Assembly (NCBI GenBank): GCA_029834535.1
Contig: JAQMWT010000345.1
Span: 1-56,221 of the forward strand
Origin: Chrysophaeum taylorii
Lineage: Eukaryota > Sar > Pelagophyceae > Pelagomonadales > Pelagomonadaceae
Direction: 5' to 3'
Length of the DNA: 56,221 bases
Shown: positions 1-56,221 of the stretch, piece by piece
Numbering within the stretch: position 1 is the first letter of the stretch
Layout of the letters: each line of letters opens with the position of its first letter
The notes under the pieces: generated by a model
What the model saw: the letters and a program-made list of their open reading frames with translations, nothing else
What the model was told of the DNA's origin: nothing
The model's database searches: none
Made by a program: the position numbers and the translations under genes

Positions 1-4
1 GCTC

Positions 5-33
5 AAAGTCTGAAGTTAGTCGGTTAGTTGATT
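5..33 (+). repeat. possible 3'-tail fragment of the SINE-like repeat
   Basis: The stretch contains GTCTGAAGTTAG followed by degenerate GTTAG units. This matches the (GTTA)n tail end of the SINE-like repeat seen in reverse orientation at 15.5, 31.3 and 34.0 kb. Only about 29 bases match, so this is a weak call. Confidence 0.3.
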
Positions 34-114
34 AAAAAAACTTTTTCAAATTTCTACTACAAAGCATATTGTTCAAGCATAATAAATTAAAAAACCCGCG
101 GGGTTTCGTGATGG

Positions 115-374
115 CAGGGTCGGATAAGAAAGTTCTACGAGCCGTTAACTATGTTTCAGTTTTGTACTAAGACATACTCAACGGATCGCTGAGCTATGTT
201 CATTTGTACTCAAGCAGTATGTGCCGCCAAACGCCGCGAGATCGTCGCGATGGAACTAGTCCCCATAGTGAAGTCGGCATCCTTTCGTCCCCTCACGCAA
301 AAAAAGAAAAAGCCCACGCGTTGTAGGACCCGTCGTTGCGGCGCGGGCTAGTCTCGTTTTCTTATCCGACCCTA
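115..374. mobile_element. hAT-like MITE, copy 1
   Basis: A 260-bp element with about 17-bp terminal inverted repeats reading YAGGGTCGGATAAGAAA at both ends. A 7-bp direct repeat, GTGATGG, flanks it at 108-114 and 375-381. TIRs starting YAGGG and a 7-8 bp target duplication fit the hAT superfamily; this assignment is inference. It has no transposase and is non-autonomous. A second copy lies inverted at 24630-24858 with closely matching interior. Short open frames inside it are also present in the other copy but look non-coding. Confidence 0.72.
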
Positions 375-718
375 GTGATGGGCAAAAATTGTTACAAGAT
401 TTTCGGGCCATTTTTTGAGGAGTGCAGGCAAGCCAGAGAAACAAAATCACTTTAGGAGCGGAGGTCAATAGTTCTCTCTTGGAACGGAACACGAGAAGGA
501 CCTACACTGGGGAGGCTATTTATTTGGCCGGCAGGGAAGCCAACGGCAGCGAAGGCGTAGACGCAGGAAGTGGGGGCGCACACAAATTCTGGCTAATAAT
601 GCGAGGGAGGAGAGAAGGGAGAAGGGCACGGGGGGGGGGTGGGGAGGAGGGCGGCTGGAAGCGGAGGGGGCGGGACGGGCCGTAGCCTATTACTCTAGCG
701 CTGACCATAGAGCAGGTC
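375..718. other. intergenic, purine-rich, no gene recognised
   Basis: This is the sequence between the MITE and the gypsy 5' LTR. It is dominated by G/A runs around 600-680, including a run of nine G. No convincing coding region was found on either strand. The bases just before the LTR (AGGTC) nearly match those after the 3' LTR (AGGCC), so they may be a mutated 5-bp target duplication. Confidence 0.5.
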
Positions 719-1001
719 TGTGGCAGTAACGCCATTTCCCCACTTGCCTGCCTGCCACCTGACTTACCCTGCCTGATTGTTGCCCTGGTATTGACCTTGC
801 ATTTATGGGGGGGTGTCATCTCGACACCTTCAAATGCGTTTCCACTGGACCCAATGTACCGGGCATTTGTATTGCTTTCTTGCTGTCTTCTTGATATTAC
901 CCTCATTTGATTGTCCGATTTCGTGGTGGCGTGAGGTATTACGCTGAGATCGGGCGTGAGGTGGTGGTTCACCCGCGGTTCGGGTTGGAGAAGGGTTGTT
1001 G
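719..1001 (+). repeat. gypsy 5' LTR
   Basis: Starts TGTGGCAGTAACGCC and ends ...GAAGGGTTGTTG. It aligns across its whole length with 9634-9913. The two differ by a GCCT insertion, a run of G of different length and scattered substitutions. The end could be two bases further right (CA at 1002-1003), which would give a canonical TG...CA LTR. Confidence 0.85.
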
Positions 1002-1665
1002 CATTTGTGGGTGAAGATCCAGAGGATCACGGGTACCGCCGCGGGGTTCATTTTACGTGATTCGGATCGAACGGGGAGCGGAGTCACTACGACTCATTTT
1101 GCATATTTTTGCATATCGTAAGGCATATAAGACCTAACCTAGCTCGCGCGAGGCAGACCACCTCCCTGACGGCGAGCGACAACACCGGGAAGGCCGTCCA
1201 TAGTCTTCACGCGCAAGGCAATGCTCCGTAAGACCAGCGCACCGGTACAGCGCGCAGTAGTCAGACGGCTGCCGGCAATTGTCGTCTGACGAAAAGAATA
1301 CAACAAGTGAGTTGCGAACGTCCGGAACAAACCTATTATCCGGGCAAATGCGATCATGGCAGAGAGGCCAATGACAGAACGATCGCAGTGGTTCGGGACG
1401 CACAGGAGCGTCTGCAGCGATTCAGTGCAGGGACTCCATTTGCGTCTATTGGAAGAACACCGTTCAGTACGCCCTTTCAACGGCCGGAAGCCGAGGAAAG
1501 TGGCATCGGAAGAGAGGCAAGATCATCTGATAGCCTCGACAACCCCCCAGCGTGGTCATCCTTCCGGATCCACGCGGCGGCGAAGGGGAGCTACGGTTGC
1601 GCCAGACGCAACTTCAAGACCGGGTGAGCCGACGTTCCCTGTACACACGACCCTACGAACGTGTG
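1002..1665 (+). other. gypsy 5' leader and candidate primer-binding region
   Basis: About 660 bp lie between the 5' LTR and the first ATG of ORF1. A TGGGTGAAGATCC stretch at about 1007 starts with TGG, as a tRNA 3'-end primer site would, but I could not name a tRNA. Open frames without ATG in three registers overlap at 1307-1745. One of them may be a decayed N-terminal extension of ORF1. Confidence 0.45.
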
Positions 1666-2175
1666 ATGAATGCTACGGAGTCATCTCGAGCGGAACCCGG
1701 ACCGTTTACGGCGATGCGTGGACCAGAGGAGAGTGCACCTCCTAGGCCACCATCTGCGAATACGAGAGCGACAGATTTTCGCGTGGATGTCGACCCCGAG
1801 GTTCTGCAGACCATCAACGAACGATTCGAGATGTACCAGTCGCAGATGGTGCAAGTCATACGTGAACTTGAGAACACCCGCCGCGACGCTCAACAACAAC
1901 GCTCAGAAGTGGAGCGACAGCGGATCGACAACGATCGACTTCGGCGAATGATGGAGGAATCCATGCGGGCGCATGCTCGAGAGGCACGGCCAACCTCTCC
2001 GAATGCTACGCGTGTTACGCCCGACGACGATGATGACGCTGTATCGGCATTGACCGACGATCAGCCACCGCGAAGTCGACCGGAGCCTACCTCGCAATAT
2101 CATACTGACCCGGTTCGGCGCGTCCTCGTGACGAGGAAGAGATACTTCGTGTCAAGAAGGGAGATGCTGGTATGA
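1666..2175 (+). CDS. gypsy ORF1: short gag-associated coiled-coil protein
   Basis: This ORF of about 169 residues starts at an ATG. The frame is open upstream to about 1552, but only with a GTG there. The middle (around ETINERF to RRMMEES) is rich in Q, E and R with heptad-like spacing and probably forms a coiled coil. A D-rich stretch follows. Its TGA stop overlaps the ATG of the long gag-pol frame as ATGA at 2172-2175, so ORF2 lies in another frame and could be reached by reinitiation or frameshifting. No recognised enzymatic domain. It may supply a capsid-associated or oligomerisation function (inference). Confidence 0.6.
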   Translation: MNATESSRAEPGPFTAMRGPEESAPPRPPSANTRATDFRVDVDPEVLQTINERFEMYQSQMVQVIRELENTRRDAQQQRSEVERQRIDNDRLRRMMEESMRAHAREARPTSPNATRVTPDDDDDAVSALTDDQPPRSRPEPTSQYHTDPVRRVLVTRKRYFVSRREMLV

Positions 2176-5100
2176 CACGTATCACATTTTCGAATCTCAC
2201 GGGGCAAATTACCAAGGACCGTGATGAGGTGGACGCGTGGTGGATGCAATTGCGGCGTATGATGGAAGGCAAGATTGATAAACCCTCAATAGCGATGAAT
2301 GTGATTGGAGGCGAGTATCAACTCGCCCCTATGGAAGCTTATCGCAAGTGGGAAGTTGAACGGCCGCAGATGTGGAAACAATACAAGGATGGGACCATCA
2401 CAATGAAAGAGTTGCGCCAGCATGATGAGGACTGTCTGGATGCTATGCAAGAGGCGACGAAGCTTCCTTGTCCACCTCGGGCTACGGTTGAGGAGCTTGA
2501 ACGTGAATGGTTCAATTTACGGCAAGGGAATTTGTCATTGAATAAGTATATCGCGCGATGGGTGCAGAAATTCGGCCAGTGGAGAGCAATGTCAGGTCGC
2601 GATACTGATCCGGCTGCGTTCCGTTCGCACTTCATTGCTGGTCTCAATTCTGAGCGCTTGCGGACGAGCGTCGAACTTGCTCAGGCCTCACCGCATATGA
2701 AAGCATCTACTCTCACCCTCAACGATGTCATTCAATTGACCATCCAGATTTCCAAGATTCTGGAAGCCAACCCTACTGCCAACATCGAAGAGGCGATTAA
2801 GAAGGAGAAAGGAAAGGAGCACGCACCACGGATGAGGAGAGAGCAGCAGCAGCAGAGGCAGCAGTTGCAGTCAGTCCAACGGGTTGGTTATGTTACTGAC
2901 TCAGGAGTTGGAACCTGGCTACCACAGAGGATAGATAACCATACGCGTCAAGCAATTACGACGTGCCTCAGTTGCGGCCGGCATGGTAGTTTTAACCACG
3001 ACAACGGTGTGTGTCCTGTGCCGGACAATCCCTCGAGGAAGAGGCGTGCTGCTCAGACGTTGACGACTGCGGGTTTTCCAGCAACGCCAGAGGGACAGGA
3101 GCAATACCGACGGACGCTTTTAGCTGCAGCAGGACAGGCTTCAGTGACTCAGCTGGCGCCGCGCGTTGTGCAACAGCCGCAGGTGGTCTACACAGCAGCA
3201 CAGGTGCCAGGTGCAGGTCAACAGCAGCTGGTTGCAGGCACTCAGCAGCGTTTGGTTGCAGGCTCTCAACAACAGGTGGTCCGAAGGCAGCCTGCAGTGC
3301 AGCGGACCGCTCAGACCTCGGTGCGCCTGGAGGATCTGACTACGGCTCTCAACACGATGAACTTGATTCGTCAGGCACAGCAGACGGCTCCGCCGGGTAG
3401 AGGGCGACAGTCTCAGAGAGCGAACCCTAGCCAGCACAATGATGGTGTCGCCGCTCAGTGGCTTGAAGTGCTTGGCGAAGATCAGGATGACACTAAGCGA
3501 GCGGATTACTGCACTGTGCAGTATTCTGAGCTCATGGAGGGCAACGTGTATGACGATGACGAGGTCGGGGGCGATGATGGTAGCTTCTCTGCAAAGGCCA
3601 TTCCCCCTGGTGACCTCATGGAACCTCCTTCCTTTTTGGTCATCACTGAAGATGCATGGGTGGAGGAGCAGGAGCAAAGTACCGAAGTGACTGGAGTTGC
3701 ATCTAGAGTTCTCTCGGAAGACGAAGATAATCGTGACGAATTGGGGTATACGATTGTTCGTGTGGGACAAGATACCTTGGTTGCCATGGATATAGTGCCA
3801 CCGAGGGACGACTGTGCCGAGCGTTATGCTGCTCACCCTTCCATCTCTTCGGAGTTCGAGAGTTTCTGCCCTCAGACTGCGTTGAATACCACTCAGGATC
3901 CCGACCATCGTGAAAATAAAGCCGTAAGGTACGATGGCACGAGATCCGCCTCTTTGACGTATGTGCCTGTGGCTATCTCTTCGCAAGATGGTTCGAAATA
4001 TTCCATCATCGCTGCCGGTTTGGATGGCATGGCTGATTCCCCCTACATCGATCACCGCTTGTATCGCAAACTTGATCGTGACGGCAAAATCATCTATCGT
4101 CAGCCACTCCCTACTATTCGTACTCTAAATGGATCAGGAGGTTCGGGAGCTGCTATTCGAGAATGGGTCATTCTCCGGATCTCCTTGGTGCCGACGACAT
4201 CCATGCTGCTCATGTTCTTCGTTGGTCAAACGAATGGGCAGTTACTATTAGGAGCACGAGAATTACGACTCTTGGGTACGATTTTGGATTATGCGACAGA
4301 GAGAGCTATTTTTCGGCGTTCTGAATTGACCGTTGGAGTTCTCAAGAATCGGACTTCCGCCTCGCCACAAGACCAGCATGGAATTGTCCTTTACAATGAT
4401 GCATTCGATGCGATCCCACAGGTAGTGCAGATGTTCCCGGCAGCTAAGCTTGCTGTGCAATACGGAAATATCCAAACTTGGACGCCAGTTGGTAAACCGT
4501 GGAGTTATGGCAGTCTATTGCCTTCTATTCGTATCAGAGCGAATCACCATCACATTCCTCCCGGTGATCAGTCTGCTGAAACAGCGGAAGACCAACTTGA
4601 ATGCCCTGCAGACGAGGAAGATATCATCCCTCATTTCGCGTACGTGACGAGTACTCGATTTCTTCTTCCAAGCCAACCGTACTTCTTGGAGATGGAGTGC
4701 GATGTGCCGCTGGAAAAGGGTCACGTATTCCGACCTTATCGGTCACTCCTCCAAGATCTCCGCCTTGTACCTGGTTCCTATTCATCGTATTGTGCTGATG
4801 AGCGCAACGAAGTTCATGTGGCTGTGGAGCACATTGGTGACGAACCCATTGGTATCGACCCCGAAGTCCTGGTGGTCGAAGGCGAGATCATGCCGCATGA
4901 AGGATGTGTCAACATGCAGCTAGAAGCCACTGATGACGTGTGTCATGCCACTCTTACGGCTGCTGTTGACGACGATGAAGTCGAGGAGGATGTCTTGAGT
5001 GACAGACCTCCTCCTCAGCCACCTCCAGATGAAGAAGTGAAAAAAACACCAGAAATGGAGATGGAGGCGACTGCTAAGGAGCTGCTATCTAAGCACGCCT

Positions 5101-7547
5101 CCTTGGTTTGGATACCCATCACCTACACCTTTGTCGTCGTCTACTTTGCTGGCTCTGGAGGATCAACGTTGGGTATCCGGCGATGCAATGAGCTATATGG
5201 CAGTTCATTTCGCATTGTCCTGGCTTTGGATGCTTGTCCTCAAGCCCGAGCCACCTTTGAACTCAATTTTCCGAAGATTCCCTATGTTTTGCATGAGTTG
5301 GGGAAATCTCATCGTCGTACATACGACTTGGTGTTGTCGTATTTACACTCAGATTTTTGGAAGCATTCTTATTTTCACGCCAGTCCGCCGTGTATCTATG
5401 GATCGACTGCCAATTTGCACTACAGGGACGCACGCAAAGGCGCTACTATTACTTCTTGGGTCCTGCGTCACTTCCGCAACGCACCTTATGTGATTGGACG
5501 ATGGACGCTCGAGCAGGAACCATCAGTGATCCCTTTTGTGCATCACCAATTTTATGTGCCGCGTATTGTTGATTTCTATAGTATCACGCCAGAGCTGCTG
5601 TGCTCGCGCACGCGCCTACTTGCTTGCAATGTTCGCTTGGAACTGCCGTTATTATCGCGTGTACCACCGAATTTACGGGACCGTTTTGGCCCAGCGTTGG
5701 GATTTACAGGTGGTCACCCGCTCATTATAGTGAACAGTTTCTCATCTACGCGCCCGGCTATCGGCCCTGCCTTCACGGTGACGCGCAATAAGCTCCGCTT
5801 AGGACCTCATTTCTCGAACACCCGTCCACTCACGTTGCAGATGCACCAGGAAATTATGACCGTTCCTGCTACGTGGCAATGGGGTGCGACAGTTTCCGAG
5901 ACAGTAGCTATGAAGATGCTTGGCAGTATGGTGCCACCCGCGACTATGACGCGGATTGCGCTAGCAGTGCACAATTCGTTTGAACCTTCACTTCGAAATT
6001 TGGGTAAGTTGCGGAATATTGCGACGACTACGCTAGCCCAACCTGATCACCATATTCTACGGTTTTCACCTTTTGCTGTAGAGTCGCGCATTCCAACGCT
6101 CGACCCTGCCACTCGAAGTGTATCATGGATTGCGCCCGATGAACTCTACTCTTCTGCGAGTCCTGCACCATCCGCTGCTGCCACCACCACCCCGCCACCA
6201 CCTTCAGTTACATCGCCTGGGACGGCTTCATCTTTTGCAGGGGGCACCGTCGCCACTGCTGTTATGCAGAGCAACCAAGTTGATAACCAGCCCTCCGCAA
6301 CTGCTGAAGAAGAAGGCACTGCGAAAGAGCGACCAGCGTATTTCAATACGTACGACGTTCCGTGGGCGGACGCGCCTCACGACGAACATGGTCAACCTTC
6401 ACCGGTGATGCCTCCTCATTTAGCGGATCAGGAGAGCATGCAGGTCATCCCTCCGACCGTCGCGCAGGTCGAAGAGGTGATGACTGAGTTGGGTATTACA
6501 GAGCATCCTGCTTTAGATGATGACGAGAAGCTGATGATGAAGCATTTAATCTCGTATTCGTGGGCATTTTTCGATGATGTGATGAGACCTGTTGATTCAC
6601 CTGAAGTGACGCTCCGGTTCAAAGAAGAGAACCCGACTCCCGTCAAACTCTCGCCATATCGGTTGTCGAAAGAAAAGATTGAATGTTTGCGGATGCAGAT
6701 TGAAGCATGGACCCGAGACGGAGCTATTCGTCCCGCGAATTCTCCACAGGGTTTCCCTATTTCGATGTTGCCTAAGAAAGGTGCCGAGCCTGGCACTTCC
6801 AATGCTTACAGAGCAGCTGTCGACCTACGGCGCCTCAATGCATTGCTCAAGGATGATAGCTGGCCGAGTGTGAGCATGGCTGACGCGTTGATGTTTCTCA
6901 TTGACAAGTTTTGTCGTTCCAGTTTGGATATTCGTTGGGGCTATCACAATTTACGATTGTCGCTAGATGCACAAGATGTGGTCACCTTCACTAGTCCTCT
7001 GGGAGCGTACAGCTACATGCGTCTACCTTTGGGAGTCAAACCAGCCGGAAGTTTGTTTTGCAAGCAGTTGAACACTGACTTGTCGCAATGGCTATATCGT
7101 GATCTCGTGGCATATATCGACGATATTCTCGCCGGTCACGCAGATACAAAGAATCACTTGCAGTGCCTTGTGCAAGTTATTCCCCATCTCGCCTTGAAGG
7201 GGTACAGCGCCAAGATCAAGAAGATTCATTTTATGCAAGAAGTCATTGAGTTTTTGGGTCATTTATCTACCCCGAACGGACTTCTTCCATCACCAAGGTC
7301 TTTAGAAGCTATCAGACACATGCCAATTCGTGGCACTTTGTCGGATGCTGACCCTAAGAAGCAAGTGCGATCTTTCCTTGGAATGGGGAGCTTTTGCCGG
7401 CGTTATGTAAGGAATTTTGCGAAAGTTGCAGAGCCATTAAAACAACTGACGTTGCCGGACGTGAAATTCAAGTGGACGAAAGAGTGTCAGGAAGCTTGGG
7501 ATGCCATCATCGAGGCTATTGTCTTCGAAGGGCGTCTATCATCCTGA
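2172..7547 (+). CDS. gypsy gag-protease-DNMT-RT polyprotein
   Basis: A 1791-residue uninterrupted frame starting at the ATG of an ATGA overlap. A retrotransposon gag domain spans about residues 100-200 (EREWFNLRQGNLSLNKYI region). A zinc-knuckle-like cluster C265-x2-C268-x7-H276-x4-C281 has spacing unlike the usual CX2CX4HX4C. A retropepsin-like segment begins near D618, where the expected D-S/T-G is D-G-M-A-D, followed by LLLGARELRLLG. A beta-rich segment lies at about 830-930. The C5 methyltransferase covers about 985-1270 (separate entry). RT covers about 1480-1780 with the YIDD box at Y1648-D1651 and an SLDIRWGYH motif. The frame stops at TGA 7545-7547 inside the RT/RNase H junction. A 1-nt gain near 7530 and a 1-nt loss near 7570 would explain this, because RNase H resumes in the same register. 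Confidence 0.92.
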   Translation: MTRITFSNLTGQITKDRDEVDAWWMQLRRMMEGKIDKPSIAMNVIGGEYQLAPMEAYRKWEVERPQMWKQYKDGTITMKELRQHDEDCLDAMQEATKLPCPPRATVEELEREWFNLRQGNLSLNKYIARWVQKFGQWRAMSGRDTDPAAFRSHFIAGLNSERLRTSVELAQASPHMKASTLTLNDVIQLTIQISKILEANPTANIEEAIKKEKGKEHAPRMRREQQQQRQQLQSVQRVGYVTDSGVGTWLPQRIDNHTRQAITTCLSCGRHGSFNHDNGVCPVPDNPSRKRRAAQTLTTAGFPATPEGQEQYRRTLLAAAGQASVTQLAPRVVQQPQVVYTAAQVPGAGQQQLVAGTQQRLVAGSQQQVVRRQPAVQRTAQTSVRLEDLTTALNTMNLIRQAQQTAPPGRGRQSQRANPSQHNDGVAAQWLEVLGEDQDDTKRADYCTVQYSELMEGNVYDDDEVGGDDGSFSAKAIPPGDLMEPPSFLVITEDAWVEEQEQSTEVTGVASRVLSEDEDNRDELGYTIVRVGQDTLVAMDIVPPRDDCAERYAAHPSISSEFESFCPQTALNTTQDPDHRENKAVRYDGTRSASLTYVPVAISSQDGSKYSIIAAGLDGMADSPYIDHRLYRKLDRDGKIIYRQPLPTIRTLNGSGGSGAAIREWVILRISLVPTTSMLLMFFVGQTNGQLLLGARELRLLGTILDYATERAIFRRSELTVGVLKNRTSASPQDQHGIVLYNDAFDAIPQVVQMFPAAKLAVQYGNIQTWTPVGKPWSYGSLLPSIRIRANHHHIPPGDQSAETAEDQLECPADEEDIIPHFAYVTSTRFLLPSQPYFLEMECDVPLEKGHVFRPYRSLLQDLRLVPGSYSSYCADERNEVHVAVEHIGDEPIGIDPEVLVVEGEIMPHEGCVNMQLEATDDVCHATLTAAVDDDEVEEDVLSDRPPPQPPPDEEVKKTPEMEMEATAKELLSKHASLVWIPITYTFVVVYFAGSGGSTLGIRRCNELYGSSFRIVLALDACPQARATFELNFPKIPYVLHELGKSHRRTYDLVLSYLHSDFWKHSYFHASPPCIYGSTANLHYRDARKGATITSWVLRHFRNAPYVIGRWTLEQEPSVIPFVHHQFYVPRIVDFYSITPELLCSRTRLLACNVRLELPLLSRVPPNLRDRFGPALGFTGGHPLIIVNSFSSTRPAIGPAFTVTRNKLRLGPHFSNTRPLTLQMHQEIMTVPATWQWGATVSETVAMKMLGSMVPPATMTRIALAVHNSFEPSLRNLGKLRNIATTTLAQPDHHILRFSPFAVESRIPTLDPATRSVSWIAPDELYSSASPAPSAAATTTPPPPSVTSPGTASSFAGGTVATAVMQSNQVDNQPSATAEEEGTAKERPAYFNTYDVPWADAPHDEHGQPSPVMPPHLADQESMQVIPPTVAQVEEVMTELGITEHPALDDDEKLMMKHLISYSWAFFDDVMRPVDSPEVTLRFKEENPTPVKLSPYRLSKEKIECLRMQIEAWTRDGAIRPANSPQGFPISMLPKKGAEPGTSNAYRAAVDLRRLNALLKDDSWPSVSMADALMFLIDKFCRSSLDIRWGYHNLRLSLDAQDVVTFTSPLGAYSYMRLPLGVKPAGSLFCKQLNTDLSQWLYRDLVAYIDDILAGHADTKNHLQCLVQVIPHLALKGYSAKIKKIHFMQEVIEFLGHLSTPNGLLPSPRSLEAIRHMPIRGTLSDADPKKQVRSFLGMGSFCRRYVRNFAKVAEPLKQLTLPDVKFKWTKECQEAWDAIIEAIVFEGRLSS
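5124..5985 (+). other. C5 cytosine-specific DNA methyltransferase domain inside the gypsy polyprotein
   Basis: Residues about 985-1270 of the polyprotein contain the diagnostic motifs in order. Motif I, the SAM-binding loop, is FAGSGG at 992-997. A motif II-like acidic strand is followed by ATFELNFP. Motif IV is the catalytic SPPC with C1074. A motif VI-like TLEQEP holds E1114/E1116. Motif VIII is SRTRL at 1145-1149 (family QxRxR). Motif IX is RPLTLQMHQEIMTVPATW (family RxLTxxE...FP). Motif X is LGSMVPP at 1250-1256 (family GNAVPP). The family transfers methyl from S-adenosylmethionine to carbon 5 of cytosine through the PPC cysteine. The target-recognition part between VIII and IX is short. 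At about 285 residues it is slightly smaller than bacterial enzymes of this family. The sequence is in frame with gag and RT and has no stops. Activity is inferred, not shown. Confidence 0.88.
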
Positions 7548-8177
7548 TTACTCATTACCTTTTACATTCGAACTGATGCTTCCGCGCATGGGTTGGGTGC
7601 TTACCTATTTCAAAAAGTACCAGTCGTTGACGACGATGGAAGAGAAAGAATCGAAGAGAGAGTTATCGAGTACTGGAGTCGAACCGTGCCTAAGTCGATG
7701 AGGAAGTACGATCCTCGGCGCTTGGAACTCCTCGCAGTACTCTCTGCTCTCGAAAATTTCCGATTTTATATCGAAGGTCATCAGAGGAAGTTAGAGACGG
7801 ATCATCGTAATTTAACGTTTCTGCGGGATTCGAATCATACGTCAGGACAGTTAGCACGATGGGCTATGCGGCTTACTGCATTCGACCGGGAGCTCGGATA
7901 CAAGCCTGAAAGCTCCCATGGCATGCGTATTCCGGATTGTCTGTCGCGCAACCCTATCGACAAATTGATCGAGAAAGATGAAGACGGGAACCGATCAATG
8001 AAGCTTTTTGATTTTCCAAGAAATCCCCACCGATGTCCCTGGCACAGCTTGCTTCACCTTCTCTTCGGTGACGATGCCTATGCTGACGGACAGCGGACCC
8101 ACCGCAGCTATGGTAGCAGTTAGTACGCGACAGAACGTACAACCGCCTCAATTCTCGTACGAATCTGAGCCAGTTGA
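7548..8177 (+). pseudogene. gypsy RNase H and connection region, frame-disrupted
   Basis: The frame of the long polyprotein resumes with RTDASAHGLGAYLF, the first catalytic strand of retroviral-type RNase H. It continues through YDPRRLELLAVLSALENFRF and ETDHRNLTFL to PDCLSRNP, all standard for Ty3/gypsy. From about 8030 to 8190 the sensible reading moves one frame over (AMVAVSTRQNVQPP, a typical post-RNase H connection) and then returns. Stops at 8121 and 8175 therefore lie in a locally out-of-register stretch. It reads as two compensating indels, either real decay or assembly error. Confidence 0.75.
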
Positions 8178-9644
8178 CTCCGTCGAACGTGTCCTTTTGC
8201 GGATCAAGCGGAGGATGAGATCACTCTCGACGAGATAGCGAAAGAACAAGCTGAGGATGAAACATGCAAGCGCATCAGACGAAAGCTCGACTCTGAACAG
8301 AAAGATCAAGACGAGCAGTCATCCGTACCATATGAGATTGATGACAACGTGTTGTATAAGGTCGAAGATTCAGCTTCTCAACGTTTTATTGTGGTCCCTC
8401 AGTCTATGCAGAAGCGTGTGATCGCCATGCATCACCGAGGCTTGTTCGGAGGCCATGTAGGACGAGATTCCACAGCGAATCAAATCCTAGAACGGCATTG
8501 GTGGCCAAACGTCTCATCATCCATTAATGAGTTCGTCAATGCCTGCATTATTTGCCAGAAGATTCGATCCACCATGCCTAGGCGCCATGGCTTGCTCTGT
8601 CAACCGAATCGCGTCGGAGACTCCTATGTCCTAGGTGTGGATTTGATTGGACCTTTGCGAGGCGCTGACCTGTACACGTACATACTCGCAATGTACGATA
8701 CAGCATTACATTTCTTGAAATTAGCTCTGATCAACACGAAGCATGATTATTCGAATTTGAACGCGTTTGTGGACAAGATTTTACTTGAGGGATGTCTCCC
8801 ACGGTGCATAGTCACGGATAATGGAAATGAGTTCGCGAACAGGTTATTTCGCACGTTTGTTCGTCAATTCAACGTACGTTATCATACTACCATTCCGTAT
8901 CACCCTCAGAGTAATCATACTGAGCGTGTCAATCGATTCATCAATGCCTTCTTGCGAGCTGCGATCGATGAACAGCGTCAGCCAGATTGGTCGAATTTCC
9001 TCCCATATGTGTCATTCATGTACAATAGGATGTACATTCCGGGAACGAAGATTTCACCTTTCATGATGCGTACTGGCAAGCAACCCCTGTTACCACCCGA
9101 TTGCAATCTTTTGAGTGAACAGCGTGATCTACCGCAATCACGTCATCAGATTTTGGTGGATTTTAAGAACAAGTTTGAATTTTATAGTCGACTCGTTACA
9201 CGAGCTCACCAGAAAGCACAGGAGAGTCAAAAACTGAACTATGATGCCCACCAAATTGACATCCAGTTTTCCCCAGGTGATTATGTTCTGCGTTTCGTGC
9301 CTAAGACACGCCACAAGCTACGACCCATTTGGCGCGGACCTTACATGGTTACTAGAAAGATCTCTCCCGTCGTTTATGAAATTCAAGACGTCAACGACGA
9401 TGATGCTGAATCGGTTGTAGTATCTGTACAACAGATTGTGCCATTGAAAGTGCCAACCATCGACGCTTCTTCAGCCCCTCTGCATTTACCCTCGGACCGC
9501 GACCGGTTCAAACATGGAAAGTTCGTGATTTTCAGGGTGAAAGGGCGATCCAACGCGCTTATCGTACCACTCGTGAGCGTGACCTTCGTCACCCTTGAAG
9601 TCGAGGACGATTTCATCTCACGTAGGGGGCTCCTGTGGCAGTAA
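8178..9644 (+). CDS. gypsy integrase with GPY/F-like C-terminus
   Basis: The frame is open from 8178; the first ATG is 8349. It is in the same register as gag-pol, so it is probably the C-terminal part of the polyprotein rather than a separate gene. The HHCC zinc-binding region is HHRGLFGGHVGRD...CIICQ. The catalytic D,D(35)E core shows LGVDLIGPL, CIVTDNGNEF and PYHPQSNHTERVNRF. The C-terminus has a GDYVLRF...RPIWRGPYMV segment matching the GPY/F module. No chromodomain was recognised after it. The stop TAA at 9642-9644 lies 11 bases inside the 3' LTR. Confidence 0.9.
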   Translation, partial: LRRTCPFADQAEDEITLDEIAKEQAEDETCKRIRRKLDSEQKDQDEQSSVPYEIDDNVLYKVEDSASQRFIVVPQSMQKRVIAMHHRGLFGGHVGRDSTANQILERHWWPNVSSSINEFVNACIICQKIRSTMPRRHGLLCQPNRVGDSYVLGVDLIGPLRGADLYTYILAMYDTALHFLKLALINTKHDYSNLNAFVDKILLEGCLPRCIVTDNGNEFANRLFRTFVRQFNVRYHTTIPYHPQSNHTERVNRFINAFLRAAIDEQRQPDWSNFLPYVSFMYNRMYIPGTKISPFMMRTGKQPLLPPDCNLLSEQRDLPQSRHQILVDFKNKFEFYSRLVTRAHQKAQESQKLNYDAHQIDIQFSPGDYVLRFVPKTRHKLRPIWRGPYMVTRKISPVVYEIQDVNDDDAESVVVSVQQIVPLKVPTIDASSAPLHLPSDRDRFKHGKFVIFRVKGRSNALIVPLVSVTFVTLEVEDDFISRRGLLWQ

Positions 9645-9913
9645 CGCCCATTTCCCCACTTGCCTGCCTGCAACCTGACTTACCCTGATTGTTGCCCTGG
9701 TATTGACCTTGCACTTAGGGGGTGTCATCTCGACACCTTCACCTGCGCTCCCACTGCTGGACCCAATGTACCGGGCATTTGTATTGCTTTCTTGCTGTCT
9801 TCTTGATATTACCCTCATTTGATTGTCCGATTTCGTGATGGCGTGAGGTATTGCGCGCTGAGATCGGCGTGTGGTGGTTTCACCCGCGGTTCGGGTTGGG
9901 AGAAGGGTTGTTG
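9634..9913 (+). repeat. gypsy 3' LTR
   Basis: Starts TGTGGCAGTAACGCCC directly after a G-rich tract (TAGGGGGCTCC) that may serve as the polypurine tract. It matches 719-1001. The integrase stop codon is inside its first bases. It ends ...GAAGGGTTGTTG, followed by AGGCC. Confidence 0.85.
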
Positions 9914-10326
9914 AGGCCCCCGTCCGGCCAGGAGGGCGGGTATCTGAGAAAACCACTACAGGTCCGTAGAGAGCCAGCCGGTTCTCGGCGCGTACGTGGC
10001 ACAAGCGCCCAATGATCGATGACAGCTCGAGGTGCGCTGGTGAGGGTATGCGAATGGGACGCATGGCAAAGAGGTCGCGGGCACGTCTGCGATGGATGGT
10101 GATGCTGAGCGCGCGGACTAGGCGCGTTGCAGTTGCGGGATATGCATCGGCGACACTCAAACACCCATCCATCGCCAATCATAGTCATTCGTGCGCTGGA
10201 CAATGAGAGGAACATGGTTGAGGATACGGGCGCACGCCCGCCCTTGCTCATGCCGCCCCTGGCTGCTAGTCCGAGCAGCACCTCGAGCACGTTTCGTAAC
10301 AACACGAGCTCTATCATAACGAGTTA
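9914..10326 (-). other. unassigned sequence between gypsy LTR and SNARE remnant
   Basis: On the minus strand, fragments such as MIELVLLRNVLEVLLGLAAR and, in another frame, DAYPATATRLVRALSITIHR look protein-like, but no single frame stays open and nothing was recognised. It may be the 3' part of a decayed gene into which the gypsy element inserted. Joining the flanks at the AGGYC duplication keeps one minus-strand frame open, which could be chance. Confidence 0.3.
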
Positions 10327-10637
10327 TTAGATTCTGCCTTTGTTTGTGGCGAGACGATATGCGAGGAGGACGTCGACCGAAAAAAGGAAGAGAACGACGA
10401 GCCAGAGCCGAAGTTTCTCCTTGAAAATGCGGTACGCCATGAGACGAAGGACAGATTTAGCTTCGCGTACTGTCTCCTCCGTTTCGCCGATGCGAGTCTC
10501 CGCTCGTTCGAGCTGTGACCCTGATCTTGGAGCTGGCCGAGCGTCGCGGCAGCGACGCGCTCGGTCTCGGCGACCGTCTTCGTCGCGCTCTCCAGCACCT
10601 CCTCGGTCGTCGCCGCTGGCATTTGTATGCTAGTCAT
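10327..10637 (-). pseudogene. Vti1-like Qb-SNARE C-terminus, frame-disrupted
   Basis: The minus strand encodes a SNARE coiled coil and tail anchor spread over three registers. The first piece, from the ATG at 10637, carries TKTVAETERVAAATLGQLQD. The second has SQLERAETRIGETEETVREA then LRLMAYRIFKEKLRLWLVVL, a coiled coil with a central glutamine (zero layer) leading into a hydrophobic anchor. The third gives the last residues before TAA at 10327-10329. The heptad pattern and QLER context resemble Vti1 proteins, which mediate Golgi/endosome vesicle fusion. The register changes are single-base events; one lies in a seven-base homopolymer. The N-terminal Habc domain was not found upstream, so the gene is partial, broken, or has undetected exons. 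Confidence 0.5.
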
Positions 10638-11855
10638 TCCTTGACCTCGACCCTAATAAGTTAACGTCGGTCGATGCGCTCGTCGCCGTAGTCGCCGCGT
10701 TGTGACCACGCGAAATAGCGAGGGGCCCGCCGGACCGAGCCAGGCGGTCAAGGCCTTCTTGGCCGGGAAGATCAACGCGGAAGGCGGAATTTATTTGACC
10801 GCTTGGAAGCGTCGGGGCGATTGTGGAAGAAACAGAGAGAAGCTCCTGACATGAATTCCTTCGGATTTGCAGCGACTGGGTAGCTGGAATATCGAATGGA
10901 CCGTAAGCGATTCCACGTTCACGAGGAAAGTCATATCGCGAAAGCTGCTCCAAGAACAAGGTGGGCAACCTGCTCGGGAGGATGACGGAGAGATGCTCGC
11001 GGGTCGTGGCTCCGATGATGACAATGATGATGACGACGGCGAAAATCACGATTGGACTTGAAATCTGGTGTTGGGGGCTTGGGTCTGGGACGTGCGGGCG
11101 AGCAAGCGAGCGCGCCGCAAGCAAGAACGTCGCTGGACCTGGGCTTGGAACAAAATTTGGGCTTGGTCTTCTTGGCCCCTGGTTTGGGCTTGGGTTTGGA
11201 AAGAAGCTTGCGTGTGTGTGTTTCTGTTTCTTCTGAGTGCCACGTTGTTGGTCGGTCTGTCGTCTTCCGCTCTTCCGCAGGTGTCTTTGTTTGGAGGAGC
11301 TGTGTTGGCTCTTCGAGTTTTGGGGGGAGTTTCCACTCTTTCTCTCGGCTTGCGGGGCGGGCTGTTGGGTGGGCCGCTGCGCTGCCGATTTAGGCGGGCT
11401 TTTCTCTGCATCAGCCCCTCGAGCGCCATAGGGGGGGCGAGCACATGTACAGGTGTGCTGCCTTTGTTTGGAGGAGCTGTGTGTTTTCTCTTCTTCGGGT
11501 CAAGGGGGTGGGTGGTGGTAACTCCTGACCGCTGAGGCTTACCCCCGCTTCTCCACGCTTTTACCCGTTCAACGGAACCCTTTCTTATTGCTTTCCTTAT
11601 GATGTCAAGAAGGGATTTTATCCTACTGACGTCACCCACTGTTCTTTCGATAAGAGAGTATTTTGTGCTATATACCATAAATCAACTCTCCAGGTCTCTC
11701 TGCTTACAAGCATATTCGACCATAAACCCCGTAGACGGATAATAATGATACAAGATTTTGTGTTCGAAAATGAGTATACCGCCATGTTGATTGGTATCAT
11801 ATGATAATCTGGAAAAAAAAGTGTCTGCGGCTCGCAACAACTCTCGTGTAAAGAG
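10638..11855. other. intergenic, low-complexity stretches, no supported gene
   Basis: GAT/GAC-rich repeats occur at about 11012-11040. A GGGCTTGG-rich tract at 11140-11210 would encode W-rich or Q-rich peptides depending on strand. The string TGTTTGGAGGAGCTGTGT occurs twice (about 11287 and 11466) in a GC-rich segment. The last 200 bp before the next ATG are AT-rich and may be its promoter. Open frames here lack recognisable domains. Confidence 0.4.
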
Positions 11856-12015
11856 ATGATCCTGCCGGTGATGTCGTTAGTGGTGACGAACCCGAGGGCA
11901 GGGAGCTGTCAGCTGGGTGGGTTTGTCGCCGTCGCTGAGGCGGTTGTCGCGGTTGGCGAGGAGGCCCGGGCTGCGGCGGTTCTGGGCGAGGCCGAGATCT
12001 GCTTCAGTGGTTCGT

Positions 12016-12052
<37 letters not shown>

Positions 12053-13328
12053 TTGGTCGTGTGGAGCGCGCGGGAGCGGGGAAGCGATGGTGTCCGCTCC
12101 TCCCGGGGCCGCGCGGCTCATGGCCCGGGCGTTGGTGAACGAGAGCGTCGTCGCGGAGTCGCCCGAGATCGAGTTCGAGGTGGTGGGCGAGGGTCCGGCG
12201 TGCTCTAGAGGTAGTCACCCGTTTCCGGCGTCCGCGGCGTCCCGGCGCGCGGCGGCCGCATTGCTCCGGCGCGATGGCGTGGGACTGGTGGTGAACTGGC
12301 CGCGACCGGGCGAAGTTGCGCGGTCGCGCAATTTTGCGTTGTCGTTGAGCCTCGCGCGATCGAACGGGAGCGCGGCGGCCGTCGAGGGAACGGCGCGGAT
12401 ACGCGTCTGGGGCGATCGCGTGGTCTCGAGGCTCGTAGATGTGAGGCGCGGGGGGTTTGTGGAGATGAGCGTGCCGTTTGCGGGGTGGGCGGCGGTGAAG
12501 GTCGAGGCTGGCGGGCTGGAAGCGCCGTGGTTCGAAGTGTATTTCGACCGCGAAGCCAAGGGCGGTAGGGTTATCGAGGACGCGAACGAGGCGGAGGAGG
12601 CGTGCCTCGTGCTGTGTCATTGGACCGAGAGCCTCGAGTGGATTCCGTACCAGCCGTACCCGGCAATCGTGTACGAGAAAAGGCGAGAGTTGCGGGGAGG
12701 GCGTCGCACTCGACGGCGCGCAACACCGCGAACGAGGCGTCGGCCTACCTCCAGTACATCGTCGACTACTACCACAAACTTCCCGCGATGTCTGTTTTTG
12801 CACAGCCATCGCTACGCGTATCACCAGGAGGACGTGCTGACAATCCTGAACGATCTGCAGCCCGTCGACTCCTACTGCAACCTCAACTCGGCCGCGTGGG
12901 GGACTCGCGAAGATCCGGAACGACGGCTCTTGTACCGCGATCACCGCGCCTGGGTCGAGCGCGCTTTGGGCGAACCAATTCCCGACCTGTTGCTCGACCG
13001 GTGTTGCGCGCAGTTCGCGGTGCATCGCGACCGTATCCTTTCGAGGCCCCGGGAATTTTACGAAGAGGCGCTCGAGGTGGCGCTGGACCCCGCGCTCGAC
13101 GAGGCCGACCCCGAGCAGAATCGCCAGCGCGGCCTGTTGTTCGAGTGGCTGTGGCACCACATCTTTGGCGAGCCCCCGATTGCCCCCGACGTCGCCGCGC
13201 TCGTCCCGGATATCGCAGAACTTGACATCGTCTACCTGCGCGACAGGCCGGCCTGCCTCCGACCCGCAACGCCACCATCGCCCAATATAGCCCTCGTCGA
13301 TTTTCCGGGGGGGGGGGTTCGTCGATAA
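11856..13328 (+). CDS. DUF3431-family protein with N-terminal polyalanine region
   Basis: A 490-residue frame from the ATG at 11856. The N-terminal half holds a poly-Ala run coded by a (CAG/GCA)n microsatellite at about 12018-12050 and a beta-rich segment of unknown function. The C-terminal half matches DUF3431: ESLEWIPYQPYPAIVYEK, then NTANEASAYLQYIVDYYHKL, then FLHSHRYAYHQEDVL and YCNLNSAAWG. DUF3431 proteins are often secreted or glycosyltransferase-associated; function here is unknown. The NTANEAS portion is in another register: one extra base in an A4 run near 12682 and one missing base in a T5 run near 12800 compensate each other. The gene converges on the next one with only about 60 bp between stops, filled by GAA and TAA repeats. 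Confidence 0.75.
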
Positions 13329-13388
13329 GAAGAAGAAGAAGAAGAAGAAGAAGGAAGTAATAATAATAATTAATTCTCACTTCGTCCG

Positions 13389-15374
13389 TCAGTCGTAGAT
13401 GGGGCAGAAGGTGTTGAAGGCGAGGTCGCAAAAGTGACCGGGGTCGTTGTAGCGCTTGTTCTGGTTGAGGGCGTCGATCTGGTCTACTTGGTCCGAAGAA
13501 AGCTCGAAATCGAAGAGCGCGAGATTTTCGCGGAGACGGTGGGGTTTGCTGGATTTGGGAATGACGGCCGTGCCGCGCTGGACCCCCCACCGGAGAAGGA
13601 TTTGGGCGGGGGTTTTGTCTCGAGATTTGGCGATCGCCAGGACCACCGGGTGCGAGAGGAGGGAGTCCTCGGGGGTCGCCATGTCGAGCTCGACGTACGA
13701 TGCCGAACCAAGGTTGGAGAAGGCCATCACCTGGACGCCCCTTTCCCGCGCGAAGCGAAGGAGACGCGACTGCGCGTTCCGCGGATGCATTTCCACCTGT
13801 AGCACGGCCGGCTTGACTTTCGCGTACTGGAGGACCTGGTGGAGGTGGGCAGTGTTGATGTTGCAACACCCAATGTTCTTCGCGAGGCCCCGGGCGTGGA
13901 GCCGTTCCATGCCGCGCCACGTCTGCTCGTAGGTGACGCCTCGGGCCAACTCCATTCTCGGAAACTTGGCGGCCGGATCGTAGACCCATTCCGGCGGGTA
14001 CCGGGTCGACACGGGCACGTATTTCTGGGCGATCGGAAAGTGAATCAGGTAGAGGTCGAGGTACTCGAGCTGGAGGTCTTCGAGGGTCTTGGAGAGGCCC
14101 TCCTCGACGCGAGCGTGGAACGAATTCCAGAGCTTAGAAACGACGAAGAGATCTTCTCGGCGGCACAGCCCTTCCTCGATGGCTCGCTTGATCCCGCGAC
14201 CCGTCTCCTGCTCGTTTCCATAGTCGCAGGCTGAATCAATCAGCCGGCACCCCGCCTTGATGGCCTCGTACACCACTTCTTCGGCATCCCGCAGCTTCCA
14301 GCATCCCAGACCGACCGACGGCAAAAGGTCGCCGCTCGAGAGCGCGAGATGCGTTCCTCCTCCTCCTCCTCCTCCCGGCAATACGGATTTCGGGCCGCGG
14401 GAGATCGAAGCATAGATGCGCCGCACCCCTTCGTTATCAAACGGCTGCCGCGCGTGGCACGCGACAGTGTTGTCGACGATCATAAAATCACCGGGTCGCC
14501 ACTCGCGAGCGAACTGGTTGGACCGCAGCCACGCGTCGACGGCTCCGACGACGTCGCGCGGCAGCGGCGATCCATCCGCGGCGAAGACCACCGCCTTGGT
14601 CGGATCGTTCCGCTTGTCCACCCAACCCGTCGCGGCCGCGATAATCTGGTTGAAAAAGGCCGTATTCCCGTTCGAAGCCGCCCGCGTCGCCTCGAGCGGC
14701 GGACTCGTCACGCGTAGGTCTTGGTTCTCGAGCCATTCCCATTCGTAGCCCTGCTTCCGCATCGCCGCTTCGGCCTCCTCTTTCGACTCGACCCCAAACA
14801 TCGACCTCCACGACCGTCCCAACGCTGACCCCGGGTCGTCCTCGGAGGGTGCCACCTTGACGTACCTCACCCCTCCGTTCAATTTGGCCAAAAAATCTGG
14901 AAATTCTCTCGCGAGCATCTCGTAGGCCCAATCGGATCGCGCGATCGGGGTCGCGCCGCCCTCGCAGCTATTTTCGGCGCAATAAAAGCATATGTGCTCG
15001 GGCGGGTCGGGCGTCTGCGCGAGCTCGTGGTGAAACGGTATCGGTTCGCTCGGCGGACTCTCGTTCGTCGTTACGACCTGCAACCCTCGCGGCCCCACGA
15101 TCATCTTCCGCACCGCCGCACCCCCCGTGTATTCCATCTCGCGCAGACCCGTCTTGCTCAGCACCGCGGCCCACTCCTCGCCGCTCCGGACATCACCGCC
15201 GCAAAACAACACGGCGCCGCACTCGCTCGCGGCCCGCAGCAACGCCTCCCGATGACACCCGACGTACTCCTGGAGCGTCACGAAATTCTTCCCCGAACAC
15301 CGCAGCACCACGGGAAACCCCTCGCTCTCCACAACGACGCCAGACGACGACTCGAGCAGCCCCTTCCACGACAT
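13389..15374 (-). CDS. fusion of TauD/clavaminate synthase-like dioxygenase and aldo/keto reductase
   Basis: A 661-residue intact frame. I chose the ATG at 15374; the frame also has a GTG two codons upstream. Residues about 1-330 are an Fe(II)/2-oxoglutarate dioxygenase of the TauD type. The metal motif is FHHELAQ (H115-x-E117, the HxE form known from clavaminate synthase-like members), and the second histidine and arginine lie in VACHARQPFDNEGVRR. A seven-glycine linker (about 334-340) coded by a CTC repeat follows. Residues about 341-661 are an aldo/keto reductase of xylose-reductase type, with tetrad D380, Y385 (SACDYGNE), K414 (VVSKLWN) and H445 (LYLIHFP). Both halves keep catalytic residues, so oxidation and carbonyl reduction may be coupled on one substrate. 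The substrate is unknown. Confidence 0.88.
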   Translation of the reverse strand: MSWKGLLESSSGVVVESEGFPVVLRCSGKNFVTLQEYVGCHREALLRAASECGAVLFCGGDVRSGEEWAAVLSKTGLREMEYTGGAAVRKMIVGPRGLQVVTTNESPPSEPIPFHHELAQTPDPPEHICFYCAENSCEGGATPIARSDWAYEMLAREFPDFLAKLNGGVRYVKVAPSEDDPGSALGRSWRSMFGVESKEEAEAAMRKQGYEWEWLENQDLRVTSPPLEATRAASNGNTAFFNQIIAAATGWVDKRNDPTKAVVFAADGSPLPRDVVGAVDAWLRSNQFAREWRPGDFMIVDNTVACHARQPFDNEGVRRIYASISRGPKSVLPGGGGGGGTHLALSSGDLLPSVGLGCWKLRDAEEVVYEAIKAGCRLIDSACDYGNEQETGRGIKRAIEEGLCRREDLFVVSKLWNSFHARVEEGLSKTLEDLQLEYLDLYLIHFPIAQKYVPVSTRYPPEWVYDPAAKFPRMELARGVTYEQTWRGMERLHARGLAKNIGCCNINTAHLHQVLQYAKVKPAVLQVEMHPRNAQSRLLRFARERGVQVMAFSNLGSASYVELDMATPEDSLLSHPVVLAIAKSRDKTPAQILLRWGVQRGTAVIPKSSKPHRLRENLALFDFELSSDQVDQIDALNQNKRYNDPGHFCDLAFNTFCPIYD

Positions 15375-15447
15375 CAACACCCTGTATTCTGCGTTGTCTG
15401 TCTGTCTGCTTGAGAAATAAACAACGGAACATAAGTATAAGCAAGTT

Positions 15448-15940
15448 CAAGGCCAGTAAGTTCACCTAGTCCCAATCTCTAACCCCAAGTAAGTTCACCT
15501 GTCCCCGTTAAGTTCACCTAGTCCCAATCTCTAACCCCAGTAACTAACTAACTAACTAACTAACTAACTTCGGACCTCTCCCGGCCATGGGAGCCAGGCT
15601 GGGCCGGTAGTAGCCGGTCCAGGATCACAGAGCAAAAAAATCACACAGTTGGGGTAGAAGCTCGGCGTAACCCCAATCTCTATAGTTCGGCGTAAACCCA
15701 CACCCACTCACCCCACTCTCCTTCGAGCTCGTCGCTCTCACCCCCGCCAATCTAAGCTGCTTTGATCCGCACACGCCGCTAACCTTTGAGTTTACTCTAA
15801 AAGCCCCAGTAAGTTCGCACTTGGTCTCATCAGTAAGTTCACCTGGTTGGTCACTAAGTTCACCTAGTCCCAATCTCTAACCCCAGTAAGTTGTCCTGGT
15901 TCCAGTAAGTTCACCTGGTCCCAGTAAGTTCACCTACAGC
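15448..15940 (-). repeat. interspersed AGTAAGTTCACCT repeats of the Helitron-like unit
   Basis: At least seven copies of (C)AGTAAGTTCACCT, often followed by AGTCCCAATCTCTAACCCC or GGTCCC, lie at irregular spacing. The reverse complement, AGGTGAACTTACT, recurs in the inverted copy at 45550-45893. In both copies they sit at the same end, downstream of the helicase, which suggests a subterminal transposase-binding array (inference). Confidence 0.7.
15540..15667 (-). mobile_element. SINE-like insert, truncated copy
   Basis: In reverse orientation it carries the (GTTA)n tail (seven or more units) and the adjacent GGTCTGAAG / CCATGGCCGGGAGAGG-type end shared with the inserts at 31308-31700 and 34003-34364. 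TAACCCCA flanks it at 15532-15539 and 15668-15675, a plausible 8-bp target duplication. It is nested in the Helitron repeat array. Confidence 0.6.
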
Positions 15941-15944
15941 GCGC

Positions 15945-16560
15945 GTGTAGACGCCGGGAGGGGGCTTATCGGTATTGCGCAGCACGTGTGGGGTAGGGTG
16001 GAGTCGTCGACCCAGAAGAGGATATCCTCGGGGTTGCCGATCGACAGAGAGCCACGTAGAGCTGGACGTGACAGAAGACGGGCTTGGGCAAGAGGACGCC
16101 GACTTCGCGGGGCGTCTGGCCCTGGCTCTTGTTGATCGTTTGGCGTCGGCGGGCCTTACGGGATACAGGTTGGAGGAGCCTCGGTGACAACGACACGATC
16201 GATCATGTATCTGGTACCGTTGCAGTGGCCGTGCGACGGGTCGAGGTTGCGAAGACATTAAGCTCGCGATCAAAGTCAGCATGCCGTTGGTTGTCAGGGA
16301 GTTGAAAACTCGACTGTAAAGAGCGAGGCGTCGGCTTCCGACCCAACCTAGTCGGCCGAAAAGAACTCCGACGCCTCGTCTCCGGGAAAAAAAAAGGCCG
16401 CGCGGTCATTCATGCGCGCGTTGTCAGCATCGACAACATCGTTTCGACGGGGCGTGAGAATGGCGCGCTGGCTAAAAGAGCCGCCGCGGGTCGTGGAAAT
16501 AGTCTGCGAGGTCGCCGTAGACGGCTTGGAGGATCACTGTCTGGCTCGCGGGCCTACCTG
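15945..16560 (-). pseudogene. Helitron PIF1-like helicase C-terminal fragment (copy A)
   Basis: Read on the minus strand over several registers: ILQAVYGDLADYFHDPRRL and RAILTPRRNDV, then LRNLDPSHGHCNGTRYMIDR, then TINKSQGQTPREVGVLLPKP and CHVQLYVALCRS. These match helicase motifs of Helitron Rep-Hel proteins (LRNLDP..G.CNGTR and TINKSQGQT..VG....PVF.H.QLYVA.SR). Frameshifts between blocks show it is dead. The upstream Rep and helicase N-terminus are absent. Confidence 0.8.
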
Positions 16561-16735
16561 ATCCTTACCCTAAATGGAGGGACAAACCCACCCACCCCGC
16601 CCGTCAGGCACATCCCTCATACCCCACAAACCCACCCACATCCTTCATGCTCCCCCCACACACCCCCCCTCTTAGCAGTCGACATTTAAAGACAGACAAA
16701 CAGACAGACAGACAGACAAACATCTGTCGATTAGT

Positions 16736-18804
16736 AGTAAGGATAATGGATAAGAGCGTTTGGGCAAATAGGCATACTCGTTTCTGACCACCCATTATAC
16801 AGATAGCGCACAATTGCCACCACCACCACCCGGCCATCGAAAGTGCAAGAGACGCTCACGACGTCGAAAATTCCAGAAGATGCCTGCCGTATGATCCGAC
16901 TTTTCGGGGGTTCCAGCTCCACAAAGGCAATACCACTCTAACGCCACCAAGACGAAGGATATGGTGAGGGCGCCAAGCTCGGCGACCAGATGCTGCTCGA
17001 GATGGAAGAGTCACCTCTCTTCGTTAGCGGTGGTTCATCCTCGAGGAGGGCAATGCCCTTCTACCACAACTCATACGATTCCTTGCTGGCGAAAGTGTGA
17101 AGCAGCCGAATGACGTTGCCGGCTATCCTCGGCATCGTTTGGCTCTTGATGTGGTTGGGAGCACTGGCGTAGCGTGAGGTGTGGCGGCGACGTCCGGCAC
17201 CAGCATTTATCGTGCTCATTGGAGTGATGTCTTTGTCTTCATGATGCATTCTCGTGAGAGCGGAAAGCGTCGAGCATTGAGATACGGTCCGTCGCGGAAG
17301 AACGAAGCCGTCTCGCCACCAATCGATTCGATCGGGGCAGCAACACGCGTTTGGGGCGAGCTGTTGGCATGATCTACGTTTGCATATGCACGTCGCGCCC
17401 TGCGCAGCAGCTGCTCGTGAAAAAAAATCGTCCTTCACGTCGGCCGTGAGCTTACGAGCAGAAACTTCTGGCGCCAGATTTTCGCGAAGTAAGAAAAAAA
17501 GCTCGCTCCCGACGAAAAAATCTTCCTTGATCGAGCGGTGTTCGTTTTCGCATACAAAACAGCGATTCAAAGTCAGCGTCGCGAAGTACGTGCCACCATA
17601 TGATTGGGATGGAGACAAGATTCGATCTTAAACGGTAGCCTTTAAAACGGAAAGAAAACGCCGTTGGGGCGCTCGCCGTGCGATTGGACGGGTGTTCAGC
17701 GAGCATTGTGGGCATCGATGTGCGGCCGTCAAGCGATCGCGCGGCTAGCTCAACGAGTTGAAGGTATACGGCGGCAAGTTTGAAGGGCTCGCAACGCGAG
17801 GAGTTTCAGTGGAAAAACACCGCGCGTGCCTTATCGTCGTCGGCGTAACTCGCCACATCGCTTCCCGACGGCGAGGTGTTGGCAAGCGCGTCGGCTGCGT
17901 GATTTGCGACGATGGCTAAGAGAGCCACAGTGTCATTCTGTCAGCGACTTCCACGACTCCAATATCATGGCGAGAAGCGGGCAGCGCGTCTGCAGACGCG
18001 CGTCTCGAGCTGCGCGTGCTCGCGCGCCGGGCAGCTGCCCGTCGATCGCACGTTGCCTCGGCTTGGATTTCAGTGCTGAGTTTGGCAGGGTATTTCGAGC
18101 CACGTCTCACCTGCTCCCCGGCGGCACATTCGCGAGACGAAGCGTGATCCCGGACACCACCGCCGCCGCCGCCGCCGCCGCCGAGCGCTCGCGAGAATGC
18201 ACTCGTATCGAAGCGACAGCGAAAGGGCCCCATTCGGCTTGGAGAACCACCGCATTTCTCCAAGGGCGTAGCAGCTGCCGCCGTCGCGAGCTGTGAAGAG
18301 ACGTTGAGTCGCTGGCAGTTGTGCTATGTGGCGAGCATCGAGCAGACACAGACGCGGCGAGCGCTGGCTTTCTTCCGCTTTCTTTTTTCCCGGCGTGGCT
18401 CGACCGCTTCGCGCTGCGCTGCGAAAGGCGACCTACTTCGACGAGGATCGCACAAGAGTCGGCGGCCGCCTCGAGGTCCTCCGTCTTGGCCGCGAATCCT
18501 GTGGTCGCGTGCAAACCACCGTCGTTGGCCGAATCTCGACACAAGGTGGCCGTCCGTGTTGAAAACTTTTGACCCCAGAAAATCTAACCCGACAAATCTG
18601 GCGAAAAAAAAATAAGGGGGTGTCGTGTCGTGTCGTGTCGTGTCGGCCTTCGCGCTCGGGTGCTCGGGAAAAGAGCGCGTAGGACCCTTCCACATGGGGG
18701 CATGGTCGCGACTCGAGGTTGTTGTTCAATATCATATGACCGGCGGGCCGTTCGTACGGGTTCTGCGAAGAAAAAAAGTCCGTTTGTTGTTGTAGTAGAA
18801 CGCG
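16736..18804. other. 2-kb region without a supported gene
   Basis: Several open frames exist on both strands, but their starts are not ATG or their composition is that of GC-rich noise. Low-complexity elements are a (CAC)n stretch near 16818, (GCC)n at about 18160-18182, and a GTGTC pentamer repeat at 18621-18645. The last 150 bp are the likely promoter of the channel gene. Nothing here resembles a known protein family to me. Confidence 0.4.
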
Positions 18805-21465
18805 ATGTGGCGTTGGTTCGTGTTGTGTGGCGTCGCGAGGGCCGCAAGGATGTCGGGGCTGCGGGCCGTGGGTCAAAGGGTGTCGCGGCTTGTGGAGGAT
18901 GCGACGCCGGCGAGCGGGGTCCTGCTGCAGAACGGCGAGTCCGAGAAGGTGTGGTGGCCGCGGCGGGTGGCGATGGAACTGGTGCTGCGGCGCGGGTCTC
19001 GGATCTTCGAGGACCTCGACGCGGACGGCGACGGGCTGCTGACGGCAGCGCAGGCGCGGATCGGTCTTGCGCGATGGGGGGGTATCTTCGAGGCGGACGA
19101 GCGCGCGCTCGAGGCGTTGGCGCGGGAAGCGCAGCGGGTAGACAAGCAGCGTTTCCTGGAGATCGGTGCGCGCGAGGCACGCGAGCGGCGGAGCCTCCGA
19201 CGGGCGGTGCGGGTGCTCGCCCGGTCGGTCGGGTCGGCCGACTGGAGAAAGGTGTTCGACTCGTTGGACGCGAGGCCTCGCGACGGGTACCTCACGGCGG
19301 CCGAGATCTCGGTGGCTCTGTCCCGGCTGGGGGTGGAGTCGGGCGAGGACGTGGGGGCGTTGGTGGCCGAGTACGACGAGACCGGGGACGGACGGCTGAG
19401 TTTTGTGGAGTTTTCTAGACTGGCGTGCGACGCGTTGAACCGGAGACTGGACCTCGAGTCGGCGAGGGCTAAGGTCGCGACGAGGAGGAGCCGCCCCGTC
19501 GACGCCGTGACGGCCGAGCTCGCGAACCGCGAGGCCCGGCGCGCCGTGGAGGCGGGGGAGACCGACTTGGAGGTGGTCGAACGCAAGATCGAGGCCTGCC
19601 TCGAGAAAAAAATCAACGACCCGAGAGGCGTGCTGGAAATGCAGGATCTGTTGTACTCGAGGTTCAAAGCCCGGTACGGACCCGTCGACGACGCGCTGTC
19701 GGCGCGGCGGCTCCGGCTGCTCAAGGCTTTGCGCGAGGGGGATTTGGGGTCCATCCGGGCCTTGACCGACATGAGCTGGGACTTCGCGTACCCGCCCGCT
19801 CGCTTCGATCGAGAGACCGAGGGTTGGTGTCGCACGCCCCTCTGCCTCCTCGTGCGGCCCGACGAGGGGAACCTCGCCCCCTTCTTGCCGGGCGTATCGA
19901 CGCGCGCGCGCCTCGAGCTCCTCGAGGACGTCCTCGCCTCGGGCTGCGCCGACCCAAATTTCCCCCGTACCTACTGGAGCTCGCCTTGCGTTCACGCGTG
20001 CTTCGAAGGAGACGTCGACGCCCTCGCCCTTCTCTTCGCGTACGGCGCGAACCTCACGCAGCGCGTCGAATGGCTGTGCCAGGGGGAACCCGGCTTCACG
20101 CTCGCCCACGCGGCGGCCTTCAACGGCAACCTCGACATCCTGAGATTCCTCGAAGGAAAGGTCCCGAGGAGGCTCTTCGCCGCGCTCGACGCCGAGCGCA
20201 GCAACCCCCTCCAGACCCTCCTCGAGAGCTCGTGCGACCTCGAGACGGCCTTTTTTCTTCTCGACGAGTGCGGCTGCGACGGCTTTTCCCGCAACACGAA
20301 AACGCGATCCGCGCTCTCGATGGCCGTCGAACGCCTTCCCACGCTCGCAGCGGCTCTCCTCGAAAAGAAGTCGAGATTCGAGTACCGGTGGTGGGGCAAC
20401 GACCTCTTCTATTTCAGCTACGACGGCATCGTTTTGCCCCTCGAGGACGGCGCGGCCATGGCCGTGCGATCGCTGGATGGCGGCGATCTCGTCGCGATCG
20501 AGGACCTCGTCGTCAGACACGACCGCAAGGAACTCCTCGAGACGCCCGTGATGCGCGACCTCCTCGAGCGCAAGTGGCGCTGCTTCGGGAGCCAGGTCTA
20601 CTCGCGACGCATCCTCGCCCTCGTCGCGATGCTCGTCGCGGTCTTCGTCGCGCCTAACGTCGACGACCCTTTCCTTTTCGCGGCCAGCCTCGCCGCCCTC
20701 GCCGCGTCGTGGACCTACTTCGCGCGCGTCGAGGCGACCGAGATCATCCGCGCCGCCTCCAAGGAAGTCTCGACGCTCCGCGCGATCAAAGACCACTTCT
20801 CCTCCCTCTGGAACTGCTTGGACGCTGTCAACCTCCTCCTCGCGCCCGCCGCCGTCGCCTCGAGTTTGCTCGAGGACGACGCGCTTCTCGCCTCGGCCGC
20901 GCCCCTTGTCGGACTCCTCCAGATCACCCTCGCCCTCCGAGCCTTGCAGTACGCCTCCATGTACCGCGACTTTGGACCCCTCCTCGTCACCCTCCTCGGC
21001 ATGCTCGGCGACTTTTTCCGCTTCTCCCTCATCTTCGCCGTGGTTATCGGCGGCTTCTGCAACGCATTCTACACCCTCGTCCACTTCGGCGGCCAGGGAG
21101 GGGGGCAAATCGCCGACGACTTCTCCTACGCCTCCATCCTCCAGGAAATGGTCCTCTGGCTCTGCGGCCAGGTCTCCTTCGACAAGTTCACCTCCCTCGA
21201 CGGACCCAGGCTCGCCGGCGCCCACCTCCTCTTCTGGAGCTACCTTGTTTCCTCCTACTTCATCCTCCTCAATCTCCTCATCGCCATCTTTAACTCCACC
21301 TACGAGGGGGTCGTCGCCAACTCGAACTCCGAGTGGCTCCTCGTCCGCCTCCAGGCGATGCTCGAGTTCGAGGCCCCGGACTTTGACGGCGTCGACCTCT
21401 ACTTCAGGCAGCTCCAGGACCTCTCCGACAGCAGATCCATCGGCACCACCACCTCTTCCTCCTGA
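18805..21465 (+). CDS. EF-hand/ankyrin/TRP-like cation channel
   Basis: An 886-residue intact frame from an ATG. Residues 60-210 contain EF-hand loops: DADGDG at 72-77 and DETGDG at 191-196 ending in E202 are canonical, while the DARPRDG loop near 155-161 is degenerate. Residues about 350-450 carry ankyrin-like repeats (SSPCVHACFEGDVDALALLF, TLAHAAAFNGNLDILRFL). From about 590 on, six hydrophobic segments fit a TRP/voltage-gated-like pore module, with a pore loop before LLFWSYLVSSYFILLNLLIA (S6). It is probably a calcium-regulated plasma- or endomembrane cation channel; ion selectivity cannot be read. Codon use is strongly GC3, as in the other host genes. The opposite strand has an even longer open frame, which is a composition shadow. 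Confidence 0.85.
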   Translation: MWRWFVLCGVARAARMSGLRAVGQRVSRLVEDATPASGVLLQNGESEKVWWPRRVAMELVLRRGSRIFEDLDADGDGLLTAAQARIGLARWGGIFEADERALEALAREAQRVDKQRFLEIGAREARERRSLRRAVRVLARSVGSADWRKVFDSLDARPRDGYLTAAEISVALSRLGVESGEDVGALVAEYDETGDGRLSFVEFSRLACDALNRRLDLESARAKVATRRSRPVDAVTAELANREARRAVEAGETDLEVVERKIEACLEKKINDPRGVLEMQDLLYSRFKARYGPVDDALSARRLRLLKALREGDLGSIRALTDMSWDFAYPPARFDRETEGWCRTPLCLLVRPDEGNLAPFLPGVSTRARLELLEDVLASGCADPNFPRTYWSSPCVHACFEGDVDALALLFAYGANLTQRVEWLCQGEPGFTLAHAAAFNGNLDILRFLEGKVPRRLFAALDAERSNPLQTLLESSCDLETAFFLLDECGCDGFSRNTKTRSALSMAVERLPTLAAALLEKKSRFEYRWWGNDLFYFSYDGIVLPLEDGAAMAVRSLDGGDLVAIEDLVVRHDRKELLETPVMRDLLERKWRCFGSQVYSRRILALVAMLVAVFVAPNVDDPFLFAASLAALAASWTYFARVEATEIIRAASKEVSTLRAIKDHFSSLWNCLDAVNLLLAPAAVASSLLEDDALLASAAPLVGLLQITLALRALQYASMYRDFGPLLVTLLGMLGDFFRFSLIFAVVIGGFCNAFYTLVHFGGQGGGQIADDFSYASILQEMVLWLCGQVSFDKFTSLDGPRLAGAHLLFWSYLVSSYFILLNLLIAIFNSTYEGVVANSNSEWLLVRLQAMLEFEAPDFDGVDLYFRQLQDLSDSRSIGTTTSSS

Positions 21466-21824
21466 TATATATGTATATACTACGCCTCTTCTTCTGTTAA
21501 AGGACTGGCTCGCTACTACATTCGACGACGGACGTGCTCATCCATAGCCTGCGATTTATCACCACCTACTAATAATCGTTCGAGGCTGCGATTTATTATT
21601 ATTCGAGGACTTCTTCTCTCTTCTTCTTCTTCTCTCTTCTTCTTCGTCATCTAAGGCTCCGAGATTCACGAACTACAACTCGCGGATTTAGGCTCCGATT
21701 TACGAACCAACGCTCGGAAGACTCCTCCTCCTCCTCCTCCGATTCATGAAGATGAATAATAATTATTCGAGGACGGACTTCGAAGGCTCCTCCTCCTCCT
21801 CCGATTCCTCCGATTCTTCATGAA
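21466..21824. other. intergenic with CTT/CTC microsatellites
   Basis: Convergent intergenic space between the channel stop and the next minus-strand stop. It holds (CTT)n, (CTC)n and repeated ATTCGAGGAC and GGCTCCGA words. No gene seen. Confidence 0.55.
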
Positions 21825-22139
21825 CTAATTATCGTCTCGCATTGATTCGCCCTCGACTCGCCGGCGCTCGAGTCGCTTCTCGTAGACGGCCTGCTGCAGG
21901 CGTTCGGTTGATGTTTGGCCCCCGGGATTCAGAGTCGTGACGTATGCGACCATCCTCGAGCAAAACGGAATCCCGACGAAGACAATGCCGACGCCAATTG
22001 CGACGGCAATCTGCCACGCGTACTGGGCCTCCACCCCCTTGAGCTCCCTGTCGTACTTCTTCAGCACGCGGTTCACGCGAATCACATCGCCGGGCTGATA
22101 TATCTTTTTAAAGAGCGCACGCCTGCTTGCGTGGAGCAT
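21825..22139 (-). CDS. small single-pass membrane protein, possibly mitochondrial
   Basis: A 104-residue frame from an ATG at 22139. The N-terminus is basic and amphipathic (MLHASRRALFKKIYQPGD), as in a mitochondrial presequence. A hydrophobic segment AWQIAVAIGVGIVFVGIPF is followed by a charged, R/E-rich tail. I do not recognise the family. Size and topology suit a small inner-membrane subunit or assembly factor (speculation). Its start faces the FAD monooxygenase start with 55 bp between. Confidence 0.6.
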   Translation of the reverse strand: MLHASRRALFKKIYQPGDVIRVNRVLKKYDRELKGVEAQYAWQIAVAIGVGIVFVGIPFCSRMVAYVTTLNPGGQTSTERLQQAVYEKRLERRRVEGESMRDDN

Positions 22140-22194
22140 CGGTCTCTTAGTGGGTGCGTGTTGCGGAAACCCTAATATATTAACTTTTCCAATA
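22140..22194. promoter_or_regulatory. compact bidirectional promoter region
   Basis: Only 55 bp separate the ATG of the minus-strand small protein (22139) from the ATG of the plus-strand monooxygenase (22195). The gap includes an AT-rich CCTAATATATTAAC stretch. Any core promoter must lie here or inside the facing genes. The claim rests on the chosen starts. Confidence 0.45.
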
Positions 22195-23451
22195 ATGGCC
22201 GCCCCTGTCGATGGTTATGAGGACGCGGCGAAGCTCCTCGAGGCGTTGCCTCGGCTCGGCGTGCCTTTGGCGTCGCGAAGTGTCGCGTCGAAGCGCGTTG
22301 TGGTGTGCGGCGGGTCGGTGGGCGGGCTTGCCGTCGCCGCGTGTCTGCGGCGCGCCGGGTTCGAGTCGGTGACGGTGTTGGAACGGTCGGTGAGGCTGGG
22401 CGATGGAGCCGGGGTCGGCGTGGACGACGCGAGCATGGGGATCTTGCTGGGGCTCGGGGTGTCGCTCGAGAGTCTGGAGACGACGCGATGGATTGAGGAG
22501 GTGGCGACGACCGGCGAGACGCTGTTCCGGGCGCCGTACCCGTACTGGTCGACTCGGTACGCGGATATTCGCCGTGGACTCGCGGCGAGCGCTGGGAACG
22601 TGCGATGGGGGTCGCGCGTCGTCCGCGTCGAGAAGGAGTACGTGGTGCTCGAAGATGGCGAGCGCGTGGCGTACGACGCTCTGATAGCCGCGGACGGGCC
22701 TAGGTCGTCGACGCGAGAACTCGTCGAGGCCAGAGAGTTGCGGTACGCGGGCTACACCGCCTGGCGCGGCACGGTGTCGCGGCCGGGCATCCGGGACGTT
22801 TTGACCTTCGTGCATCACGAATCTCTAGCCTCTCACGGCGTGCTCTACGATATCGGCAACGGCGTGACGAACTGGCTCGTATACGAGACGAGGCCCCCGA
22901 GCGCCGGGGCGGGGAAAACGACGGCATCCGTCGACCCCCGGGAGGCGAGGGCCTTCCAGGCTGTGGCCCGTTCGGAGTGGGGGGAGGTGTTGGGGGGAAT
23001 GATCGAGGCCACAGATTTCTCGGAGATCTTTAGAACTGACGTGTATGACTTGGAAACCCCTCTGACGCGCCTCGCTTCGGACGACGTCGCGCTCGTGGGC
23101 GACGCGGCCCACGCCGTCACCCCGCACGCCGCCAAGGGTAGTAATATGGCGATTCACGACGCCTACGTCCTCGCGTGCGCGGCCGCGACAGCCTCGGACG
23201 TTACTACTTGGCTGGCCGACTACTCGCGCCGCCGCGAAGCGGACGTTTCCGCCACTTCGCGCTTTTCGAGGCACGTCGGCCGCCTGCGCAACCAGGGGGC
23301 GGCTCTCCGGGGGGATTTCGAGGAACGAGTCCGAGAAGTCCCGTACCTCGCGCTCCCGACCGACCCCGTCTTCGACCCGGTCTGGGCCGTGCACGGCACT
23401 TCTTTCTATCTAGACCACCGGCGGCGGCGGCGGCGGCGGCGACATCAATAG
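22195..23451 (+). CDS. FAD-dependent monooxygenase
   Basis: About 418 residues from the first ATG (22195); the frame is open further upstream only with a GTG. The N-terminal Rossmann motif is VVVCGGSVGGLAVAACLRRA, ending in an acidic residue in VTVLERS. The DG motif is ALIAADGPRSSTR. The second FAD motif is VALVGDAAHAVTPHAAKGSN. These are the three fingerprints of class A flavoprotein monooxygenases (p-hydroxybenzoate hydroxylase fold), which hydroxylate or epoxidise small molecules using NAD(P)H and oxygen. The substrate cannot be inferred. The C-terminus is a run of arginines coded by a (CGG)n repeat, which may be a read-through of low-complexity DNA. Confidence 0.85.
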   Translation: MAAPVDGYEDAAKLLEALPRLGVPLASRSVASKRVVVCGGSVGGLAVAACLRRAGFESVTVLERSVRLGDGAGVGVDDASMGILLGLGVSLESLETTRWIEEVATTGETLFRAPYPYWSTRYADIRRGLAASAGNVRWGSRVVRVEKEYVVLEDGERVAYDALIAADGPRSSTRELVEARELRYAGYTAWRGTVSRPGIRDVLTFVHHESLASHGVLYDIGNGVTNWLVYETRPPSAGAGKTTASVDPREARAFQAVARSEWGEVLGGMIEATDFSEIFRTDVYDLETPLTRLASDDVALVGDAAHAVTPHAAKGSNMAIHDAYVLACAAATASDVTTWLADYSRRREADVSATSRFSRHVGRLRNQGAALRGDFEERVREVPYLALPTDPVFDPVWAVHGTSFYLDHRRRRRRRRHQ

Positions 23452-23538
23452 AGGAAAACAAACTCACTTCCTCCTTGCGCGCGTATTATTCATTCATTCA
23501 TTCATTCATCAACAGAGCCCATCATCATCCATCATGGG

Positions 23539-24558
23539 TCATGGGTTTTTTGTCTTTTTGGACAAGCCGGGGATTCGGGGGCGGTGGTCCTCGCGGCGGG
23601 GGGGCTCGGTGATTTGGGGAAGCGTCGTAGCGGCGAGAATCGCCGGGACGATCTCGGAGAAGAAGCACCAGGTGCTGAGGAGCTGGGAGGTGAGGCGGAA
23701 GGCCTCCCGGAGGCGGAGAAGGGGCTTGGAGACGGGCGGGGGCTCGATGGGTCCCCCGCCCCTGGGCCTCGTTGCCGGGTCGATCGACCGGAGGAGCTGG
23801 CGCGCGCGTCGGCGCGAAATGACCTCCTCGAGGTAGAGAGCCTTCGCGAGGGTGCCGACCTCGAGATGTTTGTCCCGCGCGAAGCGGCGGGCGTTCCGGT
23901 AGGCCGTAGTCAGGAGACGGTCGACCGTGGTGCGTTTCCAGAAGGGCACGTCGAGGGAAAAGAGGTCGATGTACGTCTTCGCCAGGTACTTGGCCAGGTC
24001 GATGTCGCTGCCGGCGCCGACAGTCGGCGAGCCGAGGAGCTCTTGCTCGGCCGCGCGGCCCGCGAGGGCGATCTCCATGAGCGACAGGAGGTCCTCGGCG
24101 TCGATGACAGAGAGCTTGCGCGTATAGCTGTGCAAAGTGAAGCCGCCCATCGCCGGGTGTCCGAGGCTCAGGCGCGCGCACCGCAGCTGGAAGGCCTGCT
24201 TGCGCTGCTCGGCCTCGAGGAGGGCGAGGGCGTGCCCGCTCTCGTGCACGGCGATCCGCAGCTTGTCTCCCGGCTTGGTGCGCAGTCGTTCCCGCGATGC
24301 GCGAGTGGCTTCGAGGCAGGCGATCCACCCCATCACCCGCGACACCCCCGACAGCACCTTGACGCGCTCCGGCGGGGGCATCGGCCCGAGGAACTCGATG
24401 AGCTGCGCGACCATCATGTCCTCCGGCCGACCCATGGCGGCGGTGGCGGCGAACAACACCACCACCAGCATGACGAACGAAAGAATACGAACGAGGGTTT
24501 CTTTGCAAGATTCCCGACGCTCACGGCAGGAGAAGTGTGCAAGTATGGATGACGTCAT
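23539..24558 (-). CDS. M41 (FtsH-type) metallopeptidase domain protein lacking AAA+ module
   Basis: A 339-residue frame from an ATG. An N-terminal hydrophobic segment at about 25-42 (ILSFVMLVVVLFAATAA) is a signal or anchor. The zinc-binding motif HESGH is at 105-109. IALAGRAAEQELLG and VGAGSDIDLAKYLAK follow, matching the M41 helix and the region of the third metal ligand (Asp). FtsH proteases normally have an ATPase domain of about 250 residues before this; here it is absent, so the protein is probably ATP-independent or works with a partner. A second hydrophobic patch near 280-310 could be a membrane segment. Organelle location is likely but not provable. It converges with the FAD monooxygenase across about 85 bp holding CGG and ATTC repeats. 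Confidence 0.8.
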   Translation of the reverse strand: MTSSILAHFSCRERRESCKETLVRILSFVMLVVVLFAATAAMGRPEDMMVAQLIEFLGPMPPPERVKVLSGVSRVMGWIACLEATRASRERLRTKPGDKLRIAVHESGHALALLEAEQRKQAFQLRCARLSLGHPAMGGFTLHSYTRKLSVIDAEDLLSLMEIALAGRAAEQELLGSPTVGAGSDIDLAKYLAKTYIDLFSLDVPFWKRTTVDRLLTTAYRNARRFARDKHLEVGTLAKALYLEEVISRRRARQLLRSIDPATRPRGGGPIEPPPVSKPLLRLREAFRLTSQLLSTWCFFSEIVPAILAATTLPQITEPPRREDHRPRIPGLSKKTKNP

Positions 24559-24629
24559 TCACAGTATGCCCTAACACTCCCCCCTGTTGTAAAATCCCAA
24601 ATGTAGGTTTCTCGGACAATTAATAGTAT

Positions 24630-24858
24630 TAGGGTCGGATAAGAAAACGAGACTAGCCCGGCTTTTTCCTTTTTTTGCGTGAGGGGACGAAAGGATGCCG
24701 ACTTCACTATGGGGACTAGTTCCATCGCGACGATCTCGCGGCGTGGCGGCACATACTGCCTGAGTACAAATGAACATAGCTCAGCGATCCGTTGAGTATG
24801 TCTTAGTACAAACTGAAACATAGTTAACGGCTCGTACGAACTTTCTTATCCGACGCTG
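24630..24858. mobile_element. hAT-like MITE, copy 2 (inverted)
   Basis: Reverse-complement copy of the element at 115-374, with ends TAGGGTCGGATAAGAAA and, inverted, CAGCGTCGGATAAGAAA (one substitution). Its interior matches closely but is about 30 bp shorter. No target duplication is visible. Confidence 0.72.
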
Positions 24859-25088
24859 TGCCAGGAGGGTCCTTTGCCTCTACCACCTGGCGTGATGACT
24901 TTATCGAGCGCGTCCTCCTCGCCTATCTCTCAAAGAGACCGGCATCCCCGCCCTGTCCGAGGCTTTCTTTCGGCATCTTTGCTGACGTCGTCGCCCCTGC
25001 CCTTGTTCGCACACAGCCGATAGAGATATCAAGGCAATCTCGCCCAACGAAACGTCGTGCCTAACATCCTCACCACCTCACTCGATAT
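24859..25088 (+). other. left flank of the copia insertion, unassigned
   Basis: GC-balanced sequence with an open but unrecognised frame (VLLAYLSKRPASPPCPRLSF). It ends in GATAT (25084-25088), the left target duplication of the C1 copia element. Its original right-hand neighbour is 49781 onward. Confidence 0.4.
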
Positions 25089-25443
25089 TCCAGAGAGCAA
25101 CACTATTATGTGTACGACACTGGAACATCGCACTCCTTTCACACCTATCTCCAAAAGAGGGTTTTTTTCTCTCCGCAATACGGCTTTCCCTCTTTCCTTC
25201 CTTACCCTTCCGCAATTACTTATTCATGACTATGAAGAATACAGTCTGAAGCTCTCTTCCAACATGGAGTAGGTCTCCAGGTGCGTACCGTCAGGTACGG
25301 TGTTTTCTGTTTAATTAACAGAGGCTTCGTTCCTCGTTGTCAGTGTAAACGCTTCTATGGGACTTAATGTCCTTAAGGAGTTAGGGCATAAATCCCTAGC
25401 ACGCAGTCTCTACCATGTACCCGGAGAGGGTCAAATCTCTCCA
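25089..25443 (+). repeat. C1 5' LTR
   Basis: Begins TCCAGAGAGC and ends CTCTCCA, directly before a tRNA-Met-like primer site. Compared with the 3' LTR it lacks about 52 bp near its 3' end. The decayed relative at 55.7 kb has that segment, so the 5' copy carries the deletion. Confidence 0.88.
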
Positions 25444-25463
25444 GGTCATGAGCCCAGACGCGT
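25444..25463 (+). promoter_or_regulatory. C1 primer-binding site, anticodon-half tRNA-Met type
   Basis: The 20 bases immediately after the LTR, GGTCATGAGCCCAGACGCGT, are the reverse complement of an ACGCGT...CTGGGCTCATGACC string. That string looks like the D-arm end and anticodon stem-loop of a tRNA with CAU anticodon. Drosophila copia is known to prime from a half tRNA-iMet molecule in this way. Confidence 0.65.
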
Positions 25464-25925
25464 AGGTGTGTCAGCCCAACTGTGTTGTGCCTATAATGGA
25501 GTGATCAGTTTACGCCGAGTACAACAAACGTGACAATGTGTTTGGCGGTAGTCTGCTGTACATGTTTGTTGTGTCACGGTATTTGACCACCAGTTAATTT
25601 GGTTTGTGACCGAGTTGGGTCGGCCACTGGTCATATGCACTCGTATAGCCAATAAATTTAAATTTTTTTCCCTATACAAGCCGCGGAAACTTGTACGGGT
25701 TTTTCCTTCCATTCCCCAACAAAAGGCTGTCTGCTCGAGAATTAATCTATTCTCCAGTCTCAAAAACATCATGCTTAAATGGCATAATGATTTGTTTGGT
25801 CTTGTATATATGCTCACGCTTAAAATAGCGAACTGTACATATTCCTCCGCATGTTAGAAGCCCTTCATTCAAACATGTCAACTTGTTCTATTCTTCCTAT
25901 AACCTATTTTCAATAGGTCACGACT

Positions 25926-26945
25926 ATGTCAAAACCAAAACCAATATCCACCACGGATATTTATAAACAGGAACAAATCCTCGTTGATAAACTCAACTCC
26001 GGATTGCGCTTTCAAGACAATTCGACCAAGGTGAGCTTACAACTTGAGATGCTTCGCAGGCATATGACAAGCCCATACGCGGACGCATTGTTCTGCTTCG
26101 ATTCGTATGGCGCTTACACCCGGAATGCTCCGGAGTACAACCAACTTCTCGAACACGAAGTTGATATAATTTTCGCTCAATGGAAAGCTGAAAAAATTAA
26201 CGAATTGCAGTTACCTAATGAAGATGCCTTGCCTGATCATCTTAAGACTTGGCACGTCAACTCTTCACATCAATTATCAGTTGATGCTCGAAATAATCTC
26301 GAACGACTTTTCTATCAAGAGTCATATAATCTTGTTCGACCCGAATTGAATGAGGATGTCAAGCGTGTCCTCCCTTTATTAGATACCCGATTCCCTAAAT
26401 CAATCGTGTATGACTCATCTCTAACCAACATATCCTTTACAGGTCTCTCTAATGCCGATTGGATTAAATATTGCGAAACTTATGCCGGGTTCCTGTACAC
26501 GTTCTTCAATCTAGAATCTCAAGAACGCCCTGCCCTCGCCATGTGGCCACAATTAAAGAAGATTTATGCTTTTACTACACACCCTAATAAACTACGTGCA
26601 GTAATGCTTTTAGCTTACCATTATTATGAGACAGTGTCATGTACAGATGTCACTGAACTTAAATCTCAGTTTAATCGAATGTCCTTAAATGTTAATTGGT
26701 ATGCTCATGTATTTGTCGAACAACTCCTTGCTTTCCAAACTCAGGCAAAGCAATTAAACCATGACGAAGCATCAATTCAATTTAATGATTCCATAATCGC
26801 ACTTAAAGCTCACGAGGAGATCTATCGTCTATATGCTAATCCCTCTGATCACGAGCGCTATTCTCAGTCTTTATTGGAGTGGTGCAAACTCTACGAGACA
26901 CGCTCAGGGAATCACTCGACTCGAGATCCTAAGTTTCAAAGCTAG
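25926..26945 (+). CDS. C1 gag, N-terminal part
   Basis: A 339-residue frame from ATG, AT-richer than host genes. It is mostly alpha-helical in composition and matches the C2 gag pieces (DSYGAYTR / DSYEAYTR, YAGFLYTFFNLES / YATFLYTYFNLES). No CCHC zinc knuckle. The stop after DPKFQS is probably a frameshift, because homology to C2 continues downstream in other registers. Confidence 0.75.
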   Translation: MSKPKPISTTDIYKQEQILVDKLNSGLRFQDNSTKVSLQLEMLRRHMTSPYADALFCFDSYGAYTRNAPEYNQLLEHEVDIIFAQWKAEKINELQLPNEDALPDHLKTWHVNSSHQLSVDARNNLERLFYQESYNLVRPELNEDVKRVLPLLDTRFPKSIVYDSSLTNISFTGLSNADWIKYCETYAGFLYTFFNLESQERPALAMWPQLKKIYAFTTHPNKLRAVMLLAYHYYETVSCTDVTELKSQFNRMSLNVNWYAHVFVEQLLAFQTQAKQLNHDEASIQFNDSIIALKAHEEIYRLYANPSDHERYSQSLLEWCKLYETRSGNHSTRDPKFQS

Positions 26946-28670
26946 TTGATCCTAACGATGTTCGTCCGTTATTGGAGTTCTTGTTATAGATATATAATGA
27001 GACAAAGTTCTCATCTAACCGACGCTTGGATAAACCCGCATCATGGATTCCATATATCCCTGGTACTACCGCTACCAAGCCACCTATGGTATTATTTATG
27101 GATACTATTCATCAATCCCACGACTCTCTAAACAATGCTTACTCATTGTTAGCTACTGTTGCTGGACAGTCTGGTTTTAACGCTCGTAAGCTTCGTTTTG
27201 CGAAAGATAAAGCATCGACAATAAATTTCACCTCGTGACACGTCCTACTATCGTTCACCCACAAACTATAATGTCAAAGGCACCAGTTTCGACCGTCCTG
27301 TCTATTCACTGTCCTCTAACCGCATCTCACGCTCCAATATGCCACTTATGGACAGGGCTACTTATCAAGTTGACCGACTTCGCCACCTGTTTGGTAAATT
27401 ACAGGAAGCGAATCCCAATCCTTCTACCGACTCTAAAATGGTACAGGAGGAAATGAAGAGCTTACTGAGTACCCTTTGGACAACCGCTTCCCAAGCTTCG
27501 ACACAGTCTCTAGATCCTGACGAAGCTACTCAAGTTCATCTATACTTATCACGAGTGGATACAATGTCCAACACCATATCGAACTTCTTAGAAGCCGATA
27601 AAGAATCTCGTGTTATAGAAGAAAAGTATCAAGCTGAAACTTCTGCTCCTGCAGCGTCCCCCAGTGATGCGGAGCAGAGGGGGACTGCTGAAACAGAAAA
27701 GATGTTTCATACTTTTCTATCTATCAAAGATGATGAAATCGATAATATTCCTCAACCGCTACTGCAGCACATAAATGCTAAAGCCCAGAATGCCATCGTT
27801 CGTCGTCAAGCTCGGGAAACTTCTTCGCACTCCGAGCTCCCCAACAACCAACCTAACGAAGAAAATGAGGATGGTACAGATCCCCCTGTGTTGCTACCGA
27901 AATTAAACAATGGTTTTACACTTGTCGTAGTACCTTCCGAACAAACGCAAAGTTTCATGACACAGTACGTGTTTGATCAAAGCTCTACACATGCCTGTTA
28001 TGCATCAATGCTTAAATTGTACAGTGAGTATAATTTACCGCTAATGACTACGCCAGGATATGCTGATGCGTGTGCCTCTCAAAATGTGATTAATTTCAAA
28101 CGTTACGCTGATCCAATACACATCGTTAAACTACCCGAGTCCTTGTCACCCGCTATTCAGACAGCTACCGACACTCAAAGTACCACTCATGCCATGATAA
28201 TAAGAACCGTCATCCCCGCTCTCCCAAAGCATCCTAACGTGGGATATATAAAGTTAGATGTTGCGCTTTTCCTACCCAAGCAAAACGACCATAACGATCC
28301 CGATCTGCACATCATCAGCATGACTCAATGGGGAGAAGATAAACTTGGTATACATCTTTATGGGGTTGAATTTAAAGGACAATCATCTATCCAGAGTAAA
28401 ATTGACGACAATGTCAAGATGACTTTGTTTAGATTAAACAACTTGTCGCCTACTCTCCCTATTTATTCGCTACAACAAGCGAAAGCTCAGAAAATGGAAC
28501 TTCGCTCACTACAGTTCAAACTAAGTGCTTTTAACGAACAACGCGAAATGCTTAAACTATACGCAAACCTTCTGGAACGTGAAATTTACGTCCCATGGCT
28601 CAAAACCATCTTGGAATCAATGCATTCGCAGTTGCCTTACATACCCAAGCATTTCTCACCTCCTGTATGA
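26946..28670 (+). CDS. C1 gag C-terminus and protease
   Basis: Homology to C2 gag resumes (RRLDKPASWIPYIPG against RRLERPVSWQPYVEG), then the main frame is open from about 27339 to 28670 (443 residues). The protease is recognised by alignment to C2: DACAS at 28065-28079 stands where copia retropepsins have D-S/T-G-A-S/T, followed by SPAIQTAT and PNVGYIKLDVALFL. The glycine of the active site is cysteine in both elements. A CAGAGGGGGA motif lies at 27675. Confidence 0.65.
27675..27684 (+). promoter_or_regulatory. internal polypurine-like motif (C1, gag/PR)
   Basis: CAGAGGGGGA, sharing GAGGGGG with the 3' polypurine tract of the element. It codes QRG in the frame here. Confidence 0.45.
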
Positions 28671-30229
28671 CGCAAGGTTACTACACGCTTACTCCATACG
28701 GTAAATACGTCTCCAAGTTCACGAACACCTAGTGTAACTCTACTTTGTTCCGGGATGTCCACTCCTGCCTTCTTGGCTTGCGCTTCCAATGACTTGCAAA
28801 TCAACATCAACGTTAAAGTTCTTGTTGAAAGCGACGAAAATCTTGCGCATATGCTACAAAGACACTTTGGAAATTCCATCGAAGTTTTCCCGTCACTACC
28901 CAAGTTCCTTACCTATCTTCATCGAGCATCGGACACTGAACGTGCAAGATATTATACTGATATAGAGGAACTGACATCTCCATGCACTAATCGCAACATA
29001 ATCAACGGGAGATCCATTTAAACTTTCGAACGCGACATGGACGACTACTTGTTTCCAAGTGCTCTAAGTGTACTTGAGCTTTTAATGCCCCTTGTTCTTT
29101 TTATGGAGATGACACCACCACATTCTGCATCGTATGAAGATCATATAAGAGTTGCTAATCTCATCTTCTCGACGATGAACTATACGGTCGATATATGTGA
29201 TCGCTTTCCATGTTATTTGTGTGGAGATTATCAAGCCAGAGAAAGATGGATCCTCGTTGCTCGCAAATATAATACCGGCCATCTAGATTTGCTTTCCTGG
29301 CCTAACAAACGAGCCACTTCCTTCCTGGACATTGCAGATCATGCTAACTCCATCAGTCGCAAGTTAATTGTCGACGAACCTTGGACGAAGGTCTTCTCTG
29401 ACATGCCATTCGTGTCCACACCCAAAACTTGCAACAACTTCAGTCGCACAGGATCCGTTCGCTTAACAGTTACTGAGCTTGAAACTTTAACTATGTTGTT
29501 TCTTCGTCTGCACTCAAACAAAACAGTCGAACATCCAAGTCAAGATGAAATGGAGGTCATTTCCAACTTTCGTTTAGGATTCTTAACGAATTCAAGAAAG
29601 ACCCTCTCTTGTATGAGCTCTCCTATTGAACTCAAGGCTTTCGTGCTCCTCTATAATATTATGGGACGCCTGTTCCCAAAATCTACCACATTACCTGTGT
29701 CCTTTTGTATCACAACTATCGAATCTAACCAACTATCTCACAGGTTATACTTAAATAAATCTTCTACTTCCTCTATCATTTACATCACTTGTGGAAGACA
29801 CACAGGTGGAGACATCATAGTCTCTAACTCTTCTTCTAAATACCAGGCACACATAAATGCATTTGGCGAAACCTACATCTTCCAAATACATGATACAGGA
29901 ATCGATAAGACTACTTCTCTTACTTCTGTTACTGGCTTTCTTTGGTTATGTCAAGCCTACCACCATGATAATGAAAATCGCGACACGCGTCGTCTAGTAC
30001 AAACATTGGTTTCTTACACTTCACATGTGCTTCACGATTCTTTCATTTTTTACCCTTAGGAAAATCGTCTCGAGTTCATCGATAAAAAAAATCTTTGCTT
30101 TAAGTGACATGCATCTGTCTCAAAGCAGATACCTTGGCTTCATCACATCCAGTGATAGAAAGATGGGCGCCAAAGTTCATTCTATATACACCCCCACTCC
30201 TACTATTCGCGGGTTTGCTAACATGATCC
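28671..30229 (+). CDS. C1 module X, unknown conserved domain between protease and integrase
   Basis: The main open part is 29037-30059 (340 residues), preceded by a related open frame at 28755-29021 and continued in another register to the C2 insertion. It aligns with C2 34378-35772: SRTGSVRLTVTELETLTMLF against SCTGSVQLTMADLESLNMLL; ESNQLSHRLYL against ETNQPSHRLLL; HLSQSRYLGFITSSDRKMGA against HLSHSRYIGYLRGSDRKLGS. I do not recognise the fold. Its conservation in two diverged elements indicates a real protein module. It was cut by the C2 insertion. Confidence 0.6.
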
Positions 30230-30544
30230 TGCAGAGAAATCTGCTGCCTCTTACCCTTATCCGTCCGTTGAGAACGTGGTCTCTTCCTTACCCTTCTTCT
30301 TCCATTCTACGCAATCAAATAGTCCTCTGATTTGTGCTTACGCTCATCATCATGGTCTAGCGCGTCCCGAGGTATGTAGCACTATACACTTTACCTTTCT
30401 CGTGTAGTTCTAGATGCCGCCTGTCGTGTTCTGAAGATATAGGGAACATATCATTTCATTCCCCGAATTAAATACTGCCAGACGTTCATGATGAGACGGG
30501 ATGGTTTCCCAGGTGACTTACCACTGCTTGCTAAATGCTCTGCA
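30230..30544 (+). repeat. C2 5' LTR
   Basis: Nearly identical to 41429-41742, with only a handful of substitutions. Starts TG and ends CA. The high LTR identity suggests C2 is younger than the gypsy element. Confidence 0.9.
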
Positions 30545-30564
30545 GGTTATGGGCCCAGGCGGGT
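30545..30564 (+). promoter_or_regulatory. C2 primer-binding site, anticodon-half initiator tRNA-Met type
   Basis: The bases directly after the LTR, GGTTATGGGCCCAGGC, are complementary to the anticodon stem-loop of eukaryotic initiator tRNA-Met (CTGGGCCCATAACC). This implies priming by a half tRNA, as in Drosophila copia. Confidence 0.7.
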
Positions 30565-31068
30565 CCCTGAGAAACCATGTGTTAAAACGTGCACGTAACC
30601 TATGGGTATTGGGCTGTTACCGCGCTGGCCCAGCCTCGCCACGTAAACACGCTTGTGAATACAACGGCATTACCATTGGGCTGTATATAACACATTTTGC
30701 ACACGTGATCGTGTAACCTTGTGTGCACCTGTTCATAATATCGTATTGTCATGTCAATGTTGATGTGTGTGTAATTGGCTAGCCTGTACTCTTGCACACA
30801 TGTTATGGAATATTTTGGGTACGTCCAGTCGTACATTCCATGGCAATGCACTTAACAAGCTCCTTGAGAGCACCAAAAACTAACCAGCGGCCTGAGTGAC
30901 TACGCTTAGCGACACTACTCTGGACTCACAGCTTGCACAGTCGTCATATAGACACATTTTCCATCGAAAAATCGTTGAGTGTACATAGACACCGATAGAC
31001 AGACCCCCTTAGAATGTCTAGACAGTGTCAACTGCGTGACTGAACCCGCAGGTTCCCCGTCAACTGCT

Positions 31069-32482
31069 ATGGCAGAACACGCAGCACGAACCGCACCCAA
31101 GGCGATCACAGGTGCGGATGTATTGAAGCTCGAAGCTACTGTAGTTGAGTTTCTTAACAATGGAAATCGATTTCAGCTTCAGACTCGCAAGGTATCCTTG
31201 CAAATCAAGCATATTAAGCAATTGTTACGGTCCAGTCATGCCGATGCCTTCCTCGAGTACGACTCGTACGAAGCATATACTCGGTCATGCAAGGACTACG
31301 AGATCCTAACTAACTAACTAACTTCAGACCTCTCCCGAGCATGGGAGCCAGGCCGGACAGGCAGGAGCCGATCCGGAATCACAGAGGAAAATCACGCAGT
31401 TGGGGCTGAGGCGAGGGACGAGAACTCGCTGATGACGGACCGCGCCACTGCGCGCGGTCTTGTGCGAAGTCGTGCAAAAGCGTCGCAGGCCGCAAACGTG
31501 TTGGTCCACGAACAATCGACCTGTCCGTCGCGTTCTGCCCAACCGAGCGAACCCCATCCCAGCGCGGACTTTCCGGGTGCTAACCGGCCAGCCCGGGAGG
31601 CGAGCAGGCACCGTCTCACTCCGGGACGGCCGGGGCCGCCGCAGGGAGCAAGTGTGTTAGGCGCCATCCTCCATCGCAACCAACGGTTAGCGATCGCAGG
31701 GATCCTCCGGAATCAAATTCTCGATCGCTTTTTCCTGGAATGGAAGACCGATAGGGCTGCTGATCTCCGTTTAGCTGTTGATGATTGCCCCCTGAGTATC
31801 AGGAATGGCATTTCACCAACGAAGCTTTCCCCAACTTACCTGATGCAGAAGTAGCTCAGCTAGCTACTGTCTGTTACGACTATGAAGTCAAGGCACTACG
31901 TCCTGAAATCAATGCTCGTTTCTTAGAAGAGGAACGAATCTTAAATCGCGCGCACCCGAAAGCATTAGCTTTCGACACCCGTGTTCGTGCCCCTGTTACT
32001 ATGTTTTCGTTAACTGCTGCTTACTGGCACACTTATCAGAACACGTATGCTACATTCTTGTATACTTACTTCAATCTTGAAAGTGTTGGAAAACCAGCAT
32101 ACATCGGCATTATGCCGATAATACCAGCAACAATCGTTACGATCGTGGTTGGGTAGATTGGTGTTATATGTATGAAACCCGATCTTCATCTCGGCCTGTG
32201 CCAGAAGCTGAACGATTGTGTCACCCTACCAACCTTAGCTACGTTTTAGAGTACGCATTAGACTTATACAATGTAGTATCAAATAGGTCGAACAAAAGAC
32301 GCTTAGAACGCCCCGTTTCTTGGCAACCCTATGTCGAAGGTTTTTCATCTCAATCAAAGCCAAAGTTACTACTTACAAATACGCTGGATTAAGCAGACAA
32401 AAGTCTGACTCAAACTGCTAACACACTCGCCTTCATCACTGCGTCTCAACCTGGTACATCTTCCACGTTTAATGCTAGACGC
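31069..32482 (+). pseudogene. C2 gag, N-terminal part, disrupted
   Basis: An ATG at 31069 begins a frame related to C1 gag (SLQIKHIKQLLRSSHADAFL). It is interrupted by the SINE-like insert 31308-31700, resumes (RNQILDRFFLEWKTDRAADL), shifts frame near 31785, runs to 32156, then lacks about 300 bp relative to C1 before RRLERPVSWQPYVEG. It cannot make intact gag. Confidence 0.7.
31308..31700 (-). mobile_element. SINE-like insert in C2 gag
   Basis: About 393 bp flanked by GATCCT at 31302-31307 and 31701-31706. In reverse orientation it ends in (GTTA)n after GGTCTGAA. It shares the tail region and the GGTTGCGATGGAGGA head with the insert at 34003. A simple-repeat tail, variable-length target duplications and no coding capacity fit a non-LTR or SINE-type element. 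RNA polymerase III boxes were not found with confidence. Confidence 0.65.
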
Positions 32483-33973
32483 TTGCGTAACTCTAATGAT
32501 GCTCGCCAGCCTTTCTCTCGCAGCGACTTATCGTATTATCGTTCTGGTGATTCTTACGTCACCAAGAAAACTGCTGGACTGTCCCATGACCGTCCAATTT
32601 ACCCCCGCACTTTTGACAGGTCCTCTCGGTCTAACATGAAATTATTAGATCGAACAAATCACACGTTAAACACCCTGCGAGAACAGTGTAGTGAACTTAC
32701 GAAGCATGTGACAGATAATGATACCACGGCCCACCTACAACAGAATATCAACAAGTTATTTGAGACTCTATTACAATCAGCTGACATTCTGTCAACGACA
32801 TCTACTGAGGACAACAGTAACTTACTTCGTCTAAACGAACAACTCATGTTTGCAGAAGACATCATTTATGATGTAGACGTTCATCTATCCTCGACCGAAA
32901 AGTCGTTAAACTACGTGGAGCCACAACACCATACTGTTGTTACTGCTCCCACCCCAAAGGCAACTCCTCCTACTACAGACACGAAGAATCCCCCCAACAC
33001 ACAGGGTAATCCCTCCAATATTGTGCCTAACCTCTTTACTGCTTCCGCCATCTCGGCGTTACCACCAGCGTTACTGTCCTCGCTATCTTCACAGGTCCAA
33101 TCAGTCATTAACCAACCACCACAAGCCGAAACCACAAGGGATGTCGATCATACCTCTCTACCATCATTTGATGAGAAGCACGGCATGGTTGATGAGGCTG
33201 ACGAACCATCACCACCTGTTCAACCGATTATCATTCCAAATCACTTATTATTTCTGGAGAACTTCTTCACTGCCAGCCTCTCCACTACTTGCCCGCATTC
33301 GGAAAATGCACTCCTAACCAAATATATGAAGGTAAACAGTGTCCCTCAACATTGTTCCTTTTTATATTTTGACTCTTGTGCTACCATATCCTTGATGTCC
33401 ACGTACGATTTTGCAATACCCAACCACATTATTCCACTGGACTCGAAATACGCGCCGATTGTTATTCAAACAGCCACTGGACAACAACGTGCCTCACACA
33501 TGATGTTAACACGTAACATTGTTGTTCCCCTACCAGATCATCCACAAGTTGGCTATGTTAAGATCGACTTCGCTTTATGTCTTCAGCCAGTGCACGACCG
33601 ACATCTCGCTATCCTGAGCATGCTCGAGTGGAACCAGACGAACCTGACCACTGTGTTCAATGATCGAGCTGAGCCAAAGCCCAGCGCCGTCACGAGCCGC
33701 ATAGACAAAGATGTACGTATCCCCATACACTACATAGGAGCTAATTTACCTGCTCTCCCTTGTCTCACTTACAACATCGCTCGCGACAAGCAACTCGAAC
33801 TTCGCTCCCTCGTATTTCCCCTCAAGCGATACCATGAAAACAGGGATCTACTGGCATACTACAACTACCTACTCCTAAGAGTTTTACCAGATCGCCCGTG
33901 GATTCGCCCTTTGGTTCTCAATCTTCGGAAACAGAAGAAGTTTGTTCAACAAAACACGCAGCCATTAACTTGA
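32483..33973 (+). CDS. C2 gag C-terminus and protease
   Basis: A frame of about 496 residues, open from about 32395. The first third is helical with a likely coiled coil (LNTLREQCSELTKHV). Then come STEKSLNY (32891-32914), a Pro/Thr-rich linker, and the protease, whose DSCAT at 33371-33385 occupies the D-S-G-A-T active-site position, followed by PIVIQTATGQQ and HPQVGYVKIDFALCL. Glycine to cysteine at the active site is shared with C1. Confidence 0.75.
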   Translation: MRNSNDARQPFSRSDLSYYRSGDSYVTKKTAGLSHDRPIYPRTFDRSSRSNMKLLDRTNHTLNTLREQCSELTKHVTDNDTTAHLQQNINKLFETLLQSADILSTTSTEDNSNLLRLNEQLMFAEDIIYDVDVHLSSTEKSLNYVEPQHHTVVTAPTPKATPPTTDTKNPPNTQGNPSNIVPNLFTASAISALPPALLSSLSSQVQSVINQPPQAETTRDVDHTSLPSFDEKHGMVDEADEPSPPVQPIIIPNHLLFLENFFTASLSTTCPHSENALLTKYMKVNSVPQHCSFLYFDSCATISLMSTYDFAIPNHIIPLDSKYAPIVIQTATGQQRASHMMLTRNIVVPLPDHPQVGYVKIDFALCLQPVHDRHLAILSMLEWNQTNLTTVFNDRAEPKPSAVTSRIDKDVRIPIHYIGANLPALPCLTYNIARDKQLELRSLVFPLKRYHENRDLLAYYNYLLLRVLPDRPWIRPLVLNLRKQKKFVQQNTQPLT

Positions 33974-34002
33974 CTATCCTCCATCCACGCCCCTTCCTAA
34001 AG

Positions 34003-34364
34003 CTAACTAACTAACTAACTTCAGACCTCTCCCGAGCATGGGAGCCAGGCCGGACCGACAGGAGCCAGCCCGGAATCACGGGCCTGTAGACGAGGAGCGC
34101 CGAAAGGTCGGTCGGCGGAGAGTGACCATCAAGCTTGTCGCCATGCGACGAGGAGACCGCGATGTGACTGACAACCAACTCGTCGATAACCTTCCGTATT
34201 CGCCCCCCGGCCATACCCCGTCCCACTGCGAACGTTCCGGCTGCCAACCGGCCCGCCCGGGAGGCGAATAGGTGCCAACCTACGCCGGGAGAGCGGATGC
34301 CCTCGCAAGGCTCAGGATTCATGAGGCACCGTCCTCCATCGCAACCGCAGTCGGCGATCAGGGT
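34003..34364 (-). mobile_element. SINE-like insert before C2 module X
   Basis: About 362 bp flanked by a perfect 13-bp duplication, CCCCTTCCTAAAG (33990-34002 and 34365-34377). A long, variable duplication plus a simple-repeat tail ((GTTA)n on the minus strand) is typical of target-primed reverse transcription. It shares its tail and head with the insert at 31308. Confidence 0.75.
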
Positions 34365-34377
34365 CCCCTTCCTAAAG

Positions 34378-35772
34378 ATCGTGGATGATCTACAAGCTAT
34401 TCCCAAGCGCCTTTGGCTACCTAAGCACGTATCCAAAGACTGGATCCGGGTGTTCCCCGATCCTCCATATATCCCCGTTCCTAAAACGTTTGCACCTTAC
34501 TCTTGCACAGGTTCTGTTCAGCTTACTATGGCTGACCTTGAATCCCTAAATATGTTACTGCTTCGCCTTCACTCACAACAGGCTCACGAGCAACGTACTC
34601 ACTCTGTTCAATCCGAGTGTATTTATCATCAGCTGTGCTTTAAACGCTCCTCTATGGAGCCGCTACCCAATGCAACCTACCCTATACACGTCAAGGTTTT
34701 TACAATCCTCTATAACTTGTTTGCCAGCTTACACACTAACTCACCCACTCCAGTGTCTTATTACATAACCGTTTTCGAAACTAACCAACCGTCACACAGG
34801 TTACTACTTACAACCTCATCAACATCACACAACTCCCACTTAACTGGTGGCCACCATTCTGACGGCAACCTCACCATAGAGAACGCCACCACCAAATATC
34901 ATGCTTCCATTGACGCTTTTGGAAGCACGTATACGTTCACTGCTTCCGACATCCCCCGCGACCGGGACAGGTCCATATATTTGGAGCCGTTTATGGGTTA
35001 CTTGTGGATAGTCCAAGCCCTCCCTCAAGTTGGCTCCGCTGCCACCTATGGCACCGCCATACAAAAGCTCTTGTCCAGATGCTCTCTTGCGATGCCTGGC
35101 TGCCTTACCTACAAGGCCACCGACAACTCTTTCGACTACAAGGATTCTCATTTTGCTCTGGAAGATCACCACTTATCTCATAGTCGCTATATAGGGTACC
35201 TTCGTGGAAGTGACCGCAAACTCGGCTCTAAAATCCACTCCATGCATGCTCCATTGCCCACCGTCCGAGGGTACGCCAATATTATTTTACTTGACCCCCG
35301 CAACGGGAAATTACGCTACCCCACTCGACCGGAGTTGATTCGTGCTAACAACCACACCAAACAACAGGAATCTTTCCTCTTGTCTCTACGCCATGACCTT
35401 TGCTGCGACATGCTCAGCAATGCTCTGCCTGCCGGTACGTACAGCACTCTGTACAAGCACCTTTCGCTCCTCGTTGCCGATATTAAATCCCTTATGTTGG
35501 ACCCTACCTTCCAACATACTGCTGCCGTGACGAAGAAATCCTATGTATCCAATTTCATGACCGTTGATCAAGCTTCCACCACGTGCAGCACAGATACCTT
35601 GTCTTTGGCACAATCTTTTATGATGTCTATTTCCAGCAACTGCTTGACCGAAATGTCGTTAAACTATATATCTTCGTCCTACGAAGATACTCTCGCTCGT
35701 GATGATGAGGATGCACCTCCAAGTGACCCTGCTGCGCACCAGGATGACGACGCACCGCCTCCCCTGCCTTAG
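34378..35772 (+). CDS. C2 module X, unknown conserved domain
   Basis: About 460 residues in one frame, the best preserved copy of module X. No motif of a known enzyme was seen. It is rich in S, T, H and Y, with conserved blocks shared with C1 (see that entry). Near its end is LTEMSLNY (35644-35667), followed by an acidic, proline-rich tail. It lies where copia elements normally pass directly from protease to integrase. The beginning of X, present in C1, is missing at the SINE insertion. Confidence 0.65.
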   Translation: MVDDLQAIPKRLWLPKHVSKDWIRVFPDPPYIPVPKTFAPYSCTGSVQLTMADLESLNMLLLRLHSQQAHEQRTHSVQSECIYHQLCFKRSSMEPLPNATYPIHVKVFTILYNLFASLHTNSPTPVSYYITVFETNQPSHRLLLTTSSTSHNSHLTGGHHSDGNLTIENATTKYHASIDAFGSTYTFTASDIPRDRDRSIYLEPFMGYLWIVQALPQVGSAATYGTAIQKLLSRCSLAMPGCLTYKATDNSFDYKDSHFALEDHHLSHSRYIGYLRGSDRKLGSKIHSMHAPLPTVRGYANIILLDPRNGKLRYPTRPELIRANNHTKQQESFLLSLRHDLCCDMLSNALPAGTYSTLYKHLSLLVADIKSLMLDPTFQHTAAVTKKSYVSNFMTVDQASTTCSTDTLSLAQSFMMSISSNCLTEMSLNYISSSYEDTLARDDEDAPPSDPAAHQDDDAPPPLP

Positions 35773-35790
35773 ACACCGAACTCAAGTTCG

Positions 35791-36519
35791 ATGTTCGGTG
35801 CAAACGGCATATTCCCGCTCATCCCATTCCTCGTAAGTCCTCGCACACGGATCCACCGAATATCTCAATGCCAAAGAACGTGCCAATCGCTTCCACCGGT
35901 GCATCACTGCCCCGACAACGTCGCTGCCAAGGCCCCCAACGTACTTGCTCGCCCTGGATTCTCTGCTTCTGACATACCATATCGCGACTTATGCACCGAC
36001 TGCATCGCACACAACAAGCGCCACCCGCACAAGCATTTCAATGCGACCAAGCCTTCTTTTGAGCAAACTCACAAAGCCGGCGAAGTCTGGGCGTGCGACG
36101 GCGGCTATGTGACCATCCCATCCGAATGGGGAGGCTTCACACATATCATCGTCTTCAAGGAACTCATTTCGAAATTTCTCTTGGTGTACTTTACACGCAC
36201 CACCAACGCCACGGAGTTCACTCAAGCTCTGGATTTTGTGTATGACTTCCGTCGTACACAACTCAACGTGCACATGCGCACCCTCTACTCCGATGCCTTA
36301 AGCCCTACTTTAGCCAGCACATTACCTCCCCGTACCGCGTCGATAAGGGCATTCAACTCATCGCCTTCCCGCCGTACATGCACCACTTTAACTTTGAAGT
36401 TGAGGCCGCCATCGGTTTCATCGCCTCCGCCTCCTCAACTCGCCTTCGTTCTCTCCTTAATGCTCACTATCGTGGCGCCAAGATCGTGGAACCAGCCATC
36501 ATGTTTCCGTGGGCGGTGA
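35791..36519 (+). CDS. C2 integrase, zinc-binding and core part
   Basis: A CxxC finger (LCTDCIAHNKRHPHKH) is followed by VWACDGGYVTIPSEWGGFTH with the first catalytic Asp, and LNVHMRTLYSDALKPYF (after a 1-nt shift near 36297) with the second. The usual TDNG is replaced by SDA. The frame after 36297 is taken over by the next ORF, whose NFEVEAAIG holds the expected Glu. C1 has the matching CDSFKPYLSQH. Confidence 0.7.
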   Translation: MFGANGIFPLIPFLVSPRTRIHRISQCQRTCQSLPPVHHCPDNVAAKAPNVLARPGFSASDIPYRDLCTDCIAHNKRHPHKHFNATKPSFEQTHKAGEVWACDGGYVTIPSEWGGFTHIIVFKELISKFLLVYFTRTTNATEFTQALDFVYDFRRTQLNVHMRTLYSDALSPTLASTLPPRTASIRAFNSSPSRRTCTTLTLKLRPPSVSSPPPPQLAFVLSLMLTIVAPRSWNQPSCFRGR

Positions 36520-38315
36520 TACACACCGCTCAAAGCTACAACCTTATCCCGAACGCCACGCTCGAGCGCATTCATTATGCTATCCTGAGTCCGCAACAGC
36601 TACTCTACAACCAACTCAACACTCCCCAACACGACATGCTCAAGCTTTTTGGCGCTGAATGCTACCTTTTATTGGATCCCCATGAACACCACAAGTGGGA
36701 ACCGTGCCACCGCAAATATTTATATCTCTGTTGCGCCAACGCGCACAACCCGCTCGTCTCCCCACGCGTCGACCATCTCGCTGATGTCGTCCTTAACCCT
36801 GAAAACGGACAAATTCGTGTTTCGTCCAAGCTGCAATTCCTCTACATGCTTCAGCATCCTACTCCTGATCCTGAACTTGCTCCTCCGCATCACGCTCCTC
36901 CCGCGCCTTTCTCGCTCACACCCCACGCCGCTATCCAAGACCATGTCATTCAGAGGGGGACACGGACTCCTCACCCTCAGAGGGGGCACTCCCCACCTCC
37001 TTCAGCTCCTTCTTCGTCCCCTGCTCCTGCCTCTTCTCCCTCTTCTAACACGCTCGCCGACGATTCTAGCTCTATGTCACCGCCGCCCTTGCTTCCTTCT
37101 TACAAAGACCTTTTTGCACAAGATGACCTCATTCTTGTCCCAGGTTCCAAACAGCCCAACACCCGCAAGGCCACTTCTATGAAAACTATTCAAGCCCGGC
37201 TGCAAGCGTCTACTATTGGTGCTTACAAAGCCGCTGGTGGCAAACTCGCCGATTTCCGCTGGGATCTTCGCCACCACTTTCTTACGTTCAAGTCTCCCGC
37301 CCTCTCCGCCCTTCATCTCAGTGGTGGTATCCTCTGGTCTGCTATCTGCTCAGAGGGGGAACATGCGTTGTTAGCTCGTCTTCTTCTCCCGTTGCGCACT
37401 GACTTACTTGCCCGCTACCCGCACGTCGATGGTTACTTCGCCCACGCCAAGTGCGCATCCAGCATCCCAGCTGCAACCTTTTTAACTGCTGATGGTTCAC
37501 CTGCGTGCCCCTTTCCTCAGCCCCTTTTATCTGCGTTCACTGAACACGCTGCTGCTATTGGCACTTCTTCCTTACAATATGCACTTACGTACCTGGCGCC
37601 GACCAGCTTTATTGATCACAACTCCTCCGAGTTTGGCGCTACTTCTGCATCTCTGGCTGACTTGGAGGAATACCTTCTGGTCTCTACAGAGTTTATCACC
37701 CAGGTCTTACACACCGACCCTACTATCCATATTCAACTGGAATCTGCCCCTACTACTCCTACTGACGCTGTTTCCGCTTATCCCGAAGTTGCGCACACTG
37801 CCTCGACCGCAACGTCGCTAAACTATAATTCACCAGCCATTGTTGGTCCTGACGAATATAAGGTCCAAGAAGCGGACGTTTCCATTGACGAATATAAACT
37901 TAAGTGCCTCCACGGTTTGTCGCCTGAAAACAGGCACGCCTACCTCAAGGCCATCGCCAAGGAACTCCACGACATTATCCGCTTTGGCTGCTTCAAACTT
38001 TCCTTACCCGACGGTGTCTCTCGTCCTATTGACAGCAAGATGGTGCTGAAGATTAAAACAGACTCTGCAGGCAAATACGTCAAGCACAAGGCTCGCCTCG
38101 TGCAACGTAGCTTCCTAGCATCTCTTGGCGCCGGTTTCTTTGGCACCTTCAGGCCCATGGCCACCATGACCGCAATCCGGGTACTACTAGCTATTGCAGG
38201 ATACAAGCAATTGCCTGTCTACCATGCAGACGTCCCGAACGCCTTCGTTCAGTCTGACACATGCCAGCGTCTATGTTCAGTTACCAGACGGCATCAAGCT
38301 TATCGACCCCGATGA
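36378..38315 (+). CDS. C2 integrase C-terminus, linker and RT N-terminal half
   Basis: A 645-residue frame. It starts in the integrase core (NFEVEAAIGFIASASSTRLR, WAVIHTAQSYNLIPNATLER). It continues through a Pro/Ser-rich linker holding three CAGAGGGGG motifs, then STATSLNY (37803-37826), then copia-type RT (MVLKIKTDSAGKYVKHKARL, RPMATMTAIRVLLAIAGY, HADVPNAFVQ). A 1-nt shift near 38265 moves the RT into the next frame. Confidence 0.78.
   Translation: MHHFNFEVEAAIGFIASASSTRLRSLLNAHYRGAKIVEPAIMFPWAVIHTAQSYNLIPNATLERIHYAILSPQQLLYNQLNTPQHDMLKLFGAECYLLLDPHEHHKWEPCHRKYLYLCCANAHNPLVSPRVDHLADVVLNPENGQIRVSSKLQFLYMLQHPTPDPELAPPHHAPPAPFSLTPHAAIQDHVIQRGTRTPHPQRGHSPPPSAPSSSPAPASSPSSNTLADDSSSMSPPPLLPSYKDLFAQDDLILVPGSKQPNTRKATSMKTIQARLQASTIGAYKAAGGKLADFRWDLRHHFLTFKSPALSALHLSGGILWSAICSEGEHALLARLLLPLRTDLLARYPHVDGYFAHAKCASSIPAATFLTADGSPACPFPQPLLSAFTEHAAAIGTSSLQYALTYLAPTSFIDHNSSEFGATSASLADLEEYLLVSTEFITQVLHTDPTIHIQLESAPTTPTDAVSAYPEVAHTASTATSLNYNSPAIVGPDEYKVQEADVSIDEYKLKCLHGLSPENRHAYLKAIAKELHDIIRFGCFKLSLPDGVSRPIDSKMVLKIKTDSAGKYVKHKARLVQRSFLASLGAGFFGTFRPMATMTAIRVLLAIAGYKQLPVYHADVPNAFVQSDTCQRLCSVTRRHQAYRPR
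36951..37360 (+). promoter_or_regulatory. three internal polypurine-like motifs (C2)
   Basis: CAGAGGGGGA at 36951, CAGAGGGGGC at 36978 and CAGAGGGGGA at 37351. The first two read QRG; the third is in another codon phase and reads SEGE. The same 2+1 arrangement is found in C1 at 42564, 42600 and 42991. All share GAGGGGG with the 3' polypurine tract (41422-41428). Confidence 0.55.
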
Positions 38316-39102
38316 CGCTAAGTACAACGGCAGACGTCTACCGAAACTGCTGAAGTCACTTTATGGACTTCGGCAATCACCATCTCTTTGGAACAAAGAG
38401 ATAGACGGCTTCTTCCGTAGCCTTGGCTACAAACGCCTGCATTCGGACTCTTGCCTATATGCTCGAGTATCCGCACATGCTAAGTTCGTCGTATGCAGTC
38501 TGTCTGTAGACGACATTGTTATTGTGTCCAATGATGACACTCTTCGTACTGAGTTACAGGATGCCCTCCACAAACGGTATGCTGTAGAGCAGTTTGAACC
38601 TGTCCATACCCTCCTAGGCATGCGTGTGTGTCGCACATCCGACGGTTCCATTTCTCTGGATGTGCAAGCCAAGCTGGATGAACTCTTCGCTGATCACCCA
38701 GTCTTGCAGCAACTGACCCCGCTTAAATATCCTATGTCATCGTCCTTCAAGTATAAAGATGGCACTCCCAGCTCTGAAACAGAGTTGTACATCAATTCGC
38801 ACTTTGCCACCCTCCTTGGCAAGCTGGTGTTCATGCAAGTTGCCTGCAGACCTGACTTCTCGCAAGCCTTGGGCAGATGTTCGCGTGGTATGCATGCACC
38901 CACGTATGTTCACGTCCAAATGCTAGAGCATTTGCTTCGCTACCTCAAGAAGCCGGAAAACCGCTCACTTCGCCTCTGGTTCCATCCTAAAGGTAATGCC
39001 ATTGAAGCTCACCTTCGCACTGTCTCCGCTAATCGAATTGATCTATCCACTGTGGTCGACTACCAACCGCAGGATGTATATACTGGACAGTTTGACCCTT
39101 AG
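38194..39102 (+). CDS. C2 RT C-terminal half
   Basis: Copia RT blocks: RRLPKLLKSLYGLRQSPSLW, then CSLSVDDIVIV with the catalytic SVDD at 38503-38514 (usual copia form YVDD), LLGMRVCRTSDGSISLDVQ, and LLGKLVFMQVACRPDFSQAL. The stop at 39100-39102 is a 1-nt loss relative to C1, where RT runs straight into RNase H (NFDPLVAFVDADNAPS). Confidence 0.8.
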   Translation: MQDTSNCLSTMQTSRTPSFSLTHASVYVQLPDGIKLIDPDDAKYNGRRLPKLLKSLYGLRQSPSLWNKEIDGFFRSLGYKRLHSDSCLYARVSAHAKFVVCSLSVDDIVIVSNDDTLRTELQDALHKRYAVEQFEPVHTLLGMRVCRTSDGSISLDVQAKLDELFADHPVLQQLTPLKYPMSSSFKYKDGTPSSETELYINSHFATLLGKLVFMQVACRPDFSQALGRCSRGMHAPTYVHVQMLEHLLRYLKKPENRSLRLWFHPKGNAIEAHLRTVSANRIDLSTVVDYQPQDVYTGQFDP

Positions 39103-39107
39103 TTGCC

Positions 39108-39692
39108 ATGGTTGACGCTGACAATGCCCCTTCCTTAGCACAGGAAGATAGGAAATCTACCACCGGGTTTGTCTTCTATCTTTTCAACTGCCTTATTGGT
39201 TGGAAAAGCAAACTTCAACCGATTGTCTCCTGCTCAACTCACGAAGCTGAGTTGATTGCCCTCAGTATTTGTGCTGATGAAGCTGTTTGGCTACGCAAGC
39301 TGCTGTTGGAACTCTCCTTTGTCGTCAACCCCACCTTCTACGTCAACAATGCTAATGGTGAGAACACCGCTGACCCTGTTGACTTCGATGACAATGACAA
39401 CCCAATTGCTGAAGATATGCGCTTCATCAGAAGCCTACCTCTCTTGTCTGACAATGCTGCCGCTGTTCACACCTCTAATAACCCAGATGGGTCCTCTCGA
39501 TCCAAGGCACTGTCGACCAGATGGTTTAAAATCCGTGAGTACATCTCGCTACAGAAAATACGAGTCCATCATGTTCCCGGCAAGCTGAACGTGGCGGATG
39601 GTTTTACAAAGCCACTTGCTGCTGAGTTCTCCACTTTTCGTTCTCTACTCGGTATGCATCATGCTTCTGACGACAAGCCTTTACAGGATTGA
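39108..39692 (+). CDS. C2 RNase H
   Basis: Copia-type RNase H with catalytic residues in VDADNAPS, STHEAELIAL and LSDNAAAVHT, ending KIRVHHVPGKLNVADGFTKP. The starting ATG is incidental; the domain belongs to the pol polyprotein. Fifteen bases after the stop, the same frame encodes VTATSLN and then a stop. Confidence 0.82.
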   Translation: MVDADNAPSLAQEDRKSTTGFVFYLFNCLIGWKSKLQPIVSCSTHEAELIALSICADEAVWLRKLLLELSFVVNPTFYVNNANGENTADPVDFDDNDNPIAEDMRFIRSLPLLSDNAAAVHTSNNPDGSSRSKALSTRWFKIREYISLQKIRVHHVPGKLNVADGFTKPLAAEFSTFRSLLGMHHASDDKPLQD

Positions 39693-39694
39693 AG

Positions 39695-41420
39695 ATGCCT
39701 AACTCTAGTGACCGCAACGTCGTTAAACTAGCCCTGGCCTTACCTTCTTTTGCCACAAATTTTTGTACGCGGCGGCATCTCACTAGTCGGTTGAAGGACA
39801 GTCCTTTCTCGCTCTCCACGGCCGAACCTTCCCCCAGGTTGTCGCAAAAGCAACGAACCATGACTGCTACAACTGCTACCACACTGTCTGCTGCGTTTGC
39901 ACCGACACTAGCCGTGCATATCTCACCTCAGTCGCTGACGACGTTCCAGGACGGCCTCAGTATTGACTATGCTGCTTACGAGCGAGGAATCTCTCTCCTT
40001 GAGAACTTCCGTGTCCCTGTCACCCCATTTCTCTCTTCTTTTATGCGAGTGGAACTCACACTGGCCTATGAGTCTACTGACTTTTCATTGTTTGTAGACC
40101 TGACCACATTCATATCCATGCGCTTACCCATTACTATACTCTGGGAAGCTGCTCCTGCTATTGCTTCTATTGGCTGCTACAGATGCCCCAAACGCGAACG
40201 TTTCATTTTGTCGCTTTCCTTTTTTTTTGCGCAGTGCCTAAATGATCGTGGACAACCGACTTTCCTAGTCTCGACCACGTACAGTTCCAAGGCACAAACA
40301 CCTCGTGAACTCCCCACTGAAGTGCTGAGTCACCTCAACACGGACGACCATAAGAAGAATGGTCACATCCCCATTATCACAACACCGATCAGTTTACTTG
40401 TGACTCGTGTTCGAACACAGAGTCGCACAGCTCAGGCTATACAAGCCATCCATTCAGCATTTGATTACTACTGTTGCTCGATCGCGTGTACAACATCTTG
40501 ACGACTACGCATCATCCTCTGATGATACAGAACCGCTATCACTCCGGGATGTAATGTTCGGCCACACTTATGCTCAGGCAGAACATTAAGGCTTCCTGCA
40601 CCCCTTTTTTTTAACGTTGACCGAAACGTCGTTAAACTACTCACACTCCACGCTAGACGCTACTCTGGAGATATCTTCGCCATCGTTACCTACGCCTTCT
40701 GCTTCGCTTGCTGATTTCGACGTCTTGTGCCAACAAGTCGACCAACTCCAGGAAACTCTTCGAATCTATATTACCGAGGCTGCCATTGCTTCAATCACCT
40801 CCCTGGAGAACCGGCTCTTCCCTCCTACAGCCAACACCCACGTGTTACTTATACACTGTACAAGATCACAGAGCTGTTGTCTCGCTTAACACTCACCGCT
40901 CATGACCAACATGCTACCAACCACTCCTCCCCGGACGATCACCTCCTTCATCTACGTGACAAGTTGCTCTCATGCTTCAGAGCATTCCGTCCGCTCTCAT
41001 GTGAATCTGAAGACTCTTCTATCTTCGTTCGCCAAGTCCAATCTTTTTTTTTTTTTAACCAACTGGACACCTTTCAACTAGATTCTCTGTCGCCATCCAT
41101 ACTGAATGCTCTACTTGCACTCACCCTTCTCTTGGCACCACATCATTCAGCTATTGGTGTTCACCACCTTACAGCAGAAGCTGACGATGATTGATAATCC
41201 TAACACACTGTCTGTTGTATCTGTGTTTCTTAATGTTCTGTTCAAAAAAAAGGGTCAAATCGACTCTCAGCTCCACCAAGTCCAAGTCCGAAGACCCTTC
41301 TATACTCTTGATGCTTCGTATGTGACCTCTGTGACCATCAAGACTGTATTCCCTCCTTTTTCTTCATCATCATCTTTCTCAAGAGATGCTCTACAGTCGC
41401 ACCTTGCGCTTAAGACATCT
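39695..41420 (+). pseudogene. C2 ORF3, extra frame between RNase H and 3' LTR, decayed
   Basis: Open pieces at 39695-40501 (about 268 residues), 40617-40889 (begins LTETSLNY) and later fragments are broken by indels in T and A runs (for example 40605-40612, 41045-41056). C1 has an unbroken counterpart in the same place at 47245-49240. No membrane protein or envelope features are seen. Function unknown. Confidence 0.5.
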
Positions 41421-41428
41421 CGAGGGGG

Positions 41429-41742
41429 TGCAGAGAAATCTGCTGCCTCTTACCCTTATCCGTCCGTTGAGAACGTGATCTCTTCCTTACCCTTCTTCTT
41501 CCTTTCTACACAATCAAATAATCCTCTGATTTGTGCTTACGCTCATCATCATGGTCTAGCGCGTCCCGAGGTATCTAGCACTATACACTTTACCTTTCTC
41601 GTGTAGTTCTAGATGCCGCCTGTCGTGTTCTGAGGATATAGGGAACATACCTTTTCATTCCCCGAATTAAATACTTCCAGACGTTCATGATGAGACGGGA
41701 TGGTTTCCCAGGTGACTTACCACTGCTTGCTAATGCTCTGCA
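41429..41742 (+). repeat. C2 3' LTR and preceding polypurine tract
   Basis: Matches 30230-30544. The polypurine tract CGAGGGGG (41421-41428) abuts the first base of the LTR. Confidence 0.9.
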
Positions 41743-43742
41743 CGGAATGGGGATCTTTTCGCCATATCATTGTCTTTAAGTGTCTCATTTCTAAATTTTT
41801 GTTAGTGTACTTTTGTCGTAGCACCAACTCTAGCGAATTTTTGTAATGCCCTCGAGTTTGTTCGCAACTTTTGCTCTACTTATGTTCATGTACAATTAAA
41901 ACAAATTTATTGTGATTCTTTTAAACCCTACTTATCTCAACATGTTACAACTCCCTTTCGTGTTGAACACGGTATTAATATGTCCGCGTTCCTTACTTAC
42001 ATGTTTTTAATCATGAAGTAGAAGCCGCTGTTGGTCACATAGCCACTGCCGCGTCTACACGACTCCGGCATATGCTTAATGTATCCTATAAAGGACACCC
42101 CCTAACAGATCCGGCACCACACTACCCGTGGGCTGTTATACATGCTGTCCAATCGTATAATCTCCTTCCTAACGTTTCCCTCGAACGTATTTATAATAAA
42201 GTCCTAAGCCCCCAACAAGTTTTGTTGGATCAATGTAACGTTCCCCAACAAGATTACCTCAAACCCTTTGGCTCTGTTTGTTACTTGCATTTGGAACCTA
42301 ACGAATTTCATAAATATGAGCCTCGCTGTCGTCCTTACATCTACTTATGTGGTGCTAATATTATGAACCCATTAATAACACCCCATGTTAATCATTTAGC
42401 CGATGTTGTCCTTAATCCTGAAAACGGCCAAGTCCGTGTTTCTTCTAAACTTACCTTTCCTCATCTTATTTCTAAATCACTTCCCGATTATGAACAACAT
42501 CCACCACCCGCACCCTCACCCGATATCCCCTTCTCTGTTCACAGCACCCCCAATGATGCGGCGCAGAGGGGGAATGCTATGTCCACCGACACTGAACACG
42601 AGAGGGGGACTCCTTCTTCTCCTGCCCATGCTCCTTCTCCCGTTCCCGCATGTGCTCCAGCTGCTTCTGCACCCGCTGTTTCTGTCACCACACCTCCTAC
42701 ATCTGAAGTGTCCTCCCACACTTTACCCCTTTTACCGTCTTATCGGCCTCTCTATTCCCAGGATGTCCTTCGTCTCACCCGTGGACCTCATCACCCTCAA
42801 CCTCGTCGCAAGACTAATCTCAAGGATGTTCTTACTCGTATTGCCTCGCAAACTGTTGCCGCTTATAAACAAGCTGGTGGTACGCTCGCCGACTTCAAGT
42901 ATGACCACTCCAAGCAGTATATCACTTTCTGCGACCCCACCCTCCACTCCCTTCATATTGCTCATGGCATCCACTGGACGGCTATACCTCCAGAGGGGGA
43001 ATTTACACCATCCCTTCATCACCATGCTCACCAAGCGCTTTCCCAATCTTCTTCCGTTATGTGTCATAGGAGCCTTAGCCATCCATCGCCTGATGCCACT
43101 CATGTTCATCTCTGCGACGACTTCAGCCTTGCAGACTTTCACTTTCCTCGTGCTCTCGTTCATCTCATTTCCGAATACGCTCAAGCTTTTCGAGTTCCTC
43201 CCGCTCAATACGCTTATGCTTTGCTCACACCCCATTCCATTTTGGATCATAATGACGCTTCTTATGGTGCCTCCGAGCCTCACCTCTCCGCCATCGAAGA
43301 GTACATCACCGTGCAATCGCATTACATTGAGGCCCACTTTGGAGATGCTCCTCTACTAGTTGTTCAACTTGTCGAAGACCCCGATTACGCTCACACTAAC
43401 GATACGGTCACCTCTTACGCAATCATTCATCTCACTACGGCTCAAGACCCCAGCACTGTTGGTCCGGACGAATATAAAATTCAAGCCAAAGATATCAAGA
43501 TTGATGAATATGAGTTGAACTGCCTCAAAGGTCTCTCAGACGCTGATCGTAAAGCTTATATCTCCGCTATTTCCAAAGAGATTTTCGATATTGTTAAGTT
43601 TGGCTGCTTTAAACTCGCGTTGGCAATGGTCAAATCAAAGCCTATTGATACCCGCCTCGTCTTACGTATAAAAACCAATGCTGCCGGTGAATATCTGAAT
43701 ATCTTAAGCACAAAGCGCGCCTGGTTCTACGAGGATTCTTAG
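41743..43742 (+). CDS. C1 integrase C-terminal part and RT N-terminal part
   Basis: It begins mid-integrase, where the C2 insertion left off (CRNGDLFA... equivalent to the C2 SEWGGFTH region). The first 330 bp contain frameshifts, then 42072-43742 is open for 556 residues. Content: integrase tail (WAVIHAVQSYNLLPNVSLER), a proline-rich linker with three CAGAGGGGG-type motifs, then VGPDEYKIQAKDIKIDEYEL and the start of copia RT (TRLVLRIKTNAAGEYL). The frame is lost just after that, near 43700. Confidence 0.75.
42564..43000 (+). promoter_or_regulatory. three internal polypurine-like motifs (C1)
   Basis: CAGAGGGGGA at 42564, GAGAGGGGGA at 42600, CAGAGGGGGA at 42991. The first two read QRG and ERG; the third is shifted in codon phase and reads PEGE. 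The arrangement mirrors C2. This is the position of central polypurine tracts in some retroelements. Confidence 0.55.
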
Positions 43743-44088
43743 CTTCTCTGGGCACAGACTTTGTCAACACACTCAGTCCTATGGCACACAGCTTACTGGC
43801 ATCCGTTGTGTTCTGGCGCTCGCAGCTCATCTACGACTTCCAGTCTACCACGTTGATGTACCTAACGCTTTCGTTCAAGCTCCCATAGATTCTCATGTCT
43901 ATGTTAAATTGCCACAAGGCATTTACCTACTCGATCCTGAAGATACAAAATATCAAGGACGTCGTCTCCCAAAACTACTTAAATCCCTTTATGGATTACG
44001 ACAGAGTCCTGCCCTTTGGAATCAAACCATAAGTGGCTTCTTTGATTCATTAGGCTCTACACGCTTTCGAACAGATACCTGCATCTTA
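43743..44088 (+). pseudogene. C1 RT middle part, disrupted
   Basis: RT continues in shifted frames (DFVNTLSPMA, VPNAFVQAP-like region, then GRRLPKLLKSLYGLRQSPAL, FRTDTC) up to the Helitron insertion at 44089. Confidence 0.7.
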
Positions 44089-44285
44089 ACTACTAATCGA
44101 CAGATGTTTGTTTGTTTGTTTGTCTGTTTGTCTGTTTGTCTTTAAATGTCGACTGCTAAGAGGGGGGGGTGTGTGTTTGTCTGTTTGTCTTTAAATGTCG
44201 ACTGCTAAGAGGGGGGGGTGCGTGTGGGGAGCATGAAGGATGTGGGTGGGTTTGTGGGGTATGAGGGATGTGCCTGACGGGCGGA

Positions 44286-44897
44286 GATAAGTACGCGGGA
44301 CCTAGTCGGGGTCATCGCCGAGGCGTGGGGCAGGCGAAGAAAGGACGGGCCCCGCCCGTAGGTCGTACGCATGCTGCCGCCGGACGTATGTGCGACGAAG
44401 GGTGACGTCCTGCTGGGATCGGGCGGCCTGGGCGGGGTTCCCCGAGGCGGCGACATGGGTGAGGGCGGTGAGGGCACAGCGAGCCCGGCCTAATGCGTTG
44501 GCGATCCCCCACTCACGGTAGATGCGGCGAGTTTGGGCCGCCTTTGCCTCTGTGAAGTTGGCGCAGCCGCTTGTCACCCAGGTTCGCGCAGCGATGCGCT
44601 CTGCGCATGTTTGGGCGAGAGCGTGGCACGCCGCGCTGGCCTCACCGAAGGCACCAAAGACGAGGCCGGCGACGGTGCCGTAGCTACGTAGCCGCTGTTC
44701 GACAGGGCCCAAGAAGCCAGGCGGTGGTGCTGTACCCGGCTGGGGGATGATGGCGTCGATGCCGCGGGCGTGAGCGAGGTATTCGGAGTGGACTTGCGCT
44801 GCGCGCCGATCGACAGGCGACGGGTGGGAGGGATGGAGGGCGTGGGCGGTGTACAACGAACCCCAAGCGAGGGTTTTGATGTCGTAGAGTTGCCTGT
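44286..44897 (-). pseudogene. captured gene fragment inside Helitron copy B
   Basis: This about 600-bp block is absent from Helitron copy A at the same place. On the minus strand it has an open frame (44302-44856) with YDIKTLAWGSLYTAHALHPS and VFGAFGEASAACHALAQTC, ending PAPRLGDDPD. A related, more decayed fragment lies on the plus strand at 49.79-50.26 kb (FGEASVAWARQN, AASGSPTQAARAQQDV, APRLGDDPR). The family is not recognised. Confidence 0.5.
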
Positions 44898-44959
44898 TTG
44901 TCCCTCGATTTAGGGTAAGGATCAGGTAGGCGCGAGAGTAAGGATCAGGTAGGCGCGAG

Positions 44960-45530
44960 AGCCAGACAGTGATCCTCCAAGCCGTCTACGGCGACCTCGC
45001 AGACTATTTCCACGACCCGCGGCGGCTCTTTCAGCGCGCCATTCTCACGCCCCGTCGAAACGATGTTGTCGATGCTGACAACGCGCGCATGACCGCGGCC
45101 TTTTTTTCCCGGAGACGAGGCGTCGGAGTTCTTTTCGGCCGACTAGGCTGGGTCGGAAGACGACGCCTCGCTCTTTACAGTAGAGTTTTCAACTCCCTGA
45201 CAACCAACGGGATACTGACTTTGAGCGCGAGCTTAAGGTCTTCGCAACCTCGACCCGTCGCACGGCCACTGCAACGGTACCAGATACACGATCGATCGTG
45301 TTGTGTCACCGAGGCTCCTCCAACCTGTATCCCTTGAGGCCCGCCGACGCCACACGATCAACAAGAGCCAGGGCCAGACGCCCCGCGAGGTCGGCGTCCT
45401 CTCGCCCAAGCCCGTCTTCTGTCACGTCCAGCTCTACGTGGCTCTCTGTCGATCGGCAACCCCGAGGATATGCTCTTCTGAGTCGACGACTCCACCCTAC
45501 CCCACACGTGCTGCGCAATACCGATAAGCC
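44960..45530 (+). pseudogene. Helitron PIF1-like helicase C-terminal fragment (copy B)
   Basis: Same blocks as copy A: ILQAVYGDLADYFHDPRRLF, RAILTPRRNDVVDADNARM, GLRNLDPSHGHCNGTRYTID, TINKSQGQTPREVGVLSPKP, CHVQLYVALCRS. They are spread over different frames, so it is non-functional. Conserved blocks match the Helitron helicase, a 5'-to-3' SF1 helicase used in rolling-circle transposition. Confidence 0.82.
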
Positions 45531-45549
45531 CCCTCCCGGCGTCTACACG

Positions 45550-45893
45550 CGCACTGTAGGTGAACTTACTGGGACCAGGTGAACTTACTGGGTCTAGACA
45601 TTGGGACTAGGTGAAGTGAGTGACCAGGTGAACTTACTTAGACCAGGTGAGCTTACTGGAGTTTTTTGACAACTCAAACTCAAAGGCTGGCGGCGCGTGC
45701 GGATCAAAGCAGCTTAGATTACCGGAGGTGAGAGCGACGAGCTCAAAGGAGAGTGGGGTGAGTGGGCGTGAGCACGAGTGGGTTTACGCCGGGATAGAGA
45801 TTGGGACTAAGTGAACTAACTGACCAGGTGAACTTAGTGGGACCAGACCTGAACTTACTGGGGTTAGAGATTGGGACTAGGTGAACTTACTGG
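45550..45893 (+). repeat. AGGTGAACTTACT repeat array of Helitron copy B
   Basis: About seven copies of AGGTGAACTTACT or close variants, spaced irregularly, at the 3' end of copy B. Reverse complement of the array at 15448-15940. Confidence 0.7.
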
Positions 45894-47127
45894 CCTGCAC
45901 TTGTTTACGCTAAAGTCCAAGCTGATGCTACGTTTTTAATTTGCACACTCTCAGTGGATGATGTTGTTATCACTTGCACCTCGGAAACTCTATGTCGTGA
46001 ATTCCAGCGAGTTGAAAAAGGAATACTCAGTCGACACCTTTGAAGAAGTTCATACTCTCATAGGCATGTGCATAACGCGTACTACTGACGGTTCCATTTC
46101 ACTTGACTGTCAAGCTAAACTTGATGCATTGTTTTAAGAGTATCCCAGTCTAATGCAGTTACGTCCTACCTCTACACCAATGTCACCATCAACCACTTAT
46201 AAAACTGGAGAGCCATCTTCTGATATGCACAATTTTATTCTTCATACCTTCTCGACCTTACTTGGCAAGCTCACTTTTGTACAGTTGGCCTGTCGCCGTG
46301 GTCTATCCCAAAGCCTGAGTCGTTGTTCCCGAGGAATGCATAATCCAGCATTTCTGCATGTTCAAGTACTAACAGGAACTCTCCGCTATTTGCGCAAGCC
46401 CGAAAATCGCAATCTTCGCCTATGGTACTACTCTGGCTCTTCCGCTCCAATGGACCATCTTAGACTTCTCATCGGCAATCGTACTGATATGGCAACCATG
46501 TTGGATTACACTAAAGAACAAGTCAATTCAGGTAACTTTGATCCATTGGTCGCGTTCGTTGATGCCGACAACGCACCCTCTTATGAACAAGACCGCAAGC
46601 CTACAACTGGCTACGCCATCTTTTTGTTCGGTTCTCTCATCACTTGGAAGTCTAAACTACAGCCTATCACGGCTACTTCTACGCATGAGAGTGAACTCAT
46701 CGCCCTTAATATGTGTGCCGATGATGTGGTCTGGTTACGCAAATTGTTAACGGAAATGGCATTCGCTATAAACCCATACTACTATCTTCGCCAACCTCCA
46801 GGGAAAGATTGGTTATTAGATTATGATGCTCATGACAACCCTCTCCCATCAGACACGTCGTTCATACGTAACAGCCCTATACTCGGGGATTCAGCTTCTG
46901 CTTTCCATCTTTCAAATAATCCTGACAGCGCGACTAAGGCCAAAGCTATCAGCACACGCTGGTTTCGTATTCGCGATTACGTACATTTAAAACGTATACG
47001 TTTACATCATGTTTCCGGTACTCAGAACATCGCTGACGGATTCACTAAACCCTTCGGAGCTCCGCTCTTCACCAGATTCCGCACGTTACTTGGCTTACAA
47101 CAACCCATAGCTCAGCACGACATCTAA
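45894..47127 (+). CDS. C1 RT C-terminus and RNase H
   Basis: After the Helitron, RT resumes with KVQADATFLICTLSVDDVVI (SVDD at 45951-45962). After a shift near 46130 it runs open as a 324-residue frame (46153-47127): LLGKLTFVQLACRRGLSQSL, then directly into RNase H (FVDADNAPSYEQDRKPTTGY, STHESELIAL, LGDSASAFHLSNN, IADGFTKP). The direct RT-RNase H continuity here shows that the stop between them in C2 is damage. Confidence 0.82.
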
Positions 47128-47244
47128 CCTTTAACCTTCACTATGTCCGAAATGACGTTAAAATAACCCTCATATACAACGGCATTGTGGCTCGCCAAAA
47201 TGTGAGACGCGCGATGTGAGGATCCTTATAAAAAAAAAATAATA

Positions 47245-49240
47245 ATGAACCCTGCCAAGAACAAGGATGCTGCGAGCCGACGTTATTCTGTACTGAACCG
47301 TGGACGGGGTGGCATGTCATCATTATCCTCTCCTTTTAATGCATTAAATCCAGGCGTTGCTCCAACCAGTTCTCCTAATCGGAAACATCAAACACATCTT
47401 TCGGTTGCGCTAGGGAATCAGTCTTCGCCAGTGACGCCTAAGTCGCAAACAGCACAAACTCATACTAAATCGCACACAGCAAATTCAGAGTACTTCTTGC
47501 TCAAGCATTGTAAATTCGATACTATGGCGATGATGTCAGGTAATGTTCTTTCGCTTGGCACCCAGCCACCGAATTTCTTGCTACCACCACCTAAAGATCC
47601 TCAATGTTGGCGTCAATCCATCCAAGAGCTGCTTACGGAGGCACAACAAACAACTTGTGTTGACAACTTCCAATTTTTGAGCTCACTTTTATGTTTAAAG
47701 ACGAAGCGCATCCGGAACGCGCCTAACATACCGACAAACGAGGGTATTCGATTTCATCGCTACCCACCCATTAAAGGCGTTGTCAAAGTACACGTGGCGT
47801 GTACTAAATGCTATAATAAAACCAATACGGGGTACACCCCTTCTACTCGCCACTTGCATTGAAGATGAGCTTAAAACGGACAAAATCATTAAAATCATCG
47901 AGGACCATCTTGCGTCAGAACAGCACGCTTCGCATTGTTTTGATGTACCGCGCCCTTTCTCTCTGTTGATTTGTGTCATGCGTAATCTGTCGTTGCACGG
48001 GACAGCGTTAATTCGTAATAATCGACAATCTTTTCATCTCTCATGCTATAATGATCCAGCTGCACACATGAGAGCTATCATTCTCCGCCTTGGAAAGTCC
48101 ATTGCAAGCAACAAGTTACTGAAAGAGACGCTCATGAAATGTATGGCTATCCACAATGTGGATGCTTCTAAGATCATCGTCAACCCTGACGCCAACGCCC
48201 CCCTCTTGCTACAACTGCCTTATATCTCGAGCGTAAATCTTGAGATTCTTGTAGCGGATTGGTCATTACTACAGTCGGTTGAAGATAATAAAAGCTGTGT
48301 CGTGACCAATCCTGATGAGCTACTTAATGTGCTCCTTGAAAGCCTCGTGAATGATGTCTTTCACCAACTTAATGCTACTTCTTCCGAGACGGTACCGCCA
48401 ATGTTAAATTACTTTCGTCAACTTGCACCTGAGCATCAGTCTGCTTTCATAAACGTGGTAGTCCAGGTTGGCTATCCTTCTGCTATAATTGACGCCTTTT
48501 CAGATAATACATTATCTGAAGGTGAAACACCAGCACCAGTCGAAACTCCATCTGCTGAGTCCACGCCAGACAAATCTAACGACAATGTGGTTGAATCTTT
48601 ACGCCAGTTAAAAGGAGAGATTCAATCTTTATCCTCACGTCTCACTAACAGTGAGCAGCAATTGATGGCACGAGATCAACAGCTATCGGTTGCGCTAAAG
48701 AACTTAACCCAGGTACAAGAAGCTTACGACACCTTAAACGCTCAAGTAACCGAGAATATTAAACACGTCGCGCTCTTGGATAATATACTATCAAGCCACC
48801 AAATGCACCAAGATAATTTAATACCGACCCTAGCTGTCTTTGTCCACATAATCTCACGATCGCTCATTTCGTCTATTGGACAGTTTCCTCCAAATACATA
48901 TGATGAGGCACAGCAAACTCTAATCGACGATGCAGCTCATAACTTACATGCCGCTATGTCTGATGCACAGGATCAAGTTACCCCAGCAACAGACCTGCAT
49001 ACCTTGACACCGGACGCAGCTATGTCCTTCCTCTCATCTGTTATGGCACCCCTGGTTAGCCTCAGTGATGCTATTACTACAAACAATACTGCTAACGACC
49101 AATCCGAAGATCATAATTCTTCCTCTCCAGAGTTAAAGGAACTGGAAGATAATAGCGATGATGAGTTGGACCACACATCTGATGTTGTGGATGCCGCTTC
49201 TTTACGCAATGTCACGACTCGCCCAACCTCATCCTCCTAA
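47245..49240 (+). CDS. C1 ORF3, unknown protein between RNase H and 3' LTR
   Basis: About 660 residues in two registers that join near 47830 in a short C run (first 47245-47862, then open to 49240). It starts at an ATG after an A9 run. The N-terminus is basic and Ser/Thr-rich. The middle is mostly helical, with a coiled coil at about 48600-48770 (LRQLKGEIQSLSSRLTNSEQ). The C-terminus is very acidic (ELKELEDNSDDELD). There is no signal peptide or clear membrane segment, so it is not a typical envelope-like ORF. C2 has a decayed counterpart in the same place. Confidence 0.6.
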
Positions 49241-49374
49241 ATTGGTCTGTCACGTTACCTTTCCCTGTTTTATTGTTTTTGTTTAATTTGTTTGCTGCTC
49301 TCATGTACATTACACAAGCTCCGCCCTCAAGAACGTCTGAAATGCATAAACAGTTCTTTCACACGTTGAGGGGG

Positions 49375-49780
49375 TCCAGAGAGCTACACTATTATGTGTA
49401 CGACACTGGAACATCGCACTCCTTTCACACCTATCTCCAAAAGAGGGTTTTCTCTCCGCAATACGGCTTTCCCTCTTTCCTTCCTTACCCTTCCGCAATT
49501 ACTTTTTCTTCATGACTATGAAGAATACAGTCTGAAGCTCTCTTCCAACATGGAGTAGGTCTCCCGGTGCGCACCGTCAGGTACGGTGTTTTCTGTTTAA
49601 TTAACAGAGGCTTCGTTCCTTGTTGTCAGTGTAATCGCTTCTATGGGACTTAATGTCCTTAAGGAGTTAGGGCCTAAATCCCTACCTTGTGTAGTAGCAT
49701 GTGACAAGCGGAATGGTCTGTACACGCCCAAGACTGCACGCAGTCTCTACCATGTACCCGGAGAGGGTCAAATCTCTCCA
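49375..49780 (+). repeat. C1 3' LTR with preceding polypurine tract
   Basis: The tract GAGGGGG (49368-49374) abuts TCCAGAGAGC. It matches the 5' LTR except for about 52 extra bases. It is followed by GATAT, the target duplication. Confidence 0.9.
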
Positions 49781-50380
49781 GATATAGAGTGACTCTACGA
49801 CCCCGAGACAATCGCTCGCTCTTCTCTTCTGGGATGCGCTCTATACCGCCTACGCCCTTCATTCTCCCCACATCGGAGCGCGAGTCCACACCGACGAGCA
49901 CCTCAACCACGCTCGCGACATCCATCATCGCCCAGCCTGGGCCGGCCTCCCGGAGGACCCTGTCGAACAGTGGCACCGTCGCTGGCCCTGTCTTTGGTGT
50001 GTTGTCTTCGGTGAGGCCAGTGTGGCATGGGCTCGCCAAAATCTACGCGCAGAGCGAGATCACCAACGCCTTGGCCCAGGCGCCGTGCCGTGTCCCCGCC
50101 GCGCTCAGCAATGTCGCCGCCTCGGGCAGCCCCACCCAGGCCGCCCGCGCCCAGCAGGATGTGTTGAGACTTCGTCACAGCATGCGTATGATGACCTACG
50201 GGCGGGGCCCGCCCCCTCTTCGCCTGCCTGCCCCGCGGCTCGGTGATGACCCCAGGTAAAATGTAGCCCCGCCTTTCAAGCACCCCCCCCCCGTTGCTAT
50301 TGCTATTAATACACCGACCTTGAAAAAGCCAACCGGCGGGCGGTGATTGGGCAGGTTACGACGATCTTGCGAAGAAAAGA
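49781..50380 (+). other. right flank of the copia insertion with decayed gene fragment
   Basis: 49790-50257 contains, in mixed registers, LYDPETIARSS, CALYTAYALHSPHIGARVHT, VVFGEASVAWARQN, AASGSPTQAARAQQDV and PAPRLGDDPR, related to the block captured in Helitron copy B. It is an old repeat fragment into which C1 inserted. From about 50280 a C11 run and an AT-rich stretch lead into the next gene and may hold its promoter. Confidence 0.5.
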
Positions 50381-53167
50381 ATGATGATGCTGCGGTGCGG
50401 GGGCCGGAGCCTCGGCGAGATCGCGGCGGGGTGCGTGGACCTGCCGGTGACCGCGGTGTTCGTGGTCGTGCTGGCCAGCACCTGGTGTCATCGGCGGCGC
50501 CGGGACGAGGCGTTGTGGCGGGGGTGCGTGGTGGCCGTGCTGGTCGCCGCCGTGGCGAGCCTCGGGGAGGCGGTGTGGGGCGTGTTGAAGGGCGCGGAGG
50601 TGGCCGGTGCGGCCGCCGCGCGGTGGTGCGCGTGGATCATCGCGAGCCGCGTGTGCGTACGGCGGTGTCTCGGGACTCTGACGACGGTCGCGACGGGCGA
50701 GGTGGCGCTCGCGGCGTGCGCGCTGGGGTTGCCGCGGACGGTCGCCGGCAAGTGCGTCGCCGGCGCGCGGTTCGTGAGCGGTGTCGCGGCGCTCGCGTGC
50801 TTCCTGGCCGAGGCCCTCGACATCGTCCCCGCAAAAGATCTCCCCGTGTTCGAGCCCCCCGACGCCGTAGGTTCGCCCTCGACGGTCCGGTCGCCGTCGC
50901 GCGCGTACGCGCCGCCGCCGGTCATCACGCGCCACGGGTTTTTGTCTGAGGACAAGCGGGACGAGGATCCCGACGGCCTCGACGAGGGCGGCGGCGGCGA
51001 CTTGGAGGATGCTTGTCGCAACCCGCTGGGGGATTCCGGCGGAATAGCCGAGGAAGAATCGAAGAAGAAGAAACGGACGCCGCCGCCGCTCGCGCATGCT
51101 TCGCCCGAACCGATCGCGGTCGAGAGACCCCCGATAGTCGTGAGCTGGGACCGGGACGACGACGGGGGCATCGTGTACCGCATATCCCTCGGCGACGGCA
51201 TGGAGGTGACGCGGCGGCACGAGGAAGTGTCGAACGGCGACGAGGATCCCGACGCGGTGTCCGCCCGGCTCGCGTCGTCTTCGCCCGAGGTTGTTTTCGC
51301 GCCGCCGCGACCGGAACCTCCTCAGCATCACTCTGCCCCGACGCTCCTGGACTTTGACGCGGAGGTCTCGGTGACCGGGGTCGCGGTGGTCGGGGCATCC
51401 GGGAACCTAGACTCGATTCGCGCGTCGTACGGGACGCTCGCGAGCGGCCGGATCGTGTACCGCGTGGACGTCGCGAGAAGATGGAGATGCGTCAAGACGT
51501 TCGCACAGCTGCGGGCGCTCGTGGGGCTCAAGCGCCTCACTCCTCTTTCTCGCCCCCACATCGAGAAGAGCGCCGCCGAGTGGCAAGAAAAGGTAGAGGC
51601 GGTTTCTCAGGCCGACGCGGCGATTCGCGCCGTCCTTCGCTCGAGACTCGAGGCTTCGCTCTTGTTCCTGGAAACGGACGTCGTGGAGTTCTTCGACGAG
51701 GGCCCCTGGGATCTGCGAGACGAGGATCTTACGTGGGTGCCGTGCTGTGCGCTTTCCGACGAAGCCCGCCGCGTCGCGAGCCGGCGGTTGCTGGAAGCCG
51801 ACGCGCGCGCGGTCGCGCTCAACGCGACGGGCGGCGCCCGATCGACGGACGTCGGAACGGCCGCCTTCCGCGCCGCGCGCCTCGCCGTCGGCCTCCTGCG
51901 CGCCGTCGCCGCGACCCCCGGGTTCGAGCGCCTCGACACCGAAACCGAAGCGCGCCTCGTGTGCGGCGGCGACGGCAAGGCCGCCTTGGTTTCCAGAACG
52001 ACGCCCCAGCATCATCATCATCATCATAAATTCGACGACGGGTCGACGGGCGGCGCCTGGGTGCGCCTCGCGCGGTACCGGAACGCGCTTCTCCACACCT
52101 CGGCCTGGCGCGAGTTCCGGGACGCGGCGGCGGCGCTCCGTGTGTCGCTCCCGCTCGACGACGGCGGAAAAGCCGCGCGCGCGGCCACGCTCGTCAACCT
52201 TCACGCGGCTCTGGCGACGCACGCGCTCCTCGCCTTTGGCGCCGGCTCGGGCCGCCCGCGCTCGACGCAGCGCTGCAATCTCGCCGCGCGGTACCTCATC
52301 TGCGGCGACGAGCCCGTGTCTCTGGGCGCTATCGAAGCGGCGGTCGTCCGCCAGCGCGCGACCGACTCGGAGTGGGCAGTCTTGGCCCGAGCTCGGCTCG
52401 CCGACGCCTCGGACGCGAGGGCCGTTGACCTGCGCGCGGCGCTGGTCGTGGCTTCGGGCCGGGCATCGGGGCCCCCGTTGGCCGCCTTCGCGCCCCGACC
52501 CCCCTCCCTCGCCCGCGACCAGATCCGCTGGGCCGCCCGCCTGCGCGTCGACCGCAGCCTCGAACGCCGCGACGACGCCCTTTTCCTTCCGTCCGACCTC
52601 GAGCCGCACGCGGCCCTCGCCTCTCGCCGGTCCTGGGCCTCGCATGCCGAGGCCCGCGGCAAGCGCCGCCGAGCGCGCCGCGCGGCGCGCCTCGAAAACC
52701 GGCCTCTGCCCGACCTCCCCGCCGAATGGCGCGACGCGTCTGAACACGTCCGGAGGCGCGAAAGGCGCCTCGCCCGCCGGGCCAAGCGCCGCCGCTCCGT
52801 CTTTGGCGGCGCCCAGCCGTCAGAAGAACCAGACCTCGACGACCTCGCCTCCTCCGACTCGGACTACCCGACTTCCGACTCCACCGCCTCCACCGCGACC
52901 GAGCCCGAGACCGAGCCGGACGTTAAGAACGTCCTCGACTTCCTCGCCGCGACCGGCGGCACCCTCGCCGAAGCCAAGCTCAAAACCTCCTCGGTCCGCA
53001 TCCTCTTCACGCCCCCCGATCTCCGCCCGGCCCTCCGCGTCCTCCCCGACCCCCCCCTCGACCACGACGACGACGACGACGACGACTTTTGCGCCAACGA
53101 CCCCGTCTACGACCCCGTCCAACCCCCCTCTTCTGGAGCCGCGACCGACCGATCCAACTCCTTCTAG
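50381..53167 (+). CDS. membrane-anchored PX-like / DUF547 protein
   Basis: A 928-residue intact frame; three consecutive ATGs at the start. The N-terminus (about 15-150) has three or four hydrophobic segments. A Pro/Asp-rich spacer follows. Residues about 320-440 look like a PX phosphoinositide-binding domain (VYRVDVARRWRCVKTFAQLR, then a helix pair ending LLFLETDVVEFFD), but this is weak. Residues about 560-680 match DUF547: ARYRNALLH...ATLVNLHAALATHALLAFGA...ARYLICGDEPVSLGAIEAAV, with the family's NxxNxL...H and IE motifs. The C-terminus is basic, then acidic (SSDSDYPTSDS, a run of Asp coded by GAC). A six-His run near 545 comes from a CAT microsatellite. It probably binds lipid at an endomembrane; no enzyme activity is claimed. 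Confidence 0.65.
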   Translation: MMMLRCGGRSLGEIAAGCVDLPVTAVFVVVLASTWCHRRRRDEALWRGCVVAVLVAAVASLGEAVWGVLKGAEVAGAAAARWCAWIIASRVCVRRCLGTLTTVATGEVALAACALGLPRTVAGKCVAGARFVSGVAALACFLAEALDIVPAKDLPVFEPPDAVGSPSTVRSPSRAYAPPPVITRHGFLSEDKRDEDPDGLDEGGGGDLEDACRNPLGDSGGIAEEESKKKKRTPPPLAHASPEPIAVERPPIVVSWDRDDDGGIVYRISLGDGMEVTRRHEEVSNGDEDPDAVSARLASSSPEVVFAPPRPEPPQHHSAPTLLDFDAEVSVTGVAVVGASGNLDSIRASYGTLASGRIVYRVDVARRWRCVKTFAQLRALVGLKRLTPLSRPHIEKSAAEWQEKVEAVSQADAAIRAVLRSRLEASLLFLETDVVEFFDEGPWDLRDEDLTWVPCCALSDEARRVASRRLLEADARAVALNATGGARSTDVGTAAFRAARLAVGLLRAVAATPGFERLDTETEARLVCGGDGKAALVSRTTPQHHHHHHKFDDGSTGGAWVRLARYRNALLHTSAWREFRDAAAALRVSLPLDDGGKAARAATLVNLHAALATHALLAFGAGSGRPRSTQRCNLAARYLICGDEPVSLGAIEAAVVRQRATDSEWAVLARARLADASDARAVDLRAALVVASGRASGPPLAAFAPRPPSLARDQIRWAARLRVDRSLERRDDALFLPSDLEPHAALASRRSWASHAEARGKRRRARRAARLENRPLPDLPAEWRDASEHVRRRERRLARRAKRRRSVFGGAQPSEEPDLDDLASSDSDYPTSDSTASTATEPETEPDVKNVLDFLAATGGTLAEAKLKTSSVRILFTPPDLRPALRVLPDPPLDHDDDDDDDFCANDPVYDPVQPPSSGAATDRSNSF

Positions 53168-53449
53168 TACTTTTTTACTACATATTCGGGATGTACCTTC
53201 TTTCATTTCAGCGACCATCTCGACGACGACGATGCTGTCGACGATGCGAATCCGAATCGCCGGTGCAGTCAGTCACTCAGGCAGGCAGTCAGTCTACTCG
53301 GGGCGGGGCGGGGCGGGGCGGGGCGGGGCGCGCCTCGACGAATTGTTGACACTTTTTTACTACAAAAACGAGAGGTCAACACGTACATCTTTAATATTAT
53401 TAATTACCCTAGGTATTTTGAGAGGATCGCGACCTTTTGTAGTTCAAAG
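53168..53449 (+). promoter_or_regulatory. promoter region of the light-harvesting gene with GGGGC repeat
   Basis: Between the DUF547 stop and the light-harvesting ATG. It includes a GGCAGGCAGTCAGTC stretch, a (GGGGC)n run at 53299-53330 able to form a G-quadruplex, and an AT-rich zone (ATCTTTAATATTATTAATTAC) 55 bp before the ATG. No canonical TATA box could be fixed. Confidence 0.4.
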
Positions 53450-54214
53450 ATGAAGGTGAGCATTGCCGCGTGCGCGGTCGCCTCGGTCGCCGCCTTCGTC
53501 CAGCAGCCCGCGGGGAGCTCGAGCGCCCTCTTCTCGGCAAAAGACGAGCTCGTTGAACTTGCTGAATCCAACCCAGACTTCTTGGGCAAAAAAATAGGCT
53601 TCTACGATCCGTTAGGTCTCGCCGACGCCGACTTTTATGGCCTCGGAAACGACGGCTGGATTGGGTTCCTCCGTCACTCCGAGATCAAGCACGGCCGCGT
53701 CGCGATGGCCGGCTTTCTCGGGTTCTGCGCGCAGTGCACGCCCCTCGTCTCCGGACCCCACAAAATACTCCCCTACTCGGGCTACGTCCCCGGCTGCACT
53801 CCTCAGGAGCAATGGGACAACATTCCCCTCTACGGCAAGCTCCAGATCTTCGTGCTCATCGGCATGCTCGAGTCCTATGGAGAGGGCGCTGGCTCGCCCG
53901 AGGGCTACGTCCATTATACCAAGGGGGGCAAGCCCGGCTACTACCCGCCTATCAAGGGAAACGCCTTTGGCCAGATTCAATTCGACCTCTTCGATCCCCT
54001 TGGCTGGTTCCCCAAGAACAAAACCCCCGAACAACTCGCGAGGGGCACCAAGGCCGAGATCAACAACGGCCGCCTCGCCATGATCGGCCTTCTCGGTCTC
54101 CTCTCCGAATCCGCCACGCCAGGCTCCGTCCCCTTATTGTCGGGCTTCGCGAGCTTTCCCAAGTACACCGGCAACGTCATGATTCCCTTCGAAACCGATT
54201 TCACCCTCTTCTAA
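53450..54214 (+). CDS. fucoxanthin/chlorophyll a/c-binding light-harvesting protein, plastid-targeted
   Basis: A 254-residue intact frame from ATG. The N-terminus is a signal peptide with an ASVAAF cleavage site, the aromatic-residue motif of complex (secondary) plastids, followed by a short transit peptide. Two generic LHC helices carry the chlorophyll ligands: EIKHGRVAMAGFLGF (about 78-92) and EINNGRLAMIGLLGLLSE (about 203-220). The middle helix is around KLQIFVLIGMLESYG. GFYDPLGL and FDPLGWFP are family hallmarks before helices 1 and 3. It binds chlorophyll a/c and carotenoid in the thylakoid antenna. No intron is visible. Confidence 0.95.
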   Translation: MKVSIAACAVASVAAFVQQPAGSSSALFSAKDELVELAESNPDFLGKKIGFYDPLGLADADFYGLGNDGWIGFLRHSEIKHGRVAMAGFLGFCAQCTPLVSGPHKILPYSGYVPGCTPQEQWDNIPLYGKLQIFVLIGMLESYGEGAGSPEGYVHYTKGGKPGYYPPIKGNAFGQIQFDLFDPLGWFPKNKTPEQLARGTKAEINNGRLAMIGLLGLLSESATPGSVPLLSGFASFPKYTGNVMIPFETDFTLF

Positions 54215-54469
54215 GTAGAGTCACCGCTGATCGACTGCTGACTGACTGTTCGAATCGAGTCGAATCGAGTCGAGTCAGTGGCGGCCGACGACGACGTGCC
54301 ATCGTTCTGCTCCTCTTTCCGTGCGTGTGTAGATAGACAGACGCGGCTTTATTTCCTTCCGAGGTCGAGGAGCTCAGGACGATAGCGCGTATTATGATTC
54401 CCCGCTTCGTTCGATTGAGTCTGAAGCGCTTCAATAAAGCTACTATACTATGCGACTCTCTGGACTTCT
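54215..54469 (+). terminator. 3' flank of the light-harvesting gene
   Basis: Contains a GAATCGAGTC repeat and AATAAA at 54433-54438, a possible polyadenylation signal about 220 bp after the stop. No gene seen. Confidence 0.35.
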
Positions 54470-55802
54470 TCGCACCACTCTTTCTCTTATGAGGGTTTTC
54501 TATCCGAGCTAATACGGATTTCCCTCATCCTTGCCCTTTCTTCCAACACGCTTGGAGTTCAGTGGTTAGGAGTAAAAATTAGAATGAAAGGGAGAAAAAA
54601 ATGGTGGTAAGGGAGAAAGTAAAGGTTGCAAGGGAAAAAATTGAAGGGCTAGGGAGGAAAATCTACGGGTAAGGATTTGCGGTGTTTCTTGATTTTCGTG
54701 TGGCGCTTGGTTGCGCGTTGCCGACTTGCCGAAGAGCGCGATAACCGGTCGGCTGCGCAAGTACTGGAAGTGGTTCTGGACACTCCTGCAACTGTTGATG
54801 GCCTCCACAAACGAAACGCGTGTGGCCCCACGGGTTTTACGACTCAGGTGACAAGCATGACAAGCTTCGCCAAGTAGCGACCAACGTGCCAGATCCCGAG
54901 TTTACGACGAAGACGACGACGACAACGATGTCAGCCTCACGATCGATCCGATAATCAAGCGCCCTTTGAAAAGTGCTTCCTATCTGAGCGCGGCGGCGTC
55001 AATGGTTCCAGTCACTGGCTCTCCAGACGCTCAAGATTGGCAAGCAGCACCAAGGCTTCTGGGACTCGGACAATTTTCTTCTTCAGGTCGAGGACGTCAG
55101 AAAGTGAAATGGCGCGCCGACAACGTGCGCGCGTCTTCGACAGCATTGGCCCTTCCGCCTCTCCGGCTCGTGCGGTTCTCTCGCGTCGCCCGCGAGTACA
55201 AACTCGTCTACCGCGCCGAGGACGTGGGCACCGCCGAGTTCGAACACGCCAAAAGCGAGCGACAAAGAGAGGCTGCGCGTCTCAAGTGCAAACACTCCTT
55301 CCATCGCGCGATCGGCGCGTCAATTCTATCCGCACTGACTCTGGAGGATAGCGTCGCGGACTAGCTATATGCATGACTCTGGTGATGACTTCGGCCCACG
55401 AAAAGCGTGGCGAGAGGACAAGGATCAGTCCCCTCGCGTATCGGGGCCGCTCTGCGGTCCGGCTTGAGTCGCTTCCGACCACTAAGCGGGACGTAGGGCA
55501 CCGAAATTGGACTCGTCATACGGTCGCCAACTTCAGGCATAGTGTATATACGTCATACGGGCTCGCCCGGAGTCACTCGTACCTTCACGGACAGCCCAAG
55601 AGGACGTCCTTGGAGCGGAGGCCCGAACGAAACTCCTGTCCAAATCGACCGATTTCCCACTCAAAAAAACCGCAGACTCAGGTTGGGTTTATGGTCGGAT
55701 ATACTTGTATGAGCACGTGACATGCGGCATGGTCCAATCGCACCACCTAATAAGACCGCACGCGGTCTCCATCGTGTACCCGGAGAGGGTCAAATCTCTC
55801 CA
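54470..55802 (+). repeat. decayed relative of the C1 LTR, with intervening unassigned DNA
   Basis: 54490-54555 (TATGAGGGTTTTCT..., ATACGGATTTCCCTC) resembles the first part of the C1 LTR. 55700-55802 resembles its last part (GTACCCGGAGAGGGTCAAAT then CTCTCCA), including the segment missing from the C1 5' LTR. The roughly 1.1 kb between holds short open frames without ATG starts (for example 54966-55364) and no recognised domain. It could be a solo LTR split by an insertion, or the ends of a deleted element. Confidence 0.5.
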
Positions 55803-55934
55803 ATCTTAAAAGCCGATCACGAATATCAGCTTTTTTCTTCTCGTTTGAATACCGCAGGACTGGCTGTGACGCTTCTCCAACCTTTGGCGGTTTCTTCTCC
55901 TCTTCCTCTTCCCCTTCCGACCCACCCTGACTTA

Positions 55935-56221
55935 CTACATGTAATCGCCACCGCAATCTCCATCGTAGTACTCGCCTCCCCCGTCATCGAAGTAATCGCC
56001 GCCGCTGTCACCATAGTCCCCGTCATCCCCGTAGTCACCACCGTCGTCTTCGTACTCGTCTTCGAACTCGTCTTCGCACTCGTCTTCGTCCACCTCGTCG
56101 TCCTCGTCTTCGTCCTCGTCGTCGTCGGAAGCACCCTCGTCGTCCGTCTCCTCCTCGCCGTCGTCATTGTCGTCCTCATCCTTGTCTGTCTCCCGAAAGT
56201 CCTCGTCTCCGTCATCCGTTG
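55935..56221 (-). CDS. C-terminus of an acidic protein, 5' part outside window
   Basis: On the minus strand a frame enters from the right edge and stays open for 94 codons to TAG at 55935-55937. It is dominated by Asp and Glu (DDDEDEDEDDEVDEDECEDE), then a Gly/Tyr/Asp tail (GGDYGDDGDYGDSGGDYF) ending DGDCGGDYM. Acidic tails of this kind occur in histone chaperones, nucleolar and calcium-binding proteins; no specific family can be named. The GAN/GGN triplet bias could also be a repeat, so confidence is moderate. Confidence 0.45.
   Translation of the reverse strand, partial: TDDGDEDFRETDKDEDDNDDGEEETDDEGASDDDEDEDEDDEVDEDECEDEFEDEYEDDGGDYGDDGDYGDSGGDYFDDGGGEYYDGDCGGDYM

Follow-up and report, generated by a model that had tools for sequence, protein, structure and literature searches.

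DNA methylation is a classic weapon of the host against transposons, so that mobile elements carrying the methylating enzyme themselves represent a paradox. The passages of de Mendoza 2018 (PMC5890265) used here describe DNA methyltransferases (DNMTs) in LINE and DIRS elements of dinoflagellates and, for the charophyte Klebsormidium, in a gypsy element. In Symbiodinium, SymbioDIRS-Dnmt3 lies in Pol together with the reverse transcriptase (RT) of a tyrosine-recombinase DIRS element present in many copies, and the SymbioDIRS enzymes methylate CG de novo in yeast, whereas SymbioLINE-Dnmt represents an orphan lineage encoded by a separate ORF upstream of the RT of a non-LTR element. In the nearest known case, KnitGypsy-Dnmt3 from Klebsormidium nitens, a gypsy-type element with DIRS-like repeats encodes the DNMT within its Pol ORF; it occurs in several copies and is under purifying selection (Ka/Ks below 0.2). 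The enzyme displayed no activity in yeast, a result called inconclusive by the authors. In the part used here, Sarre et al. 2025 (PMC12344493) place the DNMT3 of retroelements in 'LTR Copia and DIRS' and cite the 2018 paper, where the LTR element is a Gypsy.

The present analysis deals with a window of 56,221 nucleotides from the pelagophyte Chrysophaeum taylorii (assembly GCA_029834535.1, contig JAQMWT010000345.1, forward strand), which contains a Ty3/gypsy LTR retrotransposon with a compact DNMT located after the protease and before the RT. With KnitGypsy-Dnmt3 this element shares the gypsy type, a DNMT within Pol, the multiple copies and the purifying selection, but it possesses ordinary direct LTRs and a DNMT for which no close relative was found. 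Like SymbioDIRS-Dnmt3 it combines the DNMT with RT in Pol, although the elements considered here are of the integrase-type Ty3 and copia superfamilies, and like SymbioLINE-Dnmt it brings an orphan DNMT lineage onto a retroelement. DNMTs in Copia-named LTR elements are common to Sarre et al. (PMC12344493) and to this genome, where copia elements associate RVT_2 with a DNMT that, unlike the DNMT3 of that passage, could not be assigned to Dnmt3.

A retrotransposon DNMT, including one in a gypsy element, is accordingly already known in kind, and what the preliminary description took to be new is partly known: the passages used from the 2018 paper place such enzymes in a dinoflagellate genus and one charophyte, the latter already in a gypsy element (PMC5890265), and here they occur in another type of host. 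What is new is the association of an orphan DNMT with Ty3 elements that have ordinary LTRs, the second DNMT found alongside it in copia elements, and the host, which possesses a chlorophyll-binding-protein gene together with its own DNMT5-like and Dnmt2-like genes. The large size of the family, its sister Ty3 lineage and the different DNMT of the copia elements go beyond the preliminary description, which was based on a single window. The chlorophyll-c-type host supposed at the outset is consistent with the locus of the Dnmt2-like gene, which also contains an ORF that matches PF00504 and includes an ARAFTAP stretch.

Architecture of the element and its methyltransferase domain

The features of the copy in the window are collected in Table 1. 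Its LTRs are simple direct repeats (264 matches, 9 mismatches and 17 gap columns in global alignment), in which a DIRS-like repeat arrangement was not found, and the flanking AGGTC and AGGCC, which differ at one position, may represent a 5-bp target-site duplication. RT, RNase H and integrase succeed one another in Ty3/gypsy order according to Pfam, with the protease placed upstream by motif only; the RT region moreover matches the Ty3 Gag-Pol protein (PDB code 7q5b) with E=9.1e-24, and the integrase core profile PF00665 is matched at 1.7e-6, with 28.6 bits, under its cut-off of 32.6. The region which we take, from its motif, to be a retropepsin-like protease gave no Pfam match, and the gag profile PF03732 is matched weakly in the 1791-codon frame (E=0.039, below its cut-off). 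In the comparator L041, an ORF of 2129 codons holds the stretch similar to the upstream ORF of the window in one frame with the rest.

Table 1. Features of the Ty3/gypsy element, numbered from the first nucleotide of the window
Feature	Position	Strand	Evidence or remark
5' LTR	719..1001	+	283 bp, TG...TTG; blastn match to 3' LTR
Upstream ORF, probably encoding the N-terminus of gag	1552..2175	+	similarity to L041 read by eye
Gag-protease-DNMT-RT open frame	2172..7547	+	1791 codons
Candidate retropepsin-like protease region	3969..4271, boundaries approximate	+	LDGMADSPYID ... LLLGARELRLLG, read from sequence
C5-cytosine methyltransferase domain	5124..5985 (alignable stretch 5094-6071)	+	PF00145, phrog_116, motif conservation
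Motif IV SPPC, expected catalytic Cys	5382..5393	+	SPPC in 34/37 copies and in all six aligned AI/AII sequences
Motif VI TLEQEP (Glu as in ENV; Asn -> Gln)	5505..5522	+	32/37 copies
Reverse transcriptase core	6771..7262	+	PF00078 7.4e-13; residues 1534-1697 of ORF
RNase H	7593..8123	+	PF17917 1.9e-19; separate ORF, following a frame break
Integrase (H2C2 zinc finger, core, C-terminal)	8349..9644	+	PF17921 2.3e-16; PF22938 1.7e-6
Candidate polypurine tract	9621..9633	+	purine-rich stretch preceding 3' LTR
3' LTR	9634..9913	+	280 bp

The preliminary description had recognized, from motifs, a C5-cytosine methyltransferase between protease and RT in this frame, and had proposed a Pfam search as a check. 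The DNMT stretch matches PF00145 (DNA_methylase) with E=5e-9 and the whole ORF with E=2.8e-7, and the corresponding scores, 35.8-36.5 and 30.7 bits, exceed the curated cut-off of 22; the DNA methyltransferase family phrog_116 is matched at 6.6e-10. The quoted motifs are all present, FAGSGG starting at 5145, SPPC at 5382, SRTRL at 5604, RPLTLQ at 5823, VPATW at 5862 and LGSMVPP at 5919. We take motif I to be the SAM loop, IV the catalytic Pro-Cys, VI the Glu, and VIII the RxR, followed by IX-X. The damage to the frame reported for RNase H and integrase was equally borne out, both residing in later, separate ORFs in this copy. The further statement that the catalytic motifs are intact stands as regards their conservation across copies, and has to be qualified for motif I, where the FAGSGG of the window is atypical, FAGAGG being found in 33 of the 37 copies compared. 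When six sequences from the lineage of the window (AI) and a sister lineage (AII) are aligned, FxGxGG, the D of motif II, ASPPC, RxRLL, TVTR and VPP are invariant, as are the E and Q of motif VI, where ENV reads EQ(E/G).

A chance match is ruled out by the matches to PF00145 obtained for all 23 nearly full-length, stop-free members of AI and its sister subfamily AI', and by the occurrence of the same motifs in the AII lineage; all six members of the joint AI and AII alignment likewise match the profile (E<=0.001). AlphaFold2 models were poor, with mean pLDDT values of 28.9 for the Ty3 DNMT (23 sequences) and 31.2 for the copia DNMT (16 sequences).

Copies, sister lineages and selection

Further genomic copies and purifying selection, by which the preliminary description had proposed to check the assignment, are both found. 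Counting fragments and apparently duplicated contigs, the genome contains at least 113 matches to the Ty3 DNMT of the window, at least 125 to that of the sister Ty3 lineage AII and at least 109 to the DNMT of Ty1/copia elements. The AII enzyme is about 40% identical to that of AI and keeps the same motifs. Three AII loci (L064-L066), chosen from the list of RT matches among loci with long open frames, all contain a recognizable DNMT, which is interrupted by a frame break in L064 and L066; the frame-broken ORF of L064 reaches 18.0 bits with PF00145 (E=0.0021), below the cut-off. AI and AII probably inherited the DNMT from a shared ancestor that had captured it. A contamination or a one-off fusion was rejected in view of the copy number, the selection and the existence of a sister lineage.

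The 30 loci that best match the DNMT of the window are L009-L038, and the alignment of AI and AI' sequences comprises the window and 22 of the 36 loci tried, restricted to nearly full-length, stop-free stretches. Values of dN/dS were calculated according to Nei-Gojobori. Between the window and AI' (L041, L058-L060 and L063), dN/dS amounts to 0.07-0.08 for the DNMT at a dS of about 1.4-1.5, 0.03-0.06 for the RT and 0.12-0.22 for the protease-side region, where the values for L058, L059, L060 and L063 rest on 69-98 codons; for the RT of L041 it is 0.11, instead of 0.06, over a longer stretch extending past the frame break of the window. Between the subfamilies AIIa and AIIb, the DNMT gives 0.06-0.08 at a dS of about 2 and the RT 0.02-0.05, dS values near 1.5-2 being close to saturation. 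The AI versus AII comparison, with dS saturated and DNMT values of 0.07-0.29 depending on the pair, was left out of the argument. The values are mostly higher for closer pairs (0.10-0.36 for seven AI copies), a pattern to be expected if copies decay once inserted. Two outliers occur, L061 (0.60), whose sequence contains stops and is split between two frames, and L062 (0.34 at a dS of 0.036). Changes of amino acid are fewer in shared variants (16:63) than in singletons (126:95; p=1e-8), in copies picked by DNMT similarity, a choice which under-counts amino-acid change and biases the result in the same direction. Judged from these codon comparisons, the domain is under strong purifying selection between subfamilies, and it therefore very likely serves the transposing element.

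Methyltransferases of the host and of copia elements

The host carries its own DNMT5-like gene (L002, named by motif; PF00145) and a Dnmt2-like gene (L001). The profile of the Ty3 DNMT scores 5.9 bits against the Dnmt2-like gene, and the DNMT5-like gene is not among the reported hits; in a five-sequence set, the Dnmt2-like gene matches the AII locus L065 by blastp with E=0.001 over 52 residues, and the copia DNMT profile gives negative scores against both host genes. An origin of the element's DNMT from either host gene is not supported, close similarity not having been found.

Searches for close relatives were conducted in several collections. In the protein collection, where shared exact words were needed, none was found for the Ty3 polyprotein region (2935 candidates, E<=0.01), the Ty3 DNMT alone (1005 candidates, E<=1) or the copia DNMT alignment (8000 scored, E<=0.1), and viral contigs and prokaryote genomes, scanned with two to six short peptide patterns per scan, yielded none either. 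The PDB gave no significant match, the best being the cytosine-specific methyltransferase 8yf3 (E=0.29 and 0.039; E=0.096 with the copia profile), and none at E<=10 with the profile of the AI/AI' alignment.

In the Ty1/copia elements (RVT_2), a different DNMT occurs between protease and integrase. Its alignment comprises L039 and 15 of the 22 copia loci tried, again as nearly full-length, stop-free stretches, and dN/dS amounts to 0.12-0.15 in the six comparisons with dS >0.4, with one outlier, L040, at 0.48. A single capture common to Ty3 and copia elements is not supported by a comparison of profiles (E=0.36 over 9 columns), a weak test with profiles of very low diversity (Neff 1.1), nor by the -1.8 bits obtained by hmmsearch with the copia profile against L065, also a weak test.

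It is tentatively suggested, as a rather doubtful generalization, that two LTR superfamilies of this one genome independently took up different DNMTs, each between the protease and the Pol enzyme that follows it, and that selection has kept both. Marking of fresh cDNA or RNA would then be a general, repeatedly evolved step of LTR replication in DNA-methylating hosts, and the mark might be something other than CpG methylation of the integrated copy. The presence of so rare an arrangement in two unrelated families hints that a methyl mark aids the copying of the elements. The many copies in the two superfamilies would represent independent replicates of the same capture, elements with and without a DNMT could be compared within one compact genome to approach the role of the domain, and the orphan enzymes are thereby supplied for assay.

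Possible roles of the domain

The favoured explanation, to which we assign a probability of about 0.45, is that selection has retained a DNMT captured in a Ty3 ancestor since a functional domain improves the transposition of the copy, the enzyme methylating the element's own cDNA. By analogy with SymbioDIRS-Dnmt3, the methyltransferase would be made as part of Pol and travel in the particle alongside RT and integrase. It would methylate the cDNA no later than at integration, and a new copy may in this way enter the nucleus bearing a host-like mark. In favour of it stand the matches to PF00145 and the invariant motifs in both Ty3 lineages, the low dN/dS, the retention of a DNMT of its own by the copia family, and the CG methylation by SymbioDIRS enzymes in yeast. 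The short target-recognition stretch of the domain and its motif VI, which reads EQ instead of EN, count against this explanation, as do the score of L064 below the PF00145 cut-off and the lack of activity of KnitGypsy-Dnmt3 in yeast. As for the integrated copies, C-to-T changes show no clear excess at CG relative to CHH in AI (0.0203 vs 0.0194, p=0.60) or copia copies (0.0285 vs 0.0256, p=0.28); CG exceeds CHG in both (p=0.027 and 0.013), CHG being low relative to CHH too, and singletons display no difference. With an element CpG o/e of 1.04, the mutations thus offer no convincing evidence of heavy CG methylation in integrated copies.

The short target-recognition stretch and the unusual motif VI, together with the lack of a clear CpG footprint, would suit an active methyltransferase acting on RNA (the element's own genomic RNA, its tRNA primer or an RNA:DNA hybrid) for packaging or reverse transcription and not for marking DNA. 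Dnmt2 enzymes form a tRNA methyltransferase class, and of the two host methyltransferases compared only the Dnmt2-like one resembles the Ty3 DNMT. This similarity is close to noise, however, and TVTR and the motif IX-X region match the DNA methyltransferase profile. A role on RNA, raised for SymbioLINE by de Mendoza et al. (PMC5890265), appears unlikely. Somewhat more doubtful still is an anti-silencing action free of self-marking, in which transposon control would be weakened either through binding by the domain (of SAM, of a methylation reader or of the host DNMT5) or through mis-methylation of host loci: the DNMT5-like gene of the host and the lack of a clear sign of methylated copies speak for it, but a decoy would not need the catalytic motifs in full, and these are conserved.

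Algae meet large DNA viruses, which lends some sense to a domain serving the cell. Protection of the host from DNA viruses by methylases that retrotransposons encode is a hypothesis put forward in print, in the part of PMC6338049 used here; such a benefit to the host does not easily explain selection on transposing lineages with many dispersed copies, and the explanation is held to be very improbable. Hardly any credence is given to a passenger captured once and now decaying, to which the stops and frame breaks of individual Ty3 copies would correspond, given the low dN/dS between subfamilies, the far lower share of amino-acid changes among shared variants, with the bias of copy choice noted above, and the presence of the domain in all three Ty3 loci picked by their RT.

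The Ty3/gypsy element and its methyltransferase domain

The retrotransposon carrying the C5-cytosine methyltransferase (DNMT) domain in the window is bounded by long terminal repeats that differ by 9 mismatches in 273 aligned bases, plus 17 gap columns. Pfam recognizes the DNMT (PF00145, DNA_methylase; window 5124-5985, E=5e-9), a reverse transcriptase (RT) at residues 1534-1697 of the main open frame, a weakly matching gag (E=0.039) and, in separate ORFs farther downstream, RNase H and integrase, so that both the methyltransferase and the frame damage to RNase H and integrase announced in the preliminary description are borne out. Because RT precedes RNase H and integrase, the element is by its predicted domain order a Ty3/gypsy element, and the nearest PDB entries to its RT are retroviral and Ty3 enzymes (Ty3 Gag-Pol at 9.1e-24). 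The protease, identified from its motif alone, reads DGMAD (window about 4017-4050; likewise in loci L041 and L064) at the site where retropepsins possess D-T/S-G. Since this oddity is common to the lineage of the window element (AI) and to a second Ty3 lineage (AII), the variant looks functional rather than damaged.

Coordinates of the retrotransposons and of a host methyltransferase gene
Feature	Location	Strand	Details
LTR retrotransposon	window 719-9913	+	LTRs 283 and 280 bp
Main open frame of this element	window 2172-7547	+	1791 codons
Further copia element	window 32393-39099		RVT_2 at 36246-39099
Copia element with DNMT	L039:3797-9652		
Presumed DNMT5-like host gene	L002:1006-3537		TSCVDYSSLN, RING-like segment; in 2086-codon open frame

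Six DNMT sequences from AI, its sister subfamily AI' and AII can be aligned over almost their full length. Taking the motifs to follow the established C5-methyltransferase roles, the invariant residues comprise the SAM loop FxGxGG, the motif II acid, N-F-P, ASPPC, Glu-Gln of motif VI, RxRLL of motif VIII, TVTR and VPP of motif X. Motif VI reads EQE or EQG instead of the usual ENV, and the domain, of about 290 residues, has a short target-recognition stretch. The C5 motifs first read in the window are thus conserved in genomic copies: among 37 AI/AI' copies, SPPC occurs in 34, SRTRL in 35, TLEQEP in 32 and LGSMVPP in 31. The NCBIfam dcm profile (0.00059 for the window, far under its cut-off) agrees in direction with PF00145, and PHROGs phrog_116 matches both the window (6.6e-10) and L041 (3.5e-12). 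Within AII, PF00145 scores 26.6 bits on L065 and 18.0 bits on the frame-broken ORF of L064, respectively above and below the cut-off of 22.

Abundance and selection

The genome assembly (70.8 Mb, 697 contigs) contains at least 113 matches to the window DNMT, with 67-100% identity, which answers the search for further copies. AII, reached via an RT-family search, shares 56-63% identity with the window element in RT and about 40% in the DNMT, which also lies between protease and RT; at least 125 matches to the AII DNMT form two subgroups by identity. These totals, like those for the copia DNMT below, are not copy numbers, as one copy may score as several pieces and some contigs look duplicated. 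The contig pairs C25/C521 and C10/C297 show identical matches at near-equal positions and look like duplicated or haplotype contigs of the assembly. The open frames around DNMT matches reach 3067 codons, which suggests recent activity of the elements.

Purifying selection is evident between Ty3 subfamilies. Between the window element and AI' (L041, L058-L060, L063), dN/dS is 0.07-0.08 for the DNMT, 0.03-0.06 for RT and 0.12-0.22 for the protease side; between the AII subfamilies AIIa (L065) and AIIb (L064, L066, L069, L070), it is 0.06-0.08 for the DNMT and 0.02-0.05 for RT. In the 30 closest AI copies, a set sampled for DNMT resemblance and hence poorer in amino-acid change as a whole, the ratio of amino-acid to silent changes in the DNMT is 16:63 among variants shared by at least two copies and 126:95 among singletons (p=1e-8). 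RT behaves like the DNMT (24:53 versus 170:109), unlike the protease side (55:57 versus 136:101, p=0.17). The DNMT-bearing Ty3 family is real, abundant and under selection, its enzyme activity being predicted.

A second methyltransferase in Ty1/copia elements

A PF00145 search of the genome gave at least 57 matches; the eight loci examined comprise two host-like genes (L001, L002) and six loci (L003-L008) with another kind of DNMT. The longer locus L039 identifies the carrier of this kind as a Ty1/copia element (RVT_2 1.6e-38, PF00145 1.1e-7), its DNMT following the protease motif LIDGGAS and preceding a weak integrase match (E=0.0061). This DNMT, with the motifs AGGLHQEGF, LPCQ, VENV and ISKxRYLAV, has at least 109 matches in the genome (59-100% identity) and a dN/dS of 0.12-0.15 in six comparisons with dS >0.4. 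The further copia element of the window matches neither PF00145 nor the Ty3 or copia DNMT profiles, so copia elements lacking a recognisable DNMT coexist in the genome. LINE-type RTs are a frequent RT group among the matches listed; LINE-type elements in L067 (662-4000) and L068 encode endonuclease and RT in ORFs of 1113-1114 codons, and the L067 ORF contains no DNMT match.

The profile comparisons made reveal no likeness between Ty3 and copia DNMTs beyond the superfamily, which suggests two separate captures, the copia DNMT being seemingly an independent parallel. Neither host gene, L001 (which we take from its motifs and its PF00145 match to be Dnmt2-like) nor L002 (similarly, DNMT5-like), is a close relative by profile comparison, and searches of limited reach in a protein collection, viral contigs and prokaryote genomes found no relatives.

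Methylation footprint and known parallels

Long-term CG methylation of the copies would be expected to leave a C-to-T excess at CG. Transition rates at CG, CHH and CHG are 0.0203, 0.0194 and 0.0155 in AI, and 0.0285, 0.0256 and 0.0205 in copia. CG does not differ significantly from CHH (p=0.60 in AI, 0.28 in copia); it exceeds CHG (p=0.027 and 0.013), but so does CHH (p=0.041 and 0.070), and among singletons the counts do not differ. CpG observed/expected is 1.04 in the element and 0.94-1.33 in other window stretches. This result would be compatible with good repair or a young age, and equally with an enzyme acting in another sequence context or on RNA.

DNMT-bearing retrotransposons are already known as a kind; a Ty3 family with a copia parallel in one genome is new. 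The available text of de Mendoza 2018 (PMC5890265) confirms the dinoflagellate and charophyte cases named in the preliminary description: in Symbiodinium the carriers are LINE and DIRS elements, and in K. nitens a gypsy LTR element whose repeats are DIRS-like. It also describes purifying selection on these DNMTs and, in yeast, CG methylation that among the retrotransposon enzymes was seen only with those of SymbioDIRS. Sarre 2025 (PMC12344493) restates the occurrence of such DNMTs. A hypothesis paper (PMC6338049), in its accessible part, proposes antiviral use of retrotransposon methylases and mentions DAM- and DCM-encoding retrotransposons in stramenopiles among others, leaving the enzyme per group unstated. 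The accessible part of Hoguin et al. 2023 reports DNMT5a in diatoms, pelagophytes and dictyochophytes and names no retrotransposon DNMT. The enzyme in the available portion of an Ectocarpus TE paper differs from those found here, being of N4/N6 type and carried by a DNA transposon. No paper title on stramenopile or haptophyte DNMT retrotransposons was found, including among 19 works with the de Mendoza title phrase, within a coverage that excludes all bioRxiv preprints and most subscription papers. Elsewhere in the window, a single ORF (13389-15380, minus strand) fuses a TauD-type dioxygenase with an aldo/keto reductase.
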